Assembly: GCA_905181865.1 (NCBI GenBank)
Contig: CAJIZG010000004.1
Span: forward strand, 62,001-126,000
From: Urechidicola croceus
GTDB taxonomy: Bacteria > Bacteroidota > Bacteroidia > Flavobacteriales > Flavobacteriaceae
Length of the DNA: 64,000 bases
Reading direction: 5' to 3'
Position 1 is the first letter of the stretch. Each line of letters opens with the position of its first letter. This document shows positions 1 to 64,000 of the stretch, one piece after another. Under the pieces are notes generated by a model that was not told the origin of the DNA, searched no databases, and saw nothing but the letters and a program-made list of their open reading frames with translations. The position numbers were made by a program, and so were the translations under genes.

Positions 1-1378
1 CGTCCACAGCTAAACACGCTTCTTTTATAGCTTCTGTATATGTTGGATGTGCATGAGAACTTCGTGCAACATCTTCTGATGATGCTCTAAATTCCATGGC
101 AATAACTGCCTCTGCAATCATATCTGCAGCACGAGCACCGATTATATGCATTCCTAAAATTTCATCAGTATCTGCATGCGCCAATACCTTTACTTGACCA
201 TCTATATCCATACTTGCTCTTGCTCTTCCTAATGCACGCATTGGGAAACTTCCTGCTTTGTAATTTACACCGGCTTCTTTCAATTGCTCTTCTGTTTTAC
301 CAACAGAAGCAACTTCTGGCCATGTATAAACAACTCCAGGGATTAAATTATAATCAATATGAGGTTTCTGTCCTGCAATAATTTCAGCAGCCATACTACC
401 TTCTTCTTCCGCTTTATGTGCCAACATAACTCCTTTAATTACATCTCCAATTGCATAAATATTTGAAACATTGGTTTGTAAATGATCATTTGTTGCTATT
501 TGACCTCTTTCATTCATATTCACACCAGCATTTTCTAGACTTAATTTGTCTGTATATGGTCTTCGTCCAACAGAGACTAAACAGTAATCTCCTTCAAATG
601 TAATAGGGTTTCCCTTTTTATCATCTGCGGTAACAGTAATAGTACCTCCAGTATTTTCAACAGAAGTTACTTTATGACTCGTAAAGAATTTAATTCCTTG
701 CTTTTTTAAAGATTTTTGTAATTCTTTCGAAAGCATACCATCCATACCTGGAATAATCTTTGGCATAAATTCAACAATGGATACTTCTGAACCTAGTCGT
801 TTATAGACTTGACCTAATTCCAATCCAATAAATCCACCACCAATCACTACTAATTTTTTAGGAATTTCAGTTAAACTTAATGCTTCGGTACTTGTAATAA
901 CTCTCTTTTTATCAATAGTTATAAAAGGTAATGTAGAAGGTTTCGACCCTGTAGCAATAATAGTGTGCTTAGATGCTATGGTTTCAGATTTGTCGTCTGA
1001 TGTAATCGTAATATGAGTTGCATCTTTAAAACTTCCAAAACCTTGAAATACATCAATGTTGTTTTTGTCCATTAAAAAGTTAATGCCACCAGAAGTTTGA
1101 GAGACCACTTCGCTTTTACGATCAATCATTTGTTTGAAATTCACTTTCACATCTGAAGTTTCGATTCCATGTTTTTCAAAATGATTTACAGCATCGTGAT
1201 AATGGTGAGAAGAATCTAATAATGCTTTAGATGGGATACATCCAACATTTAAACAAGTTCCACCTAATGTGTTGTATTTTTCAATAATGGCTGTTTTTAA
1301 GCCTAACTGTGCACAGCGTATTGCTGCAACATAACCGCCAGGTCCAGAACCGATCACGGTTACATCATATGTACTCAT
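1..1378 (-). CDS. lpdA: Dihydrolipoyl dehydrogenase (E3), 3' end outside the window
   Basis: FAD-dependent E3 component that reoxidises dihydrolipoamide of the 2-oxoacid dehydrogenase and glycine cleavage complexes, making NADH in the cytoplasm. The translation begins MSTYDVTVIGSGPGGYVAA, an FAD-binding GxGxxG. The redox-active disulfide motif GGTCLNVGCIPSK follows, with Cys42 and Cys47. A second dinucleotide motif (VVIGGGFIGLELG) and the YAIGDV motif near the second FAD contact come next. The dimerisation domain is visible up to the C-terminal HAHPTYTEA segment, which carries the catalytic His-Glu pair. About 459 codons are present against a usual length near 465, so only a few codons are missing. 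The start is the only ATG in front of the nucleotide-binding fold. Confidence 0.97.
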   Translation of the reverse strand, partial: MSTYDVTVIGSGPGGYVAAIRCAQLGLKTAIIEKYNTLGGTCLNVGCIPSKALLDSSHHYHDAVNHFEKHGIETSDVKVNFKQMIDRKSEVVSQTSGGINFLMDKNNIDVFQGFGSFKDATHITITSDDKSETIASKHTIIATGSKPSTLPFITIDKKRVITSTEALSLTEIPKKLVVIGGGFIGLELGQVYKRLGSEVSIVEFMPKIIPGMDGMLSKELQKSLKKQGIKFFTSHKVTSVENTGGTITVTADDKKGNPITFEGDYCLVSVGRRPYTDKLSLENAGVNMNERGQIATNDHLQTNVSNIYAIGDVIKGVMLAHKAEEEGSMAAEIIAGQKPHIDYNLIPGVVYTWPEVASVGKTEEQLKEAGVNYKAGSFPMRALGRARASMDIDGQVKVLAHADTDEILGMHIIGARAADMIAEAVIAMEFRASSEDVARSSHAHPTYTEAIKEACLAVD

Positions 1379-1582
1379 AATTTTTGGTATAAAATGAACT
1401 GCAAATTTACTATAAATTATCAAGTATCCATTGAGAAAACAAGTAATATGAGCTGTCGGAGGTGTTACTTTTCTCGGAGGTCTACTAAATTGAAGAAATT
1501 TTTCTTTTTTTCTTAAGTTTTTATATTTCAAATAATGGATGACTAATAAGATTTGAGGTGAAAATAATCCAAACTAAAAAAA

Positions 1583-1619
1583 AGAAACCTTTGAACACTA
1601 AGAATATTCAAAGGTTTCT
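1583..1619 (-). terminator. Intrinsic terminator of the CAP lipoprotein gene
   Basis: Perfect 13-bp inverted repeat, AGAAACCTTTGAA (1583-1595) and its complement (1607-1619), with an 11-nt loop. On the minus strand the stem is followed by a T tract, so it ends transcripts of the gene at 1653-2156. Confidence 0.85.
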
Positions 1620-1652
1620 AATTGAAACTAGTCGTGGGGTTGATTAATATTA

Positions 1653-2156
1653 TTATCTTTTTATAAATATTTGTGTAAAATAGTTTCTTCCTTCAGTATC
1701 TTGTTTTGTAGAAATACCAAAGTCGGTGTATTCATTATTTTCAATATTTCCTCTATGTCCATCACTTTTTATCCAAGCTCTTACAACTGCCTTGGCAGTA
1801 TGATAACCGTAAGCTACGTTTTCACCAACTTTTTTAGCGGAAACTGATACCACTAATTTTTGATGTCTTAACCCAAAATTATCATGGCTAGGTTCTCCTT
1901 CAGAAATCATATAAGTAGTATGGTCAATAGCTTCTTTAGAAATAAGATTTAGTGTTTTAAGAGTTGTAAGCCCAATGGAATCTCTATGTTTGTTAATAAG
2001 GGTTATGATTTCAAATTCCATAGATGTATAGTTCAATGAAATATCATGGAAACTAACGTCACTATCTGAATAAATTCCATCTTCATCTGATGCACAAGAG
2101 AACAGGAATATACTTATTGTTAGAGTAAAAACTAAGTTAAGAATAGTAGGTTTCAT
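1653..2156 (-). CDS. CAP-domain (SCP/PR-1-like) lipoprotein
   Basis: A 167-aa secreted protein. Residues 1-20 form a signal peptide ending in a lipobox (FLFSC, Cys21) followed by acidic residues SDEDG. Residues about 45-167 match the CAP superfamily: a helix ending in HDNFGLRHQKL, then GENVAYGY and AWIKSDGHRGNI, which contribute the conserved His and Glu residues of the CAP cavity. Bacterial CAP proteins of this size have no generally established activity; several are secreted and some bind metals or lipids. The gene stands alone, with its own terminator, between lpdA and the M3 peptidase gene. The family is clear; the function is not. Confidence 0.85.
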   Translation of the reverse strand: MKPTILNLVFTLTISIFLFSCASDEDGIYSDSDVSFHDISLNYTSMEFEIITLINKHRDSIGLTTLKTLNLISKEAIDHTTYMISEGEPSHDNFGLRHQKLVVSVSAKKVGENVAYGYHTAKAVVRAWIKSDGHRGNIENNEYTDFGISTKQDTEGRNYFTQIFIKR

Positions 2157-2398
2157 ATTTATGGGGATTTATGGGGATTGAAATAATTCTACACTACAAT
2201 AGTATAACAAATAAGTTTCTCGGGCAAGAAAATAAGCTTAAATATTACCATTCATTACTAAAAAAATACTGTTTATTGTTTTTATTCTACCGTTTATTTG
2301 TATTTGGAGATTATAATTTTATTTTAAAATAGGTTAAAAATGGCACAGATTTTCTAACTAAATATTCGATTTGATCAAATTTCAGATTGAAAAAGTGC

Positions 2399-4426
2399 TT
2401 ATTTAAGCAATCCAGCTCGCTTTAAAAGTGCGTTTGAATTAGGTTCTTGTCCTCTAAATCGTTTGTAAAGTTCCATTGGGTTTTCTGTTCCTCCTTTGGA
2501 AAGAATATGATCTTTAAATTTTTGAGCAATAGTTTTATTGAAAATTCCGTTGGATTTAAAATAATCAAAAGCATCTGCATCTAAAACTTCAGCCCATTTA
2601 TAAGAATAGTATCCAGAAGAATACCCTCCTTGGAAAATGTGGGAAAATGCTGTACTCATACAATTTTCGTTAACAACAGGATATAAACTCGTATTTTGAA
2701 AGGAAGTGTCTTCAAATTCCTTCACAGATTTTATATTAGTGGGGTCTTGAGAGTGCCATTGCATATCTAATAATCCAAAACTCAATTGCCTTAAAGTGGT
2801 AATTCCTTCTAAGAAGTTAGAAGATTTAATGATTTTTTCAACCAATTCCATTGGAATTAGTTCATTGGTTTTGTAATGCTTGGCAAATAAATCTAAAGCT
2901 TCTTTTTCATAACACCAGTTTTCTAATATTTGACTTGGAAGTTCAACAAAATCCCAATGAACACTTGTTCCAGATATACTAGGATAGGTTGTGTTTGCCA
3001 ATATTCCGTGAAGCGCATGTCCAAATTCGTGAAATAACGTAGTAACTTCACTAAATGTTAGTAATGAAGGTTTTGTTTCTGTAGGTTTTGTAAAATTACA
3101 AACTATAGAAATATGCGGTCTTGAGTTTTCTGTATCTTTTTTCCATTGATCCTTGTATGAGGTCATCCAAGCACCGTTTCTTTTCCCTTTTCTAGGAAAG
3201 AAGTCGGCATAGAAAACAGCCATTAAGATCCCGCGACTATCGGTTACCTTATAGGTCATTACATCATAATGATACGTGTCAATGTTATTTATTGACTCAA
3301 ACTGTAGGTCAAATAATTTTTCAGCCACTAAAAAAACGCCATTCAAAACATTTTCTAATTGAAAATAAGGTTTCAATTCTTCTTCGTCTAAATCAAATAA
3401 TTCTTTTTTTAGTTTTTCAGAATAATAAGCCCCGTCCCACTTTTGAAGCTGTGGAACGCTCTCTTTTAAAGCGATTTTTTTTAATTGATTAAATTCTTGT
3501 TCAGCTGCAGGTTTGGCTTTGTCCAAGATATCGTTTAAAAAAGATAATACTTTTTTCGGATTTTCAGCCATACGTTCTTCCAAAACAAAATCTGAATGTG
3601 ATTTATATCCAAGTAAATTTGCTCTTTCAAATCGTAGGTTTACAATTTCTAAGAGTACCGATTGATTGTCGAATTTATTATTTTGAAAAGATCTTGCTCC
3701 AAATGCAAGAGCCACTTTCTTTCTTAACTCTCTATCATCAATATATGTCATAAACGGAACATAACTAGGATAGTCTAAAGTAAATACCCAGCCCTTTTTA
3801 TCTCTTTGCTTCGCAGTGAGAGACGCGGCTTCTTTAGCGCCTTCGGGTAGTCCGCTTAAGGCACTTTCATTCTCTATGTGTAATTCAAAATCATTCGTTT
3901 CCGCCAAGATATTTTCACCAAACTTTAGTGATAATTTCGATAATTTGGAATCGATAGATCTCAGTTTTTCTTTATTACTTTCGTTTAAATTAGCGCCATT
4001 TCTAACAAACATTTTATATTGATTGTTCAATAAGGTCTGTTGTTCTTGAGTTAAATCCAATGATTTTTTTTGTTCGTAAACTGTTTTAACACGTTTATAA
4101 AGTTCTTTATTTAGTCTAATGTCATTGGCAAATTCTGTAAGCAAAGGAGATACTTCTTGTGCAATTTTTTGAAGTTCGTCTGAAGTTTCAGCAGAATTTA
4201 AATTAAAAAAGACACTGGTAATTCTTTTTAGTTGCATGCCACTAAACTCTAATTGTTCAATGGTATTGCTAAAAGTTGGTTGCTCTTTTGAATTTGTTAT
4301 TAATTCAATTTCGTCCTTTGATAATGCTATAGCACTTATAATTGCCGGTTCAAAATGCTCGTTTTTAATTTTAGAAAATGGTGCAGTTGCGTATGGTGTA
4401 TCGAAAGTAGTTAAAAGTGGATTCAT
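2399..4426 (-). CDS. dcp: M3-family zinc oligopeptidase (peptidyl-dipeptidase Dcp / oligopeptidase A type)
   Basis: A 675-aa thermolysin-like metallopeptidase that degrades short peptides, probably in the cytoplasm since no signal peptide is visible. The N terminus (MNPLLTTFDTPYATAPF) is typical of Dcp/PrlC proteins, and residues 1-210 are the helical lid. The zinc site is HEFGH at residues 466-470, followed by ALHG and about 25 residues later by the conserved ENW segment that supplies the third ligand. The C-terminal GGYSSGYYSYKWAEVLDADAF stretch holds the substrate-binding Tyr and Gly residues. It lies 123 bp downstream of purE on the same strand and may be read through from purKE. The symbol is by family; Dcp and PrlC types were not distinguished further. 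Confidence 0.92.
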   Translation of the reverse strand: MNPLLTTFDTPYATAPFSKIKNEHFEPAIISAIALSKDEIELITNSKEQPTFSNTIEQLEFSGMQLKRITSVFFNLNSAETSDELQKIAQEVSPLLTEFANDIRLNKELYKRVKTVYEQKKSLDLTQEQQTLLNNQYKMFVRNGANLNESNKEKLRSIDSKLSKLSLKFGENILAETNDFELHIENESALSGLPEGAKEAASLTAKQRDKKGWVFTLDYPSYVPFMTYIDDRELRKKVALAFGARSFQNNKFDNQSVLLEIVNLRFERANLLGYKSHSDFVLEERMAENPKKVLSFLNDILDKAKPAAEQEFNQLKKIALKESVPQLQKWDGAYYSEKLKKELFDLDEEELKPYFQLENVLNGVFLVAEKLFDLQFESINNIDTYHYDVMTYKVTDSRGILMAVFYADFFPRKGKRNGAWMTSYKDQWKKDTENSRPHISIVCNFTKPTETKPSLLTFSEVTTLFHEFGHALHGILANTTYPSISGTSVHWDFVELPSQILENWCYEKEALDLFAKHYKTNELIPMELVEKIIKSSNFLEGITTLRQLSFGLLDMQWHSQDPTNIKSVKEFEDTSFQNTSLYPVVNENCMSTAFSHIFQGGYSSGYYSYKWAEVLDADAFDYFKSNGIFNKTIAQKFKDHILSKGGTENPMELYKRFRGQEPNSNALLKRAGLLK

Positions 4427-4549
4427 AAAATTAATTTTAAAGAACTTAGGTTATATAAATTATTAGGGATGCAATCAGTAGATCACTTATTAGAGCTGAT
4501 TTTTTAATAGGGAAACTGATAAAACTGTAAAAGGTATAAAATGGAAAAC

Positions 4550-5035
4550 TTAGCTTTTCATTTCTTCTGAAGCTTTGTTTACTTTTACTTTAAGGCTTTC
4601 TTTGTAAAATAAGATTTTATCTAAAACACATTTGTCCGAAACACCTATGATTTGAGCTGCTAAAATTCCAGCATTGGTTGCTCCATCTAAAGCGACAGTC
4701 GCTACAGGCACTCCGGATGGCATTTGTAAGATAGACAACACAGAATCCCATCCATCAATAGAATTTCTAGATTTTACGGGAACTCCAATAACTGGTAATG
4801 GACTCATTGAAGCCACCATACCAGGTAAATGTGCTGCACCTCCTGCGCCAGCAATAATTACCGAAATTCCAAGGGTGTGAGCGTTTTTCGCATAATCAAA
4901 TAACTTTTCTGGGGTACGATGTGCAGAAACAATATCTACCTCAGTTTCAATATCAAAACTTTGTAAAACATCTATTGCTCCTTGCATAACTGGAAGGTCT
5001 GAACTACTCCCCATAATGATTCCTACTTTTGCCAT
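4550..5035 (-). CDS. purE: N5-carboxyaminoimidazole ribonucleotide mutase (PurE class I)
   Basis: A 161-aa enzyme of de novo purine synthesis that converts N5-CAIR to CAIR. The phosphate-binding motif GSSSDLPVM lies at residues 9-17. The catalytic region SAHRTPEKLFDYA with the active-site His follows, then GAGGAAHLPGMVAS and PVIGVPVKS, all typical of class I PurE. The length is normal. It begins 9 bp after the purK stop, so the pair is co-transcribed. PurK supplies the unstable N5-CAIR substrate, and the adjacency supports the class I assignment. Confidence 0.97.
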   Translation of the reverse strand: MAKVGIIMGSSSDLPVMQGAIDVLQSFDIETEVDIVSAHRTPEKLFDYAKNAHTLGISVIIAGAGGAAHLPGMVASMSPLPVIGVPVKSRNSIDGWDSVLSILQMPSGVPVATVALDGATNAGILAAQIIGVSDKCVLDKILFYKESLKVKVNKASEEMKS

Positions 5036-5044
5036 GATCTGTAT

Positions 5045-6202
5045 TTATTTGCTTATTACTTTAATTGTCTTTTTTACTTTTTCAGCAATGATTCTCGCTT
5101 CGTTTATATCGTTGTTAACGATTGTTACATGCCCCATTTTCCGAAATGGTCGTGTTTCCTTTTTGCCATATATGTGCGGTGTTACACCATCTATACTTAG
5201 AATTTCTTCTATGTTTTTATAAACTACATCGCCACTATATCCTTCTTCACCGACTAGATTAACCATAATCCCTGCAACTTTACTGTCTGTATTACCCAAT
5301 GGTAAATTTAAAATAGTTCTTACATGTTGTTCAAATTGACTGGTATAAGAAGCTTCAATGCTATAATGTCCGCTATTATGAGTTCTTGGAGCAACTTCAT
5401 TTACTATGATTTCATCATTTTGTGTTTGAAATAACTCAACAGCAAGTAATCCCACATGTTCGATTGCTGCAGCAGTTTTAAGGGCTATTTCTTGCGCGTT
5501 TAAAGCAATGTCTTTTGCAATACGTGCCGGACAAATTACATACTCTACTTGATTCGCTTCTGGGTGAAATTCCATTTCAACCACAGGATATGTTTTAATT
5601 TCACCATCATTATTTCTGGCAACAATGACTGCCAATTCATTTTTGAACGGAATTAAATCTTCAGCAATACATTCCGTATTAGGCAAAGATTGAAGATCTG
5701 TAATAGACTTTACTACTTTTACTCCGGTACCATCGTAGCCAAATTGGGTAGCTTTCCATACAAATGGAAATGAAATCCCACCGCTGTTTGCCAAGTCCAA
5801 TAAATCTGTTATATTTTTAAATACTTTAAAAGGAGCCGTTGGGATACTATGATCTTTGAAAAATTGTTTTTGAACCGCCTTGTTTTGAATAATTCGTAAT
5901 GTGCTGGAGGAGGGATACACTTTTTTCCCTAATTTTTCAAGAGCCTCTAATGCATCAACATTCACATGCTCTATTTCTATCGTTAATACATCTACCAATT
6001 GACCAAAATTATAGACATCGTTGAAATTCATTAAATCGCCTATGTGAAATTCATTACAAATTTGAGCACAAGGTGCTTCCAAAGAATTGTCTAAAATTAA
6101 GGTATAAATGTCGAATTTATGCGTTTCCGCAAGTAGCATTTTTCCCAGTTGACCGCCACCAAGAATGCCTAATTTAAAATTTGAAGAAAAATAATTTTTC
6201 AC
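5045..6202 (-). CDS. purK: N5-carboxyaminoimidazole ribonucleotide synthetase
   Basis: A 385-aa ATP-grasp enzyme that carboxylates AIR with bicarbonate and ATP to give N5-CAIR. The N-terminal pre-ATP-grasp fold shows LGILGGGQLGKML at residues 12-24. The ATP-grasp core includes PFVWKATQFGYDGTGVKVV, ECIAEDLIPFKNELAVIVAR and the metal-binding stretch ELFQTQNDEIIVNEVAPRTHNSGHY. It is the first gene of a purK-purE unit. A TATTTTTG element lies at 6221-6228 on the minus strand, about 20 bp before the ATG, consistent with a short leader. Confidence 0.97.
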   Translation of the reverse strand: MKNYFSSNFKLGILGGGQLGKMLLAETHKFDIYTLILDNSLEAPCAQICNEFHIGDLMNFNDVYNFGQLVDVLTIEIEHVNVDALEALEKLGKKVYPSSSTLRIIQNKAVQKQFFKDHSIPTAPFKVFKNITDLLDLANSGGISFPFVWKATQFGYDGTGVKVVKSITDLQSLPNTECIAEDLIPFKNELAVIVARNNDGEIKTYPVVEMEFHPEANQVEYVICPARIAKDIALNAQEIALKTAAAIEHVGLLAVELFQTQNDEIIVNEVAPRTHNSGHYSIEASYTSQFEQHVRTILNLPLGNTDSKVAGIMVNLVGEEGYSGDVVYKNIEEILSIDGVTPHIYGKKETRPFRKMGHVTIVNNDINEARIIAEKVKKTIKVISK

Positions 6203-6220
6203 CTATTAAATTGTTTCGCA

Positions 6221-6228
6221 CAAAAATA
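6221..6228 (-). promoter_or_regulatory. Candidate -7 element of the purK promoter
   Basis: TATTTTTG on the minus strand matches TAnnTTTG of the Bacteroidota primary sigma factor and would start RNA roughly 15 bp before purK. No clear TTTG -33 box is seen at the usual distance. Confidence 0.5.
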
Positions 6229-6250
6229 ACAATACGAAAGTAAATAGGGA

Positions 6251-6661
6251 TTAAAAATTACGGATATTTAATATAGAACTATTTGGTTGTGTTACTTTAA
6301 ATTCACAAACAGAATCTGTTACGCCAGCGGTTTGCGAAGATCCATCTAAAATGCTATACTCATTGTTGTCACATGGGCAAACAAGTTTGATGTTATTTAG
6401 AATACTTAGTTTTTCAGCGCAAAAAGTATTACTGGGGCACTCTCTTCCAAATACCTTAAAGGTAGTGCCGAAGTTATAAATAACTAAACCCTTTATTCCA
6501 CCATTGGCATAAGCCCATCCCCCTGGAACTTGAATATCAATAAATTCAGGGTTAGCGAGATTAACCGTAACAGGGTTAATGATATCACAAAAATTGTTTG
6601 GATCATCACTTTCGCAACCTAAGCATAAGATTAATCCAATTAGAATGAGGTATTTTTTCAC
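6251..6661 (-). CDS. Rieske-like lipoprotein lacking both histidine ligands
   Basis: A 136-aa protein with a lipoprotein signal peptide (LILCLGC, Cys16). The second half resembles a Rieske ferredoxin fold. A first cysteine loop (RECPS, Cys75) is followed 20 residues later by CPCDNNEYSILDG (Cys95, Cys97). This is the place and spacing of C-x-H...C-x2-H in Rieske proteins, whose second loop reads CPCHGSxFD. Ser77 and Asp98 stand where the two iron-binding histidines should be, so a normal [2Fe-2S] cluster is unlikely. Cys81 and Cys97 could form the disulfide known from bc1-type Rieske proteins. It lies upstream of purK on the same strand with a 48-bp gap. The function is unknown; the fold call is an inference from motif spacing. 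Confidence 0.6.
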   Translation of the reverse strand: MKKYLILIGLILCLGCESDDPNNFCDIINPVTVNLANPEFIDIQVPGGWAYANGGIKGLVIYNFGTTFKVFGRECPSNTFCAEKLSILNNIKLVCPCDNNEYSILDGSSQTAGVTDSVCEFKVTQPNSSILNIRNF

Positions 6662-6711
6662 GTATTTTTTTGAATGCTAATTTAAATCGTCGGCAATTTA
6701 CAATTATTTTG

Positions 6712-6719
6712 TACATTTG
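6712..6719 (+). promoter_or_regulatory. Candidate -7 element of the greA promoter
   Basis: TACATTTG matches TAnnTTTG. It lies 81 bp upstream of the greA ATG and just before a hairpin-plus-T tract in the leader. No good TTTG -33 box is present at 19-21 bp. Confidence 0.6.
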
Positions 6720-6747
6720 TACTGTACTATTTAATTAAAGGTATAGG

Positions 6748-6779
6748 TCTCAGACTCATTGTTAGTTTTGAGATTTTTT
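6748..6779 (+). promoter_or_regulatory. Terminator-like hairpin in the greA leader
   Basis: The arms TCTCAGA (6748-6754) and TTTGAGA (6767-6773) pair with one G-U, enclose a 12-nt loop and are followed directly by TTTTTT. It sits between the promoter element and the greA start. The stem is short, so premature termination here is plausible but unproven. Confidence 0.35.
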
Positions 6780-6799
6780 GTTTATTAAAACGTCAAGTT

Positions 6800-7273
6800 A
6801 TGAGCGATATTTCATATTACACGCCAGAAGGATTTAAGAAATTAAAGGAAGAATTAGAGCATTTAGAAAATTTTGAAAGACCTAGGGTCTCTCAAGAAAT
6901 AGGAGATGCTAGAGATAAGGGAGATTTAAGTGAAAATGCAGAATATCATGCTGCGAAAGAAGAGCAGTCATTGCTAGAGTTGAAAATTGCTAAATTAAAG
7001 CAAGTATTTTCTAACGCTAGAATTATTGATGAATCTCAACTAGATAATTCTAAGGTTTTAATTCTGTCAAAAGTGAAAATTAGAAATACGACCAATAAAA
7101 TGGAATTTAATTATACGTTGGTAGCTGATTCGGAATCGGATTTGAAAAAAGGAAAGATATCCGTGAACTCTCCAATAGGTAAGGGGTTATTAGGCACGGT
7201 AGTAGGTGATATTGCTGAAATTCAAGTTCCTAATGGAATTATGAAATTTAAAATCATTGAAATTTCTAGATAA
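6800..7273 (+). CDS. greA: Transcription elongation factor GreA
   Basis: A 157-aa factor that binds RNA polymerase through the secondary channel and stimulates cleavage of backtracked RNA. Residues 1-75 form the antiparallel coiled coil. The tip motif GDLSENAEYHAAKEEQ (residues 41-56) carries the acidic Asp42 and Glu45 that chelate the catalytic magnesium. Residues 80-157 are the FKBP-like C-terminal domain, including SPIGKGLLG. The length is the family norm. The TAA stop overlaps the ATG of the HIT gene by one base (TAATG), indicating translational coupling. The roughly 80-nt leader contains a possible terminator hairpin. Confidence 0.98.
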   Translation: MSDISYYTPEGFKKLKEELEHLENFERPRVSQEIGDARDKGDLSENAEYHAAKEEQSLLELKIAKLKQVFSNARIIDESQLDNSKVLILSKVKIRNTTNKMEFNYTLVADSESDLKKGKISVNSPIGKGLLGTVVGDIAEIQVPNGIMKFKIIEISR

Positions 7274-7665
7274 TGACTTCTATTTTTACAAAAATAATTA
7301 ACGGTGAAATTCCCTGTCATAAGGTGGCAGAAAATGAAGATTTTATTGCTTTTTTGGATGTAAATCCGAATGCTGTTGGACATACCTTGGTAGTTCCAAA
7401 ACAAGAGGTAGATAAATTATTTGACTTAGATAAGAATACGTATGCTGGTTTGATGGAATTCTCTAGATCTTTAGCGATTGCCCTTGAAAAGGCAGTTCCT
7501 TGTGAGCGCATTGGAATGTCTGTTATTGGTTTAGAAGTGCCGCATGTTCATATTCATTTGATTCCGCTGAATGCCATGGCCGATATTCAATTTCAGAAAA
7601 AAGTTTCTTTAAGCAAAGAAGAATTCGAACGAGTTGCAAAGTCAATCTCAGCACATTTGTCTTAA
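7273..7665 (+). CDS. HIT-family nucleotide hydrolase
   Basis: A 130-aa histidine-triad protein, a cytoplasmic nucleoside-phosphoramidate hydrolase of the Hint type. The triad HVHIHL has His91, His93 and His95, of which His93 would be the nucleophile. The N-terminal SIFTKIINGEIPCHKV and the GHTLVVPK strand are typical. Its start codon overlaps the greA stop, and greA-HIT pairs are usual in this family of bacteria. The substrate is not identifiable from sequence. Confidence 0.95.
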   Translation: MTSIFTKIINGEIPCHKVAENEDFIAFLDVNPNAVGHTLVVPKQEVDKLFDLDKNTYAGLMEFSRSLAIALEKAVPCERIGMSVIGLEVPHVHIHLIPLNAMADIQFQKKVSLSKEEFERVAKSISAHLS

Positions 7666-7708
7666 CTTTATAGGATAGAACTATTTATTTCTATGTCCGC
7701 TTCGGACT

Positions 7709-8042
7709 CTAACAGGCCATTGCTAAATTTTTGTCGAGTCGAGTGGCTTCTAAGAAAGATCGATGCACTTCGGCATGATTAAGGGCATAAGTCAATCGTA
7801 ATCCTTGATTGAAAAAGGCTTGGGCTCTTTTTTTGTTACTCACAGTGTTAGGGTATCGAATAAGAGATAGTTTGTCTTGTCGTATCAACTTCAGAAAGAA
7901 AAAAGTTTGTAGACGAACATTTAACAATGTTTAAGAGAACTATTTGAGATCTTATGTCACTTTTAAAAAATAAACTAAAAGAGAGGTACATGAAAAGGGT
8001 GGGAGTAAACGTTAGTAAAACTAAACTGAATTTTAACTTCAT
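7709..8042 (-). pseudogene. Remnant of a secreted TPR protein
   Basis: Two separate reading frames carry parts of one gene. From 8042 down, MKLKFSLVLLTF begins a typical signal peptide. In another frame at about 7860-7709, QAFFNQGLRLTYALNHAE followed by VHRSFLEATRLD resembles the first TPR of large secreted flavobacterial TPR proteins, in which AFNHAEAHRSF-like segments are common. The frame ends after LAMAC, where intact homologues continue for several hundred residues. The signal peptide and the TPR are joined by a short frame-shifted stretch, so there is an internal deletion or frameshift as well as loss of the 3' part. No insertion element is visible at the break. Confidence 0.65.
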
Positions 8043-8137
8043 ACACTTGAATTTGATTAGAATAAGTATATTCGTCTTATCATTCAAGTAAAGATATTAA
8101 AAATTCGATACGCTATTGTTTATGAGTGCTAAATGTT

Positions 8138-9319
8138 TTATGCCTTTTTTAATTTAACACAGAAAGTAGTTCCTTTTTCCATTTCTGACTTTTTCACAAA
8201 GATTTTACCATCATGGTATTCTTCAACGATTCTCTTAGATAGCGAAAGACCAAGACCCCATCCACGTTTTTTAGTGGTAAACCCGGGACTGAATATTTTT
8301 TGTCTTACATTTTTTGCGATTCCTTTACCGTTGTCTGTTATTAAAATTTGGATCATTTTTGCATTTTCTTGTATTTCAATAGAAATCCGTCCTTTCCCCT
8401 TCATAGAATCGATAGCATTTTTTACCAGATTTTCTATAACCCAACCAAATAATTGTAAATTTATGTTAGCATACAATTCCTTGGTGACACTTTTAAAAGT
8501 GAAATCTATTTGTTTAGAACTTCTGGATTTCAAATAGTCAAAAGCGTTGGCCGTTTCTTCTACTACATTTTTTTTTGTTAAAACAGGAACGGATCCAATT
8601 TTAGAAAAACGTTCTGCAATTACATTCAACCGACTCACGTCTTTTTCAATTTCAGAAACATAACTTTCATCTACATTTTCTAAGCGTAACAGGGCAATCC
8701 AACCGAGTAAGGACGATAAGGGCGTTCCAATTTGATGTGCGGTTTCCTTTGCCATACCTGTCCAAAGTCTATTGCTATCTGCAATTTTAGAAGATTTAAA
8801 GTAAAAGTAAAGGACAGAAGTAAATAATACTAAAATTAGGATAAGCGCAATAGGGTAGTAGGTTAATTTGTTTAGTAAATCAGAATTACTATAGTAAATG
8901 TTATAATCAATATTTACATCAAAAAAGTTGAAACTGTATTTGATTGGCGGGTTTTCTCGCTTCATTTTCAGTAACTTATTTTGTAATATTTTTTGTTCGT
9001 GATTTGTGAGAGAATCATAATTATTAATTTCTCTAACCCCTGTGTTTTCCCAATTAACAATGTTGCCTTGTTGATTCGTTACAATTATCGGGCTTTTGGT
9101 GTATGTCTGAACGATAGCATCCTCTAATTCCATATCGGCATCGAGGTCAAATTGGCCCATACTATCATATGCCTTTCCAAGAATTTCCATTTTTTGTCTT
9201 TCTTCAGATTTGAATTTCTGAAAGAAGACGTAGGTATTCCATAAAATAAGGGTAACTAATACAAAGGATACGCTTATGGCAACACCCTGTAATAATTGTG
9301 ATTTACTAATTGTAGACAT
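8138..9319 (-). CDS. Membrane-bound sensor histidine kinase
   Basis: A 393-aa inner-membrane kinase. Transmembrane helix 1 is at about residues 10-33, a periplasmic sensor region of about 115 residues follows, and helix 2 is at about 153-174. The dimerisation domain carries the phosphoacceptor His195 in KETAHQIGTPLSSLLGW. The ATP-binding domain has the N box ENLVKNAIDSM, the G1 box DNGKGIA and the G2 box GWGLGLSLSKRI. The periplasmic region shows no recognised domain. No response regulator gene is adjacent, so its partner must lie elsewhere. A -7 element 6 bp upstream of the ATG suggests a very short or absent 5' leader. Confidence 0.93.
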   Translation of the reverse strand: MSTISKSQLLQGVAISVSFVLVTLILWNTYVFFQKFKSEERQKMEILGKAYDSMGQFDLDADMELEDAIVQTYTKSPIIVTNQQGNIVNWENTGVREINNYDSLTNHEQKILQNKLLKMKRENPPIKYSFNFFDVNIDYNIYYSNSDLLNKLTYYPIALILILVLFTSVLYFYFKSSKIADSNRLWTGMAKETAHQIGTPLSSLLGWIALLRLENVDESYVSEIEKDVSRLNVIAERFSKIGSVPVLTKKNVVEETANAFDYLKSRSSKQIDFTFKSVTKELYANINLQLFGWVIENLVKNAIDSMKGKGRISIEIQENAKMIQILITDNGKGIAKNVRQKIFSPGFTTKKRGWGLGLSLSKRIVEEYHDGKIFVKKSEMEKGTTFCVKLKKA

Positions 9320-9324
9320 TTAGA

Positions 9325-9332
9325 CAAATATA
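9325..9332 (-). promoter_or_regulatory. Candidate -7 element of the histidine kinase gene
   Basis: TATATTTG on the minus strand, ending 5 bp before the ATG at 9319. If used, transcription would begin at or within a few bases of the start codon. Confidence 0.5.
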
Positions 9333-9621
9333 AAATTTATATGATGATTTAACTAAAATATTAAATTGATATTAATTTCTCTTCTTAGGAAACGAAATAA
9401 GATTGAGGAAATTATAATTTTGATTTCAAACATCGATTAAAGGGTCACATACAATTAAAAGAAGGAGATTGTAATTTAATAGTTGTTAATAAGTTTGGGG
9501 AATATCCTTTTCAAATTATAAGAATTGAACGTTGAAAAAAACATACATTTGCAAGAGAGAATTTATGTATAATGATAAAATAAGAGTTTTAAAGTGCTCT
9601 TATTTAACTAATAAATAGAAA
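9333..9621. other. Intergenic region between divergent genes
   Basis: AT-rich and without a convincing gene. Its only recognised signal is the -7 element TACATTTG at 9544-9551 (plus strand), which would give the DUF3127 gene a leader of about 65 nt. Confidence 0.5.
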
Positions 9622-9987
9622 ATGGAAGTAACAGGAAAGATCAAATTAGTTAATGAAACGCAAACATTTGGATCAAGCGGATTTAGAAAGAGAGAATTAG
9701 TAATTACTACAGATGAGCAATATCCTCAAATGTTGATGATTGAATTTGTTCAAGATAAATGTGATATGTTAAACAGTTATCAAGTTGGACAAGATGTAAA
9801 AGTTTCCATCAACTTAAGAGGGCGTGAGTGGATGAACCCGGAAGGAGTTGCTAAATACTTCAACTCTATTCAAGGTTGGAGAATTGAAGTTTTACAAGCA
9901 GCAGCACCAAGTAATGAAATGCCTCCATTAGAAGAAATACAAGCGCAAGATTTGTCTAGCGACGAGCCAGACGATTTGCCATTTTAA
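9622..9987 (+). CDS. DUF3127 protein (OB-fold-like, possible nucleic-acid binder)
   Basis: A 121-aa cytoplasmic protein. Residues 1-92 match DUF3127: MEVTGKIKLVNETQTFGSSG, then RKRELVITTDEQYPQ and LRGREWMNPEG, a small beta-barrel-like pattern reminiscent of OB-fold proteins. The C-terminal 25 residues are acidic and end in DDLPF, resembling the tail of single-stranded-DNA-binding proteins, which recruits partner proteins. A role on single-stranded nucleic acid is inference from that tail only. It is followed by its own terminator. Confidence 0.85.
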   Translation: MEVTGKIKLVNETQTFGSSGFRKRELVITTDEQYPQMLMIEFVQDKCDMLNSYQVGQDVKVSINLRGREWMNPEGVAKYFNSIQGWRIEVLQAAAPSNEMPPLEEIQAQDLSSDEPDDLPF

Positions 9988-10023
9988 ACACAGTTTTTCT
10001 GAGATTTCAGAAATTTAAATATA

Positions 10024-10051
10024 AGCGTATCTTTTTAGGTGCGCTTTTTTT
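10024..10051 (+). terminator. Intrinsic terminator after the DUF3127 gene
   Basis: An 8-bp stem AGCGTATC / GGTGCGCT (10024-10031, 10038-10045, two G-U pairs) with a 6-nt loop, followed by seven Ts. A weaker hairpin TTTCTGA / TCAGAAA lies just upstream (9996-10013). A GTG at 10039 in the aat frame falls inside this structure, which argues against it as the aat start. Confidence 0.7.
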
Positions 10052-10062
10052 ATTGTAGCATA

Positions 10063-10767
10063 ATGCATATTCTAACCAATATTATAGCGTTTCCGCCAGT
10101 AGATCAAGCCAACGAACATGGTGTGTTGGCAATTGGTGGTGACTTGTCTGTAGCGCGATTACAACTCGCTTATAGAAGCGGTATTTTTCCTTGGTTTTCT
10201 GAGGGAGAACCCATTGTATGGTATAGTCCAAAAGAAAGAATGGTGCTGTTTCCAGAAGAATTGAAGTTGTCTAAAAGTATGCGCCAGGTGTCGCGAAAAA
10301 AAGAATTTAAAATTACCGTAAATCAAGCTTTTAAAGAGGTTATTTTTAATTGTAAAAGTATCAAACGTAATGATGCATATGGAACATGGATTACCGATAC
10401 TATGGAAAAAGCATATATAGAATTACATAAGTTAGGAATTGCAAAATCTGTTGAGGTTTGGCAACTAGACACTGATAAGGGGGCGTTGAGCGGAGTCGAA
10501 GCGACCAGTTATGAAGATGTAACTTCTACTCCGCTCAATCACCATAAAAATTACAAACTAGTTGGCGGTCTCTACGGTGTTGAAGTTGAAGGTGTTTTTT
10601 GCGGTGAAAGTATGTTTAGTAAAGTCTCTAATGCTTCAAAAATGGCACTTATACATTTGACTCAGAACATGCAATATTCTTTAATAGATTGTCAAATATA
10701 TAACGATCACTTGGCCAGTTTGGGAGCGAAGGAAATTAGCAGGGAGGAATTTTTAAAATTTTTGTAA
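10063..10767 (+). CDS. aat: Leucyl/phenylalanyl-tRNA--protein transferase with an in-frame insert
   Basis: A 234-aa cytoplasmic enzyme that transfers Leu or Phe from tRNA to N-terminal Arg or Lys of proteins, marking them for ClpAP (N-degron pathway). Recognised motifs are FPPVDQANEHGVLAIGGDLS, YRSGIFPWFSEGEPIVWYSP, the central YGTWITDTM and GESMFSKVSNASKMAL. The ATG at 10063 was preferred to the GTG at 10039, which lies in the preceding terminator. Between Trp133 and LVGGLYGVEVEG, where relatives have only about three residues, there is an extra stretch of about 30 residues (134-165). It is encoded by a palindromic repeat at 10486-10538. The insert sits at a turn between strands and probably does not destroy the fold. 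Confidence 0.93.
   Translation: MHILTNIIAFPPVDQANEHGVLAIGGDLSVARLQLAYRSGIFPWFSEGEPIVWYSPKERMVLFPEELKLSKSMRQVSRKKEFKITVNQAFKEVIFNCKSIKRNDAYGTWITDTMEKAYIELHKLGIAKSVEVWQLDTDKGALSGVEATSYEDVTSTPLNHHKNYKLVGGLYGVEVEGVFCGESMFSKVSNASKMALIHLTQNMQYSLIDCQIYNDHLASLGAKEISREEFLKFL
10486..10538. repeat. Palindromic repeat inserted in frame in aat
   Basis: Arms of 16 nt, TTGAGCGGAGTCGAAG (10486-10501) and CTTCTACTCCGCTCAA (10523-10538), are complementary with one mismatch and separated by 21 nt. The GAGCGGAGTCGAAG core resembles dispersed intergenic palindromes common in flavobacterial genomes. It is translated without a stop in the aat frame. Confidence 0.75.
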
Positions 10768-10924
10768 ACAGTAATTCATTAACCCAATAATTGTAAGTGA
10801 GTTTGTACTTTAAGCTGTAGGTTAGAGCTAAGTCTTAAAATTTAAATTATTGTTAAAAGGCTATTTTTTATTGATAAACAATAAAAATATAGTATGTTAC
10901 GGACCTAATTTAAGTTTTAACATC

Positions 10925-11581
10925 ATGAAAAATAAAAATACCAAGAATCAAAACACGAGGGTGAATGTTCTCCTTATTATATTTAGAGGTCTTTATTTTT
11001 TGACTATTGTTAGTATTGCACTAATGGCATTATTTTTAGTTGTAATGTTGGTAAGTGGTGTGTATCCATTGAATGCACTTGGATTTAATTTTCCAGTTTA
11101 TTTCGACATGATTCAGAGTAATGGCGTTGCGATGTGGAGTGATCAAACCACAACTCTTTTTAAAATGACAAATGTAATGGGATCTATTTGGTTGTCAGAT
11201 ATTCCAGATGTATTACTGGTTGTTTCTAGTTTTTTTTCAATACTGGTGATAGGATTTGGAATCGAGTCTATTAGATTATGGATTCGAATTTTAGAATCTG
11301 TAAAATTTAGAAAATTCTTTTTGATTGAAAATGCTGCTATATTAAGATAGATTGCCTTATTTAATATCGCAGCTTTTTTATTTGTACGTATGAATTCGAT
11401 TTTTACTTCAAATTATTTAGGAAGTAGAATGGAATTAGTTGGAATTGAATTTGAAAACATAAATCTTCACATGCTTTTTGGAAATACCGATATTGTTATA
11501 TTTAACCTTTTTCTGCTAATTATTGCTGAAGTATTTAGAGTTGGAGTTGAAATGAAGAATGAGCAAGATTTAACAATTTAA
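10925..11581 (+). pseudogene. DUF2975 membrane protein gene interrupted by an in-frame TAG
   Basis: The reading frame from 10925 gives four membrane segments typical of DUF2975. It is broken by TAG at 11348-11350 after FFLIENAAILR. The same frame continues without a shift (IALFNIAAFLFV) to the DUF2975 C-terminal signature IIAEVFRVGVEMKNEQDLTI and a natural stop at 11581. The total would be 218 residues, the family norm. An internal ATG at 11390 could express only the C-terminal third. The intact partner regulator gene follows by 10 bp. A single nonsense mutation is the simplest reading; readthrough or a base-call error are alternatives. Confidence 0.8.
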
Positions 11582-11591
11582 AATTGATAAA

Positions 11592-11816
11592 ATGCCAATT
11601 ATTGGGAATTTGGATGTCGTGCTAGCAAAACGAAAAATGTCGCTAACAAGACTTTCTGAGAAGGTTGGAATTACCATGTCCAATCTTTCTATTTTGAAAA
11701 AAGGAAAAGCAAAGGCTATACGGTTTAGTACATTAGACTTGCTTTGTAAAGCATTGAATTGTCAGCCAGGTGATATATTAGCGTTTGAAAATCCGCTAGA
11801 TAGTGAAGGTTCTTGA
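11592..11816 (+). CDS. YozG-like helix-turn-helix regulator
   Basis: A 74-aa Cro/C1-type DNA-binding protein of the HTH_26 (YozG) type. The segment KMSLTRLSEKVGITMSNLSI (residues about 16-35) is the HTH, and the family tail FSTLDLLCKALNCQPGDIL follows. Such regulators are regularly paired with DUF2975 membrane proteins, as here, and probably regulate their own operon. The partner gene is interrupted by a stop, so the regulator may now act alone or be a remnant in decay. No obvious operator was identified. Confidence 0.88.
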   Translation: MPIIGNLDVVLAKRKMSLTRLSEKVGITMSNLSILKKGKAKAIRFSTLDLLCKALNCQPGDILAFENPLDSEGS

Positions 11817-11857
11817 TTGGATATTTTCTTTTTTGATTTATTTTTATGGAGAAATGT

Positions 11858-12109
11858 TTATATGCACGGGTTTGCCTTTTTTATCTGATCATTCGAAGGA
11901 TACCAAATGTTTATACGAATAGGACGGGGAATGTTTTGATTGTTCCAATCATACAATCGCTTATAGGTTCTTATGCTGTCGATCTTCAAATAATGTTTGA
12001 ATCCTACTTGAAATTCTCCTTGTTTTAGATCGATTTTGGCAAGTGAAGTTTGTCCGAAACTAAGCGTTACTTGAAAACATAGTAGGATCGTAATTAATTG
12101 AAATTTCAT
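11858..12109 (-). pseudogene. 5' fragment of a secreted alpha/beta-hydrolase-like gene
   Basis: 83 codons with an intact signal peptide (MKFQLITILLCFQVTLSFGQ) followed by mature sequence ending PRPIRINIWYPSNDQIKKAN. The NIWYPS stretch resembles the first strands of secreted hydrolases related to dienelactone hydrolase / platelet-activating-factor acetylhydrolase, where IxIWYPS is typical. Such proteins are several hundred residues long, so the catalytic part is missing. The frame ends at 11858 with no trace of the rest. The family call is tentative. Confidence 0.5.
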
Positions 12110-12605
12110 AGTATTTAATTGCCAACCATGTATGAAAAGAAGTTTAGAAAGGTCTTATTCAATTCAAAACAGTTGTATAGTTGTTGCGCATTATAGTTAG
12201 TTCACCTTTACTTTTCTAAAGATAATAAAACACCTATTACAAAGTAAAGACTAGTTTTTAACTAGTAACCAGCATGAGTAAGACAACGAATTTTAAAGAA
12301 TTCTCAATAGTTTTCCTGTTCAGAGCGTATCGAAGCGCAACGAGTGGTCGGTATGCGCAAGCAAATGATTACTAGAATTACGTATTCTATTATAGTTGCG
12401 GGTAGGGCTATAAGGAGATAATTAAATCTATTGTATTTTAGCATTGCTCTAAGTAGGAATTATAAATTTCATAATAAGTTAATCCTATATTTTATGAGTT
12501 TTATTCACAATCTAAAATAGTTACATTCCCCATACGCTCAAGTACTATAATTTATTACATTTGCGTGTTCGAGCACGAAGTTGGATGGATATAAATATTT
12601 TAAGT
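12110..12605. other. Long intergenic region before the sulfatase operon
   Basis: No convincing gene. It contains GAGCGTATCGAAGCGCAACG at about 12321-12340, which looks like a decayed copy of the GAGCGGAGTCGAAG-type repeat, and the sulfatase promoter element near its right end. The rest shows nothing recognisable. Confidence 0.4.
12556..12563 (+). promoter_or_regulatory. Candidate -7 element of the sulfatase operon
   Basis: TACATTTG matches TAnnTTTG. Transcription would begin near 12570, after the upstream in-frame codons at 12561. This supports the start codon at 12606 (or 12585) rather than a longer N terminus. Confidence 0.6.
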
Positions 12606-14135
12606 ATGAAATTGACATTAGTATATACTCTAATTGCACTTTTATTGTACAATTGCAATATGCAAAAGAAGGAGAAAGAGACGATAAAACCTCCAAATAT
12701 TATTTACATTTTAGCAGATGATTTAGGATATGGAGACGTGTCAATTTATAATTCGGATTCTAAAATACAAACGCCTAATATTGATAAATTAGCTAATGAA
12801 GGAATGCGTTTTACCGATGCACATTCCCCTTCTTCGGTATGTACCCCCACTAGATATGGTATTTTAACAGGGAGATACTGTTGGAGATCTGAATTACCAA
12901 GGGGTGTATTGCGCGGGTATGGTGAGAGTCTTCTCGAAAAAGATAGAATTACTATTGCGTCACTTTTAAAAGATCAAGATTATACTACAGGTGTTGTTGG
13001 GAAATGGCATTTAGGGTTGGATTGGGAATTGAAAAGTGAATTTATAGATTCTTTAGGAAACTCATCAGTTATAAGAAACCAGAATGGAATGATTACTCAT
13101 ATGAATGGAGATTGGATAGATTTTATCAAAGAGCCAATGGATGGTCCTTTAGATCATGGTTTTGATTATAGTTATATTTTGCCGGCATCTTTGGATATGG
13201 AACCTTATTGTTATTTAGAGAATGATATTTTAACGGCTTTGCCAAATGAACATACTGAGGGCAATGATTTAGACACAGATTCCTATGCAACTGGAGCATT
13301 TTGGAGGCCAGGACGTATTGCGAAGGGATTTGATTTTTACGAAGTATTACCAAGGTTTGTTGAAAAGGCAAAGAATTTTGTAGCCTCGCATGCCAATGAT
13401 GAAAAGCCTTTTTTCTTATATTTACCCTTAGCTGCACCACACTCTCCTTGGGTTCCGAAAAAGGAGTATGATGGTTCTTCTGGAGCAGGGCAGTATGGTG
13501 ATTTTGTACAAATGGTAGATACCCAAGTGGGCAATTTTCTTAAAGGATTAGAAGAGCTGGATATTACGGATAACACCATTGTTATTTTTACAAGTGACAA
13601 TGGTCCTTTCTGGAAACCAGATTATATTAAAAGGTTTGATCATAGAGCAGCATCGATGTATCGGGGTATGAAAGCAGATACGTACGAAGGTGGTCACAGG
13701 ATACCGTTTATTGTCCGATGGCCTGGAAAAGTTGAAGCGGGAAGTTCTAGTAATTATAAAACGACACTCACAAATTTAATTGCTACAACTGCCGAGATTG
13801 TTGGTGTAAATTTAAATGAAAATACAGGAGAGGACAGTCAAAGTATTCTTCCTGTTTTGTTGAATGACGAAAAAAATGTGGAGGTTGAAATACCAATTAT
13901 TCACCATTCATCAAAAGGTCATTTCGCTATTAGAAAGGGAGATTGGAAACTCATAGAAAAAAGAGGTTCAGGTGGTTTTTCAATCCCAGTAACCATTGAA
14001 CCAAAAGAAGGAGAATCAATTGGGCAACTTTATAATTTGGTAACAGATCCATCAGAAAAAAATAATATTTATACTGAAAACCCAAAAGTAGTTGATGCAC
14101 TTTTACTAGAGTTAAATAATATAAGAGAAAGATAG
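12606..14135 (+). CDS. S1-family sulfatase lipoprotein
   Basis: A 509-aa periplasmic or outer-membrane-anchored sulfatase. The ATG at 12606 gives a lipoprotein signal MKLTLVYTLIALLLYNC (Cys17). The catalytic domain starts with NIIYILADDLGYGD, where Asp38 and Asp39 bind calcium. The formylglycine motif is SVCTPTRYGILTGR with Cys79, of the C-x-P-x-R type that needs an anaerobic or FGE-type maturase. GKWHLG and TSDNGPF supply the other active-site residues. It removes sulfate esters, probably from a carbohydrate; the substrate cannot be read from sequence. The stop codon directly abuts the ATG of the PhoD-like gene, so the three genes to 18511 form one operon. Confidence 0.93.
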   Translation: MKLTLVYTLIALLLYNCNMQKKEKETIKPPNIIYILADDLGYGDVSIYNSDSKIQTPNIDKLANEGMRFTDAHSPSSVCTPTRYGILTGRYCWRSELPRGVLRGYGESLLEKDRITIASLLKDQDYTTGVVGKWHLGLDWELKSEFIDSLGNSSVIRNQNGMITHMNGDWIDFIKEPMDGPLDHGFDYSYILPASLDMEPYCYLENDILTALPNEHTEGNDLDTDSYATGAFWRPGRIAKGFDFYEVLPRFVEKAKNFVASHANDEKPFFLYLPLAAPHSPWVPKKEYDGSSGAGQYGDFVQMVDTQVGNFLKGLEELDITDNTIVIFTSDNGPFWKPDYIKRFDHRAASMYRGMKADTYEGGHRIPFIVRWPGKVEAGSSSNYKTTLTNLIATTAEIVGVNLNENTGEDSQSILPVLLNDEKNVEVEIPIIHHSSKGHFAIRKGDWKLIEKRGSGGFSIPVTIEPKEGESIGQLYNLVTDPSEKNNIYTENPKVVDALLLELNNIRER

Positions 14136-15803
14136 ATGCGATTTAATTCTGGTCATAGAAAGGATAATTTAAACGATCGACAATGTTCTTTGTTGATCAA
14201 AATTTTTATTTTTTTCACGATGTCTCTGACAACGACTATTGCTCAGAATAAATTCCCAGAAGATGTGCAATATAAAAAATTACCTACAGATGCTATTGCA
14301 ACCATCGCAAGTGGCAATCCAGATGAAGCGATTAAAAAAGTAGAGAAATATTTAATAGAATTCCCTGAACATACCGAATTTCACTTTTGTATGGCTGTTG
14401 CATATGCGGTTAAAAATAATATTACTAAATCTATAGCACATATAAATTTAGCGATGAAGTTTGGAATGCCTATCGAACGATTTGTGGCAGGACCTAGGGA
14501 CTTACTTAAAAATACTGTTGAGAGTAGCGCATTTCAAGAATTATTGCAAAGCAGGTCATCTGGGATTATACATGGCCCTATGCTGGGTAATGTTACGGCA
14601 ACTAGCGCAAAGATTTGGTTGCGAACTGCTAAAGAGGAAGAGGTAACTGTTGTACTTATTAAGAAGGGAGATGAAAAGCAAAAAGAGTTTTCTAGTAAAA
14701 CGTTGAAATCAAAAGATTTCACGGTAGTTATTCAAGTTAAGGATCTTGAACCATCTACAGAATATAGATACAGTATAAAGATAGAAGGGAATGTATCATT
14801 TAAGCATGGGACTTTTCAGACTATAAAAAATAAAGGAGAACACATCCAATTAAAGATTGGTTTTGGAGGAGGAGCTGGTTATACGCCTTGGTTTGAAAAA
14901 ATGTGGGATACATTAGCTGTGCAGTCGTTTGATACTTTTTTATTATTGGGTGACAATGTTTACATTGATTATCCAAAAGTTCCGGAGGCTCAGGAATATT
15001 GTTATTATAGACGGCAGAGTAGATCAGAATTTAGACGTTTTACGTCTAATGTTCCTATGTATGCCATTTGGGATGATCACGACTTTACAGTTAATGATGG
15101 CGCAGGTGGATCTGAAATTGAACGCCCAGCTTGGAAAAGACCAGTATTTAATTTGTTTAAAAACCAATGGGCAAACCCTTATTATGCGGGAGGAGATCAG
15201 CAGCCAGGATGCTGGTTTGATTTTTCTATGGGAGATATTGATTTCATCATGTTAGATTGCAGATATTATCGAGAGAACCCAAAAGAGATAAGCGATCCGT
15301 CTATGTTGGGAAGCGTTCAAAAAGAATGGTTAAAAGAAAGATTGAAATCCTCTAAAGCAACTTTTAAAATTATAGCATCTTCGGTTCCTTGGGCGAAAGA
15401 CACGAAGCCTGGTAGTGATGATACGTGGGATGGATTTCCAGAGGAAAGAGAAGAACTGTTTTCATTTATTGAAGAAAATAAAATTGAGGGAGTGGTGTTA
15501 CTTTCTGCGGATAGACACCGTTCTGATGCCTGGAAAATAAAAAGACCGAATGGCTACCCCTTTTACGATTTAATGAGTTCAAGATTAACCAATATTCATA
15601 CGCATGATATCTTGCAAGAAAGTTTATTTGGTTATAATAAGAAATGTTCATTTGGTACGTTGGAGTTTGATACAACCATTGATGATCCTTCGGTAACGTA
15701 TACGATTAAGAATATAGATAATGAAGAAATTCATAAGATGACTCTTTATAAAAGTCAACTCGATTTTAAAAGAGATATGGTTAAGAACAAAAAAATGAAA
15801 TAA
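14136..15803 (+). CDS. PhoD-like alkaline phosphatase with helical N-terminal extension
   Basis: A 555-aa exported metallophosphoesterase. A signal peptide ends at about TIAQ (residue 37). Residues 45-135 are helical and repeat-like (NPDEAIKKVEKYLIEFPEHT), resembling TPR units, which ordinary PhoD proteins lack. Residues 145-230 are the beta-sandwich N-terminal PhoD domain (GPMLGNVTATSAKIWLRT). The phosphatase domain has LGDNVYIDYP (271-280), WDDHDFTVNDGAG (312-324) and LSADRHRSDAW, the metal ligands of the PhoD fold. There is no gap to the sulfatase upstream, and its stop overlaps the next ATG by one base. It may be a phosphodiesterase acting on the same substrate as the sulfatase; this is inferred from context. 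Confidence 0.88.
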   Translation: MRFNSGHRKDNLNDRQCSLLIKIFIFFTMSLTTTIAQNKFPEDVQYKKLPTDAIATIASGNPDEAIKKVEKYLIEFPEHTEFHFCMAVAYAVKNNITKSIAHINLAMKFGMPIERFVAGPRDLLKNTVESSAFQELLQSRSSGIIHGPMLGNVTATSAKIWLRTAKEEEVTVVLIKKGDEKQKEFSSKTLKSKDFTVVIQVKDLEPSTEYRYSIKIEGNVSFKHGTFQTIKNKGEHIQLKIGFGGGAGYTPWFEKMWDTLAVQSFDTFLLLGDNVYIDYPKVPEAQEYCYYRRQSRSEFRRFTSNVPMYAIWDDHDFTVNDGAGGSEIERPAWKRPVFNLFKNQWANPYYAGGDQQPGCWFDFSMGDIDFIMLDCRYYRENPKEISDPSMLGSVQKEWLKERLKSSKATFKIIASSVPWAKDTKPGSDDTWDGFPEEREELFSFIEENKIEGVVLLSADRHRSDAWKIKRPNGYPFYDLMSSRLTNIHTHDILQESLFGYNKKCSFGTLEFDTTIDDPSVTYTIKNIDNEEIHKMTLYKSQLDFKRDMVKNKKMK

Positions 15804-18511
15804 TGAAACAGATTAGAGAAATATGGCTTTGTAATATTACCGTTTATGTATGTGTAAGTTTATTCATTTTGTCTTGTAGTAAGGCTAAGGAATGGAATAC
15901 AGATATTCCTTTTACCTTGACTTCTGCACAAGTCTCTGAAGTTGAAAAAAATATTGATCACGCTGGTATAATTCAAGGAATGAATGCTGAGTCCCTTAAA
16001 AGAGGTGCTATAATATATCAGAATGTCTGTCATAATTGTCATGGAAATATGAAAGATGAAGGTTCCCTGCCAACCGCACACAAGTTTTGGAGTCAAAAAT
16101 TTAAAGTTGGGAATGACCCTTATTCTATGTATCAAACCTTAACAAGAGGTTTTGCAACCATGCCTGCGCAAGTTAATTTGGTTCCTCAAGAGAAATATGA
16201 TGTGATTCAGTATATACGAGAGGAGTTCATCAAAGAAAATAATAAAGATGAATTTTTTGATATCAATGAGGAGTATTTAGAAAGTATACCAAAAGGAGAA
16301 TCTAAAGGTCCCGCTACAAAAAAGTATGCACCATGGGCAACCATGGATTATGGTAATTTTTTAATTTATACTTATGAACTAGTTGATGAAAATTCACCGG
16401 AACGAAAAATGTCCTCTGGAAAGGCTCCTTTAGCAGATGAAGATTTTTCAACTGCAAATATGGCCTATAAAGGAATTGCCATAAGATTGGATGAAGGTGA
16501 AGGTGGGGTTTCTGCGGGAAAGGCATGGACTATTTTTGATCACGATTTATTTCGTGTTGCGGGAGGATGGACAGGTGAAGGTTTTATTGATTGGAATGGA
16601 ATTTTATTAAATGGGAGGCATAATATCTCTCCAAGTACAGTAGGGAATTTACAGTATGAAAATCCAGTAGGTCCTGGTTGGGCGAACCCAGATACAGGTT
16701 CTTTTGAAGACCCAAGGTTTGAAGCTAGAGACGGTCGAAAATTTGGACCGCTGCCAAGAAAATGGGGGAAGTATAAAGGAATCTATCAATATGAAGGTCG
16801 GACTATAGTATCTTATTCTATTGGTGCGTCTAATGTTTTGGAGGAATTTGGAATAGAAACTTTTGACGGTAACTCTATTTTTGTTAGAACGTTGAACGTT
16901 CAAAATGTAAAAAAGAAATTAAAACTTAGAGTTGCGCCAAGTAACGTTAAAGTTGCATTAGTCGGTAGTCAAGGGGAACTTGTAGAAGAAGATGGATATA
17001 CTGTTTTAGTGCTTTTAAAAGCAAAAGAAATTAAATTAAAAGTACTCATCTCAAAAGAGCTAAACACACTGCATGATTATGCAGAAAATAGTACACCTCC
17101 AGTATCTTTAGACAAATTAACAAAAGGTGGGAAACCGCAATATCTAGATGAATTGACCACTGAAATAGCTCCCTTGAATACAGAAGGGCCATTTCTTGTT
17201 GATGTTCTTACGGCTCCGAAGCACAACAAATGGAAAAGTAGATTGAGAATGAGCGGGATTGATTTTTTAGATGATCCAAATGAAGCAGTGGTATGTTGTT
17301 CTGAAGGTGATGTATGGTTGATAACAGGATTGGAAAATGGGTCTGAATTGACTTGGAAACGAATTGCGACTGGTTTGTTTCAGCCTTTAGGAATCAAAGT
17401 AGTTGAGGAAGAGATTTATGTCACCTGCAGGGATCAAATCGTTATACTCCGCGATTTAAATGATGACGGAGAAACAGATTTCTATGAAAGTTTCAATAGT
17501 GACCATCAAGTTACAGATCATTTTCATGAATTTGCTATGGGATTGCAAACAGACAAAAAAGGAAATTTTTATTATGCCAAAAGTGGAAGACATGCGAGGG
17601 AAGCTTTAGTACCTCAACATGGAACCTTATTAAAAGTGAGTAAAGATGGAGAAAAAACAGCTATTATTGCGCACGGATTTAGAGCGGCTAATGGTGTGTG
17701 TTTAAATCCTGACGGAAGTTTCTTAGTAACAGATCAGGAAGGACACTGGAATCCAATGAATAGAATAAATTGGGTGGATAAAAATGGGTTTTATGGAAAT
17801 ATGTTTGGATATAATCCACCAGCCGATAGTTCTGATGCATCGATGATTCCACCCATGGCTTGGGTTGATAGAGAATTGGATCGATCTCCTTCAGAATTAC
17901 TATGGGTAGACAGTGATACATGGGGCCCGTTTAAGGGAAGTCTTTTGAATTTGTCTTATGGATATGGTAAAATGTTTTTAGTTCCACATGAAAAGGTAAA
18001 TGGTCAAATGCAAGGTTCCTTTTTTCAAATGCCAATTCCTACTTTTCCAACAGGAATTATGCGTGGAAGATTTCATCCAGTGGATGGTCAATTATATGCC
18101 TGTGGAATGTCGGCTTGGGGCACGCAGCAAATGGCGGAACCCGGAGGTTTGTATCGTGTAAGATATAACAACAAACCAGTGTTAGCCCCTCTTAAAGTAA
18201 ATGCTCTTAAGAACGGAATGCAGCTTGTTTTTGCAAATCAATTGGATAAAAGTTCTGCAGAAAATATAAAGAACTATGCCGTGAAAACATGGGCGCTAAA
18301 ACGTACAGCGAATTACGGGTCAAAACATTACGACGAAAAGGAAATTCAAGTTGAAAATGCTGTGCTTAGCGAAGATGGTAAAACATTAATGTTATCTATA
18401 AAAGACATGAAACCAGTCTGGCAAATGGAAATCAATTTCACATTAAAAGATACAAAGGGTAAAGAGTCTGAAGGTAAAATTCATAGTACTATTCACAATG
18501 TAGGTTCATAA
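15803..18511 (+). CDS. Lipoprotein: cytochrome c + DUF6797 + beta-propeller (PVC-type dehydrogenase-like)
   Basis: A 902-aa lipoprotein (FILSC, Cys25). Residues 60-145 are a mono-heme cytochrome c with CHNCH at 76-80 and a probable Met ligand in GFATMPAQ. Residues about 160-420 correspond to DUF6797 (WATMDYGNFL, GRHNISPSTVGNLQ, YEGRTIVSYSIG). The remaining part is a beta-propeller related to soluble glucose/sorbosone dehydrogenases (PLGIKVVEEEIYVTCRDQI, RAANGVCLNPDGSFLVTDQEG). A heme domain joined to a propeller suggests a periplasmic oxidase that passes electrons to cytochrome. Such proteins are common near polysaccharide genes, but no substrate is established. It ends the sulfatase operon before a strong terminator. 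Confidence 0.8.
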   Translation: MKQIREIWLCNITVYVCVSLFILSCSKAKEWNTDIPFTLTSAQVSEVEKNIDHAGIIQGMNAESLKRGAIIYQNVCHNCHGNMKDEGSLPTAHKFWSQKFKVGNDPYSMYQTLTRGFATMPAQVNLVPQEKYDVIQYIREEFIKENNKDEFFDINEEYLESIPKGESKGPATKKYAPWATMDYGNFLIYTYELVDENSPERKMSSGKAPLADEDFSTANMAYKGIAIRLDEGEGGVSAGKAWTIFDHDLFRVAGGWTGEGFIDWNGILLNGRHNISPSTVGNLQYENPVGPGWANPDTGSFEDPRFEARDGRKFGPLPRKWGKYKGIYQYEGRTIVSYSIGASNVLEEFGIETFDGNSIFVRTLNVQNVKKKLKLRVAPSNVKVALVGSQGELVEEDGYTVLVLLKAKEIKLKVLISKELNTLHDYAENSTPPVSLDKLTKGGKPQYLDELTTEIAPLNTEGPFLVDVLTAPKHNKWKSRLRMSGIDFLDDPNEAVVCCSEGDVWLITGLENGSELTWKRIATGLFQPLGIKVVEEEIYVTCRDQIVILRDLNDDGETDFYESFNSDHQVTDHFHEFAMGLQTDKKGNFYYAKSGRHAREALVPQHGTLLKVSKDGEKTAIIAHGFRAANGVCLNPDGSFLVTDQEGHWNPMNRINWVDKNGFYGNMFGYNPPADSSDASMIPPMAWVDRELDRSPSELLWVDSDTWGPFKGSLLNLSYGYGKMFLVPHEKVNGQMQGSFFQMPIPTFPTGIMRGRFHPVDGQLYACGMSAWGTQQMAEPGGLYRVRYNNKPVLAPLKVNALKNGMQLVFANQLDKSSAENIKNYAVKTWALKRTANYGSKHYDEKEIQVENAVLSEDGKTLMLSIKDMKPVWQMEINFTLKDTKGKESEGKIHSTIHNVGS

Positions 18512-18549
18512 TAATTTAGGGACTGGACGGATTTAATTAAAATTCAAGG

Positions 18550-18580
18550 AACTTCGTGATTTAGTCACGAAGTTTTTTTT
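18550..18580 (+). terminator. Intrinsic terminator of the sulfatase operon
   Basis: Perfect 10-bp stem AACTTCGTGA / TCACGAAGTT with a 5-nt loop, running into eight Ts. Confidence 0.92.
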
Positions 18581-18659
18581 GAGAAAAAATATAATTTTAT
18601 CAATCAAGAAGGAGTTTGGTGTTTCTGCTGAAGTTTTGAGATTAAAAGGATTTGTTATT

Positions 18660-18677
18660 TAAGGTTTTTAAACCTTA
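18660..18677. promoter_or_regulatory. Palindrome upstream of the YHYH gene
   Basis: TAAGGTTT-TT-AAACCTTA is a perfect 8-bp inverted repeat 36 bp before the ATG. It could be an operator or a leader hairpin. No clear -7 element was found beside it. Confidence 0.3.
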
Positions 18678-18712
18678 GTAAGATTCGTTAGTCAAATTGG
18701 AAACATAAAAAT

Positions 18713-19480
18713 ATGAAAATTACGAAATCTTTTTTTATAATTACGGCACTATTGGTATCTGTTTTTATTGCATGTTCAAATGAAGATGATGCAGAAGTTC
18801 TAGAAGAAGAAACCATTTTAGAAACAGATTATGATGTTTCTTCAATTCTTTCAAAATTTGAAGGAACCGGCCTGTCTTATGCCATCAACGGAAATACAGT
18901 TACTTTTACAACACAGGACTTACCAAATCATACAAGTCCGTATTGGCCTGCAAACAATGTATTATACGAAGCTTATAATGGTACGAATAACAATTGGCAT
19001 CAGAATCCGAATCAAATTGCTACGCAAAATATAGTGTTATCCATTACTTTAAATCCTGAAGAAGCAAATAATCATCAAGCAACTCCTTTAGGTCCTATAG
19101 GAATTTCTAGAAATGGTGTCGTGTTTTTTAATCAATATGCTGGTCCAGATCAACCATTGACCAACGAAATAAATTCATTTGATCAATATTTGGGGCATCC
19201 AACCGGTTTTGGCATGTATCACTATCATATTGAACCTGCATACTTAACTAGTGAATTTGGAGACGACGCTTTTTTAGGTTTGTTGTCTGATGGCTTTCCA
19301 GTTTATGGACCATTGGAGGGTGGAAAAACTATTTCAAATGCAGATTTAGATGCCTATCATGGTCACATATCTATAACATCAGATTTTCCTGAGGGTATTT
19401 ATCATTATCATATAACAGGCGGGGATCCATACCTCAATGGAAATGGGTATTTTGGAACCCCTGGAAATATATCGAGATAA
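18713..19480 (+). CDS. YHYH-domain lipoprotein
   Basis: A 255-aa lipoprotein (VFIAC, Cys21, followed by SNEDDAE). The YHYH domain is clear: GMYHYHIEP, then LLSDGFPVYGPLEGG, LDAYHGHISITSDFPEGIYHYHITG and a terminal GYFGTPGNIS. The many histidines in paired HYH motifs look like metal ligands, but no activity has been established for the family. It abuts the YwqK-like gene without a gap, and a SCO gene follows. The SCO neighbour makes a copper link conceivable; this is inference. Confidence 0.85.
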   Translation: MKITKSFFIITALLVSVFIACSNEDDAEVLEEETILETDYDVSSILSKFEGTGLSYAINGNTVTFTTQDLPNHTSPYWPANNVLYEAYNGTNNNWHQNPNQIATQNIVLSITLNPEEANNHQATPLGPIGISRNGVVFFNQYAGPDQPLTNEINSFDQYLGHPTGFGMYHYHIEPAYLTSEFGDDAFLGLLSDGFPVYGPLEGGKTISNADLDAYHGHISITSDFPEGIYHYHITGGDPYLNGNGYFGTPGNISR

Positions 19481-20065
19481 ATGAAATATACCTATGTATA
19501 TATAATTGTTTTTATAAGTGCTCTTGTCTGTTGTGAGAACAGCGATGAGAAAATTACTATTGAGTCTTCAACTGAGGGTTTAGAATTAGTAAATGGAATA
19601 TTAGAATTGAATAAAATTTCATTTTCGGGAAGGTTGACAACTCGTTTTGAAAATAATAAATTAAAATCTGAAATATTTTATGACAAGGGTAAGAAACATG
19701 GCTCAGAAAAGTATTGGTCAAAAAGTGGTGCTTTAATTCAGGAAAGATTTTATAAAAACGGCTATAAGGCTGGAACTCATAGCGCATGGTGGAGTCCTAA
19801 ATCTCCTAAATTTGTATATCACTTTAATAATCAAGGAGCGTTTCATGGAGAGGTAAAAGAATGGTATCGCTCGGGACAACTATATATGAGTTTTAATTAT
19901 GAAAATGGCAATGAAAATGGGCGTCAACAATTATGGAAAGTTGATGGTACTATTAAAGCAAATTATGAAGTTGTACATAGTGAGCGGTTTGGTTTGATAG
20001 GTTTAAAAAAATGTAATAATGTAAGTGATTCTGAAATTAGAGAGATCGTAAAAAACGAACAATGA
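19481..20065 (+). CDS. YwqK/MORN-like repeat lipoprotein
   Basis: A 194-aa lipoprotein (signal ending in ALVCC). The middle consists of repeats of the YwqK type: FENNKLKSEIFYDKGKKHGS, YWSKSGALIQERFYKNGYKA, WYRSGQLYMSFNYENGNENG, each a beta-hairpin with G-x-x-x-G-x-x-x-x-W/Y spacing. Database labels often call such proteins antitoxins, but no toxin is adjacent and the protein is exported, so that label is not supported here. It lies between the YHYH and SCO genes and overlaps the SCO gene by 4 bp (ATGA), so all three are one translational unit. Confidence 0.75.
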   Translation: MKYTYVYIIVFISALVCCENSDEKITIESSTEGLELVNGILELNKISFSGRLTTRFENNKLKSEIFYDKGKKHGSEKYWSKSGALIQERFYKNGYKAGTHSAWWSPKSPKFVYHFNNQGAFHGEVKEWYRSGQLYMSFNYENGNENGRQQLWKVDGTIKANYEVVHSERFGLIGLKKCNNVSDSEIREIVKNEQ

Positions 20066-20700
20066 AATATAGAATACATTCTTTGCTACTCGTAATTATA
20101 TGCATGACGTTTTATACCTGTAAAAAAAGTGCCGCACGGGCAACTGTAGATCATTTACCATATTTTAACAGTGCGGATTTTACACCGAAATGGGAAAAAG
20201 GTTCGCATAAAATTCCGGCTTTTTCATTTGTAAATCAAGATAGTGTTGTGATCACGAATAAGACCTTTGAAGGTAAAATATATATAGCGGATTTCTTTTT
20301 TACGAGTTGTTCCGGTATTTGCCCAAAGTTGACAAAAAATATGAGAAGCCTTCAGGAAAAATATAAAGATGATGACGATATTATGTTGCTTTCCCATACG
20401 GTAATGCCATGGAAAGATTCTATTTCAGTGATAAAAAAGTATGCAAAGGAGAATTTTGTTAATAATGTGAAATGGTATTTGGTAACGGGTGATAAAGAGC
20501 AATTATATAGTATTGCGAGAAAGGGGTATTTTGCCGATGAAGATTTTGTAAAAACACAAGATGAATCAAATTTTATTCATACAGAAAATTTCATTTTAAT
20601 TGATAAACTGGGATACATACGCGGCGTATATAACGGTACGTTGGAAGTTGATGTTGATCGATTAAAACGTCATATTAAAATATTACAAAAGGAAGGCTAA
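20062..20700 (+). CDS. SCO1/SenC-family copper protein
   Basis: A 212-aa thioredoxin-fold protein with an N-terminal lipoprotein-like signal (MTFYTC, Cys20). The copper site is FTSCSGICPKL with Cys83 and Cys87, completed by His173 in NFIHTENFILID. SCO proteins deliver copper to the CuA site of cytochrome oxidase subunit II or act as periplasmic thiol reductants. This copy lies far from the cox genes at 51.6-54.4 kb and is tied to the YHYH and YwqK genes. It may therefore serve that system rather than the oxidase, but this cannot be decided from sequence. Confidence 0.92.
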   Translation: MKYRIHSLLLVIICMTFYTCKKSAARATVDHLPYFNSADFTPKWEKGSHKIPAFSFVNQDSVVITNKTFEGKIYIADFFFTSCSGICPKLTKNMRSLQEKYKDDDDIMLLSHTVMPWKDSISVIKKYAKENFVNNVKWYLVTGDKEQLYSIARKGYFADEDFVKTQDESNFIHTENFILIDKLGYIRGVYNGTLEVDVDRLKRHIKILQKEG

Positions 20701-20757
20701 TTGTAATCGTTTTTGCAAGATAAGTTAAGTGCGAGATAATAAGTAGTAAGTATTAAA

Positions 20758-20785
20758 AAGAGACTGTCTTATCGGACAGCCTCTT
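20758..20785. terminator. Bidirectional terminator between convergent genes
   Basis: AAGAGACTGTC and GACAGCCTCTT form an 11-bp stem with one mismatch (a G-U pair when read on the minus strand) and a 6-nt loop. It lies between the SCO gene and the convergent 120-aa gene. Confidence 0.7.
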
Positions 20786-20812
20786 AAGTTTCTATGTTGA
20801 AAAAAATGGAGG

Positions 20813-21175
20813 TTATTTTCTTTTGGCAGTCAGTTGAAGACTACCATCGCCAGTTTCTGAAACTCCTGTTAAAGAATCGCCTTTAACTGTTAACGTAACC
20901 TTTATTGGGTTCCCGTCAATGTCAAATTTAATTACAACTACGTTTTTATCAACTTTTATATCTTTGGTTTCAACACTGTCATATTGAAACTTGATTTCCG
21001 CACTGTATTTTCCGTCGTTCTTTTTAATGATAATGTCACCTTTGGCATATTCATACGGTGCATCTGGTGCCGAATAAGCCCATGTTCCTTCTACTCCTTT
21101 CACGGTGGTAAAAGATTGGATGGCAAATACTAAGGTTAAAAATAATGTTGCTTTTAAGATTTTTTTAATATTCAT
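20813..21175 (-). CDS. Small secreted beta-rich protein, unknown function
   Basis: A 120-aa protein with a signal peptide (MNIKKILKATLFLTLVFAIQ). The mature part starts GVEGTWAYSAPDAPYEYAKG and alternates short strands (DIIIKK, YSAEIKFQYDS, VVVIKFDIDG, IKVTLTVKGDSLTG), suggesting a small lipocalin-like barrel. No catalytic motif is visible. It is 29 bp downstream of the PKD lipoprotein gene, so it is probably the last gene of the SusCD operon and might bind the same ligand. Confidence 0.7.
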   Translation of the reverse strand: MNIKKILKATLFLTLVFAIQSFTTVKGVEGTWAYSAPDAPYEYAKGDIIIKKNDGKYSAEIKFQYDSVETKDIKVDKNVVVIKFDIDGNPIKVTLTVKGDSLTGVSETGDGSLQLTAKRK

Positions 21176-21204
21176 TGTATTTAATTTATAGTTAAAATTA
21201 TATT

Positions 21205-22128
21205 TTAGTTTACTTCGAATGATAAATGGAACATAATTGCTGGAAAGGTATATAAATCTGGATGTTCAACAACACCTAAAGACATGGCTACATTCATAGT
21301 GTTTTCCGTGATATCTTTGATGATTACAAATCCGTTAGCCTCTTTAATTCCGAAGTATTCACTCGTTAATAATTGTGTTTGTCCAGTAAATGTAGGTTGC
21401 TCAGGGGCTCCTGTATTAATATTAAATGAGGTTACCGTAAAGTCTTCCTCATTAACACTCCAGTTTCCATCTGTAGGAGTATACGCCACATTAGCTAAAG
21501 GAATATTAACTTGATCAGCAGATACTTCTCTAATATCTGCAGCTCGTTCAATAAAGGCATATACCAAGCCCATTAGACTATTACCATCTTTATTATCTAC
21601 TTTGTACTGCCCGTCATGAACAAACGTAAAAGTATCTTCATATGAAGCGCCTAAACCAACAGCACTTAATAGGTTATCAAAAGAACCAATATCAATTCTT
21701 AAATCGTTATTTACGGTATAACCAGCACCTTCTATCCCTGCAGTATAAGCGGCTTTCAATTTCCACGATTTTCCTTCTGGTTTTGCGGGGCCTCCAGTTA
21801 ATAATATTTCAAAGGATGGTAAAATGGTGACTGTTTTAGTTTCTGTAAAAGTTCCTTTTTCACTAGTTGCCGTAAAACTAACGTCAAATTCTCCTATATC
21901 ATAGGCATGTATTGGATCTTCTTCTGTAGAAGTATTTCCATCTCCAAAATCCCAAGTATAAGAAGATGTTCCTTCAGAAACGGTTCCGTTAAAAGTAACT
22001 ACAGCACCTTCTATTAAAAACTGAAAGTCTGAAAGAGGTTCGATTATTGTAATGTCATCATCATCGCTTTCGCATTGAACTAGCGTAAGAGAAATAATGG
22101 CAATAAAAAATATTTTAAATGGATTCAT
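21205..22128 (-). CDS. PKD-domain surface lipoprotein of the SusCD operon
   Basis: A 307-aa lipoprotein. The ATG at 22128 gives the signal MNPFKIFFIAIISLTLVQC (Cys19) followed by ESDDDD, an acidic stretch typical of surface-exposed lipoproteins in this phylum; a longer frame upstream adds no signal sequence. Residues 30-105 are a PKD domain (YTWDFGDGNTSTEEDPIHAY). The C-terminal part is unrecognised and beta-rich. In this position, after susC and susD, such proteins usually act as a second ligand-binding lipoprotein of SusE/F type. That role is inferred from context. Confidence 0.82.
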   Translation of the reverse strand: MNPFKIFFIAIISLTLVQCESDDDDITIIEPLSDFQFLIEGAVVTFNGTVSEGTSSYTWDFGDGNTSTEEDPIHAYDIGEFDVSFTATSEKGTFTETKTVTILPSFEILLTGGPAKPEGKSWKLKAAYTAGIEGAGYTVNNDLRIDIGSFDNLLSAVGLGASYEDTFTFVHDGQYKVDNKDGNSLMGLVYAFIERAADIREVSADQVNIPLANVAYTPTDGNWSVNEEDFTVTSFNINTGAPEQPTFTGQTQLLTSEYFGIKEANGFVIIKDITENTMNVAMSLGVVEHPDLYTFPAIMFHLSFEVN

Positions 22129-22157
22129 AATTATATGTTTTAACATTTGTATCAGTT

Positions 22158-23639
22158 TTAATTTTTGTCCCACCAAATTGGTGTGTCAATTTTATTTGCT
22201 CCTTGTCTTGCTATAGCTTCAGAAGCATTTGTTCCGTTAGAGCTTAATTCAAAACTGCTATATAAAAATCGCTTTGGCATAATTCCATTTGTAACACCAC
22301 GTTCTAAATCACTGTCGGTTCTTTCTTCAATAACAGGGTAACCAGTTCTTCGTATATGGCTCCATCCTTCGAAATAGTCTGGTGTTAAAGCAATCCACAT
22401 TTGAGTACCCATTTGTTCTTCTTGTTCTAGGGTAGTTCCTGTTAATGTTCCAATAGGGCTTGCTAGGAAATTAGTGATTTCCGCAGCGCCAACGTTCCAT
22501 TGACGTAAAGAAGTTTCTATGGCCATTCTATATATATCGTTTGCTACGGCAGGTTCATTATCATATGCTAAAGCGGCTTCCGCTCTAAGAAAGTAAACTT
22601 CTGCTGCTGTCATTAAGTACATTTTACTCTCCTTAGAGGAAAGCGCTAATCCCATATCTGATTTACTTGCAAAATCAGACTGACCAAAAGCGACATCATT
22701 CAATCCGTTTTTTTGACCTGTATAGTTTCCATTTTCATCTTGCATAACAAAAACAGCAAGTCTTGGATCTGCCGTGTTTTCTAATTTTCCAACCATGAAA
22801 GTGGACATTTTAATAGAAGGATATCCAGTTCTATTTCCGTACCATCCATTTCCTTGTCCTTCCGTTTGGATCATAAATGCGTTGTGACTGTTGTCTTCCA
22901 TCAATGGATCTGCTAAAGATAGACTCACTATTTGCTGTGATAGGGCATTATCTGCATACCTCAATCGCATTCCTAGACGTAAGCGAAACGAATTTGCAAA
23001 TCGAACCCACTTGTTTAAATCATTGTCAAAAATAGGATCTGAATCTGGATAAGCCATCGCAGGATCTGCGGTTTTAAGTACATTGATGCTTGCTGTTAAT
23101 CTAGCAATTAAATCAGTGTAAATGAATTGTTGTGTGTCATATTTAGGCGTTAGAATATCTTCAGATTTTCCTTTTCCACCTTCTGTATAAGGAATTTCTC
23201 CAAAACCATCTGTAATTCTTGCAAAGCCCATCACGTTTATGATATCTGCCATCGCATATCGAACAGTATTTGGAGTTTCTTCGTTAGAGGTAAGTAAGAG
23301 TACTTCTTCTGAATGTCTAATAACTCCATTATAAGTGCCATTTAAAACGCTGTTGTAATTTCCGTCAAAGCCATCTATATATTGATCTGGTTGGCGTGAT
23401 GTACTTCCTGCAACATAATAATGTGCATGCATTCCAGCAAATCGTACAGTTCCTTGATCTAATGTTCCTCCAAAAAGGCTTCTAACGGCATTGGCAAACA
23501 AAGGTGCATCGTCAATAGTTGTTACTGTATTTGGATTTTCTCGAACATCTTCCAAGGTGTCTTCACAGGATGTGAATACTATTCCAACCAGTAAAACAAG
23601 TAAAAATTTAAATTTTATATTTTGTATATTTTTCATCAT
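22158..23639 (-). CDS. SusD/RagB-like nutrient-binding lipoprotein
   Basis: A 493-aa outer-membrane lipoprotein (VFTSC, Cys25, then EDTLED). The sequence fits the SusD-like 2 group: [19 protein letters not shown] near the N terminus, [33 protein letters not shown] (a TPR-like helix pair) and the C-terminal WWDKN. It caps the SusC barrel and binds ligand before import. The group often occurs with non-glycan as well as glycan uptake systems, so the substrate stays open. It starts 9 bp after the susC stop. Confidence 0.93.
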
Positions 23640-23647
23640 GTTCCGTT

Positions 23648-26600
23648 TTAAAAGTTGATTTTTATATTTACTCCATAAGTCCTTGTAGAAGGCAGCGAAG
23701 CATGTTCTAAAGCAGTCGCTGTTGGACTACTACCATTACTTGCGTCTGGATCAATATCGCCAGTCGCGTTATGGATAAAAAATAGATCCCTGCCTATGGC
23801 AGATAAACTTACTCCTTGAACTCCAGAATTGCCTAATGCTTTTTTAGGAACATCATATGTGAATACGATTTCTTTCATTTTAATATTTGAGGCATCAAAA
23901 ATTAAATCGGTTCTAATATTACTTACGTAATTATTAGTGTAATTTTTTTGTAATGCGCTAACGGGAGTTGTGTTTTCGAACCCAGTATTTTCATTAATAC
24001 CCTCTTCAATAATTCCATCAACTCTACCAATTAGTGAACTAGCATCTGTACCAAACATTTCGCGGTAACCACGTCCCCAAGAAAAGAATTCTCCTCCTTC
24101 TTGGTAACTAATCAACGTTCTTAAGGAAAAGTTTCTATACTTGAAGTTATTACTAATCCCTCCATAAAAATCAGGATTTATAGAGCCTAATTTAATGCGT
24201 TCTCCAGGTTGTGCCAATCCTGCATCTGTAATTAATTTGCTACCAAAATTATCACGCAGATAATCAAGTCCGTAAATAGTTCCAAATTCTTCTCCTGGTC
24301 TTGCTTCAATAGAAACTTGCATCAAGGAGTTTAAAGTAATACTCTCTAAAGATTCATCGATACTTTCCACAACGGATTTACTTTTGGTAATTGAAAGTCC
24401 CATATCCCAACTAAAGTTTTCAGTTTCTAAAGGAATCAAATTCAATTGTGCTTCAAAACCTTCGTTTTTAATAGAACCTGCATTTGTGATATAATTGCTG
24501 TATGCCGAAGTGCCAGAAATAGGAACTGACATAATTTGGTCTTCCGTTAATGTTTCATAATAGGTAAAATCTAAATGAATACGATTTTTAAAGAACCCTA
24601 ATTCTGTTCCGATTTCCCATGAGTTAGAAACTTCTGGGCGCAAGTTTGGATTTGGAAGTGTTCCAGGAATAGAAGCAACCGTATAATCCAGCGTTCGCGC
24701 TTGATTTATATTATACGATGATTGTGTTCTATAAGGACTTGTGTCGTTTCCAACCTTGGCATAAGAGGCTCTTACTTTTCCTTTACTTAAGGTGTTTGAT
24801 TTTAATCCAAAAAACTTAGAGAACAGGAAACTTAGATTTTCTGAATGATACCAGAAAGAATCATTTTCTGCTGGTAATGCAGATGAATTATCGTTTCGTA
24901 TAGTAGCGTCTAAGTATAAATAGCCACCATAACTAATTTGCCCTAGACCATAATATGAGTAAACAATTTTTTTTCGCATAGAATCTGAATCGCTCACTAT
25001 GGCATAATTTGAAATTCTATAAAAGTTTGGAACTTTTTCTTCGGTTCCAGATACACCTATAGATTTACTATAGTCAGACCTGTAATTTGCACCAACACTC
25101 CCAGTAACGTTAAATCCAGAAAACTTAGTGGTATACGTAGCCAAAATATCAGAATTCCAAGAACTGCTTTTACTTTGATTGGTGCCGTAGTTTCCTAATC
25201 CATTGCTATTGGCTTTTCCTCCTGCGGCGGCATGTCTAGTTCCATCACTAACTCTATAATTTAAGCCAGTTTTCCCAGTAATATAAAATTTATCTGTCAG
25301 GTCTAGTTTCGCTGAAAATGAACTTTGAAATAAATCTCGACTATCTTCATTATAAACATTGTTTAAAGCCCAATATGGATTATTAAAGGTGTTGTCTAAA
25401 TTCCATTTGATTTCATTTCCATTTGCATCCAAGGTATTTTTTTTTGCATCTTCTAATCTAATGTCTCTTGGCATTAAAGAAAGTTGTAGTGCCGTATTTG
25501 AGGCTCCTTCTCCTAGTTCAGGTCTGTTTTTAACCTTAGATTTAATATAAGTCACTTTACCATCAATCTTTAATTTATCAGTTAAGTTAGAAGAAGCTCT
25601 AAAATTTATGGTGTTTTTGTTAAGTGTATTATTAGGAATAATTCCTTGGGTATCTTGATTGGTAAAAGACATTCTGAATCCACTGTGATCCGTAGCCCCT
25701 TCAAAAGAGACTCCGTTGGTAAATGAATGTCCGTCTTGATAAAATTCTTCATAGGTATTGCCCCTTGGAGAATAAGTATCCTCAGCTCCTAACCAATTTG
25801 TATAGGGCTGCCCCTCCATTTTTGGTCCATAACTCCATGAGCTCGGATAATCTAAATTTGGTCTTCCATCACTTCCTATTGGCGAGAAACTATCAAAAGC
25901 TCCCATTCCATATTCATTTTGAAGTTTAGGTGTTAAGGCGATTTCAGTAACAGTAAAGGAAGAGGTCAATGTAACTCCAATGCCATCTTTACTAACACCA
26001 GATTTAGTTGTTACAAGTATTACACCGTGCATACCTCTTGAACCGTATGCTGCTGCAGCTCCTGCGCCTTTTAAAACAGTAACTGTGGCAACGTCATTTG
26101 GGTTGATATCTGAAAGCGCATCACCACCATCTCTGCCTCCATTTGGATTTCCGCTACTGCTTCCATTTGATACAGGGATACCATCAACCACAACAAGCGG
26201 TCTGTTAGATCCATCTATTGTAGTAATACCCCTTAGTAAAATTCGTGAAGATCCATCAACTCCTGTATTACCTTGTGTTATCTGAAGTCCAGATACTTTA
26301 CCAGATAAGGAATTCATAATGTTGTTTTCTTGTGCAACAGCAAACTCTTCTGGTTTTAATTGTTGAACAGAATATCCAAGGGAGGCTTTATCTCTTTGGA
26401 TATCGAAAGCAGTAACAATAACTTCATCTAAAGCTTCTGCATCTTCTTCAAGCAATACATTTAGACTGGTTTGTCCAGTTACACTTATTTCTTGGGGCTT
26501 GTATCCAATAAATGAAAATACCAATACAGCATTTTCGTCAATATTTTGTATGGTAAAGTTTCCGTCAAAGTCAGCCGCCATACCTTTGGAAGAACCCTTA

Positions 26601-26728
26601 ACTGTAATGCTAACCCCTGGTAATGGTTCGTTTGTTGTTTTGTCAACAACCTTACCGGAGATTGATTTTTGCGCATAAGTTGATATCGAAAATCCGATAG
26701 CTACTATTAATAGCAGTAGTTTGTTCAT
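23648..26728 (-). CDS. SusC/RagA-type TonB-linked outer-membrane receptor
   Basis: A 1026-aa outer-membrane transporter. A signal peptide (1-19) is followed by a carboxypeptidase-regulatory-like domain ([20 protein letters not shown]). The plug starts at about residue 105 ([20 protein letters not shown]) and contains [11 protein letters not shown] and the SusC signature [21 protein letters not shown] 22-strand barrel ends in [10 protein letters not shown] with the terminal Phe. It imports ligand with TonB energy together with the SusD-like partner downstream. No sigma/anti-sigma pair or hybrid sensor is adjacent; instead a TetR gene lies upstream. An operator-like 16-mer is about 146 bp before the ATG. 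Confidence 0.95.
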
Positions 26729-26873
26729 AGAGTAGATGTTAAATTATTAATTTGTTAATTCTTTGGAGTTTTTAAAGCTCCTATTTGGTGCAGACTGATT
26801 GGATTGTTATTCGTGAAAATCTGTACTAAATATTATAAAAACAGAGTTTGATTTGAACGTTTATTCAAAAACA

Positions 26874-26889
26874 GACCGTCCGTTCGGTT
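26874..26889. promoter_or_regulatory. Candidate TetR operator upstream of susC
   Basis: GACCGTCCGTTCGGTT matches the site at 27709-27724 in 13 of 16 positions, including the ACCG...CGGT dyad. On the minus strand it begins 1 base after a -7-like TATATTAG, so a bound repressor would cover the start of susC transcription. Confidence 0.65.
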
Positions 26890-26890
26890 G

Positions 26891-26898
26891 CTAATATA
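26891..26898 (-). promoter_or_regulatory. Candidate -7 element of the susC operon
   Basis: TATATTAG on the minus strand differs from TAnnTTTG at one position. A TTTG lies 23 bp upstream (26922-26925, minus strand), slightly longer than the usual 19-21. The support is mainly its position beside the operator. Confidence 0.45.
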
Positions 26899-26976
26899 TA
26901 TAAATTTTTTTAAAGTAAAGACAAATAAAAAGATTAACTATGGAATTAAGAACTAGTTAGTTAAGAAAATAAGGGG

Positions 26977-27660
26977 TTAATCAATCACCTTAGTAAGTTC
27001 TAATTGCCGTTTTTTGTAGGCACTGTTAAGTTCCAAATAATCGGCACAAATAAACTTCAAATAGCTGTCAAACACAAGATCATATTTTTTTGATAATTCC
27101 TTTTTAACATTATCTTTAATCGTTGAATGGTGCAATGCGACTCCTTCAATGAGACCAATAACTGTAAAAGTAATAGCTTCTAAATCTAGATTGCTCTTAA
27201 GTTGTTGATTGTCATGCGCTACATGAATAATATCTCGAATTAAATTTCTAAATTTAGATACAGTTAGCGTAGTTTGCCCGTGTATGGCTTCATTTTTCTC
27301 GCTTTCTAATTGGAAACTAAAATAATTTCTGATTGGATAATCAGAGTCTTTCAGGGAAATATTTTCAATAGAATCAAAAAGTTTAAGAGCGAAATCACAT
27401 AAATATTTAATGTCTTGAACAAAGTTTCCAGATTTAAAATTGAGCCTTTCTGGCTGCATCAATTCAAAATAATAGGTTTCTATGGTGGCTGAATAAATAT
27501 CTTCCTTACTTTCAAAATGATGATAGATTGCACCCTTTGAAAGCTTTGTTATTTCCATTATATTTTTTATTGTCACCTCTTTAAATCCCTTTTGTAAAAA
27601 CAAAGAGAAGGCTGCTTTGATAATGGAATCTTTACTGTTTAGATCTTTTTTTTTGACCAT
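26977..27660 (-). CDS. TetR-family transcriptional regulator
   Basis: A 227-aa one-domain regulator. The DNA-binding domain at residues 8-58 has IIKAAFSLFLQKGFKEVTIK and the recognition part LSKGAIYHHFESKEDIY. The C-terminal helical ligand domain is unrelated to well-known groups by eye. It is divergent from the aldehyde dehydrogenase gene and lies upstream of susC on the same strand. A 16-bp dyad in both upstream regions (27709-27724, 26874-26889) makes it the likely regulator of tetR itself, the dehydrogenase operon and the SusCD operon. The inducer is probably the imported substrate or a breakdown product. Confidence 0.93.
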   Translation of the reverse strand: MVKKKDLNSKDSIIKAAFSLFLQKGFKEVTIKNIMEITKLSKGAIYHHFESKEDIYSATIETYYFELMQPERLNFKSGNFVQDIKYLCDFALKLFDSIENISLKDSDYPIRNYFSFQLESEKNEAIHGQTTLTVSKFRNLIRDIIHVAHDNQQLKSNLDLEAITFTVIGLIEGVALHHSTIKDNVKKELSKKYDLVFDSYLKFICADYLELNSAYKKRQLELTKVID

Positions 27661-27698
27661 AATATAAATGCCTAATGTTAGATTTAAATATTTTTTAT

Positions 27699-27706
27699 TA
27701 CATTTG
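27699..27706 (+). promoter_or_regulatory. -7 element of the aldehyde dehydrogenase operon
   Basis: TACATTTG on the plus strand, 2 bases before the operator at 27709. It would give a 5' leader of about 138 nt. Confidence 0.65.
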
Positions 27707-27708
27707 TG

Positions 27709-27724
27709 AACCGACCGATCGGTT
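27709..27724. promoter_or_regulatory. Candidate TetR operator between tetR and the aldehyde dehydrogenase gene
   Basis: AACCGA-CCGA-TCGGTT is a perfect 6-bp dyad around a 4-bp centre. It sits between two -7 elements on opposite strands, each 2 bases away, so it overlaps both transcription starts. The ACCGACCG/CGGT pattern is like operators of many TetR proteins. Confidence 0.8.
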
Positions 27725-27726
27725 TG

Positions 27727-27759
27727 TAAATGTATCTAAAATATATTTAACCATCCAAA
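27727..27759 (-). promoter_or_regulatory. tetR promoter
   Basis: On the minus strand, TTTG (27756-27759), a 21-bp spacer and TACATTTA (27727-27734) match the Bacteroidota -33/-7 pattern with one mismatch in the -7 box. The start would fall within the operator. Confidence 0.65.
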
Positions 27760-27850
27760 TACTATTTTTTTGAGCGGTTGAAATATACGGATTTTGTTCT
27801 GGTAACAAGAATGAAATAGTTGAAAGTTACCAAGTTTAAGCACATAAAAA

Positions 27851-29212
27851 ATGGAGAAATTAATAAATTCACAAAGAGAATTCTTTTTTTCTAAAGCAAC
27901 GTTGGATCTTAATTTTAGAATTGAGCAATTGAGGAAGTTAGAAGGGATTTTAAAAAAGAATGAAACTGAGTTAGATCGTGCTATCTATGCTGATTTCGGG
28001 AAATCTTCATTTGAAAATTACGAAACTGAACTTGGATTAATCTATCATGATATTGATAGTGCTTGCCGTAATTTAAAACGATGGGCAAAAGTCAAAAAGG
28101 TCTATACAAATGTTGCAAATCTTCCAGGACGGAGTTATATTATACCAGAGCCTTTGGGTGTGTCTCTCGTTATTGGCGCCTGGAATTATCCTTATCAATT
28201 ATCTTTATGTCCAACTATTGCTGCTATTGCAGCTGGTAATACGGTGGTTTTAAAGCCAAGTGAATTGTCTGCTGAAACAAGTAGGATAATATCGAAACTT
28301 ATTAATGAAAATTTTGAATCAAATTTTTTCAAAGTAGTTGAGGGAGGCATAGAAGAAACTACTAACTTACTTGCTCAGAAATTTGATAAAATATTTTTTA
28401 CAGGTAGTACTACCGTTGGTAAAATCGTGTATAGAGCAGCAGCTAAAAATCTTACTCCTGTAACGTTGGAGTTAGGTGGTAAAAGTCCTGCGATACTTGA
28501 TGAAAAGTGTAATTTGAAAACTTCAGCAAAAAGGCTGGTGTGGGCAAAATTTATAAACTCTGGGCAAACGTGTATTGCTCCAGACTATGTTTTCGTGCAT
28601 AAATCTATTAAGGAGCAGTTTTTGAAACAAGTATCGATTGAAATAAAAAAATCGAAGTATGCCGTTGAAAATAGTAATTACGTTCAAATAATCAATAAAA
28701 GGAATATGGAACGTTTGATAAATTTTATTGATAAGGACAAGGTTTATTTGGGAGGAGATTTTGATATGGAGAACAAATATATTTCACCGACAGTAATGGT
28801 AGATGTTGATTTTGATGATGCCGTAATGCAAGAAGAAATTTTTGGACCAATCATGCCGGTTTTGGAATATGAAAACATTGAAGATGTAATTCTAAAGATT
28901 AAGGAGAAACCGAAACCTTTGGCTTGTTATGTTTTTACAAATAGTAAGAAGAATAAATGGAAGATATTGAATGAAATTTCCTTTGGAGGAGGCGCCGTGA
29001 ATGATGCAGTTATGCATATTTCAAACAGTAGGCTTCCGTTTGGAGGCGTTGGAGATAGTGGTACTGGATCCTATCATGGGGAATTTGGATTTAAAACTTT
29101 TTCACATTTTAAAAGTGTTTTGGAGAAACCTACTTGGATAGAACCAAATTTAAAATATTATCCGTTGACAGATTTAAAATTGAAGTTGATAAAATTTGTT
29201 TTGAAATTATAA
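27851..29212 (+). CDS. Aldehyde dehydrogenase, class 3 / YwdH-like
   Basis: A 453-aa NAD(P)-dependent enzyme that oxidises aldehydes to acids, cytoplasmic or membrane-associated. Motifs include IGAWNYPYQLSLCP, KPSELSAETS, FFTGSTTVG, the general base Glu207 in LELGGKSPAI and the nucleophile Cys241 in NSGQTCIAPDYV. The short length and PEPLGVSLVIGAWNYP pattern place it with class 3 / fatty-aldehyde dehydrogenases. The basic-hydrophobic C terminus (LKLKLIKFVLKL) could touch the membrane. Oxidation of a medium or long-chain aldehyde is a family-based guess. It is the first gene of a three-gene operon with two c-type cytochrome genes, 18 and 15 bp apart, under the TetR operator. Confidence 0.92.
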   Translation: MEKLINSQREFFFSKATLDLNFRIEQLRKLEGILKKNETELDRAIYADFGKSSFENYETELGLIYHDIDSACRNLKRWAKVKKVYTNVANLPGRSYIIPEPLGVSLVIGAWNYPYQLSLCPTIAAIAAGNTVVLKPSELSAETSRIISKLINENFESNFFKVVEGGIEETTNLLAQKFDKIFFTGSTTVGKIVYRAAAKNLTPVTLELGGKSPAILDEKCNLKTSAKRLVWAKFINSGQTCIAPDYVFVHKSIKEQFLKQVSIEIKKSKYAVENSNYVQIINKRNMERLINFIDKDKVYLGGDFDMENKYISPTVMVDVDFDDAVMQEEIFGPIMPVLEYENIEDVILKIKEKPKPLACYVFTNSKKNKWKILNEISFGGGAVNDAVMHISNSRLPFGGVGDSGTGSYHGEFGFKTFSHFKSVLEKPTWIEPNLKYYPLTDLKLKLIKFVLKL

Positions 29213-29230
29213 GTTAAAGAAAAATTTGAA

Positions 29231-30466
29231 GTGAGTTTAGGCAATATTAAAATAAAATTTAAAGTAGTATTTATAGCGTCATTGTTGATTTTGTCAATGA
29301 TGATTTATTTAGGTGTTAAAAAGGAGCAACCTGTTGCGATGTTAACAGAAGTGAATGAAGAATATTTTAATTTAAGTAGTCATTGTCCTCCTGGGTTTAT
29401 GCTGAATGAAAATAATGAGTGTGTTTCGAGGAATTTATATCAACAATACGAGTACAAGGAAAAGAAAAGTAATAGGGGTGTAGGCGGTTTAAAAACGGCA
29501 CTGCCAGATTTGCGAGAAGGGTTTAGTCCCCAGCAAATTGATTTGGGAAGATATTTGTTCTTTGACCCTGTACTTTCTGGTGATGGAAGTGTTTCTTGTG
29601 CAAGTTGTCATGATCCAAATCAAGGATTTAGCGATGGAAAAGCACTTGGTAAAGGTATTCACGGTGCTAAAATGAAACGTTCCTCTCCAACATTATGGAA
29701 TGTTGGTTATTTAAAAAATTTATTTTGGGATGCTAGATCTGGTAGTTTAGAGCACCAGATGCAAGGGCCTCTTTATTCTGAAGAGGAGATGGGAACAACG
29801 AAAGAACAGCTGCTGAATACATTGAATACCATTGATGAATATAAAAGATTATTTGGGGTAGCTTTTCCACAACGCGAGAAAACCGATAGTATAAATATAG
29901 GAGAAATTTACACGTCTATTGCCGCCTTTGAATCGTCTTTAATATCTCTAAATAGTCGATATGATCAATATGCACATGGATTTCATAATGCACTAAATGA
30001 AAACGAAATTAAGGGGTTGAATATTTTCAGATCATTTGTTGCTAGATGTGCGGAATGTCACACGCCCCCATTATTTACCAATCAGCAGATTGCCGTTATT
30101 GGTACTCCAGAACCAGATGGATTACCATTTGATCCTGGTGCGGAAATTACTTTTAAAGACAGTACAAGAAGAGGGGGGTTTAAGGTCCCTTCTTTAAGAA
30201 ATATAGAAAAAACCGCCCCTTATATGCATTCTGGAAAATTTACTAATTTACGAGATGCTGTCGAGTTTTACACAAAAGGAAGAGGGCATGCAGTGCCAGA
30301 GAATGAGGATTTATTTATACATTGGCACATATGGACGCCTAATTTAACAGAGCTAGAATTAGATCGTTTGGTAGACTTTTTAAGGACCTTAACAGATGAG
30401 TCTTTTAAGCCACGGGTGCCGAAAATATTGCCATCAGGAATTAATTCACAACAAATAAAATCATAA
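29231..30466 (+). CDS. Di-heme cytochrome c peroxidase / MauG-family protein
   Basis: A 411-aa membrane-anchored periplasmic protein. The GTG at 29231 is the only start before the signal anchor (residues 8-28), because the frame is closed by a stop at 29210-29212. Residues 50-64 form a small Cys loop (HCPPGFMLNENNEC). The two heme motifs are CASCH (123-127) and CAECH (273-277), with the conserved FWDARSGSLEHQ after the first heme and APYMHSGKF near the end. Family members reduce hydrogen peroxide or, as MauG, make oxidative modifications of protein residues. With an aldehyde dehydrogenase upstream and a heme-carrying beta-helix protein downstream, a catabolic oxidation is plausible. Confidence 0.9.
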   Translation: MSLGNIKIKFKVVFIASLLILSMMIYLGVKKEQPVAMLTEVNEEYFNLSSHCPPGFMLNENNECVSRNLYQQYEYKEKKSNRGVGGLKTALPDLREGFSPQQIDLGRYLFFDPVLSGDGSVSCASCHDPNQGFSDGKALGKGIHGAKMKRSSPTLWNVGYLKNLFWDARSGSLEHQMQGPLYSEEEMGTTKEQLLNTLNTIDEYKRLFGVAFPQREKTDSINIGEIYTSIAAFESSLISLNSRYDQYAHGFHNALNENEIKGLNIFRSFVARCAECHTPPLFTNQQIAVIGTPEPDGLPFDPGAEITFKDSTRRGGFKVPSLRNIEKTAPYMHSGKFTNLRDAVEFYTKGRGHAVPENEDLFIHWHIWTPNLTELELDRLVDFLRTLTDESFKPRVPKILPSGINSQQIKS

Positions 30467-30481
30467 CTAAATATTAATAAT

Positions 30482-31990
30482 ATGTTAAATACAAAAGGAG
30501 CATCGATTGGTAAGAAAACTTTATTCTTTATAATTATTTTATCAATTGGTTTTTACGGAGGGTATAAATTTTTTGCACCTACCTCGGAAGTAGCAATGGT
30601 AAAAAACGCCTTGTATAGAAGTGGTGCATCGGGTAAGGCGCTTTTGAATCAAACCAAAGAATTTACAGGTCAAGTGTTTGAAGTTAAAGATGGAGATTTG
30701 ATTATGGATGCTGTTATAAAGGCGCAACCAGGTGATTTGATTCGAGTGTACCCTGGTACATATTCTGAAACAGTGTATGTTGATAAAAGTGATATTACCT
30801 TTCAAGGAATAGTTGAAGGAGGAGAATGGCCAACTTTGGACGGTAAAACTACGTTAAATGATGCGTTTTTATATTCAGGAAATGGAATTCATATAGAAGG
30901 TTTCAAAATTACGAAGTACAAAGGTAATGGTATTATGGGACAAGCAGGTAATAATTTTGTGATTAGAAACAACTGGATTGTTGATACGGGAGTGTATGGG
31001 ATTTTTCCACAATATGGAAAAAATGGACTTATAGAATACAATACCTTGACAGGAATTGAAGATGCAGCAATTTATGTTGGAATGTGTGATAATATAGATG
31101 TATTGCACAATGAAGTTTTTGGAAATGTTGCCGGTATTGAATTTGAAAATTCACGTCATTGTATTGCTGAAAATAATAATGTTTATGATAATGCAGGAGG
31201 GATATTGGCGTTTATTACGCCAGGATTACCTATTAAAACCACCTATGATATTATCATTAGAAATAATTTTGTAAATGAGAATAACCACGTTAATTTTGCC
31301 CCTCCAGGATCCACCGTGGCTGGCGTGCCTTCTGGGACGGGAATCTTAATTATGGCTGCGGATGATGTTATTGTTGAAGACAATATCATTTCAGGAAATA
31401 ATAACGTAGGGATTTTGATTACAGATTTTCCAAATGGTGGAATTAAGGCATCAAGAGATCCAGAAGCAGATCCCAACCCAGACAATGTAACTATATTAAA
31501 TAATTTGATGATGCGCAATGGTGCTGATCCAATTGATGAAATAAAAGTGTTAATGAAAACGCTATTTATGAAAGTTGGGCCAGATATTTTGGCAATTGGA
31601 AAAGGAAGTGGAAGTGCGATTTTGAATAGAGAAAAATATGTAACGTTTGGAATTGGTAGTTACGGAAATCCAACGAAGACCACTTCTTATGGTGTAAAAA
31701 CATTTTTGTTAGATAAACCTGCTGAGCACAGAGATATTACGAAGAAACAATTAGGAGAATTCACCTACTATGGAGTTTGTGCTGGATGTCATGCCTTTAA
31801 CACAAGATTAATTGGCGTGCCAACAAATGTGATTCAAGCAATTCATACAAACAACCCCCAAGGAATCGTAGATTATATCAACGCACCTAAAAACTTACGT
31901 GAAGATTATCCAGAAATGCCTCCTCAAAGCCATTTGTCCGAGGAAGCAAAAATGGCTGTAGCTGAATATATTTTAGGTTTAAAAAAATAA
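30482..31990 (+). CDS. Right-handed beta-helix protein fused to cytochrome c
   Basis: A 502-aa exported protein, anchored by a membrane helix at about 12-30. Residues 62-330 are a parallel beta-helix. GDLIRVYPGTYSETVYVDKS opens it, and turns such as NNFVIRNNWIVDTG, NIDVLHNEVFGNVAGIEF and DVIVEDNIISGNNNVGILI are PbH1 repeats as in polysaccharide lyases, epimerases and NosD. Residues 410-502 form a mono-heme cytochrome c with CAGCH at 433-437 and a likely Met ligand in PEMPPQSHL near 479. A beta-helix usually binds or cleaves a long chain; here it is joined to an electron-transfer domain. No lyase catalytic residues were identified. It is the last gene of the TetR-controlled operon. Confidence 0.82.
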   Translation: MLNTKGASIGKKTLFFIIILSIGFYGGYKFFAPTSEVAMVKNALYRSGASGKALLNQTKEFTGQVFEVKDGDLIMDAVIKAQPGDLIRVYPGTYSETVYVDKSDITFQGIVEGGEWPTLDGKTTLNDAFLYSGNGIHIEGFKITKYKGNGIMGQAGNNFVIRNNWIVDTGVYGIFPQYGKNGLIEYNTLTGIEDAAIYVGMCDNIDVLHNEVFGNVAGIEFENSRHCIAENNNVYDNAGGILAFITPGLPIKTTYDIIIRNNFVNENNHVNFAPPGSTVAGVPSGTGILIMAADDVIVEDNIISGNNNVGILITDFPNGGIKASRDPEADPNPDNVTILNNLMMRNGADPIDEIKVLMKTLFMKVGPDILAIGKGSGSAILNREKYVTFGIGSYGNPTKTTSYGVKTFLLDKPAEHRDITKKQLGEFTYYGVCAGCHAFNTRLIGVPTNVIQAIHTNNPQGIVDYINAPKNLREDYPEMPPQSHLSEEAKMAVAEYILGLKK

Positions 31991-32008
31991 AATAAATAGT
32001 ATTTTTTA

Positions 32009-33358
32009 CTATAAATTCTCGCCATAAGACCAACCTTTTCTTGCGGGCTCCTTTATATAAGCATCTATATCAGGTCGGTTGGTTATCTTCATATTAGCTG
32101 CGTCATATTTAATTTTAGCACCAAATCTTTGGGCTAAAACTCCAATGAGAGCCATTTCAGTTAGTTCCGCTGCGTAATTAAAGTTGGAACCCGGGAGTGT
32201 ATTATTCTTAATGGCATTTAACCATTCATCGACCGGTTTTTCTTCCTTAACTCTTGGGATTGTTTTTTCTGGAGTATTTTTCAAAAATTCTTTCCATTCT
32301 TCTCCAGATACCAATAATTCTGGTTTGTTTGGTCTTCCTCCCGTAATTAGGGTGTTTTTATCACCAATCATAATCATACCAGATTTATCAAATTCACTAA
32401 TTCCCCATTCCTTACGAATTTCAGGTTTCGATCCTCCTTCATGCCATTTTAGTGTTACAGGTACTTTGTTTCCTCTTGCACCAAAATTATAGGTTACAAC
32501 CGACTCTTCTGCCACAAATCCATGTTTAGTCATTGGATTTGGAACTTCCCCTTCTACGGTATGAGGCATTCCTAAATCTAAAGCCCAAAATGGACCGTCA
32601 AGTGTATGACAAGACCAGTCACCCAGCATTCCGTTGCCATAATCATAAAACCCTCTCCACGATTTTGGCGCATAGGCAGAATTAAACGGTCGTTCAATAG
32701 CAGGTCCTTGCCAAAGATTCCAATCGAGGTATTCAGGTACTTTATGAGTAGCGGGCGGAAAACTACTAGGCTTAGTCCAATATCCTCCTGGTTTAAAATC
32801 GAATTTCCCATGCCAAGCATGAATTTCTCTAACTTGTCCGAGAACACCAGCATCATACCATTCTTTAATCAATCTGATCCCGTTGGTAGTGTGTCCTTGA
32901 TTCCCCATTTGGGAGACAATTTTATAATAGTTCGCAGCTTTTTTTAGCGTTCTCAATTGCCAAATATTGTGTGCTAATGGTTTTTCAACATATACATGTT
33001 TTCCAAGTTCCATAGCAATCATGGTTGCTGCGAAATGTGTATGATCTGGAGTTGAAATTATAACGGCATCTATTTCATTGGCCATTTCATCAAACATAAC
33101 TCTAAAATCTTTATATTTTTTTGCTTTTGGAAATAAGGCGTATCCTTCAGCCGCTCTATTATCGTCCACATCACACATGGCAACAATATTTTCTTGTGAG
33201 ACTTGACTCCAGTTTGCTCGTGCTCTACCTCCAACGCCAATAACGGCAATGTTTAATCTATTATTGGCAGAAAAACTGTAAAGTTGCGGTAAAATGAGTA
33301 AGCCACTAGAAGCAGCTGAACTCGATTTTAAAAAGGATCTTCGAGAAATATTTTTCAT
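32009..33358 (-). CDS. Tat-exported Gfo/Idh/MocA-family oxidoreductase
   Basis: A 449-aa NAD(P)-dependent oxidoreductase with a twin-arginine signal (SRRSFLKSSSAASSG). The Rossmann domain opens with LNIAVIGVGGRARANW and contains DAVIISTPDHTHFAATMIAM and VYVEKPLAHN, where EKP is the family motif with the catalytic Lys. The C-terminal part (GNGMLGDWSCHTLDGPFWAL, WHEGG) is typical of the large exported branch common in Bacteroidota and Planctomycetota. The tightly bound cofactor allows work in the periplasm, usually on sugars. It converges with the beta-helix gene with only 18 bp between and no terminator, so its link with that operon is only positional. Confidence 0.9.
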   Translation of the reverse strand: MKNISRRSFLKSSSAASSGLLILPQLYSFSANNRLNIAVIGVGGRARANWSQVSQENIVAMCDVDDNRAAEGYALFPKAKKYKDFRVMFDEMANEIDAVIISTPDHTHFAATMIAMELGKHVYVEKPLAHNIWQLRTLKKAANYYKIVSQMGNQGHTTNGIRLIKEWYDAGVLGQVREIHAWHGKFDFKPGGYWTKPSSFPPATHKVPEYLDWNLWQGPAIERPFNSAYAPKSWRGFYDYGNGMLGDWSCHTLDGPFWALDLGMPHTVEGEVPNPMTKHGFVAEESVVTYNFGARGNKVPVTLKWHEGGSKPEIRKEWGISEFDKSGMIMIGDKNTLITGGRPNKPELLVSGEEWKEFLKNTPEKTIPRVKEEKPVDEWLNAIKNNTLPGSNFNYAAELTEMALIGVLAQRFGAKIKYDAANMKITNRPDIDAYIKEPARKGWSYGENL

Positions 33359-33511
33359 TAGGTCTTAAGGTGTTTGTACAATTTAGGTGGGTTCTAAAAA
33401 TTTATTTTTTTCTGTTTCTCAAAAAATAAGAACCCTTTTTTATCTTTTTGAGAAAAATTTCATTTCAAATCTACCGATAAAATATTGATTTCAATAATAA
33501 ATATTGAAATT

Positions 33512-33536
33512 CTATCTATCTATCTATCTATCTATC
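33512..33536. repeat. (CTAT)6 microsatellite in IS copy 1
   Basis: Six tandem CTAT units directly beside the transposase stop codon. The other IS copy has fourteen units at the same place. Confidence 0.95.
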
Positions 33537-34358
33537 AGGAAATTATTTTTAGTCTTTTAATCTGTTCATATCTGAATAAATTGCAAGTTAGGTTGATTAG
33601 CCCTATTATTCCAGTTGCTCTTACTATTCCCATGGATTTTAAAACTAAACCTTTCATACTTTGTTCCATGAAGCCAAATACATGTTCTACGCTTGCTCTA
33701 ATTTTTGATTTTGTAGTGTTACTTGTCTTTTGCTCATCGGTTAATGGTCTGTTCCAATAGCCTTTTTCGTGTACTTTATTCTTCATTTCATACTTCTCAA
33801 TAATCTTATCTTGTTCTTCTCCTGTGTAATTACTGTCTGCATATAAATCCTATTATTTATCTTTTTAGGTAAGTAAATCATCCAAAGTTTGTGAGTCGTG
33901 AACTGATGCATCTATCATTTGACCTTCACTAAATATCAACTCTTTTTCTTCTAAAAATGATACAAAATGCTCAAAAATAATTCTTCTACTAAACCAGTTT
34001 TTGTTAGGCGTTCTCTAAAAATCCATACTGTTTTTTCATCTGGAACTTTATCGCCTGTTGCTAAGCCTAAAAATGTTTTAAAGCCGCTTCTATCTAATAT
34101 TTGATATTCCACTTGGCTATCTCCAAGACCATAATAACGCTATAATATCAATATTTTAAATAGCAGCAATACATCATAAGGCTTAGTTCCAGCATTATTC
34201 TTTTTGTTGGTGTTGCCCAATTTACTTTCTAACAATTCTCGAAAAACCTCAAAATCAAGTACTTTTTTGATAGCCTCTAATGGATTGCCTATAACTGATA
34301 AACGTTTTTTAATGAACTCTTCGTCAAATAATCCTTTATTTCCTCGTGATTTGTACAT
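33535..34358 (-). pseudogene. IS5-family transposase remnant, copy 1
   Basis: The N-terminal part (34358-34140) reads GNKGLFDEEFIKKRLSVIGN and is followed by an in-frame TAG and then RYYGLGDSQVEYQILDRSGF. The C-terminal part reads YADSNYTGEEQ and then ASVEHVFGFMEQSMKGLVLK, typical of IS5-type DDE transposases. Lesions: the TAG, a frameshift after GLVEELF, stops around 33850-33885, and an internal deletion. GQMIDA is joined directly to SVHDSQTLDD, whereas full proteins have roughly 70-80 residues between two similar DAS segments. It cannot encode active transposase. Confidence 0.85.
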
Positions 34359-34579
34359 ATCTTGTAGTAATTGTTTTACGGTGCAAATATAAGTACAATA
34401 AACTGATTAGAAGTAAGTTAATTTTTAGAAGCCCCTTAAATAAATCAATAGTTAAAGAACTTCAAGGAATTGATTCTAAATTAGGATGTAATAATCTTTT
34501 GACTTCAATAAACACCTATCAAACCTTCAAGTTGAGATAATAGTTTGAATCATAATAAACTAATAAAAAGAGTAATAAG

Positions 34580-35722
34580 TTACCCAATTAAAGCTTGGAT
34601 AAAAAAAGTAGTAATTAACCCCCAAAAAGTTCCTGTAGCCATGCTTAGAATTGCCAAGACGATTGCATGAGGCATAAATCTTTTATCATAAGCGGAAGCG
34701 AGTGCAGGAGAAGTAGAGATCCCCCCGATATTAGCCATCAGGGCAATAGGAGTCCACACAAAAGAAGTTTTTAAAAAGAGTCCTATTAAGGTTAATAAGA
34801 TCATGTTTAAAACCATCCAAGCTACTATAAAGAATATAAAAACCAGAGGCAGATCAAAGTTCTCTATCTTTAATTTTAACCCTAAGATCGACATGATTAA
34901 AATGATACCGATAGACCCAATAATTAAATTTGTTTTGTGATCCCAGAACTTTAGGGCATTACCGATAACCAACCCTATTATAGACAGCCAGATAACATTG
35001 GTCAAAAAACTAAAATTAAAAAGTCTAAATAGAATTAATACGCCAAGAATAATCCCAAGAGATTTCATCATAGCCTTCACTGGAGTAACTTTTCCCTTTG
35101 GGGCATCCTTAAAATCAACTTCATCATCGATATTAAAAAAACGATTTATTTGATTTGTCTTTTTTACACTCTGGAATAGAAATATCATTACGATATTCTG
35201 TAGCAAGGTGTCAAAAAACAAAACAGATAAGAATAATTCTTCATTCAGTGAAATGTACTCTTGAAGTACTAGCATACTTGAGCTTCCACCGATCCAACTT
35301 CCAACAACGGGTATAAAACCCTTCCACAACTCTTCATCGATCAGTATGTTAAAATAACTAAAATCAAAAAATAGCACTAAGCCCATTAAAACAACAGGAA
35401 TCGTTGAAATAATTAACGATCCAGATAAAAAAAGAATGAGCGGCTTTAATCCAATTATTTTGATTTGAGTCAAAGACATTGATGACATTATACAGATAAT
35501 GACTAAGGGATAAAGGTACTTCTTACTCCAATCATGTAAAGATATTTGTTCAAGCGAAAGACCAAAGGAATTGGTTACGATGGCAGGTAATATAAACGAT
35601 AACAAGATGCCGGGAATCCAATTGGAGAGGATACTGATTATCCCCGTTTTTTGTTTTTCATAATACGTTATCGAAAAAAAAGTGCCAACGACGATAAGGA
35701 TTCCAACTAAATTTAAATTCAT
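34580..35722 (-). CDS. DUF819 family membrane protein
   Basis: A 380-aa integral membrane protein with about ten hydrophobic helices. Family-typical segments are FIPVVGSWIGGSSSMLVLQE near the middle and ALMANIGGISTSPALASAYD near the C terminus, the paired Gly/Ser-rich loops of DUF819 (YjcL-like) proteins, which look like transporters of inverted-repeat fold. The substrate is unknown. The frame is fully intact although both flanks are decayed IS copies and the neighbouring genes are broken. It is probably an acquired or mobilised gene that has stayed under selection; that is an inference from the flanks. Confidence 0.85.
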   Translation of the reverse strand: MNLNLVGILIVVGTFFSITYYEKQKTGIISILSNWIPGILLSFILPAIVTNSFGLSLEQISLHDWSKKYLYPLVIICIMSSMSLTQIKIIGLKPLILFLSGSLIISTIPVVLMGLVLFFDFSYFNILIDEELWKGFIPVVGSWIGGSSSMLVLQEYISLNEELFLSVLFFDTLLQNIVMIFLFQSVKKTNQINRFFNIDDEVDFKDAPKGKVTPVKAMMKSLGIILGVLILFRLFNFSFLTNVIWLSIIGLVIGNALKFWDHKTNLIIGSIGIILIMSILGLKLKIENFDLPLVFIFFIVAWMVLNMILLTLIGLFLKTSFVWTPIALMANIGGISTSPALASAYDKRFMPHAIVLAILSMATGTFWGLITTFFIQALIG

Positions 35723-35864
35723 TATATAATTTAATTAAAGGTGGGTTCTAAAAATTGATTTTTTTCTGTTTAGCAAAAAAATAAGAACCCTTTTTTATCT
35801 TTTTGAGAAAAATTTCCTTTAAATCTACCGATAAAATATTGATTTTAATTATAAATATTGAAAT

Positions 35865-36745
<881 letters not shown>

Positions 36746-36898
36746 CTCTTGTAGTAATTGTTTTACGGTGTAAATATAATCAACTAATTAATAATAAGTT
36801 ATTTTTTAGCCCCCCCCTTTAGAAATAAAAAAATTTGATATTGAGGAATAATATTTTTCGCAATAATGAATTAAACTATGGATTGATAATTTGAATTG

Positions 36899-37720
36899 TT
36901 AGGTTAATTTAAAGGTTATCACAGGTCTTACGGAATGATTCGATATATCTTTTGAAATACTTCCGTTAAAAAAATTCATGAGTCCACGTCTTCCATGGGT
37001 GTTTAATGTAATAAGATCAGCGTCACTATATTTAGCAAAATTGAGGATTCCTTTTTCGACAGAATTATCGTTATGGATATTTACTGTATAATTTTCAAGT
37101 TGAGCGCCTTTTATAAAGGATTTTATTTTTAATTGAGATTTAATTGTTGGCTCAAAATTCTGAGCAGTATTGACTTTAAGTAGATGTATTTTTGCGTCAA
37201 AAATAGTTAAGAAACTAATAATTTTTTTAAAGGTTTCTTTAGCACCTGTATTAAAAATTGATGCGAAAACAATGTTTTTTATTTTAAAATCTTCAATTTC
37301 ATTTTTTATAACTAAAACGTGAATGTCTCAATGGCGAACAACTTTTTCTGTATTAGACCCAACAAACATTTCCTCAAAGTCTGAAACTCCTTGAGACCCC
37401 ATTACTATTAAATCGACATTTTGTTTTTTGCTTTCATTAATAATGTCGTCAAAAGGCGTATGAAAAAAAACAGACCGAATTACCTTTACATTTGTTAGGA
37501 AATAACGCTTTGTAATTTTTTCAAATTTTTAATAGCCCCTTTTCATATGCAAAAGCGTAAAAGGAGAGTTGTTTTGATTTCCATAATTGGACGGGTCAAT
37601 TACCTCAGTTGTTAGTTCAAGTATATGCAAAAGATACAGTTCGCTATTAGTTTGTTCTACAATTTTTGCGGCGTATTCGGCTTGTGCGGAAAAATCAATT
37701 GGGACTAATATTTTTTTCAT
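36899..37720 (-). pseudogene. Universal stress protein (UspA, two-domain) with two nonsense codons
   Basis: One continuous frame of 273 codons plus stop has the length of tandem UspA proteins. The first domain begins MKKILVPIDFSAQAEYAAK and has DLIVMGSQGVSDFEEMFVGS. The second ends ADLITLNTHGRRGLMNFFNG, ISNRSVRPVITFKLT. It is interrupted by TAA at 37529-37531 (after HMKRGY) and TGA at 37328-37330 (in VRH-stop-DIHVLVIKN, where relatives have Ser). There is no frameshift, so decay is recent or the calls deserve checking. It lies between IS copy 2 and the rimP promoter. Confidence 0.85.
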
Positions 37721-37786
37721 GACATTATAATTTTAAGATGAGGCTCCCGTAAACTGACAAAAAAGAAGTTTATGAAAGAATGAATT

Positions 37787-37817
37787 TTTGTCAATGTCAA
37801 AAATAGTCCTATATTTG
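37787..37817 (+). promoter_or_regulatory. Promoter of rimP-nusA-infB
   Basis: TTTG (37787-37790), a 19-bp spacer and TATATTTG (37810-37817) match the Bacteroidota -33/-7 consensus exactly. The predicted RNA starts near 37823, about 90 nt before rimP. Confidence 0.85.
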
Positions 37818-37848
37818 CACACGAAAATAACAAATTATTTGGGAAGCG

Positions 37849-37874
37849 GAGGGGACGAAAAGTCCCCTCTTTTT
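37849..37874 (+). terminator. Leader terminator (attenuator) of the rimP-nusA-infB operon
   Basis: Perfect 8-bp GC-rich stem GAGGGGAC (37849-37856) / GTCCCCTC (37862-37869), GAAAA loop, then TTTTT. It lies between the promoter and the rimP ATG, with no gene ending upstream on this strand, so it must act in the leader. The right arm can also pair with AGGGGA at 37879-37884. Confidence 0.8.
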
Positions 37875-37913
37875 ATACAGGGGAATGAAATAAGGAGTTG
37901 TAAGGCAGAGAGA

Positions 37914-38381
37914 ATGGAACAAGAAGTTGTAAGGCAGTTAGTTAGTGAGGCTATTGAAGAGAATGAAAAACTGTTTTTGATAGAGTTATCTTTTTTGGCA
38001 GAGAATAAAATTCTTGTGGAGGTAGATGGAGATGAGGGGGTTAGCTTGAGAGAATGTATTAGGATTAGTCGTCACTTAGAGCATAGTTTGGATAGAGAAG
38101 TGGAAGATTTTGGATTAGAAGTCACTTCTGTAGATGCTTCGAAACCATTAAAGGTTGTAAGGCAATATAGGAAAAATACGGGCAGAATATTGTCTATTAA
38201 GACATTAGAAGGGCAGAAGGTAGAAGGGACAGTTGTTAGTGCAGATGATAAGATGGTAAACTTGGAGTGGAAAGCAAGAGAGTCGAAACCTATTGGAAAA
38301 GGAAAAGTTACTGTAGTTAAAACTGCGGCAATTGATTATAAAAACATACAAGAAGCAAAAGTGAAGATTATTTTTAATTAA
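37914..38381 (+). CDS. rimP: Ribosome maturation factor RimP
   Basis: A 155-aa cytoplasmic factor needed for assembly of the 30S subunit. The ATG at 37914 (MEQEVVRQLVSEAIEENEKL) fits family starts; upstream in-frame codons would run through the promoter and leader terminator. The N-terminal domain ends with SVDASKPLKVVRQYRKNTGR, and the C-terminal SH3-like domain has KVEGTVVSADDKMVNLEW. It is the first gene of the conserved rimP-nusA-infB operon, with 4 bp to nusA. Confidence 0.95.
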   Translation: MEQEVVRQLVSEAIEENEKLFLIELSFLAENKILVEVDGDEGVSLRECIRISRHLEHSLDREVEDFGLEVTSVDASKPLKVVRQYRKNTGRILSIKTLEGQKVEGTVVSADDKMVNLEWKARESKPIGKGKVTVVKTAAIDYKNIQEAKVKIIFN

Positions 38382-38385
38382 AGAA

Positions 38386-39642
38386 ATGGAAAATATAGCA
38401 TTAATAGAATCATTTTCAGAGTTTAAAGACGATAAAAGTATTGACAGAGTAACGCTTATGGCGTTGTTAGAGGATGTTTTTAGAGCAGCATTGAAACGAA
38501 AGTTCGGTTCGGATGATAACTTTGATATTATTATCAATCCAGATAAAGGAGATTTGGAAATTTGGAGAAATAGAATTGTTGTTGCTGATGGAATGTCGGA
38601 GGATGATAATGAGGAGATTGAACTGATAGAAGCTAGAAAAATTGAACCCGATTTTGAGATTGGAGAAGATGTTTCTGAAGAAGTAAAATTGATGGATTTA
38701 GGGCGTAGGGCTATTTTGGCGTTGCGTCAAAATTTGATTTCAAAAATATATGAGCACGATAGTACTAATATATTTAAACACTTTAAAGAATTAGAAGGAG
38801 ATATTTATAGTGCCGAAGTACATCATATAAAGCACAATGCTATAATTTTGTTAGACGATGAAGGAAACGAAATCGTTATGCCAAAAAGTGAGCAAATTAG
38901 ATCTGACTATTTTCGTAAAGGAGATTCTGTTAGGGGTATTATTAAAACGGTAGAATTAAGAGGTAATAAACCTGTGATTATTTTATCAAGGACAGAACCT
39001 AAGTTTTTGGAGAAATTATTTGAACAAGAAATTCCTGAAGTTTTCGATGGTTTAATTACCATTGAAAAGGTTGCTAGAATACCTGGTGAAAAGGCGAAAG
39101 TTGCAGTAGATTCTTACGATGATAGAATAGATCCAGTAGGGGCATGTGTTGGAATGAAAGGTTCGAGGATTCACGGGATTGTGCGTGAATTAGGAAATGA
39201 AAATATTGATGTGATCAATTACACTAAAAATGATCAGTTATTTATTGCTCGTGCGTTAAGTCCGGCAAAAGTTACATCGATGGTTATTCATTTGGAAGAA
39301 GGACGTGAAGACGGTAAAAAAGGAAGAGTTGATGTGTTCTTAAAACCTGAGGAGGTTTCAAAGGCAATTGGGCGTAACGGAGTGAACATTCGTTTAGCAA
39401 GTCAATTAACTGGATATGATTTAGACGTTCAGCGAGAAGGTGTAGAAGATGAAGATGTAGAATTAACTGAGTTCTCTGATGAAATTGAAGGATGGGTAAT
39501 TAAGGAATTCCAAAGTGTTGGTCTTGATACTGCGAAAAGTGTTTTAGATCAAAATGTTGCTGAATTAGTAAAAAGAACTGATTTGGAAGAGGAAACCGTA
39601 GTTGAGGTTCAGAATATTTTGAAAGCAGAGTTCGAGAATTAG
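38386..39642 (+). CDS. nusA: Transcription termination/antitermination factor NusA
   Basis: A 418-aa RNA-polymerase-associated factor promoting pausing, intrinsic termination and antitermination. The N-terminal polymerase-binding domain is at 1-130. The S1 domain (about 137-200) has IKHNAIILLDDEGNEIVMPK. KH1 has DPVGACVGMKGSRIHGIVRELG and KH2 has EVSKAIGRNGVNIRLASQLTG. The acidic-repeat domains of the E. coli protein are absent; only one HhH-like tail remains, as in many non-proteobacterial NusA proteins. The operon leader has an intrinsic terminator that NusA itself could act on. Confidence 0.97.
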   Translation: MENIALIESFSEFKDDKSIDRVTLMALLEDVFRAALKRKFGSDDNFDIIINPDKGDLEIWRNRIVVADGMSEDDNEEIELIEARKIEPDFEIGEDVSEEVKLMDLGRRAILALRQNLISKIYEHDSTNIFKHFKELEGDIYSAEVHHIKHNAIILLDDEGNEIVMPKSEQIRSDYFRKGDSVRGIIKTVELRGNKPVIILSRTEPKFLEKLFEQEIPEVFDGLITIEKVARIPGEKAKVAVDSYDDRIDPVGACVGMKGSRIHGIVRELGNENIDVINYTKNDQLFIARALSPAKVTSMVIHLEEGREDGKKGRVDVFLKPEEVSKAIGRNGVNIRLASQLTGYDLDVQREGVEDEDVELTEFSDEIEGWVIKEFQSVGLDTAKSVLDQNVAELVKRTDLEEETVVEVQNILKAEFEN

Positions 39643-39683
39643 TATTTTCGTATATAAAATATATTAAAGAGTAACAAACGAGT

Positions 39684-42557
39684 ATGGCTGATAACAAAAC
39701 AATGCGACTTAATAAGGTTCTAAGGGAACTCAATATTTCTTTAGATAGAGCTGTTGAACACCTTTCTGGAAAAGGGCATGAAATAGAGGCGCGTCCTACG
39801 ACTAAGATCTCCGATGAGGAATATCAAGTTTTGCAGGATGGATTCCAAACTGATAGGAGTAAAAAAGCCGAGTCTAAAGAAGTGGGCGAAGAGAAGAGAA
39901 AAGAGAAGGAAGCGATTGCTTTGGAGCGTGCAGCGAAACTTGAAAAAGAAAGACTTGAGGAAGAAGATAAGCAAATAGTTTTAAAAGCGAAAGCAGATAA
40001 ACTTGAGTTGAAGACCTTAGGGAAGATTGATATTGAAGATAAATCCAAGGCACCTAAGAAGTTAGAGCCAGAAGGTAAAGAGACTATTGCTGTTGAAGAG
40101 GTTACTCCGAAAGTTGAGAAAAAAGAGGTGCCAGTTGAAATAGTATCTGCTAAGGTAGAAAAGCTTGAAGTTAAAACTGTTGGGAAAATAGATCTTGGGA
40201 CAAAACCGAAAAAGGTGAAGAAGGAAAAGGCTCTTAAAGTTGAAGAAGTTAAAGGGGTAGTAAAAGAGAAGGCACCTATAAAGGGTATTGTTGCTAAAAA
40301 ACCTGTTGCGAAACAAGTGGAAGTTGCAAAGTCAACGGAAGAAACTCCTATAGAGCCTCAAGTATTAACTACTCAATATAAAAAATTAGACGGACCTAAA
40401 TTGGCAGGTACGATTGATTTAAAGCAATTCGAAAAGCCTAAAAAGAAAAAGGTTGCTCCAGCGGCGAAGGCAGTTGTTAAAAAGCCAGCTGAAAATGCTG
40501 ACAAAAAGAAACGAAAAAGAATTCGTAAAGATTTTAAACCGGGAGTTTCGAATGCAGGTTCTGGTCAAAGAGGCGCCACGGCGAATAGAGGTGGATTCAA
40601 TAAGAGTGGTCCAGGTGCTGGAAAAAGAAATATTATAAAAGAAGAACCTACTGAAGCAGATGTTCAAAAACAAGTTCGTGAAACTTTAGAAAAACTTCAA
40701 GGGAAGTCTAAAAAGTCCAAAGGAGCAAAATATCGTAGAGAGAAAAGAGAGACACATCGTCAACAATCTGATATTGATCAAGAAATTGCAGCAGCAGAAA
40801 GTAGAATCTTAAAAGTAACAGAGTTTGTTACTGTAAGTGAAGTTGCTACTATGATGGATACTCCTGTAAATAAAATTATTGGTGCATGTATGTCATTGGG
40901 AATGATGGTAACCATGAATCAGCGTTTGGATGCAGAAACATTAACTATCGTAGCAGAGGAATTTGATTATAAAGTCGAATTTGTTGGAGCAGAAGTAGAA
41001 GATGCAATTGTTGAAGAAGTTGATGCAGAAGAGGACTTAAAAAATAGGGCGCCTATTATTACGGTAATGGGTCACGTAGATCACGGTAAAACATCTTTAT
41101 TAGATTATATTAGAAAAGCGAATGTTATTGCAGGAGAGTCTGGAGGAATTACACAGCATATAGGTGCTTATGGAGTTCAGTTAGAAGGAGGACAAAAAAT
41201 AGCATTTTTAGATACACCAGGTCACGAGGCATTTACTGCCATGCGTGCACGTGGTGCTCAAGTTACCGATTTAGTAATTGTAGTAGTTGCTGCAGATGAT
41301 GGTTTAATGCCTCAAACAAAAGAAGCAATTAGCCATGCGCAAGCAGCAAATGTGCCCATTGTATTTGCAATCAATAAGATTGATGTTGTTGGTGCTAATC
41401 CAGATAAGATTAAAGAGCAATTGGCGGCTATGGATTTGTTAGTAGAAGATTGGGGTGGGAAAATTCAATCTCATGATATCTCTGCAAAATTTGGTACTGG
41501 CGTTAAGGATCTTTTAGAAAAAGTATTATTAGAGGCTGAAATGCTAGATTTAAAAGCAAACCCAGACAAACGTGCTATCGGCACTGTTGTTGAAGCATAT
41601 TTGGATAAAGGACGTGGATTTGTTTCTACTATTTTAGTTCAAGAAGGCACCTTAAAAGTTGGTGACTACGTATTAGCAGGTAAGAATAGTGGTAAAATCA
41701 AAGCGATGTTTGATGAGCGTGGTCATTCTGTTGAAGCAGCTGCACCATCTACACCGGTTTCAATCTTAGGATTGGATGGAGCACCACAAGCAGGTGATAG
41801 ATTCCATGTGTTCGAAGACGAAAAAGAAGCAAAGCAAATTGCAACAAAACGTTCTCAGTTGCAACGAGAGCAATCTGTAAGAACTCAGAAGCATATTACA
41901 TTAGACGAAATTGGTCGTCGTATTGCTTTAGGAGACTTCAAGGAATTGAATATTATCCTAAAAGGTGATGTTGATGGATCTGTTGAAGCCTTAACAGATT
42001 CGTTCCAAAAATTATCTACAGAAGAAATTCAAGTGAACATCATACACAAAGGTGTGGGTGCAATTACTGAATCAGATGTATTATTAGCATCGGCTTCTGA
42101 AGCGATTATTATCGGATTTAATGTACGACCTTCTGGAAGTGCAAGAACAATTGCAGATCAAGAAGAAATAGATATTAGATTCTATTCTATTATTTACGAT
42201 GCTATTAATGACTTGCGTGATGCAATGGAAGGAATGTTGTCGCCAGAAATGAAAGAAGAGATTGTGGGTAATGTTGAAATTAGAGAGGTTTATAAAATTT
42301 CTAAGATTGGAAACATTGCAGGTTGTATGGTCATGAGTGGTAAGATTATGAGAAATTCAATGATCAGAATTATTAGAGAAGGTGTGGTTGTTCATACGGG
42401 AACTTTAATAGCCTTAAAACGATTTAAAGATGATGCTAAAGAAGTAACTAAAGGATATGATTGTGGGATTCAAATTAAAGGATTCAATGATATAAAAATG
42501 GGAGATGTAATTGAAGCTTACGAAGAAGTAGCAATTAAAAAGAAATTGAAAAAGTAA
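39684..42557 (+). CDS. infB: Translation initiation factor IF-2
   Basis: A 957-aa GTPase that brings initiator tRNA to the 30S subunit and drives subunit joining. An IF2-N motif ([21 protein letters not shown]) starts the protein. Residues 60-370 are a long low-complexity linker rich in Lys, Glu, Ala and Val with repeated [11 protein letters not shown]-like units. The G domain begins at about residue 455 with [18 protein letters not shown] (G1), [14 protein letters not shown] (G3), NKIDV (G4), then IF-2 domains II to IV. It ends the operon and is followed by a terminator. Confidence 0.98.
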
Positions 42558-42580
42558 TTCAATTTTCATCATAGAAACAA

Positions 42581-42609
42581 AAAAATCCGATGCAATGCAT
42601 CGGATTTTT
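42581..42609 (+). terminator. Terminator of the rimP-nusA-infB operon
   Basis: Perfect 13-bp inverted repeat AAAAATCCGATGC / GCATCGGATTTTT with a 3-nt loop and flanking A and T runs. It can serve both infB and the convergent SPOR gene. Confidence 0.92.
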
Positions 42610-42632
42610 TTATGGTATCATTCAAGTAGAAA

Positions 42633-42998
42633 TTATAATTTTATTTCGGTCATTAAAATAATAGCGCCAGTAAATTTTAATTTAATAGTTTGTAGCGCAC
42701 GATCTGCTTCAAGACGCGTTAGATAATTACCAATTCTAACTTTCCACTCGGGTGCTTCATAAGAGAGATCGGCAATTTTATCGAATTCCTCGAAATATTC
42801 TTGTTTAATCTCATACGCTCGGGTTTCATTCCCATTGTATAATTGAATTTTGTATCCTTTGCCAGTTGGGTTGTTCTTGCTGTATTCTCTTTTCTTGGAC
42901 AATACATGGTTGATTTCGGAGTTTTCTTGACTATATACATCGTTGGCAAAGCAGATAAACACCAATAATACCGAGATACCTATTTTATAAATTTTCAT
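42633..42998 (-). CDS. SPOR-domain periplasmic protein
   Basis: A 121-aa protein with a signal peptide (to about VYSQ). Residues 45-121 are a SPOR domain: GKGYKIQLYNGNETRA, a central helix, then WKVRIGNYLTRLEADRAL and a final strand AIILMTEIKL. SPOR domains bind denuded glycan strands of peptidoglycan at the division site. There is no second domain, so it may be a small division or cell-wall accessory protein. It converges with infB across a shared terminator. Confidence 0.88.
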   Translation of the reverse strand: MKIYKIGISVLLVFICFANDVYSQENSEINHVLSKKREYSKNNPTGKGYKIQLYNGNETRAYEIKQEYFEEFDKIADLSYEAPEWKVRIGNYLTRLEADRALQTIKLKFTGAIILMTEIKL

Positions 42999-43198
42999 TT
43001 TATAAGTTTAATTTTGTTCTTTTCAATTGAAAAAGCACGAATTCTATTTTTCAAATTACACCCCCTAATTATAGGGTTTAAATTTACGCTACAAATCTAT
43101 ACTATTGTTTTTTAAATTCTTATTATTTCTAGTTATTTAGAATAATTATAAATTGTATTTTACATTATTTTTAGATTTTAAATTTCCTTAATAAGTGG

Positions 43199-43206
43199 TA
43201 TTTTTG
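43199..43206 (+). promoter_or_regulatory. Candidate -7 element of the act-cox operon
   Basis: TATTTTTG matches TAnnTTTG and lies 73 bp upstream of the actA start. No clear -33 TTTG is present. The rest of the 280-bp gap between the SPOR gene and actA is AT-rich and featureless. Confidence 0.55.
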
Positions 43207-43278
43207 CTGAACTATTATAACCCTTAAATGGTTCGGTAGAAATTAGTATATCAAAACTTGAAGAAAACATATATTTAT

Positions 43279-44541
43279 ATGAAAAGCGCGAAACAAAAGA
43301 GTCTAATATCGAAATTAGCGTTCACTAGTATTGCTTTCCTATTCTTAATTACTTTAAACATATCGGCTCAAGGAGACGCGGTGAATGGTAAAAAACTATT
43401 CAACATGAATTGCGCGGGATGTCATAAATTGGATAAGGATTTGGTAGGACCTGCTTTAGGAGGTATGTCAGATAGACGTGAAAATGCGTGGCTAAAATCT
43501 TGGATTAAAGACAATGTAGCATTTCAAAAGGTAGATTCAGATGCAAAAGAGGCGGCTGAATATAGTCCAGCAGCAATGCCTGCATTTCCACAATTATCAG
43601 ATCAAGAAATTGATGATATTATTGAGTATACAAAACCGGTAGTGGCGGAAGAAATGGTGGCAGGCTCATCAACAGTAGTTGTTGCGGCAGCGGAACCTCA
43701 AGATAATACCTTGTTATATATTTTAGGGGCGATTGTGTTTGTGCTGATTTTAATGATTTTTAACTTGTATAGCACGGTTAATGAGTTAAAAGGCAATGCT
43801 CCAAAAAGGAAAACAATAGAAGAACAGTTAAAAAGCATTTGGCGCGCTTTTGCTGGAAATAAATTTTTACATTTCTTGTTAGTTATATTCTTCTTGTTGT
43901 CTTCGGCTTATTTAGGATTTAGTTATTTATTGCAAATAGGAGTTGATCAAGGGTACCAACCAATTCAGCCAATCGAATTTTCGCACAAGATTCACTCAGG
44001 TGATAATAAGATAGATTGTCAATACTGTCACTCCGCAGCAAAACACAGTAAAAGTTCTGGAATCCCTCCAGCAAATGTTTGTATGAACTGTCATATGAAT
44101 ATTGCTGAAGTAGCAGATGGAACTGTAATAGGAAATCATGGTAAGGAAGTGTTGAATAAAGAAATTCAAAAGCTATACGATGCAGTTGGTTGGGATAAAG
44201 ACAAATTAGCATATATCGAAGGATATGAAAAGAAGCCGATAGAATGGGTACGAATTCATAATTTGCCAGACTTTGCATATTTCAATCACTCACAGCATGT
44301 AACTGTTGCTGGATTGAAGTGTCAGAAATGTCATGGTCCTGTTGAGGAAATGGATGAAGTGTATCAATACTCGCCATTAACAATGGACTGGTGTATTTCG
44401 TGTCATAGAGAAACAGAAGTTGATATGACAGAGAATGGCTACTATAAAAAAATCCATGAACAGCTTGCGAATAAGTATGGTGTTAAGGAAGTAACGGCAG
44501 CTCAAATGGGTGGAATGGAATGTGGTAAATGTCACTACTAA
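43279..44541 (+). CDS. actA: Alternative complex III subunit ActA, multiheme cytochrome c
   Basis: A 420-aa membrane-anchored cytochrome of alternative complex III, which oxidises menaquinol and passes electrons to the terminal oxidase. A signal peptide runs to about residue 31. A separate N-terminal mono-heme domain has CAGCH at 45-49, followed by two membrane helices (about 145-170 and 195-220). A five-heme domain follows with CQYCH, CMNCH, CQKCH, CISCH and CGKCH, so six CxxCH motifs in all. The ATG at 43279 was chosen because it starts a standard signal peptide; a TTG lies 21 bp upstream. It is the first gene of actABCDEF-cox2-cox1. Confidence 0.93.
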   Translation: MKSAKQKSLISKLAFTSIAFLFLITLNISAQGDAVNGKKLFNMNCAGCHKLDKDLVGPALGGMSDRRENAWLKSWIKDNVAFQKVDSDAKEAAEYSPAAMPAFPQLSDQEIDDIIEYTKPVVAEEMVAGSSTVVVAAAEPQDNTLLYILGAIVFVLILMIFNLYSTVNELKGNAPKRKTIEEQLKSIWRAFAGNKFLHFLLVIFFLLSSAYLGFSYLLQIGVDQGYQPIQPIEFSHKIHSGDNKIDCQYCHSAAKHSKSSGIPPANVCMNCHMNIAEVADGTVIGNHGKEVLNKEIQKLYDAVGWDKDKLAYIEGYEKKPIEWVRIHNLPDFAYFNHSQHVTVAGLKCQKCHGPVEEMDEVYQYSPLTMDWCISCHRETEVDMTENGYYKKIHEQLANKYGVKEVTAAQMGGMECGKCHY

Positions 44542-44582
44542 TAAAGAAGTGTAATAACGATTTTTGAGAAAATAATAAAAAT

Positions 44583-47500
44583 ATGGCATCAAACAAAAAA
44601 TACTGGAGAAGTGTTGAGGAACTAGACGAGAATAGTTCTATTGTTGATACGTTAAGACAAAATGAATTTGTTGAAGAGATTCCTACAGATGAATTTTTAG
44701 GAGATAAAGAATCTTTAGAAACGAGTTCAACTACGCGACGTGACTTTTTAAAATATGTGGGATTTACAACGGCAGCGGCATCATTGGCTGCTTGTGAAGG
44801 GCCTGTAAAAAAGGCAATTCCTTATATAGTACAGCCAAATGAAGTAATTCCTGGAGTTGCGGATTATTATGCAACGACAATTGCAGATGGTTTTGATTTT
44901 GCGAATGTATTGGTAAAAGTACGTGAGGGTCGTCCAATTAAGATTGAACCAAACAAAGAAGCGCTAGGAAGTACAAATGCACGTGTTCAAGCGTCTGTAT
45001 TATCGCTCTATGATGATTTCCGTTTAAAAGAGCCTACAGCAAATGGAGAATCTATTTCTTGGGCAGATGCAGATACACAAATCGCAAATAAATTAGCACG
45101 TGTTAAATCTTCTGGTAAATCAGTTGTATTTTTAACAGGAACGGATGCAAGTCCTTCTACAGCGAGTCTTATTGCTTCTTTAGGAGAAGATGTAAATCAT
45201 GTTATTTATGATGCAGTTTCAGAATCTGCAGCAGCTGATGCCTACGAGGCAATTTATGGTAGTAGAGCCTTACCATCCTATGATTTTTCAAAAGCAAAAA
45301 CTATTGTTTCTGTGGGTGCTGATTTCTTAGGTGATTGGCAAGGTGGCGGATTCGATGGAGGTTATGCTAAGGGACGTATTCCAAATGGAGGTACAATGTC
45401 TCATCATATTCAGATTGAATCTAATATGACACTTTCAGGTGCAAATGCAGATGTTCGTGTTATGGTAAGACCTTCTGAACAGCATGTAGCAATGACTAAA
45501 TTATATGAAGCAGTTGTTAATGGGATTTCTACTAGAGAGTCTACTCCATTAGCGAATGCTATTAATAAAGCAGTTGCTCAAATTAAAAATGCAGGAACTA
45601 ACGCTGTTGTAGTAACAGGTGTTCAAGATAAAAATATACAACTGTTAGCCTTGGCTATCAATAACTATATCCAAAGTGAAGCAATGAACGTGTTGGTTAC
45701 AAACAACACGCGTCAAGGAAATAGCACTAAAGTTTCTCAGTTGATTTCTGATATGAAAGCCGGAAAAGTGGGAGCACTAATAATCAATAACTCTAATCCG
45801 GTTTATACTTTACCAAATTCTGAAGAGTTTGTTGCAGCATTGGCAAAAGTAGATGTAACAGTTACTTGTTCAATGTCTGACAACGAAACAGCAAATGCAA
45901 CACAATATGCATTGGCTGCGCCTCATTATCTAGAGTCTTGGGGAATGGTTGAAATGAAAAGTGGTGCGTATAGTATAATACAACCAACTATTCAACCATT
46001 ATTTGATACACGTCAATTTGAAGAAAGTATTTTAAAATGGTCTGGAAGCGAACAAACTTATTATGATTATATTAAGACAGCGTTTGCAGAATTAGGAGCG
46101 TCAACTTCATGGAACCAAGCGTTACATGATGGAAGTTTTTCTATTGCCATTGAAAAAGAGGCAAGAGTAAATGAAGTTGATGTAAATGCAGGTTATAAGA
46201 AACCGACTTTGGGCGGAATCGATGCATTACAATTAGAATTATATACAAAGACTTCTTTAGGAGATGGTCAGCAAGCGAATAATCCTTGGTTGCAAGAATT
46301 ACCAGATCCAATTACAAGGGCTACTTGGGATAATTATGTAACTATTTCAAAAGTAGATGCTGTTAAGTATGGAGTTGAAAACTGGAATGTTTCAGATGGA
46401 GCTATGAATGGCAGTGTTGTTGAATTAACCGTTGGAGAAAATACGATTACAGCGCCAGCATATATTCAACCTGGTCAAGCACAAGGTTCTTTAGGATTGG
46501 CTCTTGGTTATGGACGTAAAAGCGGAATAAAGTCAGAAATGCAAACAGGTAAGAATGCTTACCAATTGTACTCTGATTTTAATAAATCTCAATACAATGT
46601 ATCCTTAAAAGTAGTTGAAGGTGAGCACAAATTTGCTTGTACACAATTGCATAATACATTGATGGGGAGAGGAGATATCATAAAAGAAACTACGTTAAGT
46701 ACGTATAATGATCCTTCTTTAAACCCTAAAAAGACTTGGAATAAAGTGCCAATGGTATCTTTAAAGCATGAAGAAGTTGAGGCAACTACAGTTGATTTAT
46801 GGACTGAATTTGATCGTTCGGTTGGACACCATTTCAATTTATCAATTGACTTGAATACTTGTACTGGATGTGGTGCTTGTGTGGTCGCTTGTCATGCAGA
46901 AAATAATGTTCCAGTTGTTGGTAAAGCAGAAGTTCGTAAGTCTAGAGATATGCATTGGTTGCGTATTGATAGATATTATTCTTCTGATATGAATGAAGAG
47001 ACGTCAGAGGGTGTTGGAATGGTTCAGAAATATGCAGAGATGGAAGATCCTTCGGCAAATCCTACAGTATCTTTCCAGCCACTCATGTGTCAGCACTGCA
47101 ACCACGCGCCTTGTGAAACAGTTTGTCCAGTAGCGGCGACGTCACATAGTCGTCAAGGGCAAAACCATATGGCTTACAATCGTTGTGTTGGTACTCGTTA
47201 TTGTCAAAATAACTGTCCTTATAAAGTACGTCGTTTCAATTGGTTTGATTATGCTAACAATGCTGAATTCGATTTCAATATGAATGATGATTTAGGTAAG
47301 ATGGTATTGAATCCAGATGTAACTGTTCGTACAAGAGGAGTTATGGAAAAATGTTCTATGTGTATCCAAATGACACAAGCTTCTATCTTAAAAGCGAAAA
47401 AAGATGGACGCCCAGTGAAGGATGAAGAATTCCAAACTGCCTGTACTAATGCTTGTAGTACTGGAGCAATGGTGTTTGGAGATATTAATGATAAAGAGAG

Positions 47501-47609
47501 TAAAGTAGCAAAATTAAAAGAGGACACCAGAGCGTATCATTTATTGGAACACGTTGGTACAAAACCAAATGTGGTGTATCAAGTACAAGTAAGAAATACA
47601 GAAGTATAA
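44583..47609 (+). CDS. actB: Alternative complex III subunit ActB, iron-sulfur / molybdopterin-like
   Basis: A 1008-aa peripheral subunit with a Tat motif (TTRRDFLKYVGFTTAAASLAAC at residues 51-72). Residues 75-650 resemble the catalytic subunit of molybdopterin oxidoreductases, which in this complex family holds no molybdenum cofactor. Residues 745-980 are the ferredoxin-like part with CTGCGACVVAC, CQHCNHAPCETVC, CVGTRYCQNNC and CSMCIQ/CTNAC, giving ligands for several [4Fe-4S]/[3Fe-4S] clusters. It relays electrons between the quinol site and the ActA hemes. It starts 41 bp after actA. Confidence 0.95.
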   Translation: MASNKKYWRSVEELDENSSIVDTLRQNEFVEEIPTDEFLGDKESLETSSTTRRDFLKYVGFTTAAASLAACEGPVKKAIPYIVQPNEVIPGVADYYATTIADGFDFANVLVKVREGRPIKIEPNKEALGSTNARVQASVLSLYDDFRLKEPTANGESISWADADTQIANKLARVKSSGKSVVFLTGTDASPSTASLIASLGEDVNHVIYDAVSESAAADAYEAIYGSRALPSYDFSKAKTIVSVGADFLGDWQGGGFDGGYAKGRIPNGGTMSHHIQIESNMTLSGANADVRVMVRPSEQHVAMTKLYEAVVNGISTRESTPLANAINKAVAQIKNAGTNAVVVTGVQDKNIQLLALAINNYIQSEAMNVLVTNNTRQGNSTKVSQLISDMKAGKVGALIINNSNPVYTLPNSEEFVAALAKVDVTVTCSMSDNETANATQYALAAPHYLESWGMVEMKSGAYSIIQPTIQPLFDTRQFEESILKWSGSEQTYYDYIKTAFAELGASTSWNQALHDGSFSIAIEKEARVNEVDVNAGYKKPTLGGIDALQLELYTKTSLGDGQQANNPWLQELPDPITRATWDNYVTISKVDAVKYGVENWNVSDGAMNGSVVELTVGENTITAPAYIQPGQAQGSLGLALGYGRKSGIKSEMQTGKNAYQLYSDFNKSQYNVSLKVVEGEHKFACTQLHNTLMGRGDIIKETTLSTYNDPSLNPKKTWNKVPMVSLKHEEVEATTVDLWTEFDRSVGHHFNLSIDLNTCTGCGACVVACHAENNVPVVGKAEVRKSRDMHWLRIDRYYSSDMNEETSEGVGMVQKYAEMEDPSANPTVSFQPLMCQHCNHAPCETVCPVAATSHSRQGQNHMAYNRCVGTRYCQNNCPYKVRRFNWFDYANNAEFDFNMNDDLGKMVLNPDVTVRTRGVMEKCSMCIQMTQASILKAKKDGRPVKDEEFQTACTNACSTGAMVFGDINDKESKVAKLKEDTRAYHLLEHVGTKPNVVYQVQVRNTEV

Positions 47610-47642
47610 AATTAGTAATAATTAGATAATTATATTTAGACT

Positions 47643-49064
47643 ATGGCGTCGCATTACGAAGCACCTATAAGACAACCTTTAATACTAGGAGATAAGACCT
47701 ACCACGATATTACAGTGGAAGTTGCTGCTCCAGTTGAAGGTAAAGCAAACAAGCAGTGGTGGATAGTATTTGGTATAGCAGTTGCAGCATTCCTTTGGGG
47801 GATAGGTTGTATATTATATACTGTAGGTACAGGAATTGGTGTTTGGGGATTAAACAAAACTGTTGGTTGGGCCTGGGACATTACAAACTTTGTTTGGTGG
47901 GTAGGAATTGGTCACGCGGGAACGTTGATTTCAGCGGTACTTTTATTATTCCGTCAAAAATGGAGAATGGGTATTAACCGTTCTGCAGAGGCAATGACAA
48001 TTTTCTCGGTTATACAAGCAGGTTTATTTCCTATTATTCATATGGGTCGTCCTTGGCTAGCATATTGGGTATTACCTCTTCCAAATCAGTTTGGATCCTT
48101 ATGGGTAAACTTTAACTCACCGCTTTTATGGGATGTATTTGCAATTTCAACATATTTATCGGTATCATTAGTATTCTGGTGGACTGGTTTGTTACCTGAT
48201 TTTGCCATGTTACGTGATAGAGCAATAAGACCATTCCAAAAGAAAATTTATAGTTTGTTAAGTTTTGGTTGGACAGGAAGAGCAAAAGATTGGCAACGTT
48301 TTGAAGAAGTATCTTTGGTACTTGCCGGTTTGGCAACACCATTAGTACTTTCTGTACATACAATTGTATCTATGGATTTTGCTACTTCGGTAATTCCAGG
48401 ATGGCATACAACTATTTTCCCTCCTTACTTTGTTGCAGGAGCGGTATTCTCAGGATTCGCAATGGTAAATACATTGTTGATCATTATGAGAAAGGTTTCG
48501 AATTTAGAGGCATATATTACAATACAACATATTGAATTGATGAATATCGTAATCATGATTACGGGGTCTATCGTGGGTTGTGCTTATATTACAGAGTTGT
48601 TTATCGCTTGGTATTCTGGTGTAGAATATGAACAATATGCATTCTTAAATAGGGCAACCGGACCTTATTGGTGGGCCTATTTATTAATGATGACCTGTAA
48701 TGTATTCTCACCACAATTTATGTGGTCTAAACGATTGCGTACAAGTATTATGTTCTCTTTCTTTATTTCAATTGTAGTAAATATTGGAATGTGGTTTGAG
48801 CGTTTTGTAATTATCGTTACGTCATTGCACCGTGATTACTTGCCATCATCTTGGACAATGTTCTCACCAACTTTTGTTGATATTGGAATCTTTGTTGGAA
48901 CCATCGGATTCTTCTTTGTACTTTTCTTATTGTACTCAAGAACATTCCCAGTAATTGCGCAAGCAGAGGTAAAAACAATTTTGAAGTCATCGGGAGATAA
49001 TTATAAGAGATTTAGAGATGCAGGCGGTGTAAATCCAGATGCTGATAAATTAAATAAAAAATAA
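47643..49064 (+). CDS. actC: Alternative complex III subunit ActC, NrfD-like quinol-binding subunit
   Basis: A 473-aa inner-membrane protein of the NrfD/PsrC family with about ten helices. The N-terminal cytoplasmic segment has YEAPIRQPLILGDKTYHDIT, typical of ActC. Membrane segments include WWVGIGHAGTLISAVLLLF and GWHTTIFPPYFVAGAVFSGF, whose His and Asp residues line the quinol site and proton path in this family. It works with the similar ActF subunit. Confidence 0.95.
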   Translation: MASHYEAPIRQPLILGDKTYHDITVEVAAPVEGKANKQWWIVFGIAVAAFLWGIGCILYTVGTGIGVWGLNKTVGWAWDITNFVWWVGIGHAGTLISAVLLLFRQKWRMGINRSAEAMTIFSVIQAGLFPIIHMGRPWLAYWVLPLPNQFGSLWVNFNSPLLWDVFAISTYLSVSLVFWWTGLLPDFAMLRDRAIRPFQKKIYSLLSFGWTGRAKDWQRFEEVSLVLAGLATPLVLSVHTIVSMDFATSVIPGWHTTIFPPYFVAGAVFSGFAMVNTLLIIMRKVSNLEAYITIQHIELMNIVIMITGSIVGCAYITELFIAWYSGVEYEQYAFLNRATGPYWWAYLLMMTCNVFSPQFMWSKRLRTSIMFSFFISIVVNIGMWFERFVIIVTSLHRDYLPSSWTMFSPTFVDIGIFVGTIGFFFVLFLLYSRTFPVIAQAEVKTILKSSGDNYKRFRDAGGVNPDADKLNKK

Positions 49065-49072
49065 GGATCGAT

Positions 49073-49597
49073 ATGAGTTCTAAAGTAATACAAGCAATGT
49101 ATAATGATGACGACATATTAATGTCGGCAGTGAAGGAAACACGTGCTGCACATCATCATATTGAAGAAGTTTACACACCATTTCCGGTGCATGGACTTGA
49201 TAAGGCTATGGGATTAGCACCTACAAGAATTGCAATTACAGCATTTATGTATGGTTTAACTGGTTTGGCAGTTTCTATTTGGATGATGAATTATATTATG
49301 ATTGAAGACTGGCCACAAAATATTGGTGGAAAACCTAGTTTTAGTTATATAGAGAATATGCCAGCATTCGTTCCAATTATGTTTGAAATGACGGTGTTTT
49401 TTGCTGCTCATTTAATGGTGATTACTTTTTATATGCGTAGTAAATTATGGCCATTCAAGAAAGCTGAAAACCCAGATCCAAGAACAACAGATGACATGTT
49501 TGTAATGGAAGTTGCGTTAGAAGGAGATGAAAAAGAGTTGACTTCGTTTTTAGAAAAAACAGGAGCAGTAGAAATTAAAATAACTGAAAAGCATTAA
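49073..49597 (+). CDS. actD: Alternative complex III subunit ActD (DUF3341)
   Basis: A 174-aa membrane subunit with two helices (about residues 60-80 and 100-125) and the DUF3341 pattern VYTPFPVHGLDKAMGL near the N terminus. The C-terminal part (ELTSFLEKTGAVEIKI) is cytoplasmic. It has a structural role in the complex. The start is 8 bp after actC. Confidence 0.92.
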   Translation: MSSKVIQAMYNDDDILMSAVKETRAAHHHIEEVYTPFPVHGLDKAMGLAPTRIAITAFMYGLTGLAVSIWMMNYIMIEDWPQNIGGKPSFSYIENMPAFVPIMFEMTVFFAAHLMVITFYMRSKLWPFKKAENPDPRTTDDMFVMEVALEGDEKELTSFLEKTGAVEIKITEKH

Positions 49598-49690
49598 TTC
49601 GATGAACCGAACATATAAGATGTTTTTATATAAAAGAAGGATCAATAGCGAACACATATGTTACCGCTAATAAAAATAGAATCTAAACAT

Positions 49691-50239
49691 ATGAAAAAAG
49701 TTATAAATATAATAGTATTAGTTATACTTGTTTTAGTTGCTGCATCTTGCGATAGGAGTAAGAGAGCGCCAAACTTACAATATATGCCAAATATGTACGA
49801 ACCGGTAGGTTATGAGACGTATGGTGCGAATCCGAATTTTGAACCGGGTATGGAAGAACGTTTACCAGTAACAGGAACAATTGCTCGTGGTGCTGAATTT
49901 ACTTTTGAATATGACGCAAGTATCGAAGGTTATGAATTGGCGAAGATTAATTTAAAAAGCCCATTGGATTTGGCAGATATTGATGCCGCTAGATCAAAAT
50001 CATTATACACAATTTATTGTGCATCTTGTCATGGCACTAAAGGTGACGGACAAGGAGATTTAGTGAAGAACGAAAAGTTTTTAGGGGTACCCAATTATAA
50101 AGATAGAGATATTACAGAAGGTAGTATTTACTACGTACTTATGTATGGTAAAAACATGATGGGTTCTCATTCATCTCAATTGACCGAAGAAGAACGCTGG
50201 CAGGTGACTGCTTACGTTCAAGAATTAAGAAACAATTAA
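49691..50239 (+). CDS. actE: Alternative complex III subunit ActE, mono-heme cytochrome c lipoprotein
   Basis: A 182-aa periplasmic lipoprotein. The ATG at 49691 gives the signal MKKVINIIVLVILVLVAASC; 11 upstream in-frame codons are rejected because they would place charged residues before the signal. One heme site, CASCH, is followed by GDGQGDLV and a Met ligand in GKNMMGSHSS. It carries electrons from ActA towards the oxidase. Confidence 0.94.
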   Translation: MKKVINIIVLVILVLVAASCDRSKRAPNLQYMPNMYEPVGYETYGANPNFEPGMEERLPVTGTIARGAEFTFEYDASIEGYELAKINLKSPLDLADIDAARSKSLYTIYCASCHGTKGDGQGDLVKNEKFLGVPNYKDRDITEGSIYYVLMYGKNMMGSHSSQLTEEERWQVTAYVQELRNN

Positions 50240-50267
50240 TAATTCTTTTAATTAGAATTTAGACAAT

Positions 50268-51596
50268 ATGTATAGTTTTTCAGGTAAATTAAAAATAACA
50301 GCCATAGTATTAATGGTTATTGGAATCCTTGGAGTCGGATGGGGATTCTTAAATACACCATCAACCGTAGAAGAGGCTAAAGAAATAGTAGCTCATAATA
50401 GTGCAAACGATTCACACGGTGCGGCTGCAAGTCATGGTGATTCTCATGCAGATACACATCATGATGCATCGCATGATGAACACGTATTTCATCAATTACA
50501 GAACCGTCCATGGTCAGCAATTTACGTGGCAATATTCTTTTTTATGATGTTGTCATTAGGGGTACTTGCTTTTTATGCGATTCAGCATGTAGCGCAAGCC
50601 GGATGGTCGATTGTATTGTTTAGAGTTATGGAGGCTATTACAGCTTATTTACCTGTAGGAGCAGTAATTTTATTTGTATTTCTTGTATTGTCTAGTATGC
50701 ATATGAATCATGTGTTTGCATGGATGAATCCAGAATTATTAGATCCATCAAGTGATTCATTTGATCAATTATTATATGATAAAAAGGGATATTTAAATGT
50801 TCCTTTCTTTTTGGCAAGAGCGTTAATATATATTGTAGGATGGATCTTGTATAGAAGATATGCGCGTAAACAAACATTGGCCTTGGATAATGCTGTTGAA
50901 GGAAATCTAACACATTATAAAAAATTAATGGGTGCGTCAGCGGCATTTTTGGTTTTCTTCTTAATATCAGAATCTATGATGTCTTGGGATTGGTTAATGT
51001 CAATAGACCACCACTGGTTTAGTACTTTATATGGATGGTACGTTTTTGCAGGTATGTTTGTATCTGGAATAACTACAATTGCTTTGGTAACAATTTATTT
51101 AAAATCTAAAGGATATTTGGAGATTGTAAATGATAGTCATTTACATGATTTGGCAAAATTCATGTTTGGTTTTAGTATTTTCTGGACATACTTGTGGTTC
51201 TCTCAATTTATGTTGATTTGGTATGCTAATATTCCTGAAGAGGTAACGTATTATGTTCAAAGATTTGAGGAAATTCGTTTGCCATTCTTTGCAATGGTGG
51301 TTATGAATTTTGTTTTCCCAATATTATTATTAATGAACAGTGATTATAAAAGATTGCCATGGTTTATTGTAATAGCGGGTATCGTTGTTTTAGTAGGTCA
51401 TTATATTGACGTTTATGTTTTAATAACACCGGGTTCTGTAGGTGATCAATGGAAGTTTATTTCTCCTGAGGTAATAGGATCGGCATTATTCTTTTTAGGC
51501 CTGTTTATTTTAGTCGTATTCAATGCCTTAACAAAAGCACCTTTGAATATCAAAGGAAATCCATTTTTAAAAGAAAGTGAACATTTTCACTATTAA
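50268..51596 (+). CDS. actF: Alternative complex III subunit ActF
   Basis: A 442-aa membrane protein with about ten helices, paralogous to ActC. Residues 45-72 are a His-rich loop (HGAAASHGDSHADTHHDASH). The conserved segment MMSWDWLMSIDHHWFSTLYGWY lies in the core and is diagnostic for ActF. It forms the membrane part with ActC. A role of the His-rich loop in metal or heme handling is unknown. Confidence 0.94.
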   Translation: MYSFSGKLKITAIVLMVIGILGVGWGFLNTPSTVEEAKEIVAHNSANDSHGAAASHGDSHADTHHDASHDEHVFHQLQNRPWSAIYVAIFFFMMLSLGVLAFYAIQHVAQAGWSIVLFRVMEAITAYLPVGAVILFVFLVLSSMHMNHVFAWMNPELLDPSSDSFDQLLYDKKGYLNVPFFLARALIYIVGWILYRRYARKQTLALDNAVEGNLTHYKKLMGASAAFLVFFLISESMMSWDWLMSIDHHWFSTLYGWYVFAGMFVSGITTIALVTIYLKSKGYLEIVNDSHLHDLAKFMFGFSIFWTYLWFSQFMLIWYANIPEEVTYYVQRFEEIRLPFFAMVVMNFVFPILLLMNSDYKRLPWFIVIAGIVVLVGHYIDVYVLITPGSVGDQWKFISPEVIGSALFFLGLFILVVFNALTKAPLNIKGNPFLKESEHFHY

Positions 51597-51619
51597 TTTG
51601 ATATAGAAAACAAGAAAAT

Positions 51620-52630
51620 ATGTTAGCATTAATTTATATTTTAATAGGAATATTCATAGCAAGTGTTATTTGGCAATTGACCAATGTTTTTAACTTAAAA
51701 AAACCAATTGCAGATGAAAGTGATAATGATCAACAAGGGAAATTGATGTTTGCTTTTATGATAGGTTTTTATATTTTAATGATTTATTGTTTGTGGGAGT
51801 ATAACCGAGTTTTATTGCCAGAAGCAGCTTCTGTGGAAGGATTAAAGTATGACAGTCTATATTTAATAACGATGATATTGATATTGATTGTTCAGGCAAT
51901 TATGCAATTTTTGTTGTTTTATTTTGCCTACAAATATAGAGGCGTTAAAGGAACAAAAGCATTGTTTTATGCAGATAGTCATAAATTAGAAACGATTTGG
52001 ACAGTTACACCTACTGTCGTATTGGCCGGGTTAATTATTTATGGTTTATCTGTTTGGATTGATATTACAGATGTATCTGATTTAGAAGACCCATTAGTGA
52101 TAGAATTATATGGAAAGCAGTTTTCTTGGGAAGCTCGTTATGCGGGCGAAGATAATTCTTTAGGAAGAGCGAACGTTCGTTTTATTAAAGGAATTAATAC
52201 CATGGGTGTTGATATGACAGATCTAAATGCGGCTGACGATATTACTGTACGTGAGTTACACTTGCAAAAAGGAAGACCGGTTGTATTTAAGTTTCGATCT
52301 CAAGATGTATTGCACTCTGCATTTATGCCTCATTTTAGAGCACAAATGAATTGTGTGCCTGGTATGGTAACTCAGTTTGCCTATACTCCGAACAAGACGA
52401 CGGAAGAAATGAGAAAAAATGAAAAAATTATTGCAAAAGTAGCGAACATCAATAAGATTAGATCAGAGAAAGGTGAAGATCCTTATGAGTTCGATTACTT
52501 ATTACTATGTAATAAGATTTGTGGAGCATCACATTACAATATGCAAATGAAAATTATTGTTGAAGAGGAAGCCGATTTTAAAAAATGGATGGCAGATCAA
52601 AAAACAATAACTCAGTTAATTAACAAGTAA
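51620..52630 (+). CDS. cox2: Cytochrome c oxidase subunit II
   Basis: A 336-aa subunit with three hydrophobic N-terminal segments (the usual hairpin plus an extra one) and a periplasmic cupredoxin domain. The CuA site is DVLHSAF with its His, and CNKICGASHYNM with Cys-x3-Cys-x3-His-x2-Met. LYGKQFSWEARYAG carries the aromatic electron-entry region. Its position right after actF supports electron transfer inside an ACIII-oxidase supercomplex. No c-type heme is fused. Confidence 0.95.
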   Translation: MLALIYILIGIFIASVIWQLTNVFNLKKPIADESDNDQQGKLMFAFMIGFYILMIYCLWEYNRVLLPEAASVEGLKYDSLYLITMILILIVQAIMQFLLFYFAYKYRGVKGTKALFYADSHKLETIWTVTPTVVLAGLIIYGLSVWIDITDVSDLEDPLVIELYGKQFSWEARYAGEDNSLGRANVRFIKGINTMGVDMTDLNAADDITVRELHLQKGRPVVFKFRSQDVLHSAFMPHFRAQMNCVPGMVTQFAYTPNKTTEEMRKNEKIIAKVANINKIRSEKGEDPYEFDYLLLCNKICGASHYNMQMKIIVEEEADFKKWMADQKTITQLINK

Positions 52631-52658
52631 GATTGGATTAAAAAAAGATAACGATATT

Positions 52659-54410
52659 ATGTCAGATCATCATCATAAAGAAACATTTGTAACTAAATAT
52701 ATATTTAGTCAAGATCATAAAATGATTTCGAAACAATACCTAATTACAGGTATTTTTATGGGAGTAGTAGGTGTTTTCATGTCTATGTTATTCCGTTTAC
52801 AACTTGCATGGCCCGAGCATTCTTTTAGTTTGATAGAAGCTTTTTTAGGAAATCATCAAGACGGCGGAGTTATGAGTCCAGATATTTATTTGGCCCTCGT
52901 CACCATTCACGGTACTATTATGGTATTCTTCGTATTAACTGCGGGTTTGAGTGGTACGTTTAGTAATTTATTAATTCCATTGCAAATTGGAGCAAGAGAT
53001 ATGGCTTCAGGATTTTTGAATATGATATCTTATTGGTTGTTCTTTTTGTCGAGTTTAGTAATGTTAGTGTCCTTATTTGTAGAAGCAGGACCAGCATCTG
53101 CGGGATGGACAGTTTACCCTCCGTTGAGTGCATTGCCACAGGCAATTCCTGGTTCAGGAGCTGGAATGACATTATGGTTAGTTTCTATGGCTATATTTAT
53201 TGCTTCCTCTTTGTTAGGAGCATTAAACTACATTGTAACTGTTTTAAATTTAAGAACGGTTGGAATGAAAATGACACGTTTGCCATTAACAATTTGGACG
53301 TTTTTTGTGACAGCAATTATCGGTGTAGTTTCTTTTCCAGTATTATTAGCAGCAGCATTATTATTAATTTTTGATAGAAGTTTTGGAACATCGTTCTATT
53401 TATCAGATATCTTTATTGATGGAGGAGTGCTACATTACCAAGGAGGATCTCCAATTTTGTTTGAGCACTTATTCTGGTTCTTAGGTCATCCAGAAGTATA
53501 TATTGTTATTCTTCCAGCAATGGGAATTGTTTCAGAAGTTTTGGCTGTTAATTCTCGCAAACCAGTTTTTGGTTATCGTGCAATGATTGGTTCAATTATA
53601 GCAATTGCTTTTCTATCAACAATTGTATGGGGACACCATATGTTTATTACTGGTATGAATCCATTTTTAGGTTCAGTATTTACATTTACAACGTTATTAA
53701 TTGCAATACCATCAGCGGTTAAAACATTTAATTGGATAACGACTTTATGGAAAGGTAATTTGAGAATGAATACAGCAATGTTGTTTTCTATTGGATTTGT
53801 TTCAACCTTTATTTCTGGTGGATTAACAGGGTTAGTAATGGGTGATTCTGCATTAGATATTAACATTCATGATACGTACTTTATAGTTGCTCACTTCCAT
53901 TTAGTAATGGGTGTATCTGCAATTTATGGTATGCTTGCGGGGATATATCACTGGTTCCCGAAGATGTTTGGTAGAATGATGAATAAAACCTTAGGATACT
54001 GGCATTTCTGGATTACTGCTATAGCCGCTTACGGCGTATTCTTCCCAATGCATTTTGTTGGATTGGCAGGTTTACCTAGAAGATATTATACAAATACGTC
54101 ATTTCCATATTTCAACGATTTAGCAGATATTAATATAGTCATTACTATCTTTGCCTTAGTTGGAGGTGCTGCTCAAATTATTTTCTTGTCTAATTTCTTC
54201 TTTAGTATTTATAAAGGGAAAAAAGCGGTGCAGAATCCATGGAAGGCGAATACATTAGAATGGACAACCCCCGTAGAGCATATTCACGGAAATTGGCCAG
54301 GAGAGATTCCTACAGTACACCGTTGGCCATATGACTATAGTAAACCGGGTCAAGAGGAAGATTGGGTTGCGCAAAATATTCCTTTAAAAGACGGAGAAGA
54401 AGATTTTTAG
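52659..54410 (+). CDS. cox1: Cytochrome c oxidase subunit I
   Basis: A 583-aa heme-copper oxidase core subunit with about twelve helices, reducing oxygen and pumping protons. VTIHGTIMVFF holds a low-spin heme ligand. FLGHPEVYIVILPAMG holds the CuB His and the cross-linked Tyr (A-family type). HHMFITGMNP has the other CuB histidines, and HDTYFIVAHFHLVMG has the heme ligands in helix X. No subunit III gene follows; the operon ends here with a terminator, so subunit III must be encoded elsewhere. Confidence 0.97.
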   Translation: MSDHHHKETFVTKYIFSQDHKMISKQYLITGIFMGVVGVFMSMLFRLQLAWPEHSFSLIEAFLGNHQDGGVMSPDIYLALVTIHGTIMVFFVLTAGLSGTFSNLLIPLQIGARDMASGFLNMISYWLFFLSSLVMLVSLFVEAGPASAGWTVYPPLSALPQAIPGSGAGMTLWLVSMAIFIASSLLGALNYIVTVLNLRTVGMKMTRLPLTIWTFFVTAIIGVVSFPVLLAAALLLIFDRSFGTSFYLSDIFIDGGVLHYQGGSPILFEHLFWFLGHPEVYIVILPAMGIVSEVLAVNSRKPVFGYRAMIGSIIAIAFLSTIVWGHHMFITGMNPFLGSVFTFTTLLIAIPSAVKTFNWITTLWKGNLRMNTAMLFSIGFVSTFISGGLTGLVMGDSALDINIHDTYFIVAHFHLVMGVSAIYGMLAGIYHWFPKMFGRMMNKTLGYWHFWITAIAAYGVFFPMHFVGLAGLPRRYYTNTSFPYFNDLADINIVITIFALVGGAAQIIFLSNFFFSIYKGKKAVQNPWKANTLEWTTPVEHIHGNWPGEIPTVHRWPYDYSKPGQEEDWVAQNIPLKDGEEDF

Positions 54411-54437
54411 AATTCTTATAAAAAATGAATTATTGAG

Positions 54438-54470
54438 GCCTTTACATTTAGTTGTAAAGGCTTTTTTTTT
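54438..54470 (+). terminator. Terminator of the act-cox operon
   Basis: 9-bp perfect stem GCCTTTACA / TGTAAAGGC, 6-nt loop, then nine Ts. Confidence 0.95.
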
Positions 54471-54537
54471 GATTCCTATGGATCGTTGAATATTGAATAG
54501 TTCTTACATAGTATACGATGTCTAATTTGTTGATCGT

Positions 54538-54575
54538 AAGTCAAAAGCCTTTTCATATGAAAAGGCTTTTGACTT
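54538..54575. terminator. Perfect 38-nt palindrome, likely terminator of the GH109-like gene
   Basis: Arms of 19 nt, AAGTCAAAAGCCTTTTCAT and its exact complement, with no spacer at the centre (CATATG). It lies 14 bp beyond the stop of the minus-strand gene at 54590. It can fold as a long hairpin but lacks a clear T tract outside the stem, so another role is possible. Confidence 0.6.
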
Positions 54576-54589
54576 GTATTAGTAAAATC

Positions 54590-55987
54590 TTATTCTACAA
54601 TGCCAAGTGGATTTGTGTTTTTCCAATTTCCTCTTGTAAAATCAGGGAATTTTTGAGAACTTCCATGCTCGTCAACAGATGCCTCACTCAATGGTCCTAC
54701 AGCGCTCCAGAAACAGCCTTCATAAACATTTTGATCTAATGGTTCTCGATTGCGTAAACACTCAATGATACGGTAGGACATCATATAATCCATACCACCA
54801 TGTCCTCCATTTTTCTTAGATATTTCTCCTAATCTTTTGTAAAGAGGATGTTCGTACTTTTCATAAATCGCGGCTAATTGATCCCCTTGAGCATATTTAT
54901 GATGGCTTTTAGTCGCTCCTTCAACGCCTCCTTCTAAAGATATACGTGTTGGGAATCCTGTTAAAGTTCCTTTTGTACCCTGAATTAAATTATGTCTTGA
55001 ATAAGGACGGGGGCTAGTCTCATCCCATTGAACCATTACAGTACGTCCCAAAGTAGTTTTAATGATGGAAGTATTCATATCTCCTCCTTTAAAATCCATT
55101 TGATTCCATTTATGGTCAGCTGGAAAATTTTTCTTCGCATAAAGATTTCTTCCTTTTCCTGGCGACGACATGGATACGATACGTTCAAAATTATCATCTC
55201 CTCTCCCTAAATTCATGTATTGTGCAACTGGACCTAATCCATGCGTAGGATATAGATTTCCATCCCGGTTGGCGTAATGTGGTGTTCTCCATGAACCAGT
55301 TCCACGGTCAACCTCATTCATCTGACCTCTCAATTCGTGAATATAAGCGGATTCACCATGTAATAATTCTCCTATAACCCCTTTACGACACATATTAAGG
55401 TATAATAACTCATCACGTCCGTAATTAACGTTTTCCATCATCATACAGTGTTTCTGTGTTTTTTCAGAAGTATCTACGATATCCCACATCTCTTGAATAG
55501 TAAGAGCAAGAGGAACTTCTACACAAGCATGAGATTCTTTTTTCATCGCCTCGATTGCCATAGGCGCATGTAACTCCCATGGAGTTGCTATGAAAACAAC
55601 ATCTGGTTTTTCTTTTTTTAACATCTTCTTCCAATCATTCTCTCCTCCAGTATATAAAGTAATGTCGTTATGTCTTTGACCTTTACCGATTTCTTTGCAT
55701 TTCCCAGAAACTTTTGTTGCATTATTTTCGAATAAATCACAAATAGCAACAACTTCTGTTCCTTCTATATTAGCCGTCCTTGTAGCATGACCAGAACCTC
55801 TGGCACCTACACCAATAAATGCACAACGGACAGTATCTAGTTTAGGAGCAGCATAATCTCCCATATAGGTCGCCGCAAAACCAGGTGAAGGATTAAAGTT
55901 ACTAGCGTTTAAAAAATTTGGCAAAAAAGCAAGTCCAGCGCCGGCAATGGATGAATTTTTTATAAAGTCTCTTCTATTAGAATTCAT
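54590..55987 (-). CDS. Tat-exported GH109-like Gfo/Idh/MocA protein
   Basis: A 465-aa protein with a twin-arginine signal (NRRDFIKNSSIAGAGLAF). The Rossmann motif is FIGVGARGSGH near residue 58. ATPWELHAPMAIEAM and YPTHGLGPVAQYMNLGRGDD are signatures of glycoside hydrolase family 109, which removes terminal alpha-N-acetylgalactosamine by an NAD-dependent oxidation-elimination mechanism with His and Tyr as catalytic residues. Exact specificity in this branch is not certain from sequence. It stands alone between terminators. A weak -7 element TACATTTA lies at 56017-56024 (minus strand). Confidence 0.88.
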   Translation of the reverse strand: MNSNRRDFIKNSSIAGAGLAFLPNFLNASNFNPSPGFAATYMGDYAAPKLDTVRCAFIGVGARGSGHATRTANIEGTEVVAICDLFENNATKVSGKCKEIGKGQRHNDITLYTGGENDWKKMLKKEKPDVVFIATPWELHAPMAIEAMKKESHACVEVPLALTIQEMWDIVDTSEKTQKHCMMMENVNYGRDELLYLNMCRKGVIGELLHGESAYIHELRGQMNEVDRGTGSWRTPHYANRDGNLYPTHGLGPVAQYMNLGRGDDNFERIVSMSSPGKGRNLYAKKNFPADHKWNQMDFKGGDMNTSIIKTTLGRTVMVQWDETSPRPYSRHNLIQGTKGTLTGFPTRISLEGGVEGATKSHHKYAQGDQLAAIYEKYEHPLYKRLGEISKKNGGHGGMDYMMSYRIIECLRNREPLDQNVYEGCFWSAVGPLSEASVDEHGSSQKFPDFTRGNWKNTNPLGIVE

Positions 55988-56158
55988 AAGTTTAAGTGTA
56001 AATTGGTTATTAATCGTAAATGTAATAAAAATTGTAATTCATTTATTGTTAGAAACTTTAAAAATAAATTAATATTTGTATGTAGTTGCCTGATTTTAAG
56101 TGCGCATTGAATTTATTATTTCTCATTGTTCAAAAAACAGATATCACTAAAAATATTC

Positions 56159-56166
56159 TATCTTCG
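56159..56166 (+). promoter_or_regulatory. Candidate -7 element of ruvB
   Basis: TATCTTCG differs from TAnnTTTG at one position and lies 24 bp before the ATG. Confidence 0.4.
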
Positions 56167-56190
56167 CAAAACTTAAGCGTTCTATAAGAG

Positions 56191-57210
56191 ATGAATGAAA
56201 ATTTAAATCCAGAGAATATTGATTACAATCATGAAGAACTAGAAGTAGAAAAGAAATTACGCCCTCTTTCTTTTGGTGACTTTACGGGACAAGATCAAGT
56301 GTTGGAAAATTTGCAAATATTTGTACAAGCCGCTAACCAAAGAGGAGAAGCATTGGACCATACTTTGTTTCATGGACCTCCAGGTTTGGGTAAAACAACA
56401 TTGGCACATATTTTGGCCAATGAGTTAGAGGTAGGAATCAAAATTACTTCAGGACCAGTCTTGGATAAACCAGGAGATTTGGCAGGTTTGCTAACTAATT
56501 TAAGTGAGCGTGATGTTTTATTTATAGATGAAATTCATCGATTAAGTCCAATTGTTGAGGAGTATCTATATTCAGCAATGGAAGATTTCAGAATTGATAT
56601 TATGATTGAATCAGGTCCAAACGCGAGATCTGTTCAAATAGATTTAGAACCTTTTACATTAGTTGGGGCTACTACGCGTTCAGGATTGTTAACGGCGCCT
56701 ATGCGCGCTCGATTTGGAATAAGCAGTCGATTACAATATTATAAAACCGAACTATTAACTACGATAGTCCAAAGAAGTGCAAGTATTTTAGGGGTTCCCA
56801 TTTCCATGGAGGCTGCCATAGAAATAGCAGGAAGAAGTAGAGGAACACCACGAATAGCGAATGCACTATTGCGAAGAGTACGTGATTTCGCTCAAATCAA
56901 AGGAAATGGAAATATTAATATTGAAATTTCAAGATACGCCTTGGGAGCACTTCATGTCGATGCTCACGGTTTGGACGAAATGGATAACAAAATTTTGACT
57001 ACTATTATCGATAAGTTCAAGGGAGGTCCAGTTGGAATTACAACGATTGCAACAGCCGTTGGAGAAAGTAGTGAAACTATTGAAGAAGTTTACGAACCTT
57101 TTTTAATACAGCAAGGGTTTATAATGCGAACACCGAGAGGTCGTGAAGTCACTGAAGCGGCCTATAAGCACTTGGGGAAAATACAGAAAAGAACAGGAGA
57201 ATTATTTTAA
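56191..57210 (+). CDS. ruvB: Holliday junction branch migration helicase RuvB
   Basis: A 339-aa AAA+ ATPase that drives branch migration with RuvA. The N terminus has [19 protein letters not shown]. Walker A is GPPGLGKTT at 62-70, Walker B is LFIDEIHRL, sensor 1 is GATTRSGLL and the arginine finger is in APMRARFG. The C-terminal winged helix ends in [20 protein letters not shown]. The length is normal. The rhodanese and thioesterase genes follow closely and may share its transcript. Confidence 0.98.
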
Positions 57211-57220
57211 ACTTAGACAT

Positions 57221-57646
57221 ATGAAAATAATTAAATTATTTGTCATTGCAATTTTAACTATAGGTTTTGTTGCATGTAAAAAAGAGGTAAAAAAAGAGGT
57301 AACTAAAGAAACTGAGACTATTGATTCCGAACCGATTGGGATTATTTCTACAGACGAATTGAATTCCTTGAGTAATAGTATTCAATTAGTAGATGTGAGA
57401 ACACCAGATGAGTACGCATCTGGATATATTAAAAATGCCATTAATATTGATATAATAGGGGATGATTTTATTGAAGGTATGGTATTGTTGAACAGAGCTA
57501 AACCTGTTTATGTGTATTGTGTTAAAGGGGTGAGAAGTCAAAAAGCAGCAGAGACCCTTCTAGATGCTGGATTTTCACAAGTTTATAATTATAAGGGTGG
57601 ATTTGGAGAATGGACTAAAGGAGGAAATACCGTAAGTGTTGACTAA
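57221..57646 (+). CDS. Rhodanese-like lipoprotein
   Basis: A 141-aa exported protein. The ATG at 57221 gives a lipoprotein signal (ILTIGFVACKK); earlier in-frame codons overlap ruvB and are rejected. Residues 40-141 are a single rhodanese domain with VDVRTPDEYASGYIKNAINI and the active-site Cys in VYCVKGVRSQKAAETLL, followed by GFSQVYNYKGGFGEW. It probably transfers or binds sulfane sulfur in the periplasm; the partner is unknown. Confidence 0.9.
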   Translation: MKIIKLFVIAILTIGFVACKKEVKKEVTKETETIDSEPIGIISTDELNSLSNSIQLVDVRTPDEYASGYIKNAINIDIIGDDFIEGMVLLNRAKPVYVYCVKGVRSQKAAETLLDAGFSQVYNYKGGFGEWTKGGNTVSVD

Positions 57647-57652
57647 ACGATA

Positions 57653-58129
57653 ATGACTAAGATTCTAGAAAGTAAAATAAGAGTTCGGTTTCAGGATTGT
57701 GATCCATTTAATCATTTGAATAATTCTAGTTATATCGATTATTTTTTTGATGCTAGAGAGGATCAATTACATAAATATTACGATTTAGATATTTATAAGC
57801 ATGCGCGTGAAACTGGTAAAGGGTGGGTGGTTGTAACCAATCAAATAAGTTATATGAAACCTGCTTTGCTCTCGGAAACGGTTACTGTTCAATCTCAAGT
57901 TATTAATTATACCAAAAGAAGTATTCAATTTGAGTTTCATATGTTTGATGAAACGAAGAAGGTATTGAAAGCGGTTATGTGGTCTAAGTTTGTCTATTTT
58001 GATATTAGATCCCAAAAAGGCGCTACGCACTCTCAAGATTTCATGAAATTATTTGAGGAGATCTCCTTACCAATTGAAGCCAAAACCTTTGATGAAAGGA
58101 TAGCGAATATTCTGAAAGGGAAACTTTAA
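57653..58129 (+). CDS. Hotdog-fold acyl-CoA thioesterase
   Basis: A 158-aa cytoplasmic enzyme of the YbgC/4-hydroxybenzoyl-CoA thioesterase type. The catalytic loop is RVRFQDCDPFNHLNNSSYID, with the Asp that activates water. A hot-dog helix (DYFFDAREDQL) and strands (VVVTNQISYMKPALLSETV) follow. It hydrolyses an unidentified acyl-CoA. It starts 6 bp after the rhodanese gene and ends just before a strong terminator. Confidence 0.9.
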   Translation: MTKILESKIRVRFQDCDPFNHLNNSSYIDYFFDAREDQLHKYYDLDIYKHARETGKGWVVVTNQISYMKPALLSETVTVQSQVINYTKRSIQFEFHMFDETKKVLKAVMWSKFVYFDIRSQKGATHSQDFMKLFEEISLPIEAKTFDERIANILKGKL

Positions 58130-58134
58130 AAGCA

Positions 58135-58166
58135 AAAAAAGGGAACGATTATCGTTCCCTTTTTTT
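58135..58166 (+). terminator. Terminator after the thioesterase gene
   Basis: AAAAAAGGGAACGA / TCGTTCCCTTTTTT forms a 14-bp stem with a 3-nt loop and an extended T run. Confidence 0.95.
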
Positions 58167-58196
58167 GCCTTAAATAATTGTTCTAAAATTTACATG

Positions 58197-58292
58197 TTAC
58201 ACAATTAAGAAATTGGTTGTGGCTTTTGGATAATATCCTGAACCATCTATATTTTTAGTTTCTCCAGGAAGAGACCAAGTATCGTCGAATGT
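58197..58292 (-). pseudogene. 3' end of an unidentified gene, cut off near an IS relic
   Basis: 31 sense codons and a TAA with protein-like composition: TFDDTWSLPGETKNIDGSGY followed by YPKATTNFLIV. The frame is closed by a stop just upstream (58293-58295), about 60 bp from the end of the transposase relic. I do not recognise the family. It looks like the C terminus of a host gene interrupted by the insertion element, but the matching 5' part was not found on the other side. Confidence 0.4.
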
Positions 58293-58353
58293 TTATTAGA
58301 ACCCATTGGAAACGTATTCTATATTAAAAATATTATTGTATATCTGTAATTAG

Positions 58354-59262
58354 TCATATCCCTTTAATTGATACTATCACAAGCCTATCAAAGATTCTTT
58401 CACCAAAATACCTACGGTTAAGTTTATAAACAAACTCATTAAGGTATAATTGTAAATATTTCTTCTTTATTTTATGATAATTACCTGTAAAATTTCGTTT
58501 TGCAGTACGAATTGCTATGTGTACCCATTTTAGAGTTTCTTTAGTTGTTTGCTCATTTTATTTTTCAGTCATATGTACCTCTACATAATCAGCAATATTC
58601 ACATAAGAGGTACTTTTATCTGTAAAGACAATGGATTGTTCATCATCAATAGCGCTGTTAAATGTAGTATCTGTGCCATCAGCCTTATGATCTTCAAGCA
58701 CGTTGGCTTTAAAATAGCGACACTGTCTATCTACTTTTCCTGTATCTATATTTTCAAGTACTGTACTCTCGGCCATAATCATAACATTATATTTTGCTGT
58801 CACGTCCTGCTTTCTGAGTTTTATGCTGATGCTCTGATGCTTCTATAGTAAAATAGCCTTCATCTATTTCTGTCATGCCCTCTAAAGTATAACGAGCATC
58901 TCGCTGCCCCATTTGCTTTTCTTAGTTTATGAACCATTACCCAAACTGGCTCATAACGTTTTAAACCTAATTGGCGTTGTATCTCTTTAGATGAAAAATC
59001 TTTCTTTGTTGCTGTTAATAAGAACATCGTTTTATACCAAATCAAAAATGATAAATTTGAACTCTGAATAATCGTTCCACTGCGCAGAGAGGTTCGACTT
59101 CTACATTTTTTTACATTCATAACTCCATTGACTTTTTATCTAATAATGCTCTGTATGGAAACACCTTTTGCAAATGACACCTATTTTGTTCCGTTCTTCT
59201 TTAAAGTGAGTACGACATGATTCTTCACTATCAAATTCTGCTGTAAAACTAAAAATATTCAT
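58354..59262 (-). pseudogene. IS1595-family (ISXO2-like) transposase relic
   Basis: The frame-shifted pieces add up to about 303 codons, the normal length of the family. The N terminus is MNIFSFTAEFDSEESCRTHF, then SLRSGTIIQSSNL, FLIWYKTMFLLTATKKDFSS and KEIQRQLGLKRYEPVWVMVH. A middle part lies at 58803-58558 (VFTDKSTSYVNIADYVEVHM). The C-terminal piece TLKWVHIAIRTAKRNFTGNY, YLQLYLNEFVYKLNRRYFGE ends in RIFDRLVIVSIKGI. Several in-frame stops and frameshifts are present, so it is inactive. Terminal repeats were not delimited. Confidence 0.85.
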
Positions 59263-59420
59263 ACTTTTGTCTTTCCTTAAAGATACTAAATAAATTGTTG
59301 CTATCAGTGTTTACGGATATACAAATAAAGTAATATTAATTAGAAGGTTTTTTAAATATTTAGGTAAATATTTAATCTTTATTTCCATTTTTCATATTAT
59401 GATTAAGTAATTTTTGCCGA

Positions 59421-59458
59421 CGTCTGCTATACTTCGTTATAATGAAATATAGCAGACG
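59421..59458. repeat. Inverted repeat near the IS1595 relic
   Basis: CGTCTGCTATA (59421-59431) and its exact complement (59448-59458) with a 16-nt interior that is itself partly self-complementary. A hairpin or a remnant of a mobile-element end. Confidence 0.6.
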
Positions 59459-59510
59459 ATAAGCGAATATAGTTTTTCTGGTTTTAGAATCAAACTAAAG
59501 TAAGAATCTA

Positions 59511-59518
59511 TATCTTTG
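59511..59518 (+). promoter_or_regulatory. Candidate -7 element of the MazG-like gene
   Basis: TATCTTTG followed by CAAC, matching TAnnTTTG. The transcript would include the inverted repeat at 59536-59609. Confidence 0.55.
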
Positions 59519-59535
59519 CAACTTGTTAAAAATTA

Positions 59536-59609
59536 TTGTCAGGCTGAGCCTGTCGAAGACGCTTTATGAGATGTCTTTTTGGGTCGTTTCAACAAACTCA
59601 GCGTGACAA
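59536..59609. repeat. REP-like imperfect palindrome in the MazG-like gene leader
   Basis: TTGTCAGGCTGAGCCTGTCG at the left and the near-complement of TTGTCACGCTGAGTTTGTTG at the right pair over more than 20 bases with a few mismatches. The sequence type (TGTCA-GCTGAG-TGTCGAA) is a dispersed repeat in flavobacterial genomes. A related half (GTCTGAGCTTTTCGAGGGAT) occurs at 59959-59978. Confidence 0.7.
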
Positions 59610-59624
59610 ACATAATTGATATTT

Positions 59625-59951
59625 ATGGATATAAAAGGAGCACAATTAACAGTTGATACTTGGATAAAAGAGCATGGTGTTCGTTATTTTAACGAGTTAA
59701 CGAACATGGCACAATTAACCGAAGAAGTAGGGGAGGTCGCTCGTATTATAGCGCGCCGCTATGGAGAGCAAAGCGAAAAAGAAAGGGATAAAAACAAAGA
59801 TCTTGGCGAAGAACTAGCCGATGTAATGTTCGTGGTCTTATGCCTTGCAAATCAAACAGGTGTGGATTTGCAAGATGCTTTTGATAAAAAATTGGACATC
59901 AAAACAAAACGAGATCACCACAGACATCATACGAACGAAAAGTTGAAATAG
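59625..59951 (+). CDS. MazG-like nucleotide pyrophosphohydrolase
   Basis: A 108-aa all-alpha NTP pyrophosphatase. The ATG at 59625 (MDIKGAQLTVDTWIKEHG) is preferred over a TTG 9 bp upstream. The metal-binding motifs are LTEEVGEVARIIARRYGE and DLGEELADVMFVVLCLAN, the EExxE...ExxD pattern of MazG-type helices. It probably removes non-canonical or excess nucleoside triphosphates in the cytoplasm. Its leader holds a REP-like hairpin. Confidence 0.9.
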   Translation: MDIKGAQLTVDTWIKEHGVRYFNELTNMAQLTEEVGEVARIIARRYGEQSEKERDKNKDLGEELADVMFVVLCLANQTGVDLQDAFDKKLDIKTKRDHHRHHTNEKLK

Positions 59952-59999
59952 CATGTTAGTCTGAGCTTTTCGAGGGATCTCTAATTAAGCCAGTCTTCG

Positions 60000-60007
60000 T
60001 ATCTTTG
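60000..60007 (+). promoter_or_regulatory. Candidate -7 element of the 79-aa gene and aroA
   Basis: TATCTTTG followed by CAC, 17 bp before the ATG at 60025. Confidence 0.5.
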
Positions 60008-60024
60008 CACTTTTAGAAAAAAAT

Positions 60025-60264
60025 ATGAATCAATACAAAAAGACGACATTCCTAAAATTAGCACTTCAATTTTTAATCGGGTTTTTTATTTTTGTGACCA
60101 TCCTACGATTGTTTACAGGCTTTTTTAAATTCGAAGGAATAGAAGGTGTAAAGCAAGCCTATCTTTACGATGGAAATTGGAAACCCTTTTTGCAAAGCCA
60201 AGTGCTGTTTTCTCTGTTATATGGACTTTTTATGGCGGGGTATTATAAATTTATAAAGAAATAA
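60025..60264 (+). CDS. Small membrane protein, unknown function
   Basis: A 79-aa protein with two hydrophobic helices (about 12-32 and 56-76) separated by a short loop with a few charged residues (FKFEGIEGVKQAYLYDGNWK). No family was recognised. It lies 2 bp before aroA and probably shares its transcript. The codon use and Bacteroidota-type promoter support a real gene. Confidence 0.7.
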   Translation: MNQYKKTTFLKLALQFLIGFFIFVTILRLFTGFFKFEGIEGVKQAYLYDGNWKPFLQSQVLFSLLYGLFMAGYYKFIKK

Positions 60265-60266
60265 AC

Positions 60267-61472
60267 GTGAACTTACAATTAGCACATTATTCAAATCCTA
60301 TTGAAGGATCTATACAAATTACAGGGTCAAAAAGTGAATCGAATCGATTGTTGATTTTACAACAGTTTTTCAAGAATCTAAAAATTGAAAACTTAGGGAA
60401 TTCAGATGATGCGCAATACATGCAAAAAGCATTGGCATCGGAAGTTGAGGTAGTAGATATTTCTCATGCAGGAACTGCTATGCGTTTTTTGACATCCTAC
60501 TTTGCTGTATTCGAAGGTCGTGAGACTATTTTAACAGGTTCTAAAAGAATGAAAGAGCGTCCTATTAAAATTTTGGTAGAAGCGCTGCAATCTTTAGGTG
60601 CTGATATTTCTTATATAGAGAATGAAGGCTATCCACCCATAAAAATCAGAGGTAAAAAATTATCTAAAAGTAAAGTCTTTATTAATGGAGGTGTAAGTAG
60701 TCAGTACATTTCTTCTTTGTTATTAATTGCACCAAGTTTAGAGAATGGTCTAGAATTGGAGTTTGAAGGAAAAGTAACTTCGGTTCCCTATATAAAAATG
60801 ACTTTAGGGTTATTGTCAGAACTAGGAATTGATAATTCTTGGGAAGGGAATACGGTAAAAGTAGTAGCGACAAAGGCTATAAAAGATACTACGGCAGTGG
60901 TTGAATCAGATTGGAGTTCGGCATCGTATTATTTTAGTTTGGTCGCTTTGAGCGAAGGCGCCACTATTACACTAAAATCATATAAAGAAAATAGTTTGCA
61001 AGGCGATTCATCATTGATTGGGTTTTATAGAGAATTAGGGGTTTCAACCTCTTTTGATAGTCATGTAATTACTTTGAAAAAGGATGTGGCTTGCAAATCT
61101 CATGTTGAATTTGATTTAGCAAATGCGCCAGATATCGCACAAACTATTGCAGTAACTTGTTTTGGTTTGGGAGTGTCTTGTGTTTTAACAGGGTTACATA
61201 CCTTAAAAATTAAAGAAACCGACCGTTTGGAAGCCTTAAAGAGTGAACTTACAAAACTGGGTGCAGATATTGAGGTAACCGATAAAACGTTACATTTGAA
61301 ACCGGCAACAAAGATTAATAAAGAGGTACTTATTAAGACTTTTGATGATCATAGAATGGCCATGGCTTTTGCACCGTTGTTGTTAAAAACAACTATTGAA
61401 ATAGAGGATGCAAATGTAGTGTCTAAGTCTTATCCAGATTTTTGGACGGATATTGCATCAATTACTTCTTAA
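60267..61472 (+). CDS. aroA: 3-phosphoshikimate 1-carboxyvinyltransferase (EPSP synthase)
   Basis: A 401-aa enzyme of the shikimate pathway joining PEP and shikimate-3-phosphate. The GTG at 60267 starts MNLQLAHYSNPIEGSIQITG and is followed by SKSESNRLL with Lys22, Ser23 and Arg27 at the substrate site. Further motifs are GTAMRFLTSYF, SSQYISSLLLIAPSL, the catalytic region NAPDIAQTIAV, KETDRLEALKSELTKLGA and FDDHRMAMAFAPL. It is slightly shorter than the E. coli enzyme but complete. The 2-bp gap to the upstream gene indicates coupling. Confidence 0.96.
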   Translation: MNLQLAHYSNPIEGSIQITGSKSESNRLLILQQFFKNLKIENLGNSDDAQYMQKALASEVEVVDISHAGTAMRFLTSYFAVFEGRETILTGSKRMKERPIKILVEALQSLGADISYIENEGYPPIKIRGKKLSKSKVFINGGVSSQYISSLLLIAPSLENGLELEFEGKVTSVPYIKMTLGLLSELGIDNSWEGNTVKVVATKAIKDTTAVVESDWSSASYYFSLVALSEGATITLKSYKENSLQGDSSLIGFYRELGVSTSFDSHVITLKKDVACKSHVEFDLANAPDIAQTIAVTCFGLGVSCVLTGLHTLKIKETDRLEALKSELTKLGADIEVTDKTLHLKPATKINKEVLIKTFDDHRMAMAFAPLLLKTTIEIEDANVVSKSYPDFWTDIASITS

Positions 61473-61505
61473 AATAAAAGATCATACGGATTACTTTTAG
61501 TATAC

Positions 61506-61547
61506 AGAGGTCACAGAGCGGTGGTCGCAGAGCGGTGATCATAGAGC
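61506..61547. repeat. Tandem repeat, 14 nt x 3
   Basis: AGAGGTCACAGAGC, GGTGGTCGCAGAGC and GGTGATCATAGAGC are three degenerate adjacent copies in the aroA-queA gap. Confidence 0.75.
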
Positions 61548-61550
61548 TTA

Positions 61551-61590
61551 GAAGTGAGGCGAAGTCAGCAGAAGTCAGTAGAAGTGCGCC
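61551..61590. repeat. Tandem repeat, 10 nt x 4
   Basis: GAAGTGAGGC, GAAGTCAGCA, GAAGTCAGTA and GAAGTGCGCC follow the 14-nt array after 3 bases. The composition is purine-rich and unlike the AT-rich neighbourhood. Confidence 0.75.
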
Positions 61591-61797
61591 TAATTAGGCC
61601 AAAATACAGATTCGTTTAAGAAGCGTTTAAATCTTTTTAGTCTAAACACTTGACAACGCCTATCTCGATGTTGTATATTTGCAACTTTTATAAATATATA
61701 TAACACATGAAACGAGGGTACTAGAAGTTTTTTTCATTCAATAGAATGGTTCATAGCGAATAGTATGTAATCGTTTAAAATCAATAAATAGAAACAC

Positions 61798-62847
61798 ATG
61801 AAATTATCAAAATTCAATTTCGAATTTCCAGAAGAGTTATTGGCAGAGTATCCTGCAGAGCACAGAGATGAGTCTAGGTTAATGGTCTTAAATAGAAAAG
61901 AGCAAACTATTGAGCACAAGCAGTTTAAAGATTTGATCAACTATTTTGATGAGGGAGATTTGATGGTGTTAAATGATACAAAAGTTTTTCCGGCGCGTTT
62001 ATTTGGAGAAAAAGAAAAAACTGGAGCACGTATTGAGGTTTTCTTATTGAGAGAATTAAATCAAGAGCAACGTTTATGGGACGTATTGGTAGATCCAGCA
62101 AGAAAAATTAGAATTGGAAATAAATTATTTTTCGGTGAGGACGAAAGTTTGGTTGCTGAGGTAATAGACAATACAACATCGAGAGGAAGAACGTTGCGTT
62201 TCTTGTATGATGGTTCTTATGAAGAATTTAGAGAGAGATTAAAAATGGAAGGAGAAACGCCACTTCCAAAATATATTAAAAGAGCAACTGAGCCAGAAGA
62301 TGAAGAGCGTTATCAAACAATTTATGCGAAGCACGAAGGGTCTGTGGCAGCGCCAACTGCTGGATTACACTTTTCTAAGCATTTGTTGAAAAGATTAGAA
62401 ATTAAAGGTGTTGATTTTGCAAATGTAACATTGCACGTTGGTTTAGGTACATTTAACCCAGTAGAGGTAGAAGATTTATCAAAGCATAAAATGGATTCTG
62501 AGCAAATTGATATTTCAGTAAAAGCAGCCAAAATCGTTAACGGTGCTATTAATAGTAAGCGAAGAATTTGTGCAGTAGGTACAACAGCAATGAGAACTTT
62601 AGAGAGTTCTGTTTCTTCAAATGGTAGATTGAATGAGTTTAATGGTTGGACCAACAAGTTTATTTTCCCTCCCTATGAATTCTCAATTGCAAATTGTATG
62701 ATTACAAACTTCCACATGCCAAAATCTACATTAATGATGATGACATCTGCGTTTGCAGGCCATGATTTCTTAAAAGAAGCATATGTAGAAGCGGTAAAAG
62801 AGAAATATCGTTTTTACTCTTATGGAGATGCTATGTTGATTTTGTAA
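61798..62847 (+). CDS. queA: S-adenosylmethionine:tRNA ribosyltransferase-isomerase
   Basis: A 349-aa enzyme that transfers and isomerises the ribosyl part of SAM to preQ1-modified tRNA, giving epoxyqueuosine. Diagnostic segments are [55 protein letters not shown] and [18 protein letters not shown]. The C-terminal [17 protein letters not shown] is conserved. It is complete and of normal length. Confidence 0.97.
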
Positions 62848-62871
62848 ACCCAACAGAGGACCTAAAAATTT

Positions 62872-62905
62872 AAACTGGTACAATAGCGATTGTACCAGTT
62901 TTTTT
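62872..62905 (+). terminator. Terminator after queA
   Basis: Perfect 12-bp stem AAACTGGTACAA / TTGTACCAGTTT, 6-nt loop, running into seven Ts. Confidence 0.93.
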
Positions 62906-62934
62906 ATATTTAAATTTGTACAAATTTTCTTACA

Positions 62935-63981
62935 GTGATAAAAAAGAAAGACATACGCACCTTAACAAAAGAACAACTTCGTGATTTTTTTGTGGAGCAT
63001 GGAGATAAGGCCTTTCGCGGTAATCAGGTATATGAATGGCTTTGGCAAAAAGTAGCGCATTCGTTTGAGGACATGACTAGTATTTCTAAGGATACACGTT
63101 TTATGTTAGAGGAGAATTTTGTAATCAATCATATTCGAGTTGATGAAATGCAACGTAGTTCTGATGGGACAATTAAGAATGCGGTGAAATTACATGATGG
63201 TTTGATGGTGGAATCTGTATTGATTCCTACACCAACTAGAACAACGGCCTGTGTTTCTAGTCAGGTTGGATGTAGTTTAGATTGTAAGTTTTGCGCAACA
63301 TCTCGTTTAAAGCGTATGCGAAATCTAAATCCTGATGAAATCTATGATCAAGTAGCAGCGATTAATCAGGAGAGTTTATTATACCATAATAGAAAACTGA
63401 CAAATATTGTTTTTATGGGAATGGGTGAGCCGTTGATGAATTATAACAATGTGATTAAATCGATAGAGAAAATCACTTCTCCCGAAGGGTTGGGTATGTC
63501 ACCTAAGCGAATAACTATTTCTACATCTGGCGTTCCAAAGATTATTAAAAAAATGGCGGACGATGCCGTGAAATTCAATCTAGCCGTTTCTTTGCATTCT
63601 GCTATTGACGAGGTGAGAACGCAGATTATGCCTTTTAATGAGACTTTCCCATTGGCAGATTTACAGGAAGCATTGGAGTATTGGTATGAAAAGACCGAGC
63701 GAATAATTACCTACGAATATATTGTTTGGAATGGCATTAACGATACCCGAAAAGATATTGATGCTTTGGTAAGGTTCTGTAATTATGTACCTTGTAAGGT
63801 CAATATTATAGAATACAATCCTATTGATGATGGTGAATTTCAGCAGGCTAGTTCAAGAGCGGTTTCAGATTATGTTGCCGTTTTAGAAATGAATGATATT
63901 GTAGTAAATGTGCGCCGCAGTCGTGGAAAAGATATCGATGCTGCTTGTGGGCAATTAGCAAATAAATCTAAAGGAGAATAA
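62935..63981 (+). CDS. rlmN: Dual-specificity 23S rRNA/tRNA adenine-C2 methyltransferase RlmN
   Basis: A 348-aa radical SAM enzyme that methylates A2503 of 23S rRNA and A37 of some tRNAs. The GTG at 62935 begins MIKKKDIRTLTKEQLRDFF. The N-terminal accessory domain has GDKAFRGNQVYEWLWQ. The [4Fe-4S] motif is CSLDCKFC with Cys113, Cys117 and Cys120. GMGEPLMNY and RITISTSGVP are family motifs, and DAACGQLA near the C terminus has the methyl-carrying Cys. The start directly follows the queA terminator, so its promoter must lie within or near that hairpin. Confidence 0.97.
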   Translation: MIKKKDIRTLTKEQLRDFFVEHGDKAFRGNQVYEWLWQKVAHSFEDMTSISKDTRFMLEENFVINHIRVDEMQRSSDGTIKNAVKLHDGLMVESVLIPTPTRTTACVSSQVGCSLDCKFCATSRLKRMRNLNPDEIYDQVAAINQESLLYHNRKLTNIVFMGMGEPLMNYNNVIKSIEKITSPEGLGMSPKRITISTSGVPKIIKKMADDAVKFNLAVSLHSAIDEVRTQIMPFNETFPLADLQEALEYWYEKTERIITYEYIVWNGINDTRKDIDALVRFCNYVPCKVNIIEYNPIDDGEFQQASSRAVSDYVAVLEMNDIVVNVRRSRGKDIDAACGQLANKSKGE

Positions 63982-64000
63982 TCGATATGCTTTTATTCTT

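Follow-up and report, generated by a model that had tools for sequence, protein, structure and literature searches.

A palindrome at the tetR, aldehyde dehydrogenase and susC promoters points to a probable TetR regulon joining SusCD to an oxidation operon in Urechidicola croceus

Introduction

SusCD systems are usually run by hybrid sensors or by sigma/anti-sigma pairs. In the stretch of U. croceus DNA analysed here (64 kb, referred to as the window), a tetR gene stands between a susC unit and a set of oxidation genes, and similar 16-base sequences lie at the promoters on either side of it. This raises the question of whether one TetR-family protein may control both uptake and oxidation. A preliminary description of the locus had proposed a TetR regulon joining SusCD to an oxidation operon. 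We find this to be the best reading of the sequence, strongly supported by the order of the genes in related blocks, by the co-occurrence of TetR and operator and by the placement of the -7 boxes.

Genes of the locus

The tetR, aldehyde dehydrogenase (ALDH) and susC genes lie where the preliminary description had implied, and the locus reads as follows.

20813..21175 (-), small protein, which judged by its spacing alone may close the susC unit
21205..22146 (-), PKD-domain protein, third in the susC unit (PKD_4, 8.9e-12; start placed at an internal ATG)
22158..23639 (-), SusD-like_2 lipoprotein (1.4e-77; 261.8 bits, cut-off 27)
23648..26728 (-), SusC/RagA TonB-linked outer-membrane protein (TIGR04056, 3.1e-186; 621.6 bits, cut-off 368.25)
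26977..27660 (-), TetR-family regulator, 227 aa (TetR_N, 1.3e-13; 50.9 bits, cut-off 24)
27851..29212 (+), aldehyde dehydrogenase of the class 3 / fatty aldehyde type (Aldedh, 1.2e-85)
29231..30466 (+), di-haem protein of the CCP/MauG superfamily (CCP_MauG, 2.4e-50)
30482..31990 (+), BHcyt, a beta-helix protein whose C-terminus weakly matches c-type cytochromes (Beta_helix, 6.2e-18; TIGR03805, 7.7e-51)

The tetR gene is located between the two candidate operators described below, with a predicted minus-strand unit (susC, susD and the PKD gene) on one side and a predicted plus-strand unit (ALDH, di-haem protein and BHcyt) on the other; the gaps within both units are shorter than 30 bases. The TonB-linked SusC barrel and the adjacent SusD lipoprotein form a SusCD pair, and the PKD gene is kept behind susD in relatives. 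A tblastn search of the stretches from relatives found no counterpart of the small protein at 20813..21175. The best PDB matches of the ALDH are 6k0z (aldehyde dehydrogenase), 4qgk (fatty aldehyde dehydrogenase) and 1ad3 (class 3). The di-haem protein is assigned by the superfamily Pfam model CCP_MauG alone, as it scores below the cut-offs of the NCBIfam models for MbnH and MauG enzymes (TIGR04039, 215.6 against 362.85; TIGR03791, 174.3 against 443.85). The Cytochrome_CBB3 match of BHcyt (1.7e-4) is likewise below its cut-off, and a PDB search for its substrate returned no match at E ≤ 0.01.

Among the nine proteins scanned at 20813-33358 there is no glycoside hydrolase, lyase or other carbohydrate-degrading family, so that a glycan is not the obvious substrate; within the same nine proteins, SusCD is not accompanied by the degrading enzymes of a polysaccharide utilisation locus. 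Two observations count against a non-glycan view. The convergent neighbour at 32009-33358 has its best score with a glycoside 3-dehydrogenase model (371.6, cut-off 750), and an open reading frame at 12561-14135 appears by eye to be sulfatase-like. The latter is the first in an upstream series of genes at 12561-20700 of the window, the others being PhoD-like, cytochrome/DUF6797, YHYH and SCO1/SenC genes; no link of this region to the operators was seen.

Candidate operators and promoter layout

The candidate operators and the promoter elements next to them are as follows.

26874..26889, operator 2, GACCGTCCGTTCGGTT, within the susC promoter
26891..26898 (-), -7-like box of susC, TATATTAG (5/6 named positions of TAnnTTTG)
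27699..27706 (+), -7 box of the ALDH operon, TACATTTG (6/6 named positions)
27709..27724, operator 1, AACCGACCGATCGGTT, common to the divergent tetR and ALDH promoters
27727..27734 (-), -7 box of tetR, TACATTTA (5/6 named positions)

We confirm that AACCGACCGATCGGTT and GACCGTCCGTTCGGTT agree at 13 of 16 bases, as first described; the mismatches are at positions 1, 6 and 10. The reported layout also held: operator 1 lies between opposed -7 boxes, 2 bases from each, and operator 2 is 1 base from the susC box (26898-26891). According to a report on Flavobacterium psychrophilum (PMC9723704), the -7 box TAnnTTTG occupies positions -12 to -5 in that organism. The distance from the start of TAnnTT to the downstream ACCG is 9-11 nt at all 12 promoters tested, which represent 11 palindromes (site 1 being measured in both directions) and 12 of the 19 aligned promoter rows; the other seven rows (the second tetR of L053, and L054-L056 in both directions) were judged by eye. 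Taken together with the box position in F. psychrophilum, this spacing would place the palindrome at about -3 to +14, in agreement with the earlier proposal that the sites cover the expected transcription start. A TetR dimer at the predicted position would block the start, and from this we infer repression.

The susC site is the less symmetric of the two, three of its 16 bases are unlike those of site 1, and its -7 box misses one named position. It could therefore be a weak site or a relic, with TetR controlling only its own gene and the divergent ALDH operon and with susC run in some other way. We regard this as improbable, as the nearest rows to the window on the BHcyt tree, from the same-genus genome G010 and from L053, have a strict site (ACCGWNNNNWCGGT) at the susC promoter in the same placement as in the window.

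The TetR protein

The N-terminus of the window TetR carries a TetR_N helix-turn-helix. The structure model (pLDDT 85.5) has ten helices and predicts a helical C-terminal ligand domain, although TetR_C_13 falls below its cut-off (21.2 against 27). The 50 PDB matches listed for the model have TM-scores to the target of 0.53-0.78, and judged by their names they look like TetR-type regulators. None of the PDB or sequence matches singled out a ligand. The protein has a candidate palindromic operator at its own promoter (27709-27724). Residues S41, K42, G43, I45, Y46, H47, H48 and F49 are invariant across 15 TetRs, in keeping with a shared half-site.

The gene block in relatives

In the family sample (397 genomes), 21 genomes, among them that of U. 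croceus, have a BHcyt match at E ≤ 1e-60. In ten of the 20 relatives' stretches the mauG-like, BHcyt, susC, susD and PKD genes all run in one direction, nine of them with an ALDH gene as well; in the other ten there is no such SusCD beside BHcyt, which counts against the joint regulon. The mauG-like, BHcyt and ALDH genes occur alone in L036, L041 and L044, and G010 has a run of susC, susD, PKD, mauG-like and BHcyt genes without ALDH. Given the one-direction block in half of the stretches, the window is a split form of one block, and the operator common to both halves would tie them together through regulation, as their arrangement in a row does in other genomes. We note that susC is in two pieces in L048 (6085-9160), perhaps through a frameshift or an assembly error.

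In the class sample, BHcyt is present in 16 of 295 genomes, which are that of U. croceus and 15 from other families. The 15 out-of-family stretches (three of them 6-12 kb long) contain no match to SusC, SusD, PKD, TetR or ALDH at E ≤ 1e-5 and no strict site; one has a LytTR match. A FadJ-like gene is found in six of them, all from one genus code that holds eight of the 15. The class 3 ALDH and the FadJ-like neighbours hint weakly at lipid or aldehyde chemistry.

Co-occurrence of TetR and operator

A search with the TetR alignment returned 80 loci, of which 19 are plausible relatives (L052-L070, 34-64% identity); weak or short N-terminal matches (L071-L131) were left out of everything. L009 was dropped as the same place as L052, and one of L051 and L057 as a duplicate (the trees keep L051). 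As with all cross-genome counts given here, the following come from related genomes, which are not independent samples. With duplicates dropped, the strict site is present at a promoter in 9/9 clusters with an adjacent TetR (the window, L046, L052, L053, L057, L058, L059, L060 and L062). Addition of L055, a contig-cut locus that stops inside susD, makes this 10/10; its susC site is 6 kb from a TetR that has a different site of its own, which counts against the pairing. In six loci (L046, L057-L060 and L062) a single promoter site precedes tetR as the first gene of the block. The strict site is ahead of susC in L052 and L053, and the window has two sites. Two further points count against the pairing: the susD gene of L058 contains another strict site, and the tetR promoter of G010 lacks a full site. 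Upstream of its susC unit, L053 has two tetR genes in tandem (10001-11742), their products 57 and 50% identical to the window TetR; a variant site precedes the second tetR, and a strict site precedes susC.

In contrast, only one of 18 BHcyt clusters without an adjacent TetR has a strict site, and this is inside the PKD gene (L048). At E ≤ 1e-25 the window-type TetR was not found in any of 17 genomes with site-less clusters, while the same search recovered it in 4/4 positive genomes. The eighteenth genome (G424) is an ambiguous exception to the pairing: it has a TetR 48% identical to that of the window on another contig, and its cluster has no strict site but a degenerate palindrome ahead of mauG. 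This palindrome is at L050:12076, and the TetR (G424:C135:1770-2375) lies beside an open reading frame that by eye is receptor-like. The 18 TetR-less stretches contain five sequences that share 13 or 14 of 16 bases with operator 1; the one at 14/16 (L045) is inside the BHcyt gene, and one (L050) is ahead of mauG. TetR relatives without a cluster (L054, L056, L061 and L063-L070), which are outside the 9/9 count, have no strict site.

The preliminary description had held that the regulon would be contradicted if relatives had retained the locus but lost the motif. Such loss does occur, but it does not have that meaning here. A LytTR-like gene is found near mauG in 11 of the 18 clusters without an adjacent TetR (neither regulator is found in the other seven), and since motif loss coincides with the absence of TetR in 17/17 genomes and with this LytTR gene, it supports the regulon.

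Of the TetR-family proteins of the U. croceus genome, the comparison covered the one adjoining the cluster. Another TetR-family protein of the genome might recognise the palindromes, in which case the adjacent TetR would not be responsible, or not alone. In G260 the same core is indeed found upstream of genes that include a different TetR, as described below. Across genomes, however, site presence tracks the window-type TetR, and the site directly precedes tetR in six loci; we therefore consider this explanation quite unlikely. In the order sample, which includes members of the family, the window-type TetR was found at E ≤ 1e-30 in the U. croceus genome alone (1/395). Within the genus, 13 further genomes were searched, a good number of which are incomplete, and it was found at E ≤ 1e-20 only in G010.

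Rarity of the motif

The consensus RACCGWCCGWTCGGTT with up to three mismatches has seven matches in the window, against 0.59 expected, and none of 100 shuffles reached seven. Three of the seven are the two operators (site 1 matches on both strands), and the remaining four each have three mismatches. A search of the whole genome (3,420,398 bases), as the preliminary description had suggested, found the tight form ACCGNNCGNTCGGT without mismatches only at operators 1 and 2. With one mismatch allowed there is no excess (6 forward and 2 reverse matches, compared with 5 and 3 in the reversed control). The looser patterns are not enriched in this genome either: ACCGANNNNTCGGT occurs at one place (site 1) against three in the reversed control, and ACCGWNNNNWCGGT at five places against 11, the three other than the operators all being within open reading frames. 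As these patterns are at or below control frequency, only the tight form is informative. That the similarity of the operators is due to chance or to a functionless repeat is very unlikely: looser patterns can be found at other places in this genome, but no more often than in reversed controls, and the shuffles, the restriction of the tight pattern to two places, its conservation and the spacing all argue against it.

In other genomes, ACCGANNNNTCGGT is found at two places in G010 (control 0), neither at the cluster, at five in G244 including the cluster site (control 4; no clear enrichment), and at eight in G260 including the cluster site (control 2). Three places in G260 and one in G244 outside the clusters were inspected; two of those in G260 are intergenic and the other two places are in open reading frames. 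Loose motifs were rejected as genome-wide regulon finders, their counts in the U. croceus genome not being above those of the reversed controls.

Regulatory model

Weighing the site pairing, the promoter geometry and the gene order, we think it very probable that TetR jointly represses the SusCD-PKD and ALDH/di-haem/BHcyt units through the common palindrome. The window TetR would be a ligand-released repressor, the dimer of which would bind a palindrome of the ACCGA-N4-TCGGT type over the transcription start, directly behind the -7 box. One common site would serve tetR's own promoter and that of ALDH, and the second site that of susC. Uptake by SusCD with the PKD protein and the ALDH / di-haem / beta-helix-cytochrome operon would be shut off together. 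A small molecule would bring about release; it is probably the compound that is taken up, or else an aldehyde or acid derived from that compound, and knowing the TetR ligand would give a clue to what the system as a whole acts on.

Possible exchange with LytTR

Seven of the 11 LytTR clusters (L034, L035, L038, L039, L042, L043 and L048) have the mauG-like, BHcyt, susC, susD, PKD and ALDH genes in one order, and L037 has the same set minus ALDH; no such SusCD is present in the stretches of L040, L045 and L047. The LytTR gene of L034 matches PF04397 (4.1e-15), and the N-terminal half of its product is hydrophobic by eye. No conserved motif ahead of the LytTR and mauG genes was evident by eye in four loci.

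In Cerina litoralis (L051/L057) the TetR block is flanked by ilvD-like and pxpB/pxpC-like genes (names read from translations). The same address holds a LytTR block in L034 and L043 and, in L044, a shortened form that lacks both regulators as well as SusCD. The TetR-type rows do not form one clade on the BHcyt tree (AU p 5.2e-05, for a group chosen after the tree was seen). At least three changes between TetR and LytTR are needed on this tree, or eight if rows with neither are counted, and four on the SusC tree; they may have gone in either direction. Transfer of the whole operon along with its regulator may be an alternative to replacement, except where the address is kept.

L039 is a LytTR-type locus, yet its SusC groups with that of the window; the BHcyt of L039 groups elsewhere (AU p 1.4e-49 and 4.1e-10 for swapped placements). 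Over L039:10753-16264, identity to the window is 80% for SusC, 74% for SusD and 69% for PKD, and 63 and 62% for the mauG-like protein and BHcyt. This different grouping indicates exchange of a SusCD-PKD module, which from these trees is taken to have a history of its own.

We tentatively suggest, with rather less confidence than would make it our expectation, that TetR and a membrane LytTR have been swapped several times (at least three changes on the BHcyt tree) on one Flavobacteriaceae SusCD/di-haem/BHcyt/ALDH operon, once at the same address, that SusCD-PKD has crossed between the two regimes, and that a small, perhaps lipid-like, non-glycan cargo is sensed inside the cell by TetR or at the membrane by LytTR. 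The clusters provide natural genome pairs with the same gene set under TetR or LytTR.

Comparison with known systems

QacR, TtgR and MtrR are local, autoregulated TetR-family repressors with efflux pumps as cargo. The window TetR, which matches them by sequence, resembles them in its TetR_N domain, its all-helical model and a palindrome over its own and a divergent promoter. It differs in cargo, which is the SusCD and di-haem/cytochrome/ALDH set, with no efflux pump. The pair of a TIGR04056 SusC and a SusD-like_2 protein beside a PKD protein is like other Bacteroidota SusCD systems, whereas the lack of a glycoside hydrolase or lyase in the nine proteins and the presence of TetR in place of the usual regulators are not. 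The LytTR-type Flavobacteriaceae clusters are alike in gene set and have an upstream LytTR, but neither a window-type TetR nor a strict promoter site.

Among the titles and abstract openings listed for the open-access literature, none described a TetR operator at a SusCD promoter. Local TetR repression is of a known kind; what is new is that it would act on a SusCD operon and alternate there with LytTR. The locus would represent a SusCD system with a simple one-protein switch, and a conserved Flavobacteriaceae gene set, apparently unstudied among the literature matches listed, that is united by regulation and gene order.

Related palindromes beside other cargo

In G260 (Cerina litoralis) an identical core lies ahead of a same-strand gene run whose last member, 3 kb away, encodes a different TetR. 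The two intergenic sites there (L147:7315 and 12003) are 7.7 and 3.0 kb from this TetR (15048-15662), beside which is a radical-SAM gene that we presume to be ArsS-like. The core may represent a wider class of TetR operator. Variants of the core, palindromes of the ACCGCTTAGTCGGT type, are also found at L054:7782, L055:7778 and L056:7783 between two -7-like boxes (placed by eye), in the same layout as in the window. The cousin TetRs of these three loci (53-57%) lie in a run of FGGY kinase, class II aldolase and aminotransferase genes, divergent from an MFS gene, the family assignments having been tested in L055 only.
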